Positions 1 to 43,936 of a stretch of DNA of 43,936 nt are shown here, in pieces. The DNA comes from Bacteroidota bacterium (GTDB lineage: Bacteria > Bacteroidota > JABWAT01), in the NCBI GenBank assembly GCA_017303995.1, contig JAFLBE010000036.1, positions 1 to 43,936 on the forward strand, given 5' to 3'. Each line of letters opens with the position of its first letter. The stretch's first letter is position 1. The notes under the pieces were generated by a model. It searched no databases and was not told the DNA's origin. It saw nothing but the letters and a program-made list of their open reading frames with translations. The position numbers were made by a program, and so were the translations under genes.

Positions 1-368
1 ATTTTAAAACAAAGGGGCAGAAATGTTTGATTCAGTATATAGTTTTTCAACTAGAGTGTCCATAAACTGTTTTCTGCTTTTTCTTAATTTTCAATATTTT
101 CAATGAACATGCAAATCTAATAGAGTGTCCGTCTTCTGACGGACGTATCGAAGGATGAACCTGGTTTTTGTCGCCCTTCGATTCACCTCACTCTGTTCGG
201 AACTCAGGGTGACAAATTTAATATCCAAAACCCAACAGCTAACGATTTTCTTTTCACTGAAATCAAAGCATAAAGTTGAGTAAAGTAATCTGGCAGGAAT
301 TGACAATGCCCGGTTGGCTGTTATCTGTCTTGCGACCTTTGTATCTTTGAAAAAAATGAGAATTAAAA
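1..368. other. Left-edge intergenic region, no gene seen
   Basis: No convincing gene lies here. The stretch holds a 10-bp direct repeat (TAGAGTGTCC at 52-61 and 120-129), a short hairpin GTCCGTC-TTCT-GACGGAC at 127-144, and a degenerate composite palindrome at 148-213. In that palindrome TCGAAGG pairs with CCTTCGA and GTCGCCCT pairs with AGGGTGAC. The last part resembles the CCTTCGA...AGGGTGAC intergenic repeat class common in FCB genomes. The window cuts the region on the left, so a gene end or an IS end just outside cannot be excluded. Confidence 0.5.
342..349 (+). promoter_or_regulatory. Candidate -7 promoter element (TATCTTTG)
   Basis: TATCTTTG is a perfect match to the Bacteroidota TAnnTTTG -7 element and sits 20 nt before the DUF4870 start codon. 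No TTG is found at the usual 19-21 nt further upstream (the nearest, at 313-315, is 26 nt away), so only the -7 half is supported. The same octamer, with a correct -33 TTG, precedes the tRNA-Arg gene in this window. Confidence 0.45.
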
Positions 369-767
369 ATGACTGAACAAGTAGATAAACGGGTTAAAGA
401 CATCAGATTGTGGGCAGGGGTTTGTCACTTCCTGCCGTTGGTTGTGGTTTTGGGAATTCCTTTCGCCAATGTTCTGGCTCCGGCTTTGGTTTGGTTTTTT
501 AAACGGGATGATGATGCATTTATCATCAGACATGCCAAATCTTCACTTAACTTCCAGCTTACGGTTACACTTTCACTGGCTTTGATTTTCGGAATGATTT
601 ACTATCCGCTCAAACTTGAAGTGATTCCTCAATCCTATCATTACGGAATTCTGGCTGCTCTGGCCTCTCTAGCCATTACCTTTTTTGCTATGATGGTTCA
701 GGCCGGAATGCGTGCCGGACAGGGTGAAGAACACCGTTATTTTATTTCAATCCCGTTCTTCCGCTGA
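369..767 (+). CDS. DUF4870 domain membrane protein
   Basis: This is a 132-residue integral membrane protein. The hydrophobic segments at about residues 14-42, 59-80 and 90-112, with a charged, cytosolic-looking KRDDD loop between the first two, match the small DUF4870 (Tic20-like) family, whose members are about 110-140 aa. The motif around FIIRHAKSSLNFQ (residues 51-63) is the family's characteristic post-loop segment. The molecular function is unknown, and I infer only that it is an inner-membrane protein. It stands alone between the left-edge intergenic DNA and hemL. There is no clear Shine-Dalgarno, which is usual in Bacteroidota, and a TATCTTTG box lies 20 nt upstream of the ATG. Confidence 0.8.
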   Translation: MTEQVDKRVKDIRLWAGVCHFLPLVVVLGIPFANVLAPALVWFFKRDDDAFIIRHAKSSLNFQLTVTLSLALIFGMIYYPLKLEVIPQSYHYGILAALASLAITFFAMMVQAGMRAGQGEEHRYFISIPFFR

Positions 768-840
768 GAAATGACAGTTAGCTGACACACTCCCCGCTGA
801 TTTTCTCCATTTTTGCACAGCAAATTTTTACAGGCAGGTT

Positions 841-2136
841 ATGAGCTTAAACGAAATCCGTTCTAAAAATCTATTTGAAAAAGCACAGAAAATGATTCCG
901 GGCGGAGTGAATTCTCCGGTCAGAGCTTTTCGTTCGGTTGGCGGCACTCCGCTTTTTATGAAGCAGGGAAAAGGCAGCAGAATCACGGATGTTGATGACA
1001 ACACGTTCATCGACTATTGCTGTTCCTGGGGGCCACTCATTTCAGGACATGCGCATCCTGCCATCATTGAAAAAATCGTCGAAACTGCCGCGAACGGAAC
1101 GAGTTTTGGAACGCCGAATCCGCACGAAGTAGAAATTGCTTCGTTTATTACCGAAAAACTGCCGCACGTTGAAATGATCCGTTTTGTGAATTCCGGAACT
1201 GAAGCGGTGATGTCAGCAATCCGGGTTGCCCGGGGTTTTACCGGCCGGGATAAAATCATCAAGTTTGACGGATGTTATCACGGTGCGGTTGACAGCCTGT
1301 TGGTAAACGCCGGTTCCGGGTTAGTCACATTCGGTATTTCGTCAACACCGGGCGTTCCCCAGAAACTGGCAGAAGAAACACTGGTTTTGCCGCTTGACCG
1401 TGAAGATCTCGTCGAAGAGCTTCTTGCAAAATATCCCGATTCAGTTGCAGCCATCATTCTGGAACCGATTCCTGCAAATAACGGACTTCTTCTCCAGCGG
1501 AAAGAGTTTCTGCAGAAATTAAGGGAACTGGCGACGAAATATGGCGTGGTTCTGATTTTTGATGAAGTTATTTCAGGGTTCCGGGTTGCACTTGGCGGTG
1601 CCACTGAAGTCTACGGTGTTCAGCCGGATATGGTCACTTTCGGAAAAATTATTGGCGGCGGATTTCCCGTTGGCGCTTATGGCGGGAAAAAGGAAATTAT
1701 GAATTGTATTGCTCCGGTTGGCAAGATTTATCAGGCCGGAACTCTCAGCGGAAATCCGGTTGCCATGGCTGCCGGTTTTGCCCAACTCCAATTGCTTTCG
1801 CAACCTGGATTTTATGATAATCTGGAAAAATCAGGCAAACAATTCAGTGACGGATTGAGTGAAATTATTTCACGGCGGTCACTTCCGGTAACGGCGTACC
1901 GGATTGGCTCAATCATATGGACGTATTTCGGAAAAGCTGAAATCATGCGGGCTGCTCACCATATTGACGGCGCAACCATGGATCACTACAAGAAATTTTT
2001 CAGATATTGCCTTGAACACGGAATTTACATTGCCCCAAGCGGATATGAAGTTGGCTTTTTATCATCAGCACACAGCCCGGAAGATATTGCAGAAACCCTT
2101 CAGGTTATCGATGAAGCCATGGCGGTTACTTTTTAG
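841..2136 (+). CDS. hemL: Glutamate-1-semialdehyde 2,1-aminomutase
   Basis: This PLP enzyme converts glutamate-1-semialdehyde to 5-aminolevulinate in the C5 (glutamyl-tRNA) route to haem; it acts in the cytosol. It is a class III aminotransferase fold of 431 aa, the normal length. Visible motifs include the N-terminal IPGGVNSPVRAF, the PLP phosphate-binding NSGTEAVMSAIR, the YHG segment, DEVISGFR, and the Schiff-base lysine K269 in FGKIIGGGFPVGA. The start at 841 fits the usual N-terminus of the family. A CATTTTTG box (7 of 8 bases of TAnnTTTG) at 808-815 could be the -7 element. No other haem gene is adjacent, so the gene appears to be a single transcription unit. It ends facing the convergent gene at 2241-2891, with a GC-rich palindrome between them. 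Confidence 0.97.
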   Translation: MSLNEIRSKNLFEKAQKMIPGGVNSPVRAFRSVGGTPLFMKQGKGSRITDVDDNTFIDYCCSWGPLISGHAHPAIIEKIVETAANGTSFGTPNPHEVEIASFITEKLPHVEMIRFVNSGTEAVMSAIRVARGFTGRDKIIKFDGCYHGAVDSLLVNAGSGLVTFGISSTPGVPQKLAEETLVLPLDREDLVEELLAKYPDSVAAIILEPIPANNGLLLQRKEFLQKLRELATKYGVVLIFDEVISGFRVALGGATEVYGVQPDMVTFGKIIGGGFPVGAYGGKKEIMNCIAPVGKIYQAGTLSGNPVAMAAGFAQLQLLSQPGFYDNLEKSGKQFSDGLSEIISRRSLPVTAYRIGSIIWTYFGKAEIMRAAHHIDGATMDHYKKFFRYCLEHGIYIAPSGYEVGFLSSAHSPEDIAETLQVIDEAMAVTF

Positions 2137-2188
2137 GAGTAAGGTGTAAGGAGTAAGGCAAAAAGGTAATTTCTGAATGCTAATGAAA

Positions 2189-2207
2189 CCCCCTCCGACG
2201 GAGGGGG
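2189..2207. repeat. GC-rich palindrome between convergent genes
   Basis: The sequence forms 9-bp perfect arms, CCCCCTCCG and CGGAGGGGG, around a single A. It is followed by further G-runs (TAAGGGGGTGGGTTAGGG). It lies between the stops of hemL and the convergent gene at 2241. It lacks a T-tract on the plus side, so it is not a classical intrinsic terminator. It looks like a mobile extragenic palindrome, and the run of G tracts might also fold differently. Confidence 0.5.
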
Positions 2208-2240
2208 TAAGGGGGTGGGTTAGGGATTTCCCCCCCAAAA

Positions 2241-2891
2241 TCAATCTTCGTCTTCTTCCGATTGAGAACCTGCATAACTTCCCGGACCAAACCAACCGAA
2301 TTTAAAATTCAGATTCACTGAAACCTGAGAAAGATCCTCATTCGTCAAATGGGGCATATCAAGTCCGTTCACCCAACGATACGAAACACCGATATTGGTT
2401 CTGAGAAAATCGGTCACATTTACTTCTGCGTTCAATGAGGGTTCAATGACGAAAAACGGATTTCCATCTTTTTCATCAGGTTCTTTCATATCATGCGAGT
2501 AAACTACTCCGCCACCGCCAATCAGCGTTGAAGCTGAAAAGTGAACGAGGTCAAGCGGATTGTGAACATATTCCATATAAAATCCGCCATAGCCAAACCG
2601 GACATATTGGGTATTTCCCGGATTCAATGCCTGAACGGCATCATCAGCTTTAATGTTGTTGACCAATCCCCATCCGCCACCACCAAGAATAATGGTTTGG
2701 TTCAGCATCACCCCGCCATATCCGCCAAAAAGTACTCCCTTTTCACCATTTACCATGGTTCCGTGAATTGAAGGACCACCACATCCTGAAAAACGAAGGT
2801 CATGCAGACTGATTAAAGTCTTAGGTGAATCCTGTGCCTGAACTGAAAAACTAAATAATAATGAAGTTATTGCTAAATATGCTATTTTCAT
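2241..2891 (-). CDS. Secreted glycine-rich beta-barrel-like protein
   Basis: The ATG at 2891 gives a 216-aa protein with a clean signal peptide (MKIAYLAITSLLFSFSVQA, cleavage before QDS). An in-frame ATG at 2954 would add 21 polar residues ahead of the signal peptide and was rejected. The mature part is rich in Gly/Val/Tyr with alternating patterns such as GVLFGGYGGVML, IILGGGGWG and FGYGGFYMEY. It ends in an aromatic-rich strand (NLNFKFGWFG) followed by an acidic tail. This pattern suggests a small outer-membrane or periplasmic beta-barrel/beta-sandwich protein, possibly metal-inducible or structural, but I recognise no named family. The gene is monocistronic, convergent with hemL and divergent from mdh. 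Confidence 0.75.
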   Translation of the reverse strand: MKIAYLAITSLLFSFSVQAQDSPKTLISLHDLRFSGCGGPSIHGTMVNGEKGVLFGGYGGVMLNQTIILGGGGWGLVNNIKADDAVQALNPGNTQYVRFGYGGFYMEYVHNPLDLVHFSASTLIGGGGVVYSHDMKEPDEKDGNPFFVIEPSLNAEVNVTDFLRTNIGVSYRWVNGLDMPHLTNEDLSQVSVNLNFKFGWFGPGSYAGSQSEEDED

Positions 2892-3063
2892 CTTTTTATC
2901 CTTTTGATTTGAAACGAGGTTGATTCTACGGCAAAGATCACCAACCGGTTTCATTGAAACTGTTTGGATGGGATGAAATGATGAATTGGGCGGATTGAAC
3001 GCTTAAACCGGGGAATAAAATACCTTATGATCATTATTTTTTAATTAGTGACCGTCACTCAAT

Positions 3064-3094
3064 TTCAAAATTAAGTCCGGAATTCCTAACTTTG
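3064..3094 (+). promoter_or_regulatory. Candidate mdh promoter
   Basis: TAACTTTG at 3087-3094 matches TAnnTTTG exactly, and TTTC at 3063-3066 lies 20 nt upstream where TTTG would be expected (one mismatch). The predicted start is about 30 nt before the mdh ATG. This spacing equals that of the tRNA-Arg and pyk promoters in this window. Confidence 0.55.
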
Positions 3095-3119
3095 CCTCGT
3101 TATTAAATTACTTAACTAA

Positions 3120-4052
<933 letters not shown>

Positions 4053-4077
4053 TTTTCTTTTTGTTTTTTTGTCTTTT

Positions 4078-4110
4078 AAAAAACCCGGCGAAGCAATTCC
4101 CGGGTTTTTT
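4078..4110 (+). terminator. Intrinsic terminator of mdh
   Basis: The stem AAAAAACCCGG / CCGGGTTTTTT has an 11-nt loop and ends in a T-tract, 25 nt after the mdh stop. The A/T symmetry means it could also work on the minus strand, though no minus gene points at it. Confidence 0.9.
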
Positions 4111-4163
4111 ATTGGGAACAATCAAAACCAACTCATTGTTCGGATTGAAAATCTGGAGGAAAT

Positions 4164-4433
4164 ATGGATTGCCCCGTTTGCAAAGTAAATCTGGTTATGA
4201 CCGACCGTCAGGGAATCGAAATTGATTATTGCCCGAAATGCCGTGGCGTTTGGCTGGATCGGGGTGAGCTGGATAAAATTATCGAAAGATCTGTGAACGA
4301 AGTTGAGGTTCCTCCTGCAAGACCGGCACAGAATTTCCCGAATCAGGGTTATCAGCAGCCGGGATATCAGCAGCCCGGTTACCACAAACCTTACAAGAAA
4401 AAAAGTATGTTCGAAGATTTATTTGATTTTTAG
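4164..4433 (+). CDS. TFIIB-type zinc-ribbon small protein
   Basis: This 89-aa protein begins with a zf-TFIIB domain: CPVC at residues 3-6 and CPKC about 20 residues later, followed by the family signature RGVWLDRGELDKI. Four cysteines would bind one zinc. The C-terminal half is low-complexity, with two and a half GYQQP-type repeats, then a lysine patch and an acidic-aromatic tail ending FEDLFDF. That architecture (zinc ribbon, flexible linker, basic patch, D/F tail) is typical of this bacterial family, whose role is not established. A good Shine-Dalgarno (CTGGAGG) precedes the ATG. Its stop codon overlaps the stop of the convergent antiporter gene by 4 nt (4430-4433). Confidence 0.85.
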   Translation: MDCPVCKVNLVMTDRQGIEIDYCPKCRGVWLDRGELDKIIERSVNEVEVPPARPAQNFPNQGYQQPGYQQPGYHKPYKKKSMFEDLFDF

Positions 4434-6457
4434 GAAATCAGATCGGTTCCCAAAATCCCCAATGCGGCATCAATTTCTGCATGGTTCCCGATCATGACCA
4501 CAACATCACCAGGTTCAAACCGATAGGTTGTATCTGGTGAACTTATCGACTTTCCATCCCGCACAACTGCAATGATATGAATTCCTGCAATACTGGTTAA
4601 CCCTGATTCAAGTATTGTTTTACCGGCTACCGGTGATGTATCCAGAATAACCCCTGATTCGGTCGTGGTTGCTGCCAGAATGTAAGGAAGCTGACCCAGC
4701 GTTTCCTTGCTCACGGCCTGACCCCGCATGGTTCCGTACCGTTCTTTTCTGATGATGGCGATCTGGGATGAAATCACATTTCTTGGAATGTGGAAATATC
4801 TCAGCGTCCTTGAAAAGATCTCAATACTGGTTTCAAATTCTTCAGGGATAACCTGATCAGCACCGGCTTCATACAATTGCTCCAGTTCACTCACATAGCG
4901 GGTTCTGGCCAGAATGTGAAGTCCCGGATTGACTGCTCTGGCAACCTTGATGATCCGCATCGTTGAATAAAACTCACCTGTGCTGATAACAAGAACCGAG
5001 GCATCATGAATGACAAGCTGATCCAGGATTTCTGTAGTGGTTGAATCACCAAAAACCGTACGGTATCCGAGGCTTTTTGCCAGACTGAACCGCTGATGCT
5101 GAAGTTCTGAAATGACAAACGGAATTCCGGTTTCCTGCAAAACGTACGATAAATGCTGACCGGTTTTTCCAAATCCGATAATAATGACATGGCCTTTGAG
5201 TTTTTTCCCCTCATTACCTGATTCAAGTTTATCTGCCGAAACCATGGATGACAAAACTCTCAACGGAGAAGTTATCATGGCGCGATTGTGCATTTTCTTT
5301 TGAATCCAGAATCCGATTGAATTGCTGTACACCAATAACGTTGGCGCTGCTAGCATGGTGAGAACACTCGCACCCAGAAAAACCTGATAATCAAAATCGC
5401 CAAGAAGGTTCAACCCTTTTGCTGACATGGCGATAACCAAACTGAATTCACCAATCTGGGCAATGGTAAGTCCGACTGCAATTCCAATACGTTGCGGATA
5501 GTTGAGAAGCCGGGCAAGAATGGCAACAACCACAGTTTTGAGTAAAACAATCGCCACTGCCATTGCGATAATAATCAGATAGTGTTCAGCGAAAAACGAA
5601 AGATTCAGCAACATCCCGACGGAAATAAAAAACAAAGAAGTCAGAGCATCTTTCATAGGGAAAATATCAGCCAGAACCTGATGCGAATATTCAGACTCAG
5701 ACACAATCAGACCGGCAAGAAAAGCGCCAAGTGCGAGTGAAAGTCCGACAGCATGGCCAACCCAGGCGATAAAAAAAATGATAAAAATGATGGTGATAAT
5801 AAAGACTTCACGATTATTGGAAGCCGTTACCAATTTTAAAAGTTTCGGCACCAAATATCTGGCTCCAACCAGAATCACAGCAATTCCGCCAATCGAAAGT
5901 CCCAAAGTGCCAATTATTTTCAGCGGCTCAGCCTGGCCATCACCGGCTAAAACCGGAAGCAGGAGCATCATGGGAATAATCGCCAGATCCTGAAGTAATG
6001 ATATACTTAAAGTCAGCTTTCCAACCGGTGTATTCAATTCCTTTCGCTGACCCAAAATTTTCATGATGATAGCCGTTGAAGAAACTGAAACCATAAATCC
6101 AAAAACCAAACTTTTCTCCAGGTTGACGTTGAAAATCCACCCGGCAAGAACCGTTAACAGAATGGTAAACCCAACCTGACCACCGCCAACGAGAAGAAGG
6201 AAATTTTTTATTTTCAGGATCTTTTCAATCGAAAATTCAAGTCCGATTGTAAATAAAAGCAGAATGATTCCAATTTCAGCAAGAAACTGAACCGATTCCA
6301 TGTTACCAACCCATCCCAATGAATACGGCCCGATTAAAAGTCCGGCAACGATAAATCCTATCAGCGACGGAAATTTTAATTTTTCTGCAAGCAAAACCAT
6401 CGGAATGACAACTGCCATTAAAATCAGAAAGTCTTGTAACAGGGTACTGTCATGCAT
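4430..6457 (-). CDS. Kef-type cation/proton antiporter (CPA2 family)
   Basis: This 675-aa inner-membrane antiporter consists of a Na+/H+-exchanger-like domain (about residues 8-385, roughly 12 hydrophobic segments), then a TrkA-N/RCK nucleotide-binding domain starting near residue 423 with the Rossmann motif IIGFGKTGQ, and a TrkA-C domain over the last 80 or so residues. This domain order matches KefB/KefC/YbaL-like K+/H+ antiporters, gated through the RCK domain. The transported ion cannot be read from sequence, and glutathione-specific control is not shown, so no gene symbol is assigned. The start is 14 nt downstream of the 5'-nucleotidase stop, which suggests co-transcription from the nucleotidase promoter. 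It converges on the zinc-ribbon gene with overlapping stops. Confidence 0.93.
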   Translation of the reverse strand: MHDSTLLQDFLILMAVVIPMVLLAEKLKFPSLIGFIVAGLLIGPYSLGWVGNMESVQFLAEIGIILLLFTIGLEFSIEKILKIKNFLLLVGGGQVGFTILLTVLAGWIFNVNLEKSLVFGFMVSVSSTAIIMKILGQRKELNTPVGKLTLSISLLQDLAIIPMMLLLPVLAGDGQAEPLKIIGTLGLSIGGIAVILVGARYLVPKLLKLVTASNNREVFIITIIFIIFFIAWVGHAVGLSLALGAFLAGLIVSESEYSHQVLADIFPMKDALTSLFFISVGMLLNLSFFAEHYLIIIAMAVAIVLLKTVVVAILARLLNYPQRIGIAVGLTIAQIGEFSLVIAMSAKGLNLLGDFDYQVFLGASVLTMLAAPTLLVYSNSIGFWIQKKMHNRAMITSPLRVLSSMVSADKLESGNEGKKLKGHVIIIGFGKTGQHLSYVLQETGIPFVISELQHQRFSLAKSLGYRTVFGDSTTTEILDQLVIHDASVLVISTGEFYSTMRIIKVARAVNPGLHILARTRYVSELEQLYEAGADQVIPEEFETSIEIFSRTLRYFHIPRNVISSQIAIIRKERYGTMRGQAVSKETLGQLPYILAATTTESGVILDTSPVAGKTILESGLTSIAGIHIIAVVRDGKSISSPDTTYRFEPGDVVVMIGNHAEIDAALGILGTDLIS

Positions 6458-6471
6458 AGAGTTTTAAGTTT

Positions 6472-8010
6472 TTAAGGAATTGGAATGATAAGTCTTCTGC
6501 CATCAGGAACTGTGTCGATAATTTTTAATCTTTTAATTCTTTCACTAACTACTTCCCGGTCAATTAACCCGGTTTCAGACATTTCAACCTGACTTTGTTC
6601 AAGATCAAACGTCCGTTTGAGATTTTGCCCAATATAATTATTGGTCACGATATTATAAATCTGGTCCGGGTTAAGTGGCTTACCATTTCGGGTTAATTTA
6701 GCCAATGAAAAAGACCGGGCGGCATGCTGGTGAAGTATTAATTCAATTCCAGCAAAGTGTAAAGGGGTATCACTATTTAACAATGAAAAAGAAATAGCCT
6801 TTTCGAGTTCACGGCCTGAAAGCTTAAACACAATAACCAGATTACTGAAGGGTTGCAGCTCCCAGCAATCTCTCACAGTAATCTGACCAGAATTCATTGG
6901 TTTTCTGATCCCGCCTGCATTTACAATCCCAATATCAGCCCCGGTTGCTTCTATGAGTCCGTCTGTAATAAAATTCGCAGCACCATTTTCTTCGGCTTCT
7001 GGCATCGGCCAGAAAACCTTTAATTCACCAATCACCTGATTCAGTTCTTTTCCCAGAACTTCCTCATATGAATTAACCAAATTTGCAACGGGTTGAATTG
7101 GCTTCAGAACACCTGCCCGTGTTTCAATTAACTTATAACTGAATTGAATTGAATCTGGATTTTCTTTCGGAAGAAGAAGTTTCATTTCACCGATGAACTG
7201 GCCCCGGTAACCGGCCTCGGCAATCAGGGTTTTCCCGATCCGGATGGGTTGGTTCGTTTTTTCATGATCGTGGGCCGAAAGAATAACATCCAGTTCAGGA
7301 ATTTCCTTTGCGGTTCTCTGATCGGCATCTAAACCGGAATGGGAAAGCAGCAACCAAAGATCTGGCTTACCCCGTTCAAGCTTCACTCTTTCCATTGTTT
7401 TTCTGATGGCGGGTACCGTTGGTTCAACGGTAATAAGTCCGATACGCGTGGGCATTGTGTAACGGTATAGATCATCCATCATTACACCCATGATCGCAAT
7501 TTTGATTCCGTTCACTTCCTTCCATGAATAGTCAGGAAAAAACAAAGACCCATCTGACTTTTTAACCAGATTAGAACTGATAAGCGGGAGATTTGCCGAA
7601 TCGGTCATGGCAAAATATAAACTGTCCCCGTAATCAAATTCGTGATTGCCGGGAATCATGACATCCGGATTCAGTAGTCTGATCAGATTGATCTGAGAGG
7701 CCCCTTTTGTGACTGCATAAACCGGTGATCCCTGAAACTCATCGCCTGTAAACAAAGTCAGGTTCGAAGGATTTGCATTCCTGAGTGAATCCAGATACGC
7801 AGAAAAATTAGCATAACCACTCACCCAATAGGGTTTTGATGTATCAGGTAACTGTGGTTTTTTCAGAAAAGGAGTATTCGTTGAGTGAAAATCATTCCAA
7901 TGAAACAGGGTTAATTCCCGGGGTTTTTCGTTTTGATTAAAAAGTGAACACCCCTGGAAAAGCGAAATGGCGGGAATCAGCAGAACAATTAATTTGGATA
8001 ATGTTTTCAT
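6472..8010 (-). CDS. 5'-nucleotidase / cyclic phosphodiesterase family lipoprotein
   Basis: This 512-aa exported metallophosphoesterase belongs to the UshA/CpdB family. The ATG at 8010 gives a lipoprotein signal ending at C21 (lipobox LFQGC); the upstream ATG at 8037 would add nine residues and is less likely. Metal ligands are visible in order: HWNDFHS near the N-terminus, TGDEFQGSP, GNHEFDYG, SHSGLDADQ and SAHDHEK. The C-terminal 5'-nucleotidase domain carries the NAGGIRKP substrate motif. The family hydrolyses nucleotides, cyclic nucleotides or UDP-sugars; the exact substrate cannot be assigned. As a lipoprotein it is probably anchored in the periplasm or at the cell surface, where it would scavenge phosphate or nucleosides. 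It is likely in one operon with the following Kef-type antiporter (14-nt gap). Confidence 0.93.
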   Translation of the reverse strand: MKTLSKLIVLLIPAISLFQGCSLFNQNEKPRELTLFHWNDFHSTNTPFLKKPQLPDTSKPYWVSGYANFSAYLDSLRNANPSNLTLFTGDEFQGSPVYAVTKGASQINLIRLLNPDVMIPGNHEFDYGDSLYFAMTDSANLPLISSNLVKKSDGSLFFPDYSWKEVNGIKIAIMGVMMDDLYRYTMPTRIGLITVEPTVPAIRKTMERVKLERGKPDLWLLLSHSGLDADQRTAKEIPELDVILSAHDHEKTNQPIRIGKTLIAEAGYRGQFIGEMKLLLPKENPDSIQFSYKLIETRAGVLKPIQPVANLVNSYEEVLGKELNQVIGELKVFWPMPEAEENGAANFITDGLIEATGADIGIVNAGGIRKPMNSGQITVRDCWELQPFSNLVIVFKLSGRELEKAISFSLLNSDTPLHFAGIELILHQHAARSFSLAKLTRNGKPLNPDQIYNIVTNNYIGQNLKRTFDLEQSQVEMSETGLIDREVVSERIKRLKIIDTVPDGRRLIIPIP

Positions 8011-8130
8011 TTGATAAAAATGCGGAAATTCCCCCATTTAGGCAATCTGATAGTACCCTATACACTGAATTTGAAAATAATCAAACCAGAAACCAAGTAT
8101 TAGAATAGTCGGGAATCAGGGAGCATAAAT

Positions 8131-8160
8131 AAAAAAAGTCTGCTTTTGCGGCAGACTTTT
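8131..8160 (-). terminator. Intrinsic terminator of tRNA-Arg
   Basis: Read on the minus strand, a perfect 10-bp stem (AAAAGTCTGC / GCAGACTTTT, 7-nt loop) is followed by more T residues. It begins 3 nt past the tRNA 3' end. Confidence 0.88.
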
Positions 8161-8162
8161 AG

Positions 8163-8236
8163 TACTCTCGACGGGATTCGAACCCATGACCTCTTGCTTC
8201 GGAGGCAAGCGCTCTATCCATCTGAGCTACGAGAGC
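8163..8236 (-). tRNA. tRNA-Arg (anticodon CCG)
   Basis: On the minus strand a full cloverleaf can be drawn. The acceptor GCTCTCG/CGAGAGT is closed by a G1:U72 wobble. The D arm is GCTC...GAGC. The anticodon arm is CTTGC-CTCCGAA-GCAAG with anticodon CCG (reads CGG). A T arm contains GTTCGAAT. The CCA end is not encoded. It is a single-tRNA unit with its own promoter and terminator. Confidence 0.97.
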
Positions 8237-8253
8237 ATTTTTTCGATGGACTG

Positions 8254-8285
8254 CAAAGATACAATTTTATTTTTTTCCGAGCAAA
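8254..8285 (-). promoter_or_regulatory. Promoter of tRNA-Arg (TTG-N20-TATCTTTG)
   Basis: On the minus strand TTTG (8282-8285) is followed after exactly 20 nt by TATCTTTG (8254-8261), a perfect Bacteroidota -33/-7 promoter. The expected transcription start is about 10 nt before the tRNA 5' end. It is the best lineage marker in the window. Confidence 0.85.
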
Positions 8286-8348
8286 CTGAAGAATGAAATC
8301 AGGGTTAAGATGAAATCTTCAAAGAACATCAATAAGGCAATCCAAAAA

Positions 8349-9401
8349 TTAGTTAATTGTATAACTTTTCAAACTATATGAATGCGAAAATGCATTTGAT
8401 ATTGAAAAATAACCGATACTACTTTTTTGGATACCAACCCCTTTTTTTATTTCCAAATTTTTAAATGGAAACCCGCTGCTATTAAAAGCAATTACTTCAG
8501 GTGAATCAATGGGATAATACCTTTTTATTTCGAAGGGGACTGTAATCTTGGCACCATAAGGGAATAGGATTCCATTCGGATACTGTATTATCTTGAAATT
8601 ATTTAAAACAATTTTATCCTCAATAGTATCCGTTCTTTCCTGACTTAAAACAAAAACTAACGAATCAGAGTATGATAACTCCTCAATGACTTCCCATTTT
8701 ATTTTGCCGGCGCTTAAGTAACTTGACCCTCCACCTCTGGGGGAAGATGAACTTTCAATAAAGTCATATTCCCATTTGTTTCCCTTTTTCAACGGAAAGT
8801 AGTCCACCTGCTTTTTCTTGAGTTTGAAAATTACTTTCGAGAATTCACTCGCCGAATTATTTGATATTAAAGTGTCAAGGTTTTCATAATTTTGATGGGA
8901 AATTGAAATCCCAATGGATGTAAAAGAAATATGGGGCAATTTAAAATATCCCAAATTATCTGTATACACAATCAAATCACCAACCTGAATTTTCACATCT
9001 TTTAGAGGTGTGCTTTCAAAATATATATACCCGCTTAAATCGGAAAAAGCTTTAGTTAATGTAACTGAAAGCTGCTTATCTTCTTTAATTTCAATCAAGC
9101 TATCAAGATTTGCAAAATAGTCATGCCTGAAGCTGACCATTCTTTTCCCTTCTTTGAGTGAATCAATATTAAATTCTCCATTAATATTGGTCAAAGTTGT
9201 GTCATGATCAATAGTGACCACAACCTGATTGATTGGTAATAAATTACATTCAACTTTACCTGAAATTTTAAAGTATTGTACTTTTTTTTCATCTTCCCCG
9301 GGTGATGTAAGTTCACTGGCTTCCTTGCAACCAGCGTTTAAAATTAGGATCAGAATCGTCGATATCAGAGAAATTTGTCTGTATATTCTTTGCAGGTTCA
9401 T
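8349..9401 (-). CDS. Lipoprotein with carboxypeptidase-regulatory-like repeats
   Basis: The ATG at 9401 gives a 350-aa lipoprotein with lipobox LNAGC (C25). An ATG at 9482 would place 27 residues before the signal peptide and was rejected. Two consecutive beta-sandwich modules of the carboxypeptidase-regulatory-like type follow at about residues 45-115 and 120-195. They are recognisable from ISGKVECNLLPINQVVVTI, TNINGEFNIDSL, LSGYIYFESTPLKDVKI and TDNLGYFKLPHI. A C-terminal domain of about 145 residues opens with a YFPLKKGNKWEYDF segment, like the beta-rich domains of many FCB secreted lipoproteins. The function is unknown; adhesion or surface binding is only inference. The gene is visibly more AT-rich than its neighbours and stands alone between the tRNA promoter and the DUF4159 gene, so it may be an accessory gene. 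Confidence 0.75.
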   Translation of the reverse strand: MNLQRIYRQISLISTILILILNAGCKEASELTSPGEDEKKVQYFKISGKVECNLLPINQVVVTIDHDTTLTNINGEFNIDSLKEGKRMVSFRHDYFANLDSLIEIKEDKQLSVTLTKAFSDLSGYIYFESTPLKDVKIQVGDLIVYTDNLGYFKLPHISFTSIGISISHQNYENLDTLISNNSASEFSKVIFKLKKKQVDYFPLKKGNKWEYDFIESSSSPRGGGSSYLSAGKIKWEVIEELSYSDSLVFVLSQERTDTIEDKIVLNNFKIIQYPNGILFPYGAKITVPFEIKRYYPIDSPEVIAFNSSGFPFKNLEIKKGVGIQKSSIGYFSISNAFSHSYSLKSYTIN

Positions 9402-9680
9402 ACTGACTCCATAAAAAAATACAACTTCAAGTACTTTTAAAATCTCGGAAAACTTTAAACTTAATAACAGAGGCCGCAACATTAAACTATTAAAATAACA
9501 ATAAGGGATAATTTACTTAATTTCAATTTAAAGACTACATATCAAATCATTTAAGTTAAAAATGTGATTTTGATCATTATTGGCCAACTATATTATGTAA
9601 CTTCACCCATAAACAAATCCCCACCTTTCCCTCCCAAATCTTCGTTTTTGGGAACCTTCCTTCGTAAATTCAATCTTTAT

Positions 9681-10346
9681 ATGAAGATGAAACAAATTAT
9701 CCTTTTTTTCGGGCTGGTTATTGCCCTTTTATCTCAACCACTCCAAACTCAGGCACAGGTGAAAATAGGTCTGCTGAAATATGGTGGTGGTGGCGACTGG
9801 TATGCAAATCCAACCAGTTTGCCCAATCTGGCAGCATTTATCAACTCTAATACTACGGTAAAAGCTAATTCCAGAATTGAAACCGTTGAAGCCGGTTCCT
9901 CGTCACTTTTTCAATATAATTTCCTTCATACAACCGGACATGGAAATATTGTTTTTTCTGATTCTGAACGCCGGAATTTAAAAGCCTTTCTTCTCAATGG
10001 CGGATTTCTTCACATTGATGACAATTACGGAATGGCGCCCTACTTTTTTAAGGAAGTAAAAAAACTGTTCACTGACCGTGAGTTAAAACCGATTCCGCCA
10101 TCTTACCCTATGTATTCTGCCTGGTTTTCTTTTCCACAAGGGCTACCTAAAATCCATGAGCACGACGGAAAAACTCCTCAGGCTTTCGGCATATTTGATG
10201 GGGAAAGATTAGTCCTGCTTTTCACCACAGAAACCGATTTGGGTGATGGATGGGAAGATGTCGAAGTTCATAATGACTCACCAGAATCACGGGAACTTGC
10301 GCTAAAAATGGGTACAAACATCGTAATTTGGGCAATCAGCCAATGA
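9681..10346 (+). CDS. DUF4159 domain exported protein
   Basis: This 221-aa protein has a signal peptide (cleavage after QTQA, about residue 23) followed by a DUF4159 domain over nearly the whole mature region. Seen in the sequence are KIGLLKYGGGGDWYANPTSL, the HTTGHGNIVFS segment, GGFLHIDDNYG, and the C-terminal DGWEDVEVHND. DUF4159 has a class-I glutamine-amidotransferase-like fold and in this lineage usually sits in clusters with DUF4175, MoxR and BatA-type proteins; its activity is not known. The ATG at 9681 is chosen because the upstream in-frame ATG at 9564 would add a 39-residue polar extension; the ATG at 9687 is an alternative. The gene overlaps the next one by ATGA, so the two are translationally coupled. 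Confidence 0.85.
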   Translation: MKMKQIILFFGLVIALLSQPLQTQAQVKIGLLKYGGGGDWYANPTSLPNLAAFINSNTTVKANSRIETVEAGSSSLFQYNFLHTTGHGNIVFSDSERRNLKAFLLNGGFLHIDDNYGMAPYFFKEVKKLFTDRELKPIPPSYPMYSAWFSFPQGLPKIHEHDGKTPQAFGIFDGERLVLLFTTETDLGDGWEDVEVHNDSPESRELALKMGTNIVIWAISQ

Positions 10347-13300
10347 TTCCTCATTTTTTAAACTCTTTTATTTTCAAGGCTGAATTGCTCAGACGCCTAA
10401 GGTCTTTCAGTCTCTTTTTTTTCGGACTATTCATTTTTGCTTTACTTTTGGCTTTCTTTTTTCAGGACCAACTTATGCCCGTTGAAATCAGATGGGTGTT
10501 TTTTGCCATTCTGGTTTTTTCAGGACTTTTACTCACATTTATCACCCTTTTTCTTATCTCGCAGGCAATCGGAAAACTAAGAAAAAACCTTAAACCCCTC
10601 GTTCTTGAAGAAATTCTGACATCCTTTTCCTCACTCAATCAAAGTGAACGAAACCGGATACTGAACCTTTATTTTCTTCCCGGGAATGAAACTTCCTTCC
10701 CGCCACTTTCCCTCAGAAAACGTACTCCAACTGAAAACAGACTTCTTTTTGTTTTTTTAGCGGTCCTCATCTTATTCACCGGAAGCATGCCCTTTTTAGG
10801 CAAGGGATGGCATGACTTGTTACTCCCCTGGTCAAAATCAGCTCATATCATGGATCTTCAGCTAACAGTTTCACCAGGAAATATAAAAATCGAACGGGGT
10901 GATACCCTGGTAATCCGGGCTGAATATTTAAACTCTCCGTCTCCAGTTTTCCTATCTATTCAAAAAGAGGGAGCCTATTCAGAAAAACTGGCAAGTCCTG
11001 ACAACCGGAATCTTATCTATGAATATCCCAACGTTCAGGAAAATCTGACTTATTCTTTCAAAAATGACTGGTACCAATCCGATGAATACCAGGTAAAAGT
11101 AGTTGACCGCCCGTTTTTATCCCGGTTTGTGTTAGCAATGGTTCCACCGGTTTACACCCGTCAACCATCATCAGTTCATACCTTGCAGAATGGCAATCAG
11201 ATCAGACTTCCTGAAGGAACCCGAATCACACTGACGGCAGGAAGTTCAAAAGATGCAATTCATTTTTCTTTGGATGGATGGAAAAAAGAACCGGTGATCG
11301 CTACCGGGGCAACATTACAGGAAGACCGAATCGTATTTTTTGATTTTCAATTTCGCTTTTTAATTGTGGATTCAGACTCGCTCACCAACAGAGATTCATC
11401 CTGGTTTTCTGTTTCAGTAACCAAAGATGAAGTCCCCGCGCTTTCTGTCATGACGACTTCTGATTTTACAAACCGTGACTTAACAATTCCCCTTCGGTTA
11501 AACGCCACAGATGATTACGGGATCACACGTTTTTTGATCCAATACCGGATCAGATCACCTTTTGATTTGATGGAAACATTATGGACGACTTCACCCTTAC
11601 TTTCCGTTCCGCCAAACCTTCCTGAATTTTCAACTGCTCTCAACTGGTCTGTTCCTGATAAAAACATGATTCCGGGTGATTGGATTGAATTTAAAATTGG
11701 TGTGGCTGATAACTATCCGTTTATATCCGGGGGGCATCTTATATGGAGTGAAATTTTTACTGTAAAAACACCCACTGTTGATGAATCATTCAAACAGGCA
11801 GATTCTCTTACCACTTCTCTGATTTCAGAGTTGAATAAGGTTAAAGACCAAACTGAAGAGCTTGCAAAAAACCTCGAAAAAAATCTGGATGATATCCGGA
11901 AAAAAGGTGGTCAGCTTTCCTTTACTGAACAAGCTCAATTGGGTAAAATGCAGGATCAGAAACAAAATCTGGATCAGAAAATGGACGATCTGCAGAAAAA
12001 GATGGATAAACAGTTTCAGGAACTGAATAAAACCCAAACCCTTCCGCCAGAAACCCTTCAGAAATATCTTGAACTTCAGAAACTCATACAGGAATCCAAA
12101 AATCCCAAAATGCAGGAAATGCTGAACCGTCTACAGGACAGCATGGATAAACTGGATCGCAACAATGTTCTAGAGGCCATGAAAAACCTTAAAATGGACA
12201 ACGAAAGCCTTAACAAGCAACTTGAGCAATCCATTGAAACGGTAAAACGCCTTCAGCTTGAACAAAAATTTGAAGAATTTGCTCAAAAAACCCGGGAATT
12301 AGCTCAGGATCAGCAAAAAATTCAGGCAACGCTTCAAAAGGAAAATCCTGAAGCCGACAAAGCTGCCAGCCAGCAAAACATGCAAACAGAAAAACTTGAA
12401 GATCTCGAAAAGCAACTTGACGCCATGGAGAAAAAGGCATCCGAACTCAGCGAACAAAAAAACCTTCCAAAAAAGGAATTGGCTGAATTAAAAGAATTTT
12501 TTGAGAAAAAGAAACTTGCTCAGAAGTCAAAATCAGTTGAAAACAACTTGAGTCAAAAGAAAAATGATCAGGCGCAAAAGGAATCACAGGAACTTAGCCA
12601 GGACCTGCAGGAATTAAATAAGAAGTCGGGGGCAACTCAAAAGGCGTTTAAAGAAAATCAGAATCAAATCATTCTCACCATGCTCAGGCGGCTGCTTCTC
12701 AAAGCCAACCAATGGTCTGAACTCGCCGGCGTTCCGCTTCCGGCCCGTGATGCTGCCCGGTGGGGTGCGGCTTATTCTGACCAATTAGCCCAATCTGTGA
12801 AAATTATCTCAGACTCTGCTTCTGCAATTGCTGCCCGTGAGCCCCAACTGGGACTTTTATTAAACCGTGATCTTGAAGGAATTACCAATTCCATCACTCA
12901 GGCAAAAACTCAGTTCGTGGATGGACAAACGGGTGCCGGCGAACTCAGCCGTACCACCAGCCGAACCCAAGTTAACGGGATGATTTACCGGATTCTGAAT
13001 CTCATGTCTCAAAAATCAAACCAACAACAGGGGCAGGGCGGCCAGGGCGATCAGGAGAAATCATTCTTTGATGAAATGCAGGAACTGGCAAATAAGCAAC
13101 AAGGGTTGAATCAGCAGGTCATGGATGAGCAGGGGAAACAAAGCGGGGAAAAACAAGGTCCGTCAAAGGAACGCCTGTCTCAAATGGCCGCTCAGCAGGA
13201 AGCCATCAGGCAACAACTGCAGGATTTAATGCAACAGGCTTCTGCAACCCAGCAAAATACCGGATTAGGTTCACAGCTTTCTCAGGTTGAAAAAGAAATG

Positions 13301-13594
13301 GAAAAGGCCTCCAAAGACCTTATTGAAAACATTGACAGCAAGCTGATTGAACGCCAGCAAAAAATTCTGAGCCGGATGCTGGACTCACAAAGAAGTACAA
13401 TTGAAAGAGAATTTGAAGAGAAACGGGAATCCTTCACCAATAAAAAGGACTACAACACTGCTGATTTTCAGCTAAAAACCGACCCAAAAACTCCTGAACG
13501 GATACAGGAGATTCAAAAAAATATCAATCAATATAACCGATCCTACCAGAATTTTATCCGCCAGTACTATCAATCTCCCGCCCAAAAACAATAA
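10343..13594 (+). CDS. DUF4175-like giant membrane coiled-coil protein
   Basis: This 1083-aa protein has three hydrophobic segments near the N-terminus (about residues 21-40, 51-74 and 134-152) and a beta-rich region (about 165-475) resembling Ig-like extracytoplasmic domains. It continues with a Lys/Gln/Glu-rich coiled coil (about 480-775), a compact helical domain (about 780-880), and a glutamine-rich segment ending in further coiled coil. This matches the DUF4175 family. It is probably anchored in the inner membrane with a long periplasmic coiled coil; the role is unknown. The start is the ATG at 10343, inside an ATGA overlap with the DUF4159 stop; a TTG at 10328 is also in frame but unnecessary. 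The MoxR, DUF58 and BatA genes usually found with it are absent here. Confidence 0.8.
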   Translation: MIPHFLNSFIFKAELLRRLRSFSLFFFGLFIFALLLAFFFQDQLMPVEIRWVFFAILVFSGLLLTFITLFLISQAIGKLRKNLKPLVLEEILTSFSSLNQSERNRILNLYFLPGNETSFPPLSLRKRTPTENRLLFVFLAVLILFTGSMPFLGKGWHDLLLPWSKSAHIMDLQLTVSPGNIKIERGDTLVIRAEYLNSPSPVFLSIQKEGAYSEKLASPDNRNLIYEYPNVQENLTYSFKNDWYQSDEYQVKVVDRPFLSRFVLAMVPPVYTRQPSSVHTLQNGNQIRLPEGTRITLTAGSSKDAIHFSLDGWKKEPVIATGATLQEDRIVFFDFQFRFLIVDSDSLTNRDSSWFSVSVTKDEVPALSVMTTSDFTNRDLTIPLRLNATDDYGITRFLIQYRIRSPFDLMETLWTTSPLLSVPPNLPEFSTALNWSVPDKNMIPGDWIEFKIGVADNYPFISGGHLIWSEIFTVKTPTVDESFKQADSLTTSLISELNKVKDQTEELAKNLEKNLDDIRKKGGQLSFTEQAQLGKMQDQKQNLDQKMDDLQKKMDKQFQELNKTQTLPPETLQKYLELQKLIQESKNPKMQEMLNRLQDSMDKLDRNNVLEAMKNLKMDNESLNKQLEQSIETVKRLQLEQKFEEFAQKTRELAQDQQKIQATLQKENPEADKAASQQNMQTEKLEDLEKQLDAMEKKASELSEQKNLPKKELAELKEFFEKKKLAQKSKSVENNLSQKKNDQAQKESQELSQDLQELNKKSGATQKAFKENQNQIILTMLRRLLLKANQWSELAGVPLPARDAARWGAAYSDQLAQSVKIISDSASAIAAREPQLGLLLNRDLEGITNSITQAKTQFVDGQTGAGELSRTTSRTQVNGMIYRILNLMSQKSNQQQGQGGQGDQEKSFFDEMQELANKQQGLNQQVMDEQGKQSGEKQGPSKERLSQMAAQQEAIRQQLQDLMQQASATQQNTGLGSQLSQVEKEMEKASKDLIENIDSKLIERQQKILSRMLDSQRSTIEREFEEKRESFTNKKDYNTADFQLKTDPKTPERIQEIQKNINQYNRSYQNFIRQYYQSPAQKQ

Positions 13595-13913
13595 TTTCTA
13601 AAACCTATCTGCAAATAGTTACTAACCCCAAGTCGCAGTGCAGGTGATTCATTGAAAAAACCAACGTCATCCCATCCTGAGTTTGTCTTCGAACTGTAAC
13701 TTGAGTGAAACTTCGAGAATTTGCTGACTTGTCACTAGGTTTAATTATTTAATTACCCGATGCAGTATCCTGTACTTATCACTTCCTCCTTAAGTTGATT
13801 GATGTATTATTATCAAATAATTCTACCGGCTATTGACAAAGTCGTCTAGATTCACTAATGTTGCATGTGAACGATTTGCACGTTTTGAACAATATGGACG
13901 AAAGGAAACAACG
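13595..13913. other. Intergenic region before the ECF sigma gene
   Basis: This 319-nt gap has no gene. It contains a degenerate intergenic repeat around 13667-13720 (CATCCTGAG...CTTCGA...GAGTGAAACTTCGAG), related in style to the repeats near 163-213 and 41146-41172. It also carries a candidate promoter at 13833-13861. No terminator is obvious for the DUF4175 gene. Confidence 0.5.
13833..13861 (+). promoter_or_regulatory. Candidate promoter of ECF sigma operon
   Basis: A perfect TTGACA (13833-13838) is followed after 17 nt by TAATGT (13856-13861), about 53 nt before the start codon. It differs from the TTG-N20-TAnnTTTG type used elsewhere in the window. It could also be a chance match, or an ECF-type promoter used for autoregulation. 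Confidence 0.35.
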
Positions 13914-14510
13914 ATGTCCTTAGTATTAAGCCAACTTTCACCCCAGGCAGAGCGGGTACGCCACCAGGATTTTGAAAGCGAGATCAGACCCCACCTGACA
14001 GCGCTTTATAATTATGCATTCAGAATGACAGCCAATGAAGAAGACGCCGAAGATTTGCTTCAGGAATCACTTTTAAAAGCGTATCGTTTCTTCGATAGCT
14101 TTGAACGCGGAACAAACTGTAAAGCTTGGTTGTTCAGAATATTGAAAAATACATTTATCAATCAATACCGGAAAACAGCTAAAGAACCTGGTAAGGTTGA
14201 TTATGATGATATCAAAGAGTTTTACAACAACATCAAGCCTGATTCAGTAGATTCTAATGACCTTGAAGAAGAGCTCTTTGGCAATTTACTTGATGATACT
14301 GTTACCTCAGCACTTCAGCAAGTCCCTCCTGAGTTCAGGACGGTTGTTATCCTCTGTGACTTGCAGGGAATGACGTATGAAGAAATTTCGGATACAGTTG
14401 GTTGCCCGGTTGGAACCGTTAGAAGCAGGCTTCACAGAGGCAGAAAATTATTAAAAGATGGATTGGCCGAGTACGCCAGAACGAGAGGATTTCTTTCGGT
14501 GGTGGCTTAA
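13914..14510 (+). CDS. ECF-subfamily RNA polymerase sigma factor
   Basis: This 198-aa group IV sigma factor has region 2 at about residues 27-95, with the -10 recognition segment NEEDAEDLLQESLLKAYRFF and the core-binding motif KAWLFRILKNTFINQYRK. Region 4, at about 130-185, shows the helix-turn-helix MTYEEISDTVGCPVGTVRSR. There is no sigma region 1 or 3. It directs RNA polymerase to a dedicated regulon, probably in response to envelope stress, since the next gene is a membrane zinc anti-sigma factor. The ATG at 13914 has an AAAGGA Shine-Dalgarno and is preferred over a TTG at 13833, which lies in the putative -35 box. The next gene starts 22 nt downstream. Confidence 0.93.
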   Translation: MSLVLSQLSPQAERVRHQDFESEIRPHLTALYNYAFRMTANEEDAEDLLQESLLKAYRFFDSFERGTNCKAWLFRILKNTFINQYRKTAKEPGKVDYDDIKEFYNNIKPDSVDSNDLEEELFGNLLDDTVTSALQQVPPEFRTVVILCDLQGMTYEEISDTVGCPVGTVRSRLHRGRKLLKDGLAEYARTRGFLSVVA

Positions 14511-14532
14511 CAAATTCCAATAACGGAAAAGA

Positions 14533-14925
14533 ATGAATCTAAGACCATTAACTTGTAGGGAAGCTCAAGATCTGATCACCTCAGAGATTGATCATAGACT
14601 TTCTGAAAACGACTGTCTTGCCCTTCAACTTCATATTAGTTTGTGTCAAGAGTGTGAAAAAGAGTATCACACAGAAAAAGAAGTCAAAGATCTATTGGCA
14701 AGACACTGCAAATCGGTTCATATTCCAGAAAAATTAAACAATAAAATATCTGCGTTACTCAGTGATCCTGAAAAAATGGCGAGTTTGAGTGCCGATTTGA
14801 AAGAGGCCTCACCCGTTTTACTTCACGGTCAATTCCTACTGGAAAAGAAAAGATATCTTTTTGCTGTTATTCTCACTTCGGCTTTATTATTTATCGCTTC
14901 AGTTTACTTTCTTGTGATCCTTTGA
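14533..14925 (+). CDS. Membrane zinc-finger anti-sigma factor
   Basis: This 130-aa protein starts with a zinc-binding anti-sigma (ZAS-like) domain: H34-x3-C38-x2-C41 in the LHISLCQEC segment, preceded by C8, a plausible fourth ligand. One transmembrane segment lies at the extreme C-terminus (about residues 108-129). The expected topology is N-terminus in the cytosol, where it would hold the ECF factor encoded 22 nt upstream. There is almost no periplasmic part, so the signal input would be through the membrane segment, a partner protein, or the zinc/thiol site itself (redox sensing). Its 3' end overlaps the 3' end of the convergent histidine kinase gene by 27 nt. Confidence 0.88.
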   Translation: MNLRPLTCREAQDLITSEIDHRLSENDCLALQLHISLCQECEKEYHTEKEVKDLLARHCKSVHIPEKLNNKISALLSDPEKMASLSADLKEASPVLLHGQFLLEKKRYLFAVILTSALLFIASVYFLVIL

Positions 14926-16116
14926 CATTTTAAGTTCAATCCTGAAGGTTGTGCCTTTACCTTCCACGGTTTGAGCAACACTTATCCTTCCGCCGTGGTA
15001 GTCTTCAATTATACGCTTTGCAAGACTTAATCCCATTCCCCATCCGCGCTTTTTAGTCGTGAATCCTGGTCTGAAAATTTCTTTGACCAGTTTCTTCGGC
15101 ATTCCCTTCCCGTTATCCGTTACATCAATCTGGACTTTTTCCTTAACCGTTGTAAGAGAAATCCGAACAAATGGGTTGACATCAGAACAGGCGTCAAGTG
15201 CATTTTTAATCAGATTTTCCAATACCCATCGAAACAAAATGCTATTCAAGTCTGCAAAAATTGACGATTCTCCTGTAACTTCCAGAGTGGCATTTCGACT
15301 CTTAGCCGAAAAAAGACGACGGTCTAAATAGCTGGCAATTTCTCTAACCTCGGCAGCAACATCTGATGTCACAAGAACAGGTTTTGCTCCGATTTTGGAG
15401 AAACGGTCGGTCACCATCATCAGGCGTTCGAGATCTTGCTCCATTTCACTAATGGTTTCCTTCTGATCAGAATCCGGGTTTTGGCTTTTGAGGATTTCAA
15501 TCCAGGCCAGAAGTCCTGAAAGCGGTGTTCCAAGCTGATGAGCGGTTTCTTTACTCATTCCAACCCAGACAGAACTTTGTTCATGCCTTCTGATGATGCT
15601 AAAGGCAAAATATCCGAATAAGATGAATCCTGCAACCAAACTGATCTGAACATAGGGGAACCATCTGAGCTGATCAATCAGGGCAGAATTTCCATAATGA
15701 ATTTTTTGAAGAACAATGGTATCCTGAACCGTAACCAAAATCGGCTCACGCTGTTTATCGTAGGCTAAAATAAGGTTTTTTAGATGGTCGGTTTGCAAAC
15801 TTTCGGGGAGCTCTTCCGGAAATTTGATATTGCGAAAAAATCCGGGGATCGGTTCATTTTCCGGGTCAGAAACAATAACCGGGAAATCAATTGTCGAAAC
15901 AATTTCATCGAATATAAAAGTAAGATCGGCGTTATTGGGATCAGAGGAGGCAAGATGCTGCAGTCCGGCTGCCCAGGTCTCTGCAACCTGTTTTTGCCGG
16001 GTTTCCAATTTTTTAACTAGTTGGGAGGTATAAATTACAGTTCCTGTAGACAATAAAATTGCCACAAAAACAAGTGCAGTTTTAACGTAAAAAGAATACC
16101 GGAATAGTCGGTTCAT
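14899..16116 (-). CDS. Membrane sensor histidine kinase
   Basis: This 405-aa kinase has a transmembrane segment at about residues 12-32, an extracytoplasmic sensor of about 120 residues, and a second transmembrane segment at about 154-174. The DHp helix carries phospho-acceptor H193 in the H-box KETAHQLGTPLSGLLAWIE. The ATPase domain shows the N box (ENLIKNALDA), G1 (DNGKGMP), F box (FRPGFTTKKRG) and G2 (GMGLSLAK). H-Q after the phosphohistidine (AHQLGTP) defines a Bacteroidota-enriched subfamily. No response regulator is adjacent, so it is an orphan here. It begins 3 nt after the purA stop and is therefore probably co-transcribed with purA. The sensed signal is unknown. Its 3' end overlaps the anti-sigma gene. 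Confidence 0.93.
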   Translation of the reverse strand: MNRLFRYSFYVKTALVFVAILLSTGTVIYTSQLVKKLETRQKQVAETWAAGLQHLASSDPNNADLTFIFDEIVSTIDFPVIVSDPENEPIPGFFRNIKFPEELPESLQTDHLKNLILAYDKQREPILVTVQDTIVLQKIHYGNSALIDQLRWFPYVQISLVAGFILFGYFAFSIIRRHEQSSVWVGMSKETAHQLGTPLSGLLAWIEILKSQNPDSDQKETISEMEQDLERLMMVTDRFSKIGAKPVLVTSDVAAEVREIASYLDRRLFSAKSRNATLEVTGESSIFADLNSILFRWVLENLIKNALDACSDVNPFVRISLTTVKEKVQIDVTDNGKGMPKKLVKEIFRPGFTTKKRGWGMGLSLAKRIIEDYHGGRISVAQTVEGKGTTFRIELKMSKDHKKVN

Positions 16117-16119
16117 TTT

Positions 16120-17394
16120 TTACAGAATCAGGGTTGATTCCCTTTTCGGACCAGTTGAGAAGTATTTGACCTTTACACCTGTCTGTTCTTCAATAAACCG
16201 GATGTACGTCTGGCAGGTTTCCGGGACTTCATTCCAGGAAGCTACATCCCGGATGTCAGTTTTCCATCCTTTGAAAAAGGTTACCACAGGTTTACAATTT
16301 TCAAGATCATGATGATTGGTTGGAAACTGGGTAATGGTTTTGCCATTCAATGTGTAGGCAGAAACAACTCCAATTTCATCCAGTTCATTTAAAACATCAA
16401 TTTTGGTAAGAGCAATCTCAGTGATGCCATTGATCATAACTGAATAATTCAGTGCTACCAGATCAAGCCAGCCACATCGACGGGGACGACCGGTTGTTGC
16501 GCCAAATTCATGTCCTTTTTGACGGATCCACTCACCCAATTCATTATTTAATTCAGTTGGAAAGGCACCATTACCAACGCGGGTTGTGTAGGCTTTTACT
16601 ACGCCGATAACCGTATTGATTGCATTTGGGGCAAGTCCCAATCCGGTACAGGCGCCACCTGTTGTTGGGTTTGAAGACGTAACAAACGGGTAGGTTCCAT
16701 GATCGATATCAAGCAGGGCGCCCTGTGCACCTTCTACGAGTACAGATTGACCTGATTTCACCGCATCGTGAATAAAGTAAGCGCCATTCACAATAAACGG
16801 TTTCATTTTTTCGATTGCAGCAAAAATGGGCTCGTAATTGGTGTCAAGAAGGGCTGGGTCACCACCAAAAATAAACTCAACGTGCTTTTTCTTTTCCTTT
16901 ATTTCTTCTGATATTTTCTTTCTCAATAAGTCAATATCAAAGATTTCCCCTGCACGAATCCCATTCCGCATGTATTTATCAACATAAGAAGGACCGATTC
17001 CCCTGCCTGTAGTACCAATTTTTTTATCGCCTTTTGACGTTTCTCTGATGGTATCCAATACTTTATGATAAGGGAAGATCAAATGGGCACCTGATGAAAT
17101 GAATAGGCGGTTGCTCAGATCAATTCCCAGTTTGGCAACCATTTCCATCTCTTCCTGAAGCGCAAGCGGATCAATAACCACACCATTGCCGATCAGACAT
17201 TGGGTATCTTTCTGAAAAACACCCGAAGGAAGCAAATGAAGCACATAAGTCTTGTCACCAAAGGCAATCGTGTGACCAGCATTTGCCCCACCCTGATAAC
17301 GGGCAACCAGTTTACAATTTTTGGAAAGTAAATCTACGATTTTCCCTTTGCCCTCATCACCCCATTGGGCGCCGACAACTACTGATACTGACAT
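16120..17394 (-). CDS. purA: Adenylosuccinate synthetase
   Basis: This cytosolic GTP-dependent ligase converts IMP and aspartate to adenylosuccinate, the first committed step to AMP. The 424-aa length is usual. Diagnostic motifs are the GTP-binding loop GAQWGDEGKGK near the N-terminus, ARYQGGANAGHTI, GTTGRGIGPSYVDK, VEGAQGALLDIDHGTYPFVT and the TKIDVL guanine-recognition motif. The start codon is the first ATG before the conserved VSVVVGAQWGDEG. It is preceded by the STAS-gene terminator, so it should have its own promoter within 17395-17440, although I see no convincing TAnnTTTG there. The histidine kinase gene follows after 3 nt. Confidence 0.97.
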   Translation of the reverse strand: MSVSVVVGAQWGDEGKGKIVDLLSKNCKLVARYQGGANAGHTIAFGDKTYVLHLLPSGVFQKDTQCLIGNGVVIDPLALQEEMEMVAKLGIDLSNRLFISSGAHLIFPYHKVLDTIRETSKGDKKIGTTGRGIGPSYVDKYMRNGIRAGEIFDIDLLRKKISEEIKEKKKHVEFIFGGDPALLDTNYEPIFAAIEKMKPFIVNGAYFIHDAVKSGQSVLVEGAQGALLDIDHGTYPFVTSSNPTTGGACTGLGLAPNAINTVIGVVKAYTTRVGNGAFPTELNNELGEWIRQKGHEFGATTGRPRRCGWLDLVALNYSVMINGITEIALTKIDVLNELDEIGVVSAYTLNGKTITQFPTNHHDLENCKPVVTFFKGWKTDIRDVASWNEVPETCQTYIRFIEEQTGVKVKYFSTGPKRESTLIL

Positions 17395-17440
17395 AAAATA
17401 ATTCCTCAGGCTTTGCGTACAATACGATTTTCAATAAAAT

Positions 17441-17483
17441 AAAAAAACTCCGGTCCCTACAGAAAAACTGCAGGGACGGAGTT
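17441..17483 (-). terminator. Intrinsic terminator of secD-secF-STAS operon
   Basis: On the minus strand a near-perfect stem, AACTCCGTCCCTGCAG against CTGTAGGGACCGGAGTT (one bulged base, small loop), is followed by seven or more T. It ends the STAS gene and separates this operon from purA. Confidence 0.9.
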
Positions 17484-17502
17484 GAAACTGTGAGCTCAGT
17501 TA

Positions 17503-17850
17503 TTACCGGGTGAAGCTCTCAATGGCCTCATCTACAGAACTGAACGTTGAGAAAACAGATGACAATTTTGTGATAACAAGAAGACTTTGAATCCTCTCAG
17601 CAGGGTTGGCAAGTTTTAGGCTTCCTCCTGCATTTTTCATCGTTGTCAGCCCACCAATGAGCATTCCCAACCCTGAACTATTCATAAAACTGACACCGGT
17701 AAGATCAAGAACAACCTGAAGGTGACCAGAACTAACTAACTGATGAAGCCTGTCGTTGAGTTGGGCCGCATCGGGTCCGCCAAGCACATCACCATTCAGG
17801 TGGATGACAGTCACCGCACCGGATTGGGTTTCTTTGGCTATTAATGACAT
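17503..17850 (-). CDS. STAS-domain protein (anti-sigma factor antagonist type)
   Basis: This 115-aa protein is a single STAS domain of the SpoIIAA/RsbV type. It contains the conserved LDLTGVSFMNSSGLGMLIG loop, with Ser58/Ser59 at the position phosphorylated by anti-sigma serine kinases. Family members bind anti-sigma kinases or act as scaffolds; no kinase or SpoIIE-type phosphatase gene is in the window, so the partner is unknown. The gene starts only 12 nt after the secF stop and is followed by a terminator, so it is the last gene of the secDF operon. That suggests either passive co-expression or a link between export capacity and partner switching. It is not related to the ECF/anti-sigma pair, which uses a different mechanism. 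Confidence 0.92.
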   Translation of the reverse strand: MSLIAKETQSGAVTVIHLNGDVLGGPDAAQLNDRLHQLVSSGHLQVVLDLTGVSFMNSSGLGMLIGGLTTMKNAGGSLKLANPAERIQSLLVITKLSSVFSTFSSVDEAIESFTR

Positions 17851-17862
17851 AGAAATGCCTGT

Positions 17863-18813
17863 TTATTTAGTGAGTTTTGCGTTTCTTGCAGTTGACCACT
17901 TGTCCCATTCAAGAACAATAGGTGAGGCAACAAAAATGGAAGAAAAAGTACCGATTGCAATTCCAAGAATCATGGCAAAAGCAAATGGTTTCGTGCTTTC
18001 ACCACCAAAAATGTATAGGGTAACCATTACAATAAGGGTTGTGAATGAGGTCATGAAGGTACGGCTCAATGTTGAGTTTACCGATTTATTCATGACAACA
18101 TCAAGTGTATCACCTTTGAATATTTTTCTGTATTCACGAATCCGGTCAAATACAATCACGGTGTCATTCAAGGAATAACCCACAATGGTAAGAAAGGCAG
18201 CAATAATCGTTTGATCAACTTCCAGATTCAGACCAGGGAACAGGCCATAAACCAGACTGAACAATCCAAGAACTACCAAAACATCATGGAAGGTTGCAAA
18301 AATTGCAGCAACAGCAAATTTGAATTCAAACCTGATTGTAATGTAAATCAAAACAATGATCAGTGAACCTAAAATGGCATAAATTGCAGATGATTTCATA
18401 TCCTCTGCAATTTTGGGTCCCACGTCATCAATCCGGTCAATTTCCATTGGGTTATTGGTGATGATCTCACTTACCCCCGATTTGATTTTATCTTCAAGGG
18501 CAGTAACGTCACGCTGACCGTTGGCATCAGAAGCAACCAGGGTTTCTGTTCTGACGAGGATTTCATTATCTCCGCCAAAACGCTTGATTTCGCCGTTGAT
18601 TCCGGTGAAGTTCAAAGCCCGGCGAACTTCAGAAACTTCAACTGATTTTTCAAAACGAAGCTGAATTTCAGTTCCGCCTTTAAAATCAATTCCGTAATGA
18701 AGACCACGGGTCATGATGCTGATTAGCCCGATAACAAGAAGGACGCCAGTGACCATGTAACCGAATTTTCGGTTTCCAATGAAGTCATAGCTTGTATTTT
18801 TAAAAAATCTCAT
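17863..18813 (-). CDS. secF: Protein translocase subunit SecF
   Basis: This 316-aa inner-membrane protein forms, with SecD, the proton-driven accessory complex that pulls proteins through SecYEG on the periplasmic side. Seen are the first transmembrane helix (about residues 18-37), the conserved YGIDFKGGTEIQLRF motif of the periplasmic P4 domain, and five C-terminal helices. Among these are the SecF signatures FHDVLVVLGLFSL and VGYSLNDTVIVFDRIRE. The length is normal. It lies 25 nt downstream of secD and 12 nt upstream of the STAS gene, on one transcript. Confidence 0.97.
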   Translation of the reverse strand: MRFFKNTSYDFIGNRKFGYMVTGVLLVIGLISIMTRGLHYGIDFKGGTEIQLRFEKSVEVSEVRRALNFTGINGEIKRFGGDNEILVRTETLVASDANGQRDVTALEDKIKSGVSEIITNNPMEIDRIDDVGPKIAEDMKSSAIYAILGSLIIVLIYITIRFEFKFAVAAIFATFHDVLVVLGLFSLVYGLFPGLNLEVDQTIIAAFLTIVGYSLNDTVIVFDRIREYRKIFKGDTLDVVMNKSVNSTLSRTFMTSFTTLIVMVTLYIFGGESTKPFAFAMILGIAIGTFSSIFVASPIVLEWDKWSTARNAKLTK

Positions 18814-18838
18814 AATTCAGATTACTCCAGATTGAAAA

Positions 18839-20722
18839 TTAACCAATGCTGATTTTAGCATTCGGCCGTGAAATGATATAGTCAAAAACGAGACGGGTAA
18901 ATACAACTGCAGTGAAAACTGAAGTTACAATACCAATCATCAGTGTTAAAGCAAAACCCTGAATCGGACCAACACCAAATGCGTAAAGAACAACACCGGT
19001 AAAAAAGGTAGTGATGTTCGAGTCAAAAATAGCGGTCCAGGCACGGTCATAACCAGCATCCAAAGTTGCCTTCAAGGTTTTACCAGTCATCATTTCCTCT
19101 CTGATCCGCTCATAAATCAGAACGTTCGCATCAACCGCCATACCAATAGTCAACACCATACCTGCAATACCAGGAAGAGTTAATGTTCCCTTGAAGGCGG
19201 CAAGTACACCCAAAATAACAATCAGGTTGATAATCAGTGCAAGATTGGCAAGTACTCCGGCTAAACGGTAATAAACAATCATCACCAACGCGACAACGAA
19301 AAGTGCCCAAAGAGCAGAATTCAGACCTGAACTAATTGAATCGGCACCCAAAGAAGGTCCGACACTACGTTCCTGAACAATATTTACAGGTGCAGGAAGA
19401 GCTCCGGCCTTAAGTACGTTCTCAAGATCTTTTGCTTCTTCAATATTTTCAAGACCGTCAATAGAGCTGTTTCCACCGGTAATTTTTGTTTTAACACGAG
19501 GGGCAGAAAAAACCATATTATCGAGAACAATAGCAAGTTGCTTATCAACATTGGCACCAGTGAGAATAGCCCACTCTTTTGCACCTTCAGCATCCATTTT
19601 CATGGTAACTTCAGGCATGTTGAATGTCTGCCCAATGGTAGCCTTAGCATCAACGATGCTGCCACCTGTCATTGCAGCTTCTCTTTCGAGGGCATACAAC
19701 GCAAAGATTTTTACACCATTCTGATCACCGATTGGTTTTGCACTCCAGTGAAAGGCCAGATTGGTTGGGATGAATTTTGCATTATCTGGATCATTCAGAT
19801 ATTTAGAAATTGTTTCTCTGTCATATTCATTGGCAATACCAATTGCACCAGATCCGGTATTCCCGATCTGAAGTCTTGAAAGAATCGGGTTTTTTGCATT
19901 GCCCTGTTCGGTGGTGATTGCCTTTTCTTCAGTTGCTTTCGGACCAAGACCACTTGTATCTGCCGATTTTGTATCAGCCTGAGCTTTTGCAACTAAATTT
20001 TGGGTGGCAGTGTCAACTTTCGAAGAATCAAGTACGCCCAATCTTTCATCAAGTGATTTGAGTGTGTTGATTGCATCTTCAGGTTTAGCCAGCAATTTAA
20101 ATTCAAGAAGTGCGGTACTTCTCAACAGACGGCGAACCCGTTTCTCATCAGTTACTCCCGGAAGCTCAACAATGATACGGCCGGCACCCTGTTTGGTGAT
20201 TGAAGGTTCAGAAACCCCGTACTGATCAATCCGTGTTCTGATAATCTGAAGGGCACGGTTTACTGCATCATCCCGTTGGGTTTCCAGATAACTCAGAATG
20301 TCTGAATTTTCGTCTTTAATATTGCCATAATACCTGGAAAGTCTGATTCCTGCACTGTTTGCGACATTCACAAGCTCAATTACAGGATCCTGACCATTTA
20401 GATTGGTACTGGTAACAACAACCTGAAGCATGGAATCAATTTTTGAATCCTGAGCTTTGGCCAATTTCTCAAGTAACGTGATGAGGTCTACTTCAAGAAC
20501 CACATACATGCCACCCTGAAGGTCAAGACCCAGCTTTAACCGGTTGTCTTCAATTTTTTCAATTTCTTTTCTGTTTTCATCCACATACTTCATAGAGTCT
20601 TCAGACGACTTGGTCAGAAAACTTTTCTTCAGGTCATAATCCTCCCAGGTAGGGTAAAGGAAAACAATCGCCATTATTAAAACAGCGAGTACAGTAATAA
20701 TTTTAAATCCGTTTTGCTTCAT
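18839..20722 (-). CDS. secD: Protein translocase subunit SecD
   Basis: This 627-aa partner of SecF has an N-terminal transmembrane helix (about residues 7-25), the LGLDLQGG motif at 64-71, and the RTRIDQYGVSEPSI and IIVELPGV segments of the P1 head. A variable insert rich in Ala/Thr/Lys (about 230-275) follows. The C-terminal six-helix block contains AVDANVLIYERIREE and ends with the FTRLVFDY segment. The insert between the two halves of P1 is the only unusual part; such inserts are common in FCB SecD. The start has a strong Shine-Dalgarno (CGGAGG). A TTG-N20-TATCTTTA promoter lies 140-170 nt upstream, leaving a leader of about 130 nt. Confidence 0.97.
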   Translation of the reverse strand: MKQNGFKIITVLAVLIMAIVFLYPTWEDYDLKKSFLTKSSEDSMKYVDENRKEIEKIEDNRLKLGLDLQGGMYVVLEVDLITLLEKLAKAQDSKIDSMLQVVVTSTNLNGQDPVIELVNVANSAGIRLSRYYGNIKDENSDILSYLETQRDDAVNRALQIIRTRIDQYGVSEPSITKQGAGRIIVELPGVTDEKRVRRLLRSTALLEFKLLAKPEDAINTLKSLDERLGVLDSSKVDTATQNLVAKAQADTKSADTSGLGPKATEEKAITTEQGNAKNPILSRLQIGNTGSGAIGIANEYDRETISKYLNDPDNAKFIPTNLAFHWSAKPIGDQNGVKIFALYALEREAAMTGGSIVDAKATIGQTFNMPEVTMKMDAEGAKEWAILTGANVDKQLAIVLDNMVFSAPRVKTKITGGNSSIDGLENIEEAKDLENVLKAGALPAPVNIVQERSVGPSLGADSISSGLNSALWALFVVALVMIVYYRLAGVLANLALIINLIVILGVLAAFKGTLTLPGIAGMVLTIGMAVDANVLIYERIREEMMTGKTLKATLDAGYDRAWTAIFDSNITTFFTGVVLYAFGVGPIQGFALTLMIGIVTSVFTAVVFTRLVFDYIISRPNAKISIG

Positions 20723-20783
20723 TTGATCTTAATTCCTCCGGGGAATTGCCGATTTCCATTATAATAAACCAGAGACCTGTTTA

Positions 20784-20804
20784 GTAAAAGTACCAGACTT
20801 TTAC
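20784..20804 (-). promoter_or_regulatory. Leader hairpin upstream of secD
   Basis: A perfect inverted repeat GTAAAAGT - ACCAG - ACTTTTAC (8-bp arms, 5-nt loop) lies between the predicted transcription start (about 20854) and the secD start codon (20722). It could be an RNA hairpin in the 5' leader or a DNA operator. It lacks a following T-tract, so termination is unlikely. Confidence 0.5.
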
Positions 20805-20860
20805 CCCCTGCTCCGGACTGATTTTGTTGTTATTTTGTTTTTTAGGTCAAAACAAGACCG

Positions 20861-20891
20861 TAAAGATATTTTTATGGCTCTCTAAAGTCAA
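20861..20891 (-). promoter_or_regulatory. Promoter of secD-secF-STAS (TTG-N20-TATCTTTA)
   Basis: On the minus strand TTG (20889-20891) is followed after exactly 20 nt by TATCTTTA (20861-20868), one mismatch from TAnnTTTG. Spacing is identical to the tRNA-Arg and pyk promoters. It implies a leader of about 130 nt. Confidence 0.7.
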
Positions 20892-21029
20892 TTTTGGTTT
20901 GATCTTTCTTACATCCGATTACAAGATCATGACCTTTAAACTTCAAAAGAAAAATCAAATCCGTTTTAAACGATGACTTTTTAAATTAAATTTATACCTT
21001 CGTTTTAACGCAATCTATTGGAAAACGTG

Positions 21030-24000
21030 ATGTCAAACTGGCCAACCCTCCTTCTTACCGCCCTTTTTCTGCTTTCTTTTCCAGACTCTTGTCTTCATGC
21101 TTCCGGGTTCAAATCCAGAATTTATGGAAAAGAATCAGTCGATATCCCCACCAACCTTACCAAATCCATCATTCAGGACAAAAATGGGTTCATTTGGATC
21201 GGATCGGATAACGGACTTATTTTATTCACAGGAAACCAGTTTCAGACAATTAATGAAGACCTTCCAAGTACTTATGTAAAAAAATTGGTTCAGCCAGAGG
21301 GTCACGAATTCCCGTTTGTTATCACCGACAAAGGTATTGTAAAAATTACAAGCAGCATTCCTGCAAAAACTGAAATTTTCCTTGCCGGTTCCTCAAAAAT
21401 TTCAGACACCACCGTTTTTTACCCCAAGTCTTTATTTTTTGATAAGAACGGCGCATGCTGGATCAGTGAACCGGGATCCATTGTCCGATATGCAAACGGA
21501 AAAATTAAACGGTATTTGTTTGAGGAAAAATTCAGGGCCGATCACTTTTTTAGGTCTTTTCTTTTTCAGGAAACGGCTGACGGAAAACTGATTGCAACCT
21601 GTCAGCCCGGATTTTTATTTCTTTACCAGCCTGATACTGACCAATTTGTACAGGTTGACTTACAAGGTGAAGGTATTGACTTCAGTTTTGATGCATTTCT
21701 AAAAGATTCCCGCGGCAGAATCTGGCTTGGTACCCAGGTTGGACTTTTCGAACTGAAACTAAGTCAGTCTGGTACTTCCGGGAGGGTCATCCGGAAAAAT
21801 TCAATTCCTGACATCTCGGTAATTATGGAATCAGGTGACGATCTTTTTATCGGAACCTGGCTTACCGGACTTTACCGGGCGTCCTTTTCAGACCCGGTTA
21901 ATCCGGTTCCAATTCCAGATTTACAGTTTAAGGTTATCAATGATGTATTTCTGGCAAAGGACGGAACGATCTGGATCACTTCAGATGAAGGATTTGGCTT
22001 TATCAACCTTCCCGCTTTTGAATCTTTCCTGCTTCCAGCAGCAAAATTATTTGTTCAGCTCGTCACTCCTCTTGAAGATGGATCAGCCTTAACAAGTGAA
22101 GGATTTTTCGTTTTTCACGTCACACCGGCAACCCAAACCAAACCCTTTCAAATCAAGAAAATTTACGAACAGTCCCAAAGCCTCATCATGGGGCTCACTG
22201 GTACTGTTGACCATTTCTTTGTGAGTTATAAAGATGGGTTCCTTGAGGAAATCGTAAATGGAAAGAAAATCAAAACCTACCAATTCCCTCTGGTTTTTGA
22301 AAATAACAGAATCATCCGTTCAATTTCTATGGCGAAAGATAAAACTGTTTATTTCCAGGTAACCGAATTTAAAGGAATCGGGAAAATCTCTTCAGAAGGA
22401 ATCATCACGGCAATTGGTCCCGATCCGGTAATCCGAACCGACGTCAGGTGTATTTACCTGGATGACGAAAACCAGATCATCTACATGGGAAGTACAGGCT
22501 CGAATTCACTTTTATATAGTTATTCTATTCAAACCGGGAAGTTCAAAAACCTTGCTGAACAAAACAATCTTCAATTTCCCGAAAACATTCAGGTCAATGA
22601 TTTAAAAATGGATGGTGCAGGAAAGTTATGGATTGGAACCAACCAGGGTATTCTTTGTTTCAAAAACGGACTCATTTTCCGCCCGGAAGGTTTTCTTTCT
22701 GAACGGGTCAATATCAATGCACTTGCCATTGCCGGACCGGATAAAATATGGTCAGGGCAGGAGCAGGGGCTGGTTTATTATGATCACGAAGAAGCCGTTC
22801 GTTTTGATGCCTCAAACGGGTTCAACAATGTTACCATAACCGGCCGTGCGCTTGCAATCGGGAAAGATGGAAGGGTTTGGGCAGGAACCGCTGCCGGCGT
22901 AACCTACCTGCGTGATCCAGGTTCATTTTTAATTTCAAAAAGTTTGACCCCTTCTATCATCAGGTTTGCTGTTTCAGGAAAGAATCTTTCCGGCGACGAT
23001 TTTTTAAACGGAATTCAAATCCCGTTTAACTCTGGCTTCGAAGCTACAGTATCCTGCCTGATGTTCCCGACAGAAAACATCAGATATCAGTTTAAACTTG
23101 CCGGCCGTGATTCAGTCTGGTCTGCCCAAACCTCCAATCCAACTATTTTTATTTCCGGACTAAAATCGGGAAACTATACACTCCAAGTCATTGCCAGGCA
23201 AAATGGAAACCTGAAAAGTGATCCGCTTGAAATAAAGCTTATTGTTCTGCCGGCCTGGTTTGAAACCTGGTGGGCTTACCTGCTATTTATTTCGGGTCTT
23301 GCTGCACTTGGATTTCTTTTCTTTAAAGTTAGACGGAATATTCAAAAGCGAAAGGCTGCTGAATCCAATCTGATCAGATCAGAAAAACAAAACCGGGATC
23401 TGGTTAACGCTTTTCCTGACTTCTGGACCCGCATCAACCGGAATCTTGAAATTACATCCCACCATCACGGAACACTCATTCTTCCCTTTATTCAGGATCC
23501 ACAAAACCTGACAGGTAAACCTATTTCTGATATTTTCCCCGTTTCAGTTGCAAAATTGATTCTGCCGGCACTTGAAAAAACCTGGTCATCCGGTCAAAGT
23601 GAACTGATCATTTTTTCCTGGGAACATCTGGAATTTAATTTTGATTTCGAAGCTCGTATTCTGCTTCCGGGAGGAAATGAAATTCTGATTCTGATCAGGG
23701 ATATTTCCCAACAAAAACAACTTGAACGTGAACTGATTACGGCAAGAGAAGCGGCTCTTGAGGTTTCACGATTAAAATCTGACTTTCTGGCAACCATGAG
23801 CCATGAAATCAGAACACCCATGAACGGGGTTATCGGAATGACCAGTTTATTGCTGCATACCCCGTTAACACCAGAACAAACTGAATATGTGCAATCACTT
23901 AAATTCAGCGGGGAGCAATTACTTCACCTGATTAATGATATTCTTGATTTCTCGAAAATTGAGTCTGGACGGATGGAAATTGAGCAAAAACCATTTTCGT

Positions 24001-25196
24001 TGGTTTCAAGTATAGAAAAAGTTGTTAATCTTTTTATACCTAAAGCTTCAGTAAAAGGGCTCAGAATTTTTGTTGTCTATGATCCGGAAGTTCCGGAATA
24101 TATAAATGGTGACGAAAACAAGGTCAGACAGATTCTCGCAAACCTCGTTGATAATGCAATTAAATTTACAAGCGAAGGCGTGATTCTGGTAACTGTTAAA
24201 AATGGGATTGATTCTGCAAATACTCAGATTCTTTATATTACTGTCAGAGACACCGGAATTGGAATTCCGGAATCCAAGCAACACAAATTATTTGAATCGT
24301 TTTCCCAAATTGATGCTTCAGTAACCCGGAAATATGGCGGCACTGGCCTTGGGTTGGCCATCTGCAAAAAACTCGCAATTCTGATGGGTGGTGATCTACA
24401 GGTACAGTCAAAGGAACATAATGGCAGCCGGTTTTCCCTTTCTTTGATTACGCCAAAGCTGGATTATATCAGACGGGTTAAGTCATTGGGACTTATCAAT
24501 CAGAACTTGGAAATTTCGATTAAAGAACCAAACCGGAAGCACCTTTTTATTCTCAAAAAAATGCTTCTCAATTTTGGATTTCTTAACGTCAGGTCTGATC
24601 AGGATTTGGAAAGTAACAAGGGGCTTTTCATCGACCGTGCAAATTCCAATGATAACCCGGGATACCGAATAAAAATCAACGGGCAAGACGCAAACTTTTA
24701 TGGTATGATCGGGTGGACTCAGATTGAAACGATTCTCGCCACCATGAATGGCGGAAGTAAGGAATCATCAACACTGTTACCAGAACAGAAATCTGAAATA
24801 CAAACAGGTGATGGAGTCCCACTTAAAATTCTTGTTGCCGAAGATAATCAGGTCAACCAGGTTCTGATCAAACGAGTTTTGAGCAAATTGGGATATACCT
24901 GCTTTCTGGCAATTAATGGCGAAGATGCCCTGACACAGGCTAAAATACTGAATCCCGATTTTATTTTTATGGATGTTCAAATGCCTGTCATGGACGGACT
25001 TGAATCAACCCGTGAAATCAGAGCGTTTTTTAAAGGAATGAAGCCGGTCATTATCGCCCTTACGGCAAATGCCATGGAAAAAGACCGTGAAATTTGCCTC
25101 GAAGCCGGAATGAATGATTATCTGGCGAAACCGATTGTAATCGGTGATGTTGATAAAATGATCACGAAATGGGCAGCCGTGCTTCCATCCTTATAA
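21030..25196 (+). CDS. Hybrid sensor kinase: propeller, Y_Y_Y, PAS, HisKA, ATPase, receiver
   Basis: This 1388-aa one-protein phosphorelay resembles the hybrid two-component systems of Bacteroidota. Order: signal peptide (1-25); periplasmic propeller repeats of the W-[IV]-G-[ST]-x-x-G-[LI] type to about 630 (for example IWIGSDNGL, IWLGTQVGL, LWIGTNQGI, VWAGTAAGV); Y_Y_Y-like domain (about 631-745); one transmembrane helix (about 746-765); PAS-like region (about 787-897); HisKA with H925 in SHEIRTPMNG; HATPase with NAIKFT, DTGIGIP and GGTGLGLAI; a region of about 105 residues without recognisable motif (about 1145-1250); and a C-terminal receiver with phospho-acceptor D1315. There is no AraC output domain, so the final target is another protein. 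The ATG at 21030 is preferred over GTG 21027 and TTG 21018. Ligand unknown; in related systems it is often a glycan or environmental solute. Confidence 0.92.
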   Translation: MSNWPTLLLTALFLLSFPDSCLHASGFKSRIYGKESVDIPTNLTKSIIQDKNGFIWIGSDNGLILFTGNQFQTINEDLPSTYVKKLVQPEGHEFPFVITDKGIVKITSSIPAKTEIFLAGSSKISDTTVFYPKSLFFDKNGACWISEPGSIVRYANGKIKRYLFEEKFRADHFFRSFLFQETADGKLIATCQPGFLFLYQPDTDQFVQVDLQGEGIDFSFDAFLKDSRGRIWLGTQVGLFELKLSQSGTSGRVIRKNSIPDISVIMESGDDLFIGTWLTGLYRASFSDPVNPVPIPDLQFKVINDVFLAKDGTIWITSDEGFGFINLPAFESFLLPAAKLFVQLVTPLEDGSALTSEGFFVFHVTPATQTKPFQIKKIYEQSQSLIMGLTGTVDHFFVSYKDGFLEEIVNGKKIKTYQFPLVFENNRIIRSISMAKDKTVYFQVTEFKGIGKISSEGIITAIGPDPVIRTDVRCIYLDDENQIIYMGSTGSNSLLYSYSIQTGKFKNLAEQNNLQFPENIQVNDLKMDGAGKLWIGTNQGILCFKNGLIFRPEGFLSERVNINALAIAGPDKIWSGQEQGLVYYDHEEAVRFDASNGFNNVTITGRALAIGKDGRVWAGTAAGVTYLRDPGSFLISKSLTPSIIRFAVSGKNLSGDDFLNGIQIPFNSGFEATVSCLMFPTENIRYQFKLAGRDSVWSAQTSNPTIFISGLKSGNYTLQVIARQNGNLKSDPLEIKLIVLPAWFETWWAYLLFISGLAALGFLFFKVRRNIQKRKAAESNLIRSEKQNRDLVNAFPDFWTRINRNLEITSHHHGTLILPFIQDPQNLTGKPISDIFPVSVAKLILPALEKTWSSGQSELIIFSWEHLEFNFDFEARILLPGGNEILILIRDISQQKQLERELITAREAALEVSRLKSDFLATMSHEIRTPMNGVIGMTSLLLHTPLTPEQTEYVQSLKFSGEQLLHLINDILDFSKIESGRMEIEQKPFSLVSSIEKVVNLFIPKASVKGLRIFVVYDPEVPEYINGDENKVRQILANLVDNAIKFTSEGVILVTVKNGIDSANTQILYITVRDTGIGIPESKQHKLFESFSQIDASVTRKYGGTGLGLAICKKLAILMGGDLQVQSKEHNGSRFSLSLITPKLDYIRRVKSLGLINQNLEISIKEPNRKHLFILKKMLLNFGFLNVRSDQDLESNKGLFIDRANSNDNPGYRIKINGQDANFYGMIGWTQIETILATMNGGSKESSTLLPEQKSEIQTGDGVPLKILVAEDNQVNQVLIKRVLSKLGYTCFLAINGEDALTQAKILNPDFIFMDVQMPVMDGLESTREIRAFFKGMKPVIIALTANAMEKDREICLEAGMNDYLAKPIVIGDVDKMITKWAAVLPSL

Positions 25197-25266
25197 ACGA
25201 ACCAGAAACATTTTTATTCTGTTCAGGAAACAAGAAAATTTCACATACTATCAATCCGGATTATTT

Positions 25267-25542
25267 ATGGCAGAAACACCCAAACTGGACCCCCGCCTCG
25301 AAAAAGAATTTCTTGATCTCGTAAAGGCCCGTTACGGCGGCAATGTTGAACTGGCAATCAATAAAGCAATCGAATATTTTATCATGTTTGAAAGAAATAC
25401 TGATGAAGCACAAAGACTGATTGCCAAAATTTCTGACATCAGAACCAAAATTAAAGATTTGAGGGAAGTTAACCAGGAAACCACCAAGGTAATCAAAGAA
25501 ATGAATGACCTGAAAAAGCCCGGTCAGCATGGAAACACATAA
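25267..25542 (+). CDS. Small coiled-coil protein of unknown function
   Basis: This 91-aa soluble protein is rich in charged residues and predicted all-helical. The first third (FLDLVKARYGGNVELAINKA) resembles helices of small ribbon-helix-helix or HEPN-like proteins but is too weak to assign. Residues about 45-85 form heptad-like helices (KISDIRTKIKDLREV...). It has no signal peptide or membrane segment. It overlaps the following phosphoesterase gene by 14 nt, so the two are co-translated, and it may be a regulator or partner of that enzyme. I do not recognise the family. Confidence 0.65.
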   Translation: MAETPKLDPRLEKEFLDLVKARYGGNVELAINKAIEYFIMFERNTDEAQRLIAKISDIRTKIKDLREVNQETTKVIKEMNDLKKPGQHGNT

Positions 25543-26029
25543 AACAATCGGGATTTTAAGTGATACACATCTCCATTCGAGACGAAAATCACTTCCCTCT
25601 CAGGTTTTTACAGCTTTTTCAGATTGTGATCTTATTTTTCATGCAGGTGATATTCTGGATATGGATGTTATTAAAACACTCGGTGAAATTGCGCCAACCT
25701 TTGCAGTCGCCGGAAATAATGATCCACCTGAACTCTTGCATGAATTGGGCGACATTCAATATTGCTCAGTGAACAACTTTAGAGTTACACTTTGTCATGG
25801 CCACCAGGGAAAAGGAACTGCTGTCCAAAACATTTTTGCCCTATCGAAAAGGGTAAAAGCAGACTTGTTTATTTTCGGACATTCCCATAAACCCATGATT
25901 CACCAGCAAAACGGAATCTGGTTTATCAATCCCGGATCTCCGACTCTAAAAAGAATGGAGCCATTTTTTTCAGTAGTCAAACTGCATTTGATTTCTGGCG
26001 AAATTCAACCGGAACTGATCAGATGGTGA
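25529..26029 (+). CDS. YfcE/MJ0936-family metallophosphodiesterase
   Basis: This 166-aa cytosolic calcineurin-like phosphoesterase contains only the minimal catalytic domain. Metal ligands appear in order: D-x-H in GILSDTHLH, GD in FHAGDILD, N in AVAGNNDPP, H in TLCHGHQG and the final GHSH motif (FGHSHKP), followed by NPGSPTLKR as usual for the YfcE family. Homologues hydrolyse model phosphodiesters and some 2',3'-cyclic nucleotides; the physiological substrate is not established. The start overlaps the small coiled-coil gene by 14 nt. Its stop is 1 nt before the arm of the bidirectional terminator shared with pyk. Confidence 0.9.
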   Translation: METHKTIGILSDTHLHSRRKSLPSQVFTAFSDCDLIFHAGDILDMDVIKTLGEIAPTFAVAGNNDPPELLHELGDIQYCSVNNFRVTLCHGHQGKGTAVQNIFALSKRVKADLFIFGHSHKPMIHQQNGIWFINPGSPTLKRMEPFFSVVKLHLISGEIQPELIRW

Positions 26030-26030
26030 T

Positions 26031-26070
26031 CTAAACAAAAAACCCGGCTTGAACCGGGTTTTTTGTTTAG
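26031..26070. terminator. Bidirectional intrinsic terminator, phosphoesterase / pyk
   Basis: A perfect 17-bp inverted repeat (CTAAACAAAAAACCCGG and its complement) surrounds a 6-nt loop CTTGAA. A- and T-tracts on both sides make it function in both directions. The right arm contains the pyk stop codon (26067-26069). Confidence 0.95.
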
Positions 26071-27500
26071 ATTTCTTCGATCCGCATCATGTTGGTACTT
26101 CGCCGTTTGGTAAACGGAAGTCCGGCCGTGATGATAATCCGGTTGCCCTGACGGACAATTTCTTCTTTGATCAGTGATTGTTTCATTTCTTCTACCGCAT
26201 CATCAACATTATCCTTGAAACCAGGAATCAGATAACCCTGAACGCCCCACACGAGGCAAAGTCTGAGTAACGAAATTCTTCTTGCTGTAACGGCAATGAT
26301 GGGCTTTTTAGGGCGGAATTTGGAAATCATGACCGCTGTTGAACCTGACTGTGTCATACAAACGATTGCAGAAGCATTGACCATATTGGCAGCATTACAA
26401 GCTGCATAACCAATGGCAAGCGGAGCTGAATACACAATATTCTTAGGTTTTAAATCTTGTTCAGTATTCGTAAGTGCATAATTTTCAATGATGGTAATGA
26501 TCTTTGCCATGGTTTGAACGGCTTCAATCGGGAAGGCTCCTGCAGCAGTTTCAGCTGAAAGCATCACGGCATCTGTACCATCTAGAATAGCATTGGCTAC
26601 ATCAGAAGCTTCAGCACGGGTTGGTCGTGGATTGTGAATCATAGATTCAAGCATCTGAGTTGCAGTAATAACCGGCACGCCCTTCTGATTACACATTTTG
26701 ATAATTTTTTTCTGGGTTGGCGGAACGTCTTCGGTGTTTAATTCAACGCCGAGATCGCCACGGGCAACCATAATGGCATCAGCAACATCGGTGATGGCAT
26801 CAAGACTGTGAACTGCCTGTGGTTTTTCAATTTTTGCAACAATCGGGGTGTCATAACCGGCATTGGTAATAATTCGTTTCAACTGAAGCACATCATCAGC
26901 ACGTTGAACAAAAGAAAGGGCGATGTAATCAACTTCATTCTTCAGACCGAACTCAACATCAGCAATATCTTTTTCCGAAAGGGCAGGAACCGACATCAGA
27001 ACATCTGGAAGGTTAATTCCTTTTCTGTCCTTGAGAACGCCACCAAAAACAACTTCGGTGATCACATCAGTATCGGTAACTTCCAAAACTTTTAGCTTCA
27101 GAATTCCGTCATCGAGAAGAACAATGTCTCCCTCTTTAACATCTTTGACAATGCTTTTATAGGAAGTTGAAACCCGTTCTTCATTTCCGACACATTCGTC
27201 AACAGTAATATTAAATTTTGCACCGTTGTTCAGCGTTACTTTTCCATATTGAAAAGTACCCACACGAATCTTAGGACCCTGTAAATCCTGCAGAATCGCA
27301 ATTGGCTTATCAATATCCTCAGAAACTTTTCTGATGATTTTAATACGTTCGAGATGGTCTTCGTAACTGCCGTGAGAAAAGTTCAGACGGGCAACATCCA
27401 TTCCGGCTAAAGCCAGATCACGGATCGTTTCGTAAGAGTTGGAAGAAGGACCCAATGTACATACAATTTTGGCCCGGCGAGAATTGAGATTGATACTCAA
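26067..27500 (-). CDS. pyk: Pyruvate kinase
   Basis: This enzyme converts phosphoenolpyruvate and ADP to pyruvate and ATP, the last step of glycolysis; it is cytosolic. The 477-aa protein shows RRAKIVCTLGPSS at the N-terminus, the substrate-binding RLNFSHG, the VAKIEKP and MVARGDLGVE catalytic segments, and the signature TATQMLESMI. A regulatory C-terminal domain (about 355-477) follows. The length is that of a standard bacterial type without an extra PEP-utiliser-like domain. A TTG-N20-TACTTTTG promoter lies 40-70 nt upstream and a terminator overlaps its stop, so it is monocistronic. Confidence 0.97.
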   Translation of the reverse strand: MSINLNSRRAKIVCTLGPSSNSYETIRDLALAGMDVARLNFSHGSYEDHLERIKIIRKVSEDIDKPIAILQDLQGPKIRVGTFQYGKVTLNNGAKFNITVDECVGNEERVSTSYKSIVKDVKEGDIVLLDDGILKLKVLEVTDTDVITEVVFGGVLKDRKGINLPDVLMSVPALSEKDIADVEFGLKNEVDYIALSFVQRADDVLQLKRIITNAGYDTPIVAKIEKPQAVHSLDAITDVADAIMVARGDLGVELNTEDVPPTQKKIIKMCNQKGVPVITATQMLESMIHNPRPTRAEASDVANAILDGTDAVMLSAETAAGAFPIEAVQTMAKIITIIENYALTNTEQDLKPKNIVYSAPLAIGYAACNAANMVNASAIVCMTQSGSTAVMISKFRPKKPIIAVTARRISLLRLCLVWGVQGYLIPGFKDNVDDAVEEMKQSLIKEEIVRQGNRIIITAGLPFTKRRSTNMMRIEEI

Positions 27501-27540
27501 GAGAATATCCCTTTACATTAGAGAATCATTAAGCGTGATG

Positions 27541-27571
27541 CAAAAGTATATTAAAGAAACTATGAATTCAA
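27541..27571 (-). promoter_or_regulatory. Promoter of pyk (TTG-N20-TACTTTTG)
   Basis: On the minus strand TTG (27569-27571) is followed after 20 nt by TACTTTTG (27541-27548), an exact match to the Bacteroidota -33/-7 consensus, placing the start about 35 nt before the pyk ATG. Confidence 0.82.
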
Positions 27572-27623
27572 CTTTAGCCAAAAATGAAAAGCTTTTTTTG
27601 CCTGAAAGGTTTAATTTTTGAAT

Positions 27624-28028
27624 TCACAAAGCAACGTGATCATCAACCAGTTTTTTCAGATCAGGTGAAGAAATTGGCTTTGGAAGCATGCCTAAAGCCC
27701 CATCACGAATCGCCTGATCCATCCGGCTTCCTATTTCACCGTCACTTGCAAAACCGGTAATAAAAAAAGTCTTGACCGGAATGTTGCCATTAAGGGCTTT
27801 GATAGCATAAAATGCATCAATTCCATCCATATTTGGCATTTTTACATCCATCAGAATAAAATCCGGCAATTTTCCTTTTGCTTTTTCGACAGCAACCGAA
27901 CCATCTTCTGCTTTAATGATGGCCAATGCGCCTGATTTTACCTTATCGCGGAAATAGATTTTTATAATGGTTTCAAAGATATCACGGATACCTTCTTCAT
28001 CATCAACAATGAAAATGGTACTGCTCAT
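27624..28028 (-). CDS. Stand-alone receiver-domain response regulator
   Basis: This 134-aa protein is a single receiver domain with no output domain (CheY/Spo0F type). The acidic pocket D9/D10, phospho-acceptor D61 (in LMDVKMP), switch T91 and K117 (in LPKP) are all present. Its start codon overlaps the stop of the propeller sensor gene (ATGA), so the two are translationally coupled and almost certainly partners. With no DNA-binding domain it must act by protein contact or as a phosphorelay intermediate. Compared with typical receivers it has a somewhat long beta1-beta2 region (KSGALAIIKAEDG). Confidence 0.93.
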   Translation of the reverse strand: MSSTIFIVDDEEGIRDIFETIIKIYFRDKVKSGALAIIKAEDGSVAVEKAKGKLPDFILMDVKMPNMDGIDAFYAIKALNGNIPVKTFFITGFASDGEIGSRMDQAIRDGALGMLPKPISSPDLKKLVDDHVAL

Positions 28029-30721
28029 AAATTGTCACCGGTAAGGTCTATCATTTGTTGGTCCTTGGTGTAGGATTTAGTCTTAAATTTAGCATCATTT
28101 AGGAGTTCTTCCAATTTCCTGAGCAGATTTTTGATACGAGTCACATTTTCGCCCGCCTTTTTAACGGGTTCATCGAGTTCGGGTTCATTTCCCTGATTCA
28201 AAAGACTGATCACTTCAATATTTCCGTTTAATATCTGAAGAGGTTGGCGTATTTCATGCAAAACACCGATCGTGACCTGCCTGATCACTTCAATACGTTC
28301 TTTCTCCCGTCGTTCTTTTACCGCCTGACGCCAGCGGCCAAAAAAGTAAACGCCTGAAATCAAAGCCACAATCACCAGTGCTATAAACCAGGTTGTTTTA
28401 TAAAATGGGGGTCTCACAATCAGATAAAGTGAAGTTCCCGTTTCATTCCAGACGCCATCGTTATTTGAACCGGTCACTCTGAACGTATAATCTCCCGGAT
28501 CGAGATTGGTGTAAGTCACGTACCGCCGGTTTCCGGCCTGAATCCAGTCTTCATCAAACCCGACGAGCTGATATTTATATTTATTCTTCTGCGGATTTGT
28601 AAAATCCAACGCAGCAAACTCAAAGGAAATCATGTTTTGTCTGGGTTTGAGCGTGTAACTATCGAGAAAAGATAGCGCCACCGGAAGCAAAACCGGCTGA
28701 TTCAAGATTTTAAAATCGGTAAGAATGATTTGGGGAAGAAATTGATTTTCACTCACCGCACCCGGCTGAAAAACCGTCAAACCACCCACACCACCAAAAA
28801 AAAGCAGGCCATCAGATCCTTTGAACCAGGCACCGCCGTTAAACTCATTCGCCTGCAACCCGTCACTTTCATCATAGTTTTTGAATTTGCCTGATTCCGG
28901 ATTGAATTTTGACAAGCCAAAGTTTGTACTCAGCCAAAGATTCCCGGTTTGATCGGGAAGGATGCCATAAATGTAGCCGTTGGGTAACCCATCTTTTTCG
29001 AGAAAGTGGAGAAATTTATTTTTTTCTGCATCAAACTGATTCAAACCGGCTGCAGTTCCCACCCAAAGTTTGCCGGCTTCATCTTCATACATACACCGGA
29101 TTTCATTGTCACTTAACGAGCCGGCTTCATTTTCCTGACTTTTCCAGGTTTTCCAGATTCCTGTTTCAGGATTAAACTGATTCAACCCACCACTTGTGCC
29201 GATCCACAAGCTTCCCGTAGCCGAACCGAATAGACTTCTGACCGTGTTTGATGCAAGCCCACGATCAGCGTGACGAAACCGGGTGAAGGTTTCTGTGGCT
29301 TCATCAAAACGTGAAAGTCCGCCACCATTGGTTCCAACCCAAATCCGGCTTTTCTCATCTTTGAATAAAACCCGGATGTCATCACTCCCGACCGTTAACG
29401 GATTATTCTCGTCTGATTTGTATTTTTTACCGGCAAGTGATTCTTTGTTTATCCGGCCCAGTCCGCTGCCTGTTCCAACCCAGATTGAATTGCCATCTTC
29501 TAAAAGCGAGAGAACAAAATTTCCCGAAAGCGCAGCAGGATGAGAGTTGGTTGTCAACTTGATAATTTGACCTGTTTCTGGTGAATACCGGGTTAATCCA
29601 CCACCCAAAGTCCCGATCCAGAGGCGTTTTTCTTTATCCACCAAAACCGACATCACGCCGGTATGATTCAGCAATCCTGAAACTGTTTCATTATTCAGAA
29701 CCCCAAATTTTGATGGTTTCAGATCGGTTTTGAAAAGTCCGCCGGTTTCAGTGCCGACCCAAAGCAAGTTCGAACGGTCTTCAAAAAGTGAAAAAATATT
29801 GGCTTCATGATGCTGTAAAACGCCCGGGCGTGACATTTCAATTTTTGACATGGTTTTCTGATCAGCTTCAAGCCGAAAAACGCCGGCTCCGTAGGTTCCG
29901 ATCCAGATTCTACCAAGATGATCTTCTCTGAGCGCCCAGATTTTATCTGCTGCAGGATTTTTTGAATCCGGCCGGATGACTGTTATTTTTTCCGTTTTCG
30001 GATCAATCCGGTTCAACCCGCCACCAAAAGTACCCGCCCAGAGTATTCCGTTTTTATCTGATATCAATGACCAAATGCGGTTTTCTGACAGACCGGATGA
30101 TCCTGATTGAAACCATTTTACTTCCCCGGTTTCGGGTATCAGGCAGTTTAATCCGCCACCGTAGGTTCCAATCCAGATTCTTCCGTTTGCATCCTGCGCA
30201 AGTCCTCTGATCCGGTTAAAACTAAGCGAGCCATCCGGAGACGCCTTGTAATTTAGAACCGATCCCGTTGCAAGATCAACCCGGCTAAGTCCGGCATCAT
30301 CCGTTCCAACCCAGATTGCCCCATTTTTATCTGCAAGAAGAACTCTGATGATTTGACCGGGAATTTTACCTGCAAACGGTCGTGAAAATTTTTCAGTTTC
30401 AGGTGAAAATACATTGAGACCAGAGCCCTGGGTTCCGACCCATATTTTACCGGACTGATCTTCCAGAATGGCATTTATGTTGTTTTCTGATAAAGATCCA
30501 GAATCGTTCGGGTCATGTTTAAATATCCGGAAGGTATATCCATCGAAGACATTCAGGCCATCACGGGTTGCAAACCACAACCTGCCGGATTGATCCTGTA
30601 AAATAGCAGTTACCGAATTCTGGCTCAGTCCATCAGACCCTGAAAGCTGCGAAAATCTTGCAGGACCACCCATCACTGAAGTGAAAAAAATCAGAAACAG
30701 AAAAACAATCTGGTAAGCCAT
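28025..30721 (-). CDS. Propeller/Y_Y_Y sensor with HisKA helix but no ATPase domain
   Basis: This 898-aa protein has a signal peptide (start ATG 30721 with a GGAG Shine-Dalgarno) and 14 propeller blades, recognisable from LWFATRDGL, IWVGT..GL, IWIGTYGGGL and similar, enough for two seven-blade propellers. A Y_Y_Y domain follows, then a transmembrane helix near residues 785-805. The cytosolic part is only about 90 residues: a DHp/HisKA helix pair with phospho-acceptor H822 in LHEIRQPLQILNG, then a second helix and the stop. The N, G1, F and G2 boxes are absent. The stop is ATGA-coupled to a lone receiver, so the short form looks intended rather than broken. It probably receives phosphate from another kinase or works as a Spo0B-like phosphotransferase or a phosphatase. 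The ligand is unknown. Confidence 0.9.
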   Translation of the reverse strand: MAYQIVFLFLIFFTSVMGGPARFSQLSGSDGLSQNSVTAILQDQSGRLWFATRDGLNVFDGYTFRIFKHDPNDSGSLSENNINAILEDQSGKIWVGTQGSGLNVFSPETEKFSRPFAGKIPGQIIRVLLADKNGAIWVGTDDAGLSRVDLATGSVLNYKASPDGSLSFNRIRGLAQDANGRIWIGTYGGGLNCLIPETGEVKWFQSGSSGLSENRIWSLISDKNGILWAGTFGGGLNRIDPKTEKITVIRPDSKNPAADKIWALREDHLGRIWIGTYGAGVFRLEADQKTMSKIEMSRPGVLQHHEANIFSLFEDRSNLLWVGTETGGLFKTDLKPSKFGVLNNETVSGLLNHTGVMSVLVDKEKRLWIGTLGGGLTRYSPETGQIIKLTTNSHPAALSGNFVLSLLEDGNSIWVGTGSGLGRINKESLAGKKYKSDENNPLTVGSDDIRVLFKDEKSRIWVGTNGGGLSRFDEATETFTRFRHADRGLASNTVRSLFGSATGSLWIGTSGGLNQFNPETGIWKTWKSQENEAGSLSDNEIRCMYEDEAGKLWVGTAAGLNQFDAEKNKFLHFLEKDGLPNGYIYGILPDQTGNLWLSTNFGLSKFNPESGKFKNYDESDGLQANEFNGGAWFKGSDGLLFFGGVGGLTVFQPGAVSENQFLPQIILTDFKILNQPVLLPVALSFLDSYTLKPRQNMISFEFAALDFTNPQKNKYKYQLVGFDEDWIQAGNRRYVTYTNLDPGDYTFRVTGSNNDGVWNETGTSLYLIVRPPFYKTTWFIALVIVALISGVYFFGRWRQAVKERREKERIEVIRQVTIGVLHEIRQPLQILNGNIEVISLLNQGNEPELDEPVKKAGENVTRIKNLLRKLEELLNDAKFKTKSYTKDQQMIDLTGDNL

Positions 30722-30743
30722 TTTTTCTCCGGATTTACCTGTA

Positions 30744-30775
30744 CAAATATACACCTTACACACCAGACTAATCAA
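30744..30775 (-). promoter_or_regulatory. Promoter of the propeller sensor-receiver operon
   Basis: On the minus strand TTG (30773-30775) is followed after 21 nt by TATATTTG (30744-30751), a perfect -7 element. The expected start is only about 15 nt before the ATG. Confidence 0.7.
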
Positions 30776-30967
30776 TATAAAAACGGTTCAGACCGCCTTG
30801 TTGATTAAGAAAAACGGTTCCATTTTTAATAAATGACAAAATGAGCTTTTTCTATTGCCGAAGCCCTTTATATTACTTATATTTAATTCAATAGAACTGA
30901 TAAAACCAACTGGAAAACTCACCATTCAAAATCGCAAAAATCTGAATTTAAATCCCCGGAGAGGCAC

Positions 30968-32248
30968 ATGAAAAATATCACTGCAGTCATTTTAGGTGGC
31001 GGACAAGGAGCCCGTCTGTTCCCGTTGACCGGAAGCCGTTCAAAACCAGCAGTTCCAATTGGTGGAAAGTTCCGTCTGATTGACGTCCCCATTTCAAATT
31101 GCATCCTGAGTGATATTAAAAGAATTTATGTGCTTACCCAGTTCAACTCTGAATCCCTTCACCGGCACATTACTCAGGCCTACCACTTCGGCAGTTTTTC
31201 TGATGATTTTGTACAGATTCTCGCCGCTCAGCAAACCATGAGCAATAAAGAATGGTATCAGGGAACTGCTGATGCCGTTCGTCAAAACCTGAATTACATC
31301 ACCCACATCAAATCAGAATATACCCTGATTCTGAGCGGTGATCAGCTTTATCACATGGATTTCAGTAAAGTTTATGCTGCCCACATCAAAAACAAAGCTG
31401 ATTTAACCGTTTGTGTTCTGCCTGTGAACCGGGATGCTGCAAAGGGATTCGGTATTCTTCGCACCAATGACAATGGCCGCATCGTAGAATTCCATGAAAA
31501 ACCAAATTCTGATCGTCTATTAGACGATTTGATGGTCAGCGATGAAGTTATTAAAAAACATGGTGTTGAAGCAAAAGGCCGTAACTATTTGGCAAGTATG
31601 GGTATTTATCTGTTTAAAACCTCAGTCCTTGTTGAACTTCTGAACGCTAACAATCACGAAGATTTCGGGAAACAGGTTATTCCGAACGCCATCGGAATGA
31701 AACGTGTTTTCGCCCATTTCTTTGATGGATACTGGGAAGATATCGGAACAATCAAGAGCTTCCATGAAGCCAATATTGCGCTGACTGATGAAGTTCCTGA
31801 ATTCGATTTTTACGATGAAGGGCACATGATCTTTACTCACCCCAGATATCTGCCGGGTTCAAAGATCAATTATGCCACGATTCACCGGGCCATTATTTCT
31901 GAAGGATCACTGATTCAGAATGCAAGAATTACCCGTTCGATTGTCGGGGTTCGGTCCATCATCCGCGATAATTGTATCATCGAAAACACCTACATCATGG
32001 GTGCTGATTATTACATGACCGATGAGTTTAAAGCCGAGGCCAAAAGTGACGGCGTTCCACCAATGGGAATTGGCGAAGGAACCACGATTCTGAATGCGAT
32101 CATTGATAAAAATGCCCGGATAGGCAGGAACGTAAAACTCGTTAACTATCAGAACCATCAGAATTACAAAGACAATTACGTTTTCATTGTGGATGGAATT
32201 ATTGTAGTTGCCAAAAACTCAATCATTCCTGATAACTACGAAATCTGA
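30968..32248 (+). CDS. glgC: Glucose-1-phosphate adenylyltransferase
   Basis: This enzyme makes ADP-glucose from glucose-1-phosphate and ATP, the committed step of bacterial glycogen synthesis; it is cytosolic and usually allosterically controlled. The 426-aa protein has the nucleotidyltransferase motif GGGQGARLFPLT (residues 10-21) followed by SKPAVPIGGKFRLIDVPISN. The conserved GTADAVRQ and LSGDQLYHMDF appear next, and a left-handed beta-helix C-terminal domain with hexapeptide-like repeats ends in the glgC-typical IVVAKNSIIPD. The sequence style (KRIYVLTQFNSESLHRH) resembles the cyanobacterial/plant branch. A good Shine-Dalgarno (CGGAGAGG) precedes the ATG and a strong terminator follows. 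No other glycogen gene is in the window. Confidence 0.96.
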   Translation: MKNITAVILGGGQGARLFPLTGSRSKPAVPIGGKFRLIDVPISNCILSDIKRIYVLTQFNSESLHRHITQAYHFGSFSDDFVQILAAQQTMSNKEWYQGTADAVRQNLNYITHIKSEYTLILSGDQLYHMDFSKVYAAHIKNKADLTVCVLPVNRDAAKGFGILRTNDNGRIVEFHEKPNSDRLLDDLMVSDEVIKKHGVEAKGRNYLASMGIYLFKTSVLVELLNANNHEDFGKQVIPNAIGMKRVFAHFFDGYWEDIGTIKSFHEANIALTDEVPEFDFYDEGHMIFTHPRYLPGSKINYATIHRAIISEGSLIQNARITRSIVGVRSIIRDNCIIENTYIMGADYYMTDEFKAEAKSDGVPPMGIGEGTTILNAIIDKNARIGRNVKLVNYQNHQNYKDNYVFIVDGIIVVAKNSIIPDNYEI

Positions 32249-32275
32249 CCGGTTTTTTATTTTTTTCTGCAAATC

Positions 32276-32300
32276 AGGCACGGGAGACCGTGCCTTTTTT
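32276..32300 (+). terminator. Intrinsic terminator of glgC
   Basis: The stem AGGCACGG - GAGA - CCGTGCCT is followed by TTTTT, 28 nt after the glgC stop. Confidence 0.92.
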
Positions 32301-32622
32301 GTTTGTGGGAATACAGGGACAGTTTGGGTTAAAACCCAAATATCTTAATTACTTTTATCCCGTCAGCTAAAGCAGACGGCAATAAAATTATTCTGAATTC
32401 ATTTGCCATCCTGGAGACATTTAAAGTAAAATATAGAGCTTCCTTTGAAAATGCTATTCTAAAAATTACCGTCTGCTTTAGCTGACGGATTAACAATGCA
32501 AGGGAAAAATTGTCCGGTTGCAAAACTGTTTGATACCACAAAACTAATTCCGGACAAAACGGGAATGTTGCCTGTAAATGAACCGTTTTTCCACTTACCA
32601 CATATCACATATCACTTTTCCA
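32301..32622. other. Intergenic region between glgC and photolyase
   Basis: No gene is seen. The stretch is occupied mainly by the REPIN-like inverted-repeat element at 32360-32488, with AT-rich flanks and no clear promoter for the photolyase. Confidence 0.6.
32360..32488. repeat. REPIN-like inverted-repeat element
   Basis: Two perfect 20-bp arms, CCGTCAGCTAAAGCAGACGG at 32360-32379 and its exact complement at 32469-32488, flank an 89-nt spacer. Each arm is itself a small imperfect hairpin (CCGTC...GACGG). Outside the arms the spacer continues with only imperfect complementarity. This geometry is that of a REP doublet (REPIN/BIME), which elsewhere is mobilised in trans by a RAYT transposase. 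No transposase is in the window, and only one copy is present. Confidence 0.75.
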
Positions 32623-34041
32623 ATGAACAAACTCAGCATTTTTTGGTTTCGGCGTGATCTTCGCATCGAAGACAATCACGGACTTTTCGAGGCACTCTCC
32701 CAGTCTGAAAAGGTCATTCCCGTTTTTATTTTTGATACTGACATTCTCTCCCATCTTCCTTCCAAGAAAGACAGAAGGGTTCAGTTAATCTGGGATGCAC
32801 TTTCCGAAATGAAAGAGGTTTTAAAAACTCAGCATCAGACTAAATTGTTAATCCTTCATGGAAAACCAACTGAACTGATTCCTTCCCTTGCTAAATCAAC
32901 AGGTGCAGAGGCTGTTTTCATCAACACCGATTATGAACCGGCAACAATACTTAGAGATCAAACGGTTGAAAAGGAATTGGCAAAATCGGGAATTCAGTTT
33001 CACTCTTTTAAAGATCACGTCATTTTTCACCGGAATGAAATCACCAAGGAAGATGGCAAACCTTACGTGGTTTTCACACCGTACTCCCGGTCATGGAAAA
33101 AGAAACTGACGACTGAACAAACACAACATTTCAATTCAGAATCCCTGCTGCACAAACTTACATTTCCTGAAGAAACCAGGTCTTTTAACCTCATTTCGGA
33201 TTTAAAACAGATCGGTTTTGAATCTGCTGATGTTTCCATTTCCGGAACCAGAACTCAGGGACTCAACTTTCTTTCCGATTTTTCTGGACGAATTCAAAAG
33301 TATGGTGATCTGCGTGATTTTCCGTCAAAAAAAGGAGTTTCTTACCTGTCGCCCTACCTGCGTTTTGGAATGATCGGGATCCGGGAATGTGTGAGAATGG
33401 CGAAATCTGGTTCTTCGGTTGGATCAGAAAAATGGCTCGGTGAACTCATCTGGCGTGATTTTTACTCTCAGATTCTTTGGCATTTCCCCCATGCGGTAAA
33501 AGAATCATTCAACCCGGTTTACAAAAATCTGGTTTTCCCCAATGATGAAAAAAAGTTCAAAGCCTGGTGTGACGGGAAAACCGGATTCCCCATTGTGGAT
33601 GCAGCCATGCGCCAGCTAAATCAGACTGGCTGGATGCACAACCGACTGAGAATGGTGGCTGCTTCTTTTCTGGTGAAGGATCTGCATATCGATTGGCGAT
33701 GGGGAGAACAGTATTTCGCTGATATTTTGATAGATTTTGATCTGACGAGTAATAACGGCGGCTGGCAGTGGGCGGCTTCTACCGGCTGTGATGCCCAGCC
33801 TTACTTCCGGATTTTCAATCCTGAACTTCAGTCTGAACGTTTTGATCCTGATGGTACTTTTATCAAAAAATATATTCCTGAACTAAAAAATGTACCTGCA
33901 AAATTCATTCACTGTCCTTCAATGATGAGTGAATCAGATCAGTTACTTTACAAGTGTAAAATCGGTGATAACTATCCTGAACCGGTTGTGAACCACAAGG
34001 AAGCGAAGGTATTTGCTTTGGAGTTGTTTAAGAAGAGGTGA
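32623..34041 (+). CDS. Deoxyribodipyrimidine photolyase (CPD class I / cryptochrome family)
   Basis: This flavoprotein uses blue light to split cyclobutane pyrimidine dimers. The 472-aa protein, starting at the ATG 32623 (an ATG at 32578 adds 15 residues before the conserved FWFRRDLRIEDN), has an N-terminal alpha/beta antenna domain. The FAD-binding C-terminal domain contains WLGELIWRDFYSQI, GFPIVDAAMRQL, GWMHNRLRM, DWRWGEQYF, DLTSNNGGWQWAASTGCDAQPYFRIFNP and the terminal helix EAKVFALELFKKR. All FAD-pocket motifs are intact, so the enzyme should be active; photolyase is preferred to cryptochrome but not proven. The last 44 bases (34000-34043, including the stop) are repeated exactly at 35441-35484, after a diverged second copy of the gene's 3' end. 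Confidence 0.95.
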   Translation: MNKLSIFWFRRDLRIEDNHGLFEALSQSEKVIPVFIFDTDILSHLPSKKDRRVQLIWDALSEMKEVLKTQHQTKLLILHGKPTELIPSLAKSTGAEAVFINTDYEPATILRDQTVEKELAKSGIQFHSFKDHVIFHRNEITKEDGKPYVVFTPYSRSWKKKLTTEQTQHFNSESLLHKLTFPEETRSFNLISDLKQIGFESADVSISGTRTQGLNFLSDFSGRIQKYGDLRDFPSKKGVSYLSPYLRFGMIGIRECVRMAKSGSSVGSEKWLGELIWRDFYSQILWHFPHAVKESFNPVYKNLVFPNDEKKFKAWCDGKTGFPIVDAAMRQLNQTGWMHNRLRMVAASFLVKDLHIDWRWGEQYFADILIDFDLTSNNGGWQWAASTGCDAQPYFRIFNPELQSERFDPDGTFIKKYIPELKNVPAKFIHCPSMMSESDQLLYKCKIGDNYPEPVVNHKEAKVFALELFKKR

Positions 34042-34043
34042 GG
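34000..34043 (+). repeat. Direct repeat, left copy (photolyase 3' end)
   Basis: This 44-bp segment, including the photolyase stop codon, is identical to 35441-35484. The two copies lie 1441 bp apart and flank the AT-rich gene at 34108-35037. Just upstream the alignment continues with substitutions, the first being G/A 1 nt before the repeat. Confidence 0.9.
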
Positions 34044-34107
34044 AAATTTTCTATAACATTGAATAATTTATAACCTTTCAAAATCCGTTAAATACGTCCA
34101 TAATACA

Positions 34108-35037
34108 CTATTCTGCTAAAATCTTCATTTTCAGAATATATTTATATAATTTCGAATCATTCAAATGTTTGTACGTACCAGTATTTAGATACACCACAAA
34201 ATGCTGTCCTCTTTCAAGAATTTTCTTATTGTACTCAACTTGCAGGGGATAGTCACTTTTGACTTTGATATTTCGGATTATTGTATCCATGAAAAAGGGA
34301 TTTATATTGAACGCGTTATTTGCAATTTCAAATATCATTTCCATTTTTCTTTCATTATCAATGAATTCGTAAGTTGTCAAATAATCTAAACCAATTGTAT
34401 TGAGATATAATGACGATTTATTTTCTAACCATAAAGAATAGACAGCACCGAGAATATCATCATTATATTTTCTGGTTCGCGTTATTCCCGACGTATATTT
34501 ACCTTGAAGGAATTTGAGTCTTTTAAGTACTTTCCTTTCATTTTTGTCTGGATGTTCAATGATATCAAATTTTACAACATTTGAATAATAAACTTTTTTG
34601 GATCCCTTTTCAATCAAAAATATACGAACAGAGTAATTTCCTTTTACCAGCGAAAAGGAAAATAATTGAAGTTGATTTTTAAAATAACTGTCAAATTCCT
34701 CCAAATTACTTTTATTTCCTACTTCAAAATCTATCATTGAAAAATAGGTAATTGTTTCATTTGCTTTTATTATCCTCTTCACTTTATTAATACTTGGACC
34801 CGAGTAAAACCGGTCAGGGGATCTACCAATTAATTTATCATTTTGGTATAACTCATATTTCACAAAATCCTGATATTCAAAATCTATGTTTGATGGATTT
34901 TTTATTGTTACCCGGCAAATTGTACCTAAGTGTTCATAAATAACTGGATTGATGCTTAGTTTAATTGAAACTGGTTCTGAAGCCTGTGTGCCAGTTGAAC
35001 TCACAAAAAACAGAAACAAGATAAAAATGTTTTGCAT
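34108..35037 (-). CDS. Exported protein of unknown function, AT-rich
   Basis: This 309-aa protein has a signal peptide (cleavage after TQAS, about residue 20), then an Ig-like beta domain (about 22-165) recognisable by VSIKLSINPVIYEHLGTICR and strand patterns. A helical C-terminal half follows with several KK/KR clusters. There is no lipobox or membrane segment after the signal. I do not recognise the family. The gene is clearly more AT-rich than its neighbours and lies on the strand opposite the photolyase. It sits between an intact photolyase and a broken second photolyase 3' end, so it was probably brought in or stranded by a rearrangement. A palindrome lies 63 nt upstream. Confidence 0.7.
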   Translation of the reverse strand: MQNIFILFLFFVSSTGTQASEPVSIKLSINPVIYEHLGTICRVTIKNPSNIDFEYQDFVKYELYQNDKLIGRSPDRFYSGPSINKVKRIIKANETITYFSMIDFEVGNKSNLEEFDSYFKNQLQLFSFSLVKGNYSVRIFLIEKGSKKVYYSNVVKFDIIEHPDKNERKVLKRLKFLQGKYTSGITRTRKYNDDILGAVYSLWLENKSSLYLNTIGLDYLTTYEFIDNERKMEMIFEIANNAFNINPFFMDTIIRNIKVKSDYPLQVEYNKKILERGQHFVVYLNTGTYKHLNDSKLYKYILKMKILAE

Positions 35038-35099
35038 AAATTATTTGCTAGTTTTTCAAGGTTTTTAAACGAAATAATTTTGAATAGCGGCTGATACAA

Positions 35100-35118
35100 T
35101 ATTTGGACCGTCCAAATA
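35100..35118. promoter_or_regulatory. Operator-like palindrome TATTTGGAC-C-GTCCAAATA
   Basis: Nine-bp perfect arms surround one central C, 63 nt upstream of the start of the AT-rich exported-protein gene. It is compatible with a dimeric repressor site; no repressor gene is adjacent. Confidence 0.45.
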
Positions 35119-35296
35119 ATTTTAAATAAACCATTTATTGTAAAACACATTACCCGCTTTTTTTATTCAATTTTAAAGAATCAAGTTAATCAGGAAGAAT
35201 TGAGTAGATATCCTGACTTACCTGCATAATTTTGCCTTTTTGAACAACTTTCATCAGGGCTTATAGGTATTTGTACTCTGTTTCCAGAGCCCGGTT

Positions 35297-35482
35297 CCCT
35301 TATTCATTAAATATGTTCCCGAACTGGCAAATGTCCCTTCGAAATTTGTTCACAATCCGTCTGCAATGAATGAAACAGATCAGTTGCTCTACAAGTGCAA
35401 AATTGGGGAAAACTATCCGGAATCAATCGTGAACCACAAAGAAGCGAAGGTATTTGCTTTGGAGTTGTTTAAGAAGAGGTGA
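35297..35482 (+). pseudogene. Truncated second photolyase (3' remnant)
   Basis: Translating 35300-35482 gives about 60 residues colinear with the C-terminus of the intact photolyase. Matching segments include IKYVPELANVPSKFVH against IKKYIPELKNVPAKFIH, ETDQLLYKCKIGENYPE against ESDQLLYKCKIGDNYPE, and the identical tail EAKVFALELFKKR before TGA. Near its 5' end (GGTTCCCTTATTC) the frame shifts by one base relative to the intact gene. No start or earlier domains remain, so it is a remnant. The DNA is diverged over most of its length but identical over the last 44 bases, which suggests a second allele or a gene-conversion tract. Confidence 0.9.
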
Positions 35483-35484
35483 GG
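35441..35484 (+). repeat. Direct repeat, right copy (photolyase remnant end)
   Basis: This segment is identical to 34000-34043. It marks the right boundary of the segment that separates the two photolyase 3' ends. Confidence 0.9.
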
Positions 35485-35493
35485 GATAGATAC

Positions 35494-35533
35494 AAAAAAA
35501 AGCCAGTCCATCGTTTGATGGACTGGCTTTTTA
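35494..35533 (-). terminator. Intrinsic terminator of the Ig-like lipoprotein gene
   Basis: A 12-bp stem (AGCCAGTCCATC / GATGGACTGGCT, 4-nt loop) is followed on the minus strand by TTTTTTT; T residues on the plus side allow bidirectional use. Confidence 0.9.
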
Positions 35534-35554
35534 AAAGATCAAAAATCAGAAAAC

Positions 35555-36415
35555 TTATTTTCCAACTTTAACATTTATGGTGATTGATCCGCTTGTACCA
35601 GTTACGATAGTAGCAACGTGAGCAAGACCATATTTTCCGGCTTCTGTTTTAAAGGCAACAATTTTGCTAACGGTAAGCAAATTAGCTTTGCTATCGGCAC
35701 CGGTTGTTACTGCGTCATAAGCTGCTTTCACAGCTTCATCATCTGCAATGTTAGTAAATTGAGTTTCAGTCAATGTTGTAACTTTGAAAGTTGTTGCATT
35801 GGTTTTTGTCCAGGTTTGCAGGCCAGTAGTTGCATTATTATAAATAGTTGCTGCAGAAGCATCATTTGGAGCAGCAAGAGTAGCTTCATTGGTAGCACCA
35901 AAATAATATAGAATATCAACAACACTGGAATTGGTTTTGGCTTCAGCTTGTTTATAAACATTACCTGTAACAGTGGCTAAGAAACTTCCGGAAGCATCGT
36001 TCGATTGTGCACCAAGAAGTTTAGTTGAATAAGAACTCAGGTTTGAATCTTTGTTCAGATTAAATGTTCTTGTCGTTGTTTTATCATCATCATCTGTTGC
36101 ATTAATTGTAATGATAACTGAGGATACCAAAGTATAAGTGAGGGTAACTTCCTTACTTGCAGCATCAACTTTTTCAGATTTTTGAGAAGTACTTCCGGCA
36201 AGAACCGTATAATTTGCCACTTTGTTATCATCAGAAACAGTAAATGTAATGGTTACACTTCCTGCTTTTTGAGTTACTGCATCACCAGTAACTGGAGTTC
36301 CATTGACCTTAAGGTCAGTAATCGTTGGACCTTCTTTTTCTTCTTCAGTATCACAGCCAACGAGGCCGATTGATGCAATTAGAAGGGCAGATAGCAAATA
36401 GGCTAATTTTTTCAT
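35555..36415 (-). CDS. Ig-like domain lipoprotein
   Basis: This 286-aa lipoprotein carries lipobox IGLVGC (C21), an acidic linker rich in Glu, then an Ig-like beta-sandwich (about residues 30-120; for example TITDLKVNGTPV, GSVTITFTVSDD, STSQKSEKV, TRTFNL). A second, Ala/Thr/Ser-rich domain (about 125-286) looks beta-rich. Asn and Thr are abundant, as in surface-exposed adhesin-like lipoproteins, but binding is inference. A Shine-Dalgarno (AAGGAAA) precedes the ATG. Two TAnnTTTG boxes occur upstream, TATCTTTG at 36472-36479 and TATATTTG at 36449-36456, neither with a well-placed TTG. The gene is followed by a terminator and stands alone. Confidence 0.8.
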   Translation of the reverse strand: MKKLAYLLSALLIASIGLVGCDTEEEKEGPTITDLKVNGTPVTGDAVTQKAGSVTITFTVSDDNKVANYTVLAGSTSQKSEKVDAASKEVTLTYTLVSSVIITINATDDDDKTTTRTFNLNKDSNLSSYSTKLLGAQSNDASGSFLATVTGNVYKQAEAKTNSSVVDILYYFGATNEATLAAPNDASAATIYNNATTGLQTWTKTNATTFKVTTLTETQFTNIADDEAVKAAYDAVTTGADSKANLLTVSKIVAFKTEAGKYGLAHVATIVTGTSGSITINVKVGK

Positions 36416-36448
36416 AGACAGGTTTCCTTTTTTTTGGTTGTTGGTTTA

Positions 36449-36479
36449 CAAATATATTATAATTTGAACTGCAAAGATA
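36449..36479 (-). promoter_or_regulatory. Two candidate -7 elements for the Ig-like lipoprotein
   Basis: On the minus strand TATCTTTG (36472-36479) and TATATTTG (36449-36456) both match TAnnTTTG. The distal one gives a leader of about 50 nt. Neither has a TTG at 19-21 nt. Confidence 0.5.
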
Positions 36480-36491
36480 CAGACATTTTTG

Positions 36492-37319
36492 TTATTTTCT
36501 TTTGACGGATGTCAAAACTTCAGCCGCATTTCCGTGTTTCCCTTTTTCGGTGAGGTCTGCCATTTCATGCAAAATTTCTTCATCATCAGCAGAAATACGG
36601 CTCACAAAGTGCTGTACCACCACATCAGCCGATTCAAAAAGTCCGGCTGGAGTACCTTCATAATGAACATGACCTTCATGCAGCATAATCACCCGGTCTG
36701 CAACTTTCTGAACGGAAGCCATATCGTGTGTAATCACAACTGAAGTCACTTTCAATCTGGAAGCCAGATCATTGATCAGACTGTCAATGGCATCAGACAT
36801 GACGGGGTCGAGTCCGGTAGTAGGTTCATCGTAAAGAATCACATCAGGGTTGGTAACGATGGCACGGGCAAGTCCGACCCGTTTTTTCATGCCACCTGAA
36901 AGTTCTGAAGGTCTCAGGTTTTCTATCCCGGGCAAACCAACCATTTCCAGTTTTTCTGAAACCAGCCGGCTAACTTCTGCAGGTGAATAATCAAAATTTT
37001 CGACGAGGGGCAACCCCACATTTTCACCCACCGACATGGAATCAAACAAGGCAGCTCCTTGAAACAAATACCCAAATCTTCGCCTTGTCTCAAATAAATC
37101 CTGTTTTGAAATGGTAGCCAGATCATTTCCATAAACGGTAACTGATCCCTCATCCGGGAGAAGAAGTTTAACCAAATGCTTGAGTAAAACTGATTTCCCG
37201 CAGCCTGAACGCCCGATAATCACCAGCTTTTCACCCTGATTGACATCAATATCAACACCACGGAGAACCGGCTTGTTACCGAAAGATTTTTTGAGATTTT
37301 TGGTTTGTATAATTTTCAT
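36492..37319 (-). CDS. MlaF-like ABC transporter ATPase
   Basis: This 275-aa ABC ATPase has Walker A at 36-43 (GRSGCGKS), Q-loop Q87, signature LSGGM (140-144), Walker B ILYDEP (161-166) and the H-loop in VVITHDMAS. The GGMKKRVGLARA segment and the QGAALFDSMSV stretch mark the MlaF/Mkl subfamily, which powers phospholipid or steroid transport with an MlaE-type permease and an MCE-domain protein. Those partners are not in the window, so the transporter is split or the ATPase serves a distant permease. It starts right after the LPP20-gene terminator, so it has no clear operon with it. C-terminal residues beyond 245 form an extension (ISADDEEILHEMADL). Confidence 0.92.
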   Translation of the reverse strand: MKIIQTKNLKKSFGNKPVLRGVDIDVNQGEKLVIIGRSGCGKSVLLKHLVKLLLPDEGSVTVYGNDLATISKQDLFETRRRFGYLFQGAALFDSMSVGENVGLPLVENFDYSPAEVSRLVSEKLEMVGLPGIENLRPSELSGGMKKRVGLARAIVTNPDVILYDEPTTGLDPVMSDAIDSLINDLASRLKVTSVVITHDMASVQKVADRVIMLHEGHVHYEGTPAGLFESADVVVQHFVSRISADDEEILHEMADLTEKGKHGNAAEVLTSVKRK

Positions 37320-37321
37320 AT

Positions 37322-37359
37322 TATAATAAAAAACGCCGCCCGGAAATCCGGAACGGCGT
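37322..37359 (-). terminator. Intrinsic terminator of the LPP20 lipoprotein gene
   Basis: On the minus strand the hairpin (outer stem ACGCCG/CGGCGT, inner stem CCGG/CCGG) is followed by TTTTTTATT. It lies just before the MlaF-like ATG. Confidence 0.85.
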
Positions 37360-37398
37360 GTAGTTAAGAACCTTCAACCTTAAATTCAACTCAAAAGC

Positions 37399-37989
37399 TT
37401 ATTTTTTCTTTCTTTCGTCAAGCTTTTCAACTGCTTCATCCAATTCCTGATAAGCTTTTGTGGCTTTGATGGCAGTGTAAAGATCATTTTCCTTTTTAAT
37501 TTGATTCAGAAGATTTTCCTTCATGGCGCCCATCGGCAGCTTTAGGAGAACATAAGCTCTGAAAACGCCTTCTTCATTCCGGATTTCCTTTTTATCCTCA
37601 GAAACCCCGATCAAAGCCTGACGGCTGAGCTGTTTGCTGGTTTCAGAAAAATCGGTCAGGATTTTGGAATCGATATTCATTCCGGTTTCCTGGCTGAATC
37701 TTTTGGTCAGCACATCAATGTTATTTTCCATCTGACGGGCCAGATCAGAATTGGCAGTGGCTTTTGATTTATTAACCGCCATCTGAAGATCCCTTGAAGT
37801 TTCAGATGCCGTTGCCCAAAGGTAATCGTCATCATTCTTCGGAGGATCCATGTACCAGGAAGGTATATTTTCCATGATGTCATCATTTGCCTTCTGGTGA
37901 ATATTGGTGGTTTCTTTTCCACCGCCGCAGCCGGTTAACCAAACGGATAAGCCAGCCAGTATCGTCAGCATGAGTAGTGTGCGTTTCAT
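37399..37989 (-). CDS. LPP20 family lipoprotein
   Basis: This 196-aa lipoprotein (lipobox WLTGC, C21) consists of a short linker, the motif IPSWYMDPPKNDDDYLWATASE, and an LPP20 domain (roughly residues 45-165). The conserved core includes DLQMAVNKSKATANSDLARQM and the VFRAYVLLKLP strand. A charged C-terminal helix (about 170-196) follows. LPP20 folds bind other envelope components in some flagellar and outer-membrane systems; the role here is not known. The gene follows the PEGA protein by 30 nt and precedes a terminator, so it is the last gene of a possible envelope operon. Confidence 0.9.
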   Translation of the reverse strand: MKRTLLMLTILAGLSVWLTGCGGGKETTNIHQKANDDIMENIPSWYMDPPKNDDDYLWATASETSRDLQMAVNKSKATANSDLARQMENNIDVLTKRFSQETGMNIDSKILTDFSETSKQLSRQALIGVSEDKKEIRNEEGVFRAYVLLKLPMGAMKENLLNQIKKENDLYTAIKATKAYQELDEAVEKLDERKKK

Positions 37990-38019
37990 GTTACTCTCTC
38001 CTTGTTCGTTGATGAGAAA

Positions 38020-40053
38020 TCAAAATAATAAACCAAAGTGAATGCTTGTCCTGGATTCTGCCCATTTGTTTCCGTCGTAAGGCAGCCAGGAAACTTTAAA
38101 AAACGGTGTAGACCCTTTATTGGATAAATAAAAATTGAAATCTAAAGAAGGTGATCCATTGACGATGGATTTTCTTTTGGTTTCACCTGAAGTATTATCC
38201 TTAAAAAATAAATCAAGCTTTTCCATTCTGAATCCGACTGAAGGTGAAAACCGTTCTGCCAGCACAAATGGGGTGTACGTGAACGAAAGAAAATAGTTTT
38301 CAAAACGAAATCCGCCAGATAGTTTTTCACCGGCTTCGGTTACCGGGTTGTAGCTCGAATAGTATGTTTTCTTTTCATTGATACCATAACCAATGATAAA
38401 CCGGAATGGGGGTGCTTCCATTGGGATTTCTATATTGTAACTATCAACACTGAATTTTCCCACTTTTTTCCTGGTCAACTCAGACATCAGTTCAGATTTG
38501 AATTCCTGCCGGGCCCAGACAAAACTGATTCCAGCCCGGTCATCATACAAATTATAAATACGCTGATTACCGAAAGCAGTAAACCTGAAAAATTTCCCGT
38601 CCGTTTGGGTCAGGTCAAAATCGAGGACTTCATCCTGATCCTCAATGGTAAAATCCCGGCTTTCCTTTTCATATCCGGGAAAGTTGAAATAGATGGTGTA
38701 CTTTCCAGGGTTCAGGTTCATTTTGTAAACCGGTATGGTAGATTCTAAATCGAAAGGATTAGAATCCCGCGAAAATACACGAAAAGTTGCACCCGGTGTT
38801 CCTGTAACGGTTAGCCGGCCCTGTGTTTCAAGAGTGACCGACCGGGAAACTAATTCCCCTTTTCTTAGATTCATCGGGAAATCTACCGTCCTGTAACGTT
38901 CTTTCCTGATGCTGAGTACATAACTTCCTGTTGGGATGTTTTCTGCAAAGAACGGTGTGTAACCCAATAACGAATCACCCAGATAAATTTCTGCTTCATC
39001 CGGCTCACTTGAAACCTGTAAACGACCTGTTTGGCGGCGAAGACTAATACCCACAACCCGGCTTTCAAGCCTTCTGACTGTTTCCGTAAAAATGGTGTCC
39101 TCATAACCTACTGCCTGAATCCGGAATTTTCTTTTCCCTGCAGGAATTTCAACCGAAGCTGAATCTGTAAAGAAGTAGCTGTCGTCGAGATAAACTTTGG
39201 CAAAAGACGGTGAAATTTTAAATTCCCAGGTTCCGAAATCTGGAATGAGCGATGTTTTTAGCGGAATTGCATTTGCGGGGTTGTCGTTGGGACCTATTTC
39301 AAAAATCCTTGAATCTGGAATGTATTTTGGTTTTGAAAGAGTAATTTTTCGTTTTCCGACGGGAATTCTCACCGGAACACCTGGCTCAAACGGAATCAGC
39401 CGATCATCAACCCTTAACTCGTTATCCCTTTCAGTTTCAACAAGAAGTAGTCCGAACCTGGGCGTGAGTTCAACAATTTTGCTGATTTTTTCGCCCTTTT
39501 TAATATCAATCTTCACCAAAACCGTATCATAATCATCTTTGATCAGTTTTATATTATAGGATTTGGCCTCAAAATTATTGAGTGAAAACGGCGTGTAATG
39601 ATCAAAGTCAGGAAGGGAATCAATCAGAATTTTGGCACCGGCAGGAACAGTTCTGAGAACCAGATCCCCCTTTTCAGGATCAAAAGAACGGGCAGTTGAC
39701 TCGATGGAATAATACTTTACGTCTTTCGCCTGCATCCGCTGGATCTTCAGTTTGGTTTCCATAAAACCGGGAGATTTCACGGTAAGGGTCTGAGTTTCAG
39801 TTCGAAGAATCAGAACGTATTTATTTTCACCTTCAACCGATTTGTTGGCTATAATTCCGTCTGTATTCGATTCGAATGACAACCCGGAATTGGAAGAATA
39901 AATAATGACAGCAGCATCTTTGGGGAATTGGGTAAAGACAGGAATTGAGGAAGGGCGTGGTTCTTCTTTGACTTTAAACTGCCTGAGCTCCTGGGCAACT
40001 GAAAGTGAAGCAAAAAAGATAACCATCAGACTTAGGATAAAAATCCGTTTCAT
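38020..40053 (-). CDS. PEGA-repeat protein with C-terminal beta-barrel-like domain
   Basis: This 677-aa secreted protein (signal peptide to about residue 20, ending SVAQE) is built from about five PEGA-like beta-sandwich modules between residues 130 and 485. Recognition marks are TVPAGAKILIDSLP, IPVGKRKITL, IPAGKRKFRI, SSEPDEAEIYLGDSLLGYTPF and TGTPGATFRVF. The last 170 or so residues are rich in aromatic strands (FRFENYFLSFTYTPF, FKVSWLPY, SIHFGLLF) ending in Phe, like an outer-membrane beta-barrel. It therefore looks like a cell-surface or OM-anchored scaffold. It sits 30 nt upstream of the LPP20 lipoprotein and 64 nt downstream of the NTF2-like protein. Confidence 0.85.
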   Translation of the reverse strand: MKRIFILSLMVIFFASLSVAQELRQFKVKEEPRPSSIPVFTQFPKDAAVIIYSSNSGLSFESNTDGIIANKSVEGENKYVLILRTETQTLTVKSPGFMETKLKIQRMQAKDVKYYSIESTARSFDPEKGDLVLRTVPAGAKILIDSLPDFDHYTPFSLNNFEAKSYNIKLIKDDYDTVLVKIDIKKGEKISKIVELTPRFGLLLVETERDNELRVDDRLIPFEPGVPVRIPVGKRKITLSKPKYIPDSRIFEIGPNDNPANAIPLKTSLIPDFGTWEFKISPSFAKVYLDDSYFFTDSASVEIPAGKRKFRIQAVGYEDTIFTETVRRLESRVVGISLRRQTGRLQVSSEPDEAEIYLGDSLLGYTPFFAENIPTGSYVLSIRKERYRTVDFPMNLRKGELVSRSVTLETQGRLTVTGTPGATFRVFSRDSNPFDLESTIPVYKMNLNPGKYTIYFNFPGYEKESRDFTIEDQDEVLDFDLTQTDGKFFRFTAFGNQRIYNLYDDRAGISFVWARQEFKSELMSELTRKKVGKFSVDSYNIEIPMEAPPFRFIIGYGINEKKTYYSSYNPVTEAGEKLSGGFRFENYFLSFTYTPFVLAERFSPSVGFRMEKLDLFFKDNTSGETKRKSIVNGSPSLDFNFYLSNKGSTPFFKVSWLPYDGNKWAESRTSIHFGLLF

Positions 40054-40117
40054 TCTGAATCCGGAAAAAGTGAAAAACCTGTTTGTGGTTTACGGGATTA
40101 AATAGAAAAAGGTTTCC

Positions 40118-41095
40118 CTACTCAATAATTTCAAAATCACCCAGCGAAATGACTGAATCTGGTTCGGTGAATTTTTGGGGTTGCCAGCTTCTGACATGAA
40201 TCAAGGGTTTCAGTTCATCTCTGAAATCAATCATCAGAAACAAATATCCTTTATCAGAATAAGCGCTCGAATTCCAGTATTGAAGTAAAGTTACTCCATA
40301 AATGGAATTGTATTTTCGGTGCTGAACAATTTCGATTTCGTCGAAACCCACTTTTATGAACTGGTTTTTCTTAAAAACCTGCTCAAGTGAACTCATGTAT
40401 TCCTGTTTATTCTGGCGGATGAACTCCACTTTCTGCTCACCCAGATTTTCGTTGAGAAAGTCTGAATTATCCTTCTGGACTTTTACCACATTCCCAACAA
40501 TAATAAGGGCGTTGTCACTGAAAACCGTTTTCAGATAGGAAATGTCCTTCCGGTTGTAGGCAGTTCTGAAATTTTCAACAAAATCAAGAATGATTTGCCT
40601 TCTGCGGATGTCGCTGACCGTCACTCCCTGATTGATCAGGGCTGTATACTTTTCTGTCTCAACACCAAAAAATAAATTCGTCAGTTTTCCATCAGCAGAA
40701 AAAGCCAAAACCAGTTCTTCACCGGCAAGTGAATCAGCGTCGGTTTTCATTTTTACGGGGATACCTCGAATCTCAAAATCGGTGTCGTTTCTGCGAAGCA
40801 GGTTGCTGCGGATTTCAGTTTCAGGGGAAAAGAACGGACGGGAGTTCCAAACTTCCTTCAGGGTTTTTGCAGCATTTTTTGATATCCAGTCGGAGGGGAT
40901 TTTGGGCGTTGTTTTTTTTGCTTCAGCCAGGTTCATGGCCGTCAGGATTTTTGATGCCCGCTCTGAAATCAGATCTTCAGTTTCACCTGAAGCAGAAAGA
41001 ATGACTGTTGTCCGGTTTTGAGCAAAAGCAACCGAACCCAAAACGAGGCAAGTGGTAACCATCAGAATAAAAAGAAAACGGGAACAAAAATTCAT
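40118..41095 (-). CDS. Exported protein with NTF2/SnoaL-like domain
   Basis: The ATG at 41095 gives 325 aa with a clear signal peptide (cleavage after FAQ, about residue 26). An ATG at 41131 would add 12 polar residues and was rejected. The first part (about 30-165) is a poorly characterised alpha/beta region. The second half (about 165-310) looks like a nuclear-transport-factor-2-like cone: IILDFVENFRTAYNRKDISY, LKTVFSDNALIIVG, YGVTLLQYWNSSAYSDKGYL and FLMIDFRDE. Such domains usually bind a small ligand or partner protein; none is known here. It lies in the minus-strand series of secreted proteins, but a 105-nt gap precedes it, so a separate promoter is possible. Confidence 0.75.
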   Translation of the reverse strand: MNFCSRFLFILMVTTCLVLGSVAFAQNRTTVILSASGETEDLISERASKILTAMNLAEAKKTTPKIPSDWISKNAAKTLKEVWNSRPFFSPETEIRSNLLRRNDTDFEIRGIPVKMKTDADSLAGEELVLAFSADGKLTNLFFGVETEKYTALINQGVTVSDIRRRQIILDFVENFRTAYNRKDISYLKTVFSDNALIIVGNVVKVQKDNSDFLNENLGEQKVEFIRQNKQEYMSSLEQVFKKNQFIKVGFDEIEIVQHRKYNSIYGVTLLQYWNSSAYSDKGYLFLMIDFRDELKPLIHVRSWQPQKFTEPDSVISLGDFEIIE

Positions 41096-41145
41096 GAATG
41101 ACTCAAGAAAATGTTTGGACGAAAATGGCAAACTCTGGAATTCAC

Positions 41146-41172
41146 CCGGGCACTTCGACTCCGCTCAGTGAC
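41146..41172. repeat. Degenerate CTTCGACTCCGCTCAGTGAC intergenic repeat
   Basis: A remnant of the well-known bacterial GTCA(C/T)CCTGAGC...GAAG class of intergenic repeat lies between two secreted-protein genes. Related degenerate copies are at 163-213 and 13667-13720. Confidence 0.5.
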
Positions 41173-41200
41173 CGTGTAAATTCTGTACTTTGAACAGAAC

Positions 41201-42679
41201 TTATTTAAATTCTACCCAGATTGCAGAAAGTCCTTTGTAGGCATCTTTCATGTTTTTCACTGTTTTACCCGACTTCACTTCCCGATAACCGTCAGTTATG
41301 GGTTCCAGCCAGGTGCTAATTTCCTTTGTTTGCGGATGATAAACAACGACCCAGCATTTTTCAGGGAAGAGAAAATCCTTTTTTGATCCGAAAATAACCC
41401 GACCCGAAGATTTCAGATCCTGAAAACGGGATAAAAGCAAGTCAGCCTGGGTTTCTTTCTGCAGGCTGGATTTCAATTCTTCGGCTGATTTTGGAACCGG
41501 TGCAAGAGATGAGACGGTTGAAAGGGTTTGTTTTTCGTCAAGCCAAATTCCATCAGGATTGATTTTTTTTGAAACAGAAAAACTCTTAATCCGGTTGACC
41601 GTCAGCTTCACGTCGTACGTTTTTTCTTTATCCAGATAAATTTGACGGGGTTCCTGTTCATAGCTTTTGGTTCCGTCACCAAAATCCCATTCCAGCGAAG
41701 ATATACTTAGGTTTTTAATTTTGGGTTTGAACTCAAGGATGCCGTTGCCGGATTTTGCAATTGAAAAATCCACCGAAATAAGTCCGGTAAAATCAAGAGT
41801 AATGGATCGGGTTTCTTCTATTGGGAAAAGTGTGTGTATTTCTTCGAGATCGGCAGTCGATATCTGACTGTCAAACTGTGGAGCAAGTCGTAGTTTCAGA
41901 GATCGTCTCAGATCAGAAGGAAAAGAATGGCTCACGAGCATCGACTTTCCATCGGTAACCAACCGTGGCGTTCCGGTTTCGAGTTCTTCCCTGAAGCTCA
42001 AACCAGTTACCGGCTGACGGTTCCATGTGAATACCAGTGGAATTGAAAATGACGGATCATCATTTCCTTCAACTGAAATCTCACCCTGCGAAATAATGAC
42101 ATCCTTCAGAAATCCTTTGATTTTTCCGGATGTAAAGGATTTCAAATCCTGAATTTCACCCAACTTAACCGGTTCAGGTGAGTACCAGGATTTCAGATAA
42201 ATCAGATAATAATCGGGGATAACTGTTGTAAGTCCTGAGTTTTTCTCACGCTCTGATGCAACCTGAAAAGCCGTTATCAGTTCTGCAGCAAGATCATCCA
42301 TCGATTTTCGGTAGTCGGCTTTTGACAAATAGGCTACCACTTTATACTGTCCGTCTGCAAGATCAAAAGACGAAAAACTAATTCCTGAAATTTTAACCCA
42401 GGACCAGGAATTGATTTTCTGCTTCATTGAGGTATAAATACCATGTTCAGTTTCTGAAGAAGAGGAAGAAGATTCAACCGAAAGAATATTCTGAATACTA
42501 AGAATTAATTCCTTCCGGGCTTCCATTTTCAACTTCGGCAAATCAGAACCGATTGCTTCGCCCATGAAGAAATCGCTTTGCTGAACCGGATTGTTTTGCG
42601 AAAATGCCGGTAAACACAAAGAGCCAGCAACCAGGAAAAGTGATAGTTTTTTTGAAAACAAGGACAAAGTTATCTGCAT
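41201..42679 (-). CDS. Secreted LPP20-like / PKD-domain protein
   Basis: This 492-aa protein has a signal peptide (about residues 1-27, ending PAFSQ). An LPP20-like domain follows (about 35-130; FMGEAIGSDLPKLKMEARKE then YKVVAYLSKADYRKSM), then a long region of mixed strands (about 140-310). A PKD-like module (about 315-375) carries the signature WDFGDGTKSY and LTVNRI. A C-terminal beta-rich domain (about 390-492) ends in KGLSAIWVEFK. Two domain types that appear separately in this gene series (LPP20 at 37399-37989) are combined here, which supports a common structural role. It is 19 nt downstream of the secreted unknown gene, so the two are probably co-transcribed. Confidence 0.8.
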   Translation of the reverse strand: MQITLSLFSKKLSLFLVAGSLCLPAFSQNNPVQQSDFFMGEAIGSDLPKLKMEARKELILSIQNILSVESSSSSSETEHGIYTSMKQKINSWSWVKISGISFSSFDLADGQYKVVAYLSKADYRKSMDDLAAELITAFQVASEREKNSGLTTVIPDYYLIYLKSWYSPEPVKLGEIQDLKSFTSGKIKGFLKDVIISQGEISVEGNDDPSFSIPLVFTWNRQPVTGLSFREELETGTPRLVTDGKSMLVSHSFPSDLRRSLKLRLAPQFDSQISTADLEEIHTLFPIEETRSITLDFTGLISVDFSIAKSGNGILEFKPKIKNLSISSLEWDFGDGTKSYEQEPRQIYLDKEKTYDVKLTVNRIKSFSVSKKINPDGIWLDEKQTLSTVSSLAPVPKSAEELKSSLQKETQADLLLSRFQDLKSSGRVIFGSKKDFLFPEKCWVVVYHPQTKEISTWLEPITDGYREVKSGKTVKNMKDAYKGLSAIWVEFK

Positions 42680-42698
42680 TTTTCTTCCTTTACCTGTT

Positions 42699-43859
42699 TT
42701 ATTTTAAAATCTGGTATTTGGGTACTTTATCACGGTATCCCGAGATTAATGATTTCAGGTTGTCAGTCCTGATAAAAGTAAACAAATCAGCTGAGACCGG
42801 TTCCGGGTTGTTCGGGTTAAACAATGAATCTGGCTTTAAAGCAACAATGAGTAAATGCTGATGCGCAAATTGCCGGCTGACGGCAATCACCGAAATGATC
42901 CAGTGTTTTGAAACTGAATCTGCCGGCTCCAATGCGACAAAAAGGTCGGAATTTTTTGCCAGATTTCCCATCAGGGATGAAATTTTTATTGGATAGGATG
43001 CCGTTTGACCGCCATAAGTGTGATGGGTAAGACTTACCCCGAGGTTTTCTGCCTGCCCATTATATCCTGAAAATAAAGTTCTGATGCTGACTTCAACCTG
43101 AGCGGAATCCCATGCGGGTGAAAATCGGGAAGAATTTTCAAATCCAAACCTATCTGAATAAAACCCGGGAAACAATTCCCGCCCTGAAAGCCGTTGAATC
43201 TGATTTCCTGTGGCAGGCATTGATGCTGAAAAATAAACTGGTTTGAGTAAATCTGCTGCAAGTTCATTATCTAACTTTTCTTTGTTCTTTCCTGCTAGGA
43301 AATCAATCCGGTTTGGCAGATTTACGGAAATAAACCCACTTTTTGCAGACTCAACAGAAAAAATCACTCGTTTTAAATTGAGTTCAAATCCAATCTGACT
43401 TCCAGATGAAAAAGCAGAAGCCATTTGAATAACCTGATCCTGATCAGGGGAATTCACCATCGGGCCATTGAATTGGATTTCAATTTGTTCTGAACGGATT
43501 TGAGCAGATCTTTCATCAGAGGGTAAGTGAATCCATTCAAGTAAAATCTCAGAAAGCCTGGCCTGATACCAATTCTGAAGGGAATCTGGCCCATCTGAAA
43601 TCAGAATGCCAGCATGTTGAACCCTTTCCATATCAGAAATGACCAAAAGTGAAAACCCAGGTTTATTGGATGGGCGGTAGGAATAATAAATCGTTTTTTG
43701 CCCGTTTGACTTCAGACTTACGGAATCAGGTTCAGGTGATTTTAAGTCAATCCAGCTTTTGTTTTTTTCTGTACGGGATGAAGAATAAGAATCCTGTGCT
43801 GAAACCGGATGAATCAACAGAAAGAAAACCACTATTAAACAGGGAATTTTTTCCAGCAT
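42699..43859 (-). CDS. Secreted protein of unknown function
   Basis: With the ATG at 43859 the protein has 386 aa and a signal peptide ending at about HPVSAQ. A second ATG at 43892 would lengthen the signal region to MFFLKFFNFFHMLEK and is not excluded, so the start is uncertain. The mature part has a DUF4384-like segment suggested by SNGQKTIYYSYRPSNKPGFS, then a series of beta-rich modules (SLTHHTYGGQTASYPIKISSL, HWIISVIAVSRQF). I cannot assign a family. It is the first gene of the minus-strand envelope series and overlaps none of its neighbours. Its 5' end faces the plus-strand gene at the right edge. Confidence 0.7.
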   Translation of the reverse strand: MLEKIPCLIVVFFLLIHPVSAQDSYSSSRTEKNKSWIDLKSPEPDSVSLKSNGQKTIYYSYRPSNKPGFSLLVISDMERVQHAGILISDGPDSLQNWYQARLSEILLEWIHLPSDERSAQIRSEQIEIQFNGPMVNSPDQDQVIQMASAFSSGSQIGFELNLKRVIFSVESAKSGFISVNLPNRIDFLAGKNKEKLDNELAADLLKPVYFSASMPATGNQIQRLSGRELFPGFYSDRFGFENSSRFSPAWDSAQVEVSIRTLFSGYNGQAENLGVSLTHHTYGGQTASYPIKISSLMGNLAKNSDLFVALEPADSVSKHWIISVIAVSRQFAHQHLLIVALKPDSLFNPNNPEPVSADLFTFIRTDNLKSLISGYRDKVPKYQILK

Positions 43860-43917
43860 GTGAAAGAAATTAAAGAATTTCAGAAAAAACATATTAAATT
43901 TAGACTCATTCTAAAAA

Positions 43918-43936
43918 AGGAGGCTCTATGTTAAAA
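43918..43936 (+). CDS. Start of a plus-strand gene cut by the window edge
   Basis: A near-consensus Shine-Dalgarno AGGAGG (43918-43923) is followed after 4 nt by ATG TTA AAA at 43928, where the window ends. Only three codons are visible, so nothing about the product can be said. It is divergent from the secreted-protein gene, with only about 30-70 nt between the two starts. Confidence 0.55.

Follow-up and report, generated by a model that had tools for sequence, protein, structure and literature searches.

The window, a stretch of 43,936 nucleotides, carries on its minus strand a gene for a membrane receptor of the propeller type, followed at once by a gene for a stand-alone receiver. The features of this pair are:

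28025–30721, minus strand: receptor gene, 898 aa, with signal peptide, 14-blade double propeller, Y_Y_Y domain, transmembrane (TM) helix, DHp and tail, without an ATPase domain
30668–30721, minus strand: signal-peptide-like N-terminus, residues 1–18 (sequence MAYQIVFLFLIFFTSVMG; helix 3–14 in the model)
28763–30652, minus strand: putative pair of seven-bladed Reg_prop propellers, residues about 24–653 (Pfam stretches and predicted structure)
28415–28606, minus strand: Y_Y_Y domain, residues 706–769 (Pfam PF07495, E 3.6e-19)
28334–28393, minus strand: TM helix, residues about 777–796 (hydrophobic run WFIALVIVALISGVYFFG; start of a long helix, 777–841)
28097–28333, minus strand: DHp helical hairpin, residues about 797–875, with H-box HEIRQPLQ (HisKA in homologues, AF2 helices, DHp matches in the PDB)
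28256–28258, minus strand: H822, phospho-acceptor candidate, invariant in four family genomes and three Acidobacteria propeller-DHp proteins
28043–28072, minus strand: C-terminal tail motif Y884-x5-M890-I-D892-L893, occupying the position of a DHp-ATPase linker (conserved in alignments)
28025–28028, minus strand: ATGA in which the receptor stop and the receiver start overlap, with the same 4-nt overlap in the three other family genomes and in an Acidobacteria locus (L106)
27624–28028, minus strand: stand-alone receiver, 134 aa, of a distinctive subfamily with two insertions (Pfam Response_reg, E 2.1e-17; alignments; co-occurrence)
27846–27848, minus strand: D61, phospho-acceptor aspartate (sequence and receiver alignments)

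A sequence-only reading of this DNA had described the receptor as having 14 blades, a Y_Y_Y domain, a TM helix and an H-box but no ATPase domain, joined to the lone receiver by an intact ATGA overlap. Its coordinates, H822, D61 and the 4-nt overlap are exact when checked against the sequence, and Pfam, sequence and predicted structure agree on the domains. Pfam reports 13 Reg_prop stretches, and the full-length model has 13 four-stranded blades and a closing blade, giving the 14, which would divide into two propellers of seven. The ATG at 30721 yields the signal-peptide-like N-terminus; an alternative start, TTG at 30775, would yield 916 aa. The NCBIfam label PorZ was rejected for the receptor, as the match of 138.9 bits against a cut-off of 260 reflects only propeller repeats in common.

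A profile search of the receptor end, the check that the reading had proposed, gave a weak HisKA match (Pfam, E 0.0015, under the family cut-off) and no HATPase, Hpt or other domain at E≤1. Two homologues that likewise lack HATPase, an Acidobacteria propeller-DHp protein (L073) and a 7TMR-DISM paralogue, pass the HisKA cut-off of 26.9 bits with 31.3 bits each, and the DHp of the receptor is therefore assigned to the HisKA type. AF2, run on an alignment of the DHp part by itself, predicted a helical hairpin (helices at pLDDT 84–94) whose best PDB matches are the DHp domains of ZraS, FixL chimeras and CpxA, none of them below E 0.02. In the full-length model, the C-terminal part of which is of low confidence, one long helix (777–841) runs from the membrane into DHp helix 1 and a second spans residues 847–875, leaving only 23 residues before the chain stops. 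The C-terminal end reads KSYTKDQQMIDLTGDNL.

Conservation of the truncated receptor and its receiver

The same receptor with the same end is present as an open frame of 900–931 aa in 4/4 available family genomes, and in 4/4 it is ATGA-coupled to the receiver. Relative to the window, the other three genomes are 81, 56 and 43% identical over the whole receptor and 93, 76 and 78% over the receiver. Over the last 330 bp, which cover the DHp region, dN/dS was 0.034/0.83 to genome G002 and 0.17/1.68 to G001, the two pairs with computable dS; the DHp region is under purifying selection.

The form also occurs outside the phylum, where our sampling covered the loci found and eight genomes only. Acidobacteria assembly JACPPM01 encodes three propeller-Y_Y_Y-TM-DHp proteins with an identical kind of end. 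At L106 the propeller-DHp gene (1133–3703) overlaps a lone receiver (3700–4125) by 4 nt, and at L116 (3099–6017) a receiver of the window subfamily lies ~2 kb off, beyond a sigma-54 activator. Desulfobacula likewise has a lone REC whose gene shares 4 nt with that of a PAS-DHp protein. The L116 cluster as a whole (837–6017) consists of the propeller-DHp receptor, the sigma-54 activator, which has no receiver domain, and the window-subfamily receiver; the activator may be the output of that cluster.

We found no homologues with a HATPase in the same position, and the truncated form is conserved in relatives, so that both findings that might have overturned the sequence-only reading came out in its favour. 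A truncated pseudogene or an assembly error could be imagined in a window that makes up one of the 127 contigs of a draft assembly, but the identical end in four different assemblies and in a second phylum, the strong purifying selection, the lack of any HATPase remnant and the overlap of the REC start with the receptor stop make this explanation hardly credible. Truncation or frameshift was rejected because the end is conserved in four genomes and a second phylum, as the earlier view that this is not a simple frameshift would have it.

The receiver differs from the other receivers aligned by two insertions; the Acidobacteria receiver has both and is 38–39% identical. Its own genome has 87 REC matches, among which the window receiver matches only itself at E≤1e-12. 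At the same threshold the Acidobacteria genome holds exactly two receivers of the subfamily, both near a propeller-DHp gene (L106 and L116), and no third was found there for the propeller-DHp of L073. A subfamily profile matched 4/296 Bacteroidota genomes at E≤1e-22 in a scan whose first pass scored the best 14 candidates per genome, and these are exactly the four with this receptor; being close relatives, they count as one lineage, to which one other phylum is added. Linkage and strict co-occurrence strongly support the pairing of DHp and lone receiver that had been read from the sequence, with the receiver as the dedicated partner of the receptor. REC-DHp fusions are also widespread, which by the fusion argument suggests that DHp-tail modules work with RECs. 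The receiver residue set DD/D/T/K is invariant in the alignment of the window's branch, D61 is kept in the family and Acidobacteria receivers, and H822 and the adjacent E are kept in their receptors.

The C-terminal tail and other ATPase-less DHp proteins

At the position of the tail motif, canonical kinases have a linker ('..VDL..') to the ATPase domain. The tail is probably a kept remnant of this DHp-ATPase linker with a new use; its model is a weak beta-hairpin (pLDDT about 57–61). In an alignment of REC-DHp proteins (A5) the tail Tyr is invariant in 27/27 rows and the Met is found in 24/26 others, and the Tyr and Asp are invariant throughout the genome-scan alignment (A3). That scan used a narrow alignment (A2) with the H-box among its search patterns, so the conservation of the H-box in A3 is partly by construction; losses of the His were therefore counted on A5, the product of a profile search without such selection.

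The motif, generalised as Y-x5-[MI]-[ILF]-D-[LIV], is found again where other inputs are joined to a DHp without an ATPase domain: a 7TMR-DISM-DHp protein in the same genome, PAS-DHp proteins in Nitrospirota, PAS- or GAF-PAS-DHp proteins in Desulfobacula and REC-DHp proteins in many Bacteroidota, some of which deviate at the last positions (e.g. K for D). Among the best 150 profile matches in 296 Bacteroidota genomes, frames of ≤340 aa make up 67/80 of those with the tail and 14/70 of those without (Fisher p 1e-15), a test that is partly circular, given a profile derived from ATPase-less proteins, and that takes frame length as a proxy. Eight of the 13 long exceptions with a tail are the family's own ATPase-less receptors. 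ATPase-less DHp proteins with the tail (PAS-, 7TMR-DISM- and REC-DHp) form a widespread and largely undescribed class, and the conserved tail, this class and its His-less members go beyond what had been read from the window.

The 7TMR-DISM-DHp protein is a second ATPase-less receptor with the same tail (L021, 2656–4173, on contig C43 of the same genome; L022, L023 and L072). Each of the four family genomes has it, and none of the loci inspected shows an adjacent receiver. The Nitrospirota proteins consist of PAS and DHp only (L074, 5008–6306; L076, 5497–6294; L079, 5500–6282); the first adjoins genes for cbb3-type oxidase subunits and CcoG-like proteins and the other two adjoin a gene for a CcoI-like P-type ATPase, neighbours that suggest a respiratory sensor. 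A Desulfobacula protein (L075, 5029–6624) has the order PAS-PAS-DHp-tail followed by PilZ, showing that the tail can be internal.

Sampled REC-DHp relatives (n = 26, A5) kept the His in 17 cases and lost it in 9, and all nine His-less proteins still keep the tail Tyr and the Met/Ile. The His-less loci are in Bacteroidota (L049, L051–L055, L060, L061, L065), with K, Q, R, T or D in place of the His and a tail that typically reads DKTVxYIKxIxMID; one member (in L088) lies immediately after a full histidine kinase. In HisKA proteins the acidic residue after the His serves the kinase reaction only, and T/N at H+4 serves the phosphatase reaction only (Willett and Kirby, PMC3510030). The 17 His-keeping REC-DHp proteins have lost the acidic neighbour in 10 cases and kept N at H+4 in 16, a residue pattern like that expected of phosphatases. 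In the window's branch the H, the adjacent E and a Q at H+4 are all kept. This pattern appears to fit phosphotransfer better than pure phosphatase action, and the Q by itself is neither proof nor exclusion of phosphatase action. Taken broadly, the DHp-tail module might be a signalling module in its own right, spread across phyla, with a partner logic of its own and with propeller, PAS, 7TMR-DISM or REC inputs, its branches comprising phosphotransferases, phosphatases without the residue that only the kinase reaction needs, and His-less adaptors, and its tail serving to dock; we offer this as a tentative proposal that may well be wrong.

Possible handling of phosphate by the receptor

We give about equal chances of being right and wrong to the explanation that the receptor is a kinase-less partner which exchanges phosphate between H822 and D61 of its dedicated receiver, the phosphate coming from another kinase. 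As no ATPase domain is present, H822 cannot be phosphorylated from ATP in cis, and the receptor probably handles phosphate made by other kinases and makes none of its own, because the ATPase-less form and the receiver have been inherited together in two distant phyla. The periplasmic double propeller would sense a ligand, and the signal would pass along the Y_Y_Y domain and the one TM helix, both present in the protein, to a cytoplasmic DHp dimer. The DHp would bind the co-encoded receiver, and phosphate entering from another kinase would be exchanged between H822 and D61, reversibly and under control of the ligand, as in Spo0B and PhyT. The receptor could in this way set the level of REC~P or hand on phosphate from it, and the tail, at the point where an ATPase domain once began, may have been retained for docking or for stability. 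By analogy with PhyT (PMC5898713) and Spo0B, a role as phosphotransferase or phosphatase is plausible. Two findings speak against this explanation: nine of the 26 sampled REC-DHp relatives lost the His and kept the tail, which indicates that a DHp-tail module can do something that requires no phosphotransfer, and in the Bacteroidota loci the receiver is not accompanied by a gene for a transcription-factor output.

A candidate for the other kinase is encoded in the window:

21018–25196, plus strand: complete hybrid kinase with propeller, HisKA, HATPase and REC (Pfam), candidate phosphodonor, syntenic in four family genomes

The sequence-only reading had correctly called this kinase complete and had made it the donor of a split relay, in which phosphate would run from the hybrid kinase through its REC to H822 and then to the lone receiver. 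This is the exchange explanation with a named donor, and in that special form we consider it unlikely. The kinase lies within about 5 kb of the receptor in all four family genomes (41% identical to the copy in G003), which with four related genomes only is weak evidence. The genome has 86 HATPase_c and 87 REC matches, with three stand-alone Hpt frames against 23 frames that contain both HATPase_c and REC, a contrast that hints at a use for alternative phosphotransfer proteins. Against the relay, receptor and hybrid kinase are encoded on different strands and are not transcribed together, the genome has many other kinases, and the complete Acidobacteria pair at L106 has no adjoining kinase. The synteny thus speaks for the proposed donor and the Acidobacteria pair speaks against it.

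An ATPase domain might also be supplied in trans, with another kinase phosphorylating H822 within a heterodimer or a larger complex. The acidic neighbour of the His, specific to the kinase reaction in HisKA (PMC3510030), is kept in the branch as this would require, but the best DHp of a full-length kinase in the genome is only 29% identical over 67 residues (E 3e-4), the closest relative in the genome is the other ATPase-less protein (44%), and the H-box of the neighbouring hybrid kinase differs (HEIRTPMN), leaving catalysis in trans very improbable. A heterodimer with the hybrid kinase in particular was rejected on the differing H-boxes and the lack of a close full-length paralogue.

If instead the receptor were a phosphatase specific for its receiver, it would drain phosphate by ligand-controlled hydrolysis at D61, with no stable phospho-His. 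HisKA domains do carry phosphatase activity (PMC3510030), Galperin proposed such a role for proteins with HisKA but without HATPase (PMC5847659), and the REC-DHp relatives show the matching residue pattern. The window's branch shows the reverse, keeping the acidic residue (HE) with Q rather than T/N at H+4, and its H is itself invariant. We regard the phosphatase as a serious candidate that is nonetheless rather unlikely. A phosphate-free scaffold, with the DHp-tail dimer doing no more at the membrane than bind or sequester the receiver or some other partner, would account for the tail and fold of the nine relatives without His and has a parallel in PhyT, one of whose two functions is to sequester unphosphorylated PhyR (PMC5898713). 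Pure scaffolding would not need the H, the adjacent E or the receiver residues DD/D/T/K, all invariant in the branch, and we find it distinctly unlikely.

Known systems and surrounding genes

The best functional precedent for the exchange of phosphate proposed here is PhyT (formerly PhyP) of Sphingomonas melonis, which passes phosphate from the single-domain receiver SdrG to PhyR via its His (PMC5898713). PhyT resembles the receptor in being a membrane-anchored histidine-kinase-like protein with a putative periplasmic sensor and no working ATPase domain, and it acts with a single-domain receiver, as the receptor may do with its co-encoded, co-occurring one. It differs in its HRxxN box (HWE/HisKA_2 type), in keeping a degenerate ATPase domain, in acting on PhyR and in having no propeller, and sdrG lies elsewhere in the S. 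melonis genome whereas the window receiver is co-encoded. With H-box HEIRQP, a Pfam HisKA match and no ATPase remnant, the receptor was not assigned to the PhyT/PhyP type of DHp.

Spo0B of Bacillus subtilis and ChpT of Caulobacter are likewise dimeric four-helix bundles of the DHp type that shuttle phosphate between receivers without ATP (PMC3433190), but both are soluble and without a sensor. ChpT keeps a C-terminal domain with the ATPase fold (PMC3433190). The receptor has the 23-residue tail alone after its DHp in place of a degenerate ATPase-like domain, and was not placed with these proteins. Spo0B also has a C-terminal domain. An assignment to Hpt (PF01627) was rejected as well, as there is no Hpt match and the hairpin fold is that of a DHp. 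In Bacteroidota, hybrid two-component systems (HTCS) have the same Reg_prop and Y_Y_Y architecture in the periplasmic sensor, and a single HTCS chain unites kinase, receiver and AraC-type DNA-binding domain; the receptor chain ends after the DHp (Pfam) and is not an HTCS. As a HisKA histidine kinase it has the DHp with the phospho-acceptor His and lacks HATPase_c.

With a sensor, a HisKA domain with its His and no HATPase, the receptor falls into the class of HisKA proteins without HATPase (PMC5847659), for which P2CS uses the label 'possible incomplete histidine kinase'. As far as the relevant part of Galperin's 2018 survey goes, it lists archaeal 'HisKA, no HATPase' proteins and REC-PAS/GAF-HisKA regulators and suggests both phosphotransfer and phosphatase action, with no experiment (PMC5847659). 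That class is archaeal with PAS/GAF sensors, and the same part of the survey describes no tail motif, dedicated receiver pair or propeller receptor. 'HisKA without HATPase' was thus already known as an uncharacterised census category; new relative to the open-access literature are a propeller receptor in which the loss is complete and conserved, the subfamily of its dedicated receiver, the motif in the tail and relatives that have no His. Receptors of this kind are often misannotated as kinases, and here is a case with the truncation conserved in two phyla and a partner receiver found by strict co-occurrence. The tail motif lets other such proteins be recognised, and the family offers natural mutants, with the His kept or lost and the acidic neighbour kept or lost, that make the question of what a DHp does without ATP directly testable.

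The pair is flanked on one side by a further gene of the same strand:

26067–27500, minus strand: pyruvate kinase, a possible operon member whose gene comes next on this strand in each of the four family genomes

On the other side glgC (30968–32248) lies divergently upstream and appears conserved in all four family genomes. The block glgC, receptor, receiver and pyruvate kinase is conserved in the family, with neighbours matched by position and length, and hints at a link to carbon metabolism. Two further genes of the window, at 34108–35037 and 35555–36415, encode proteins of 309 and 286 aa with no Pfam match at E≤1e-5. Within the receptor gene, the five codons AAT GAT GCT AAA TTT at 28085–28099 are identical in the four family genomes while nearby synonymous sites vary, which could reflect codon preference or an overlapping signal.
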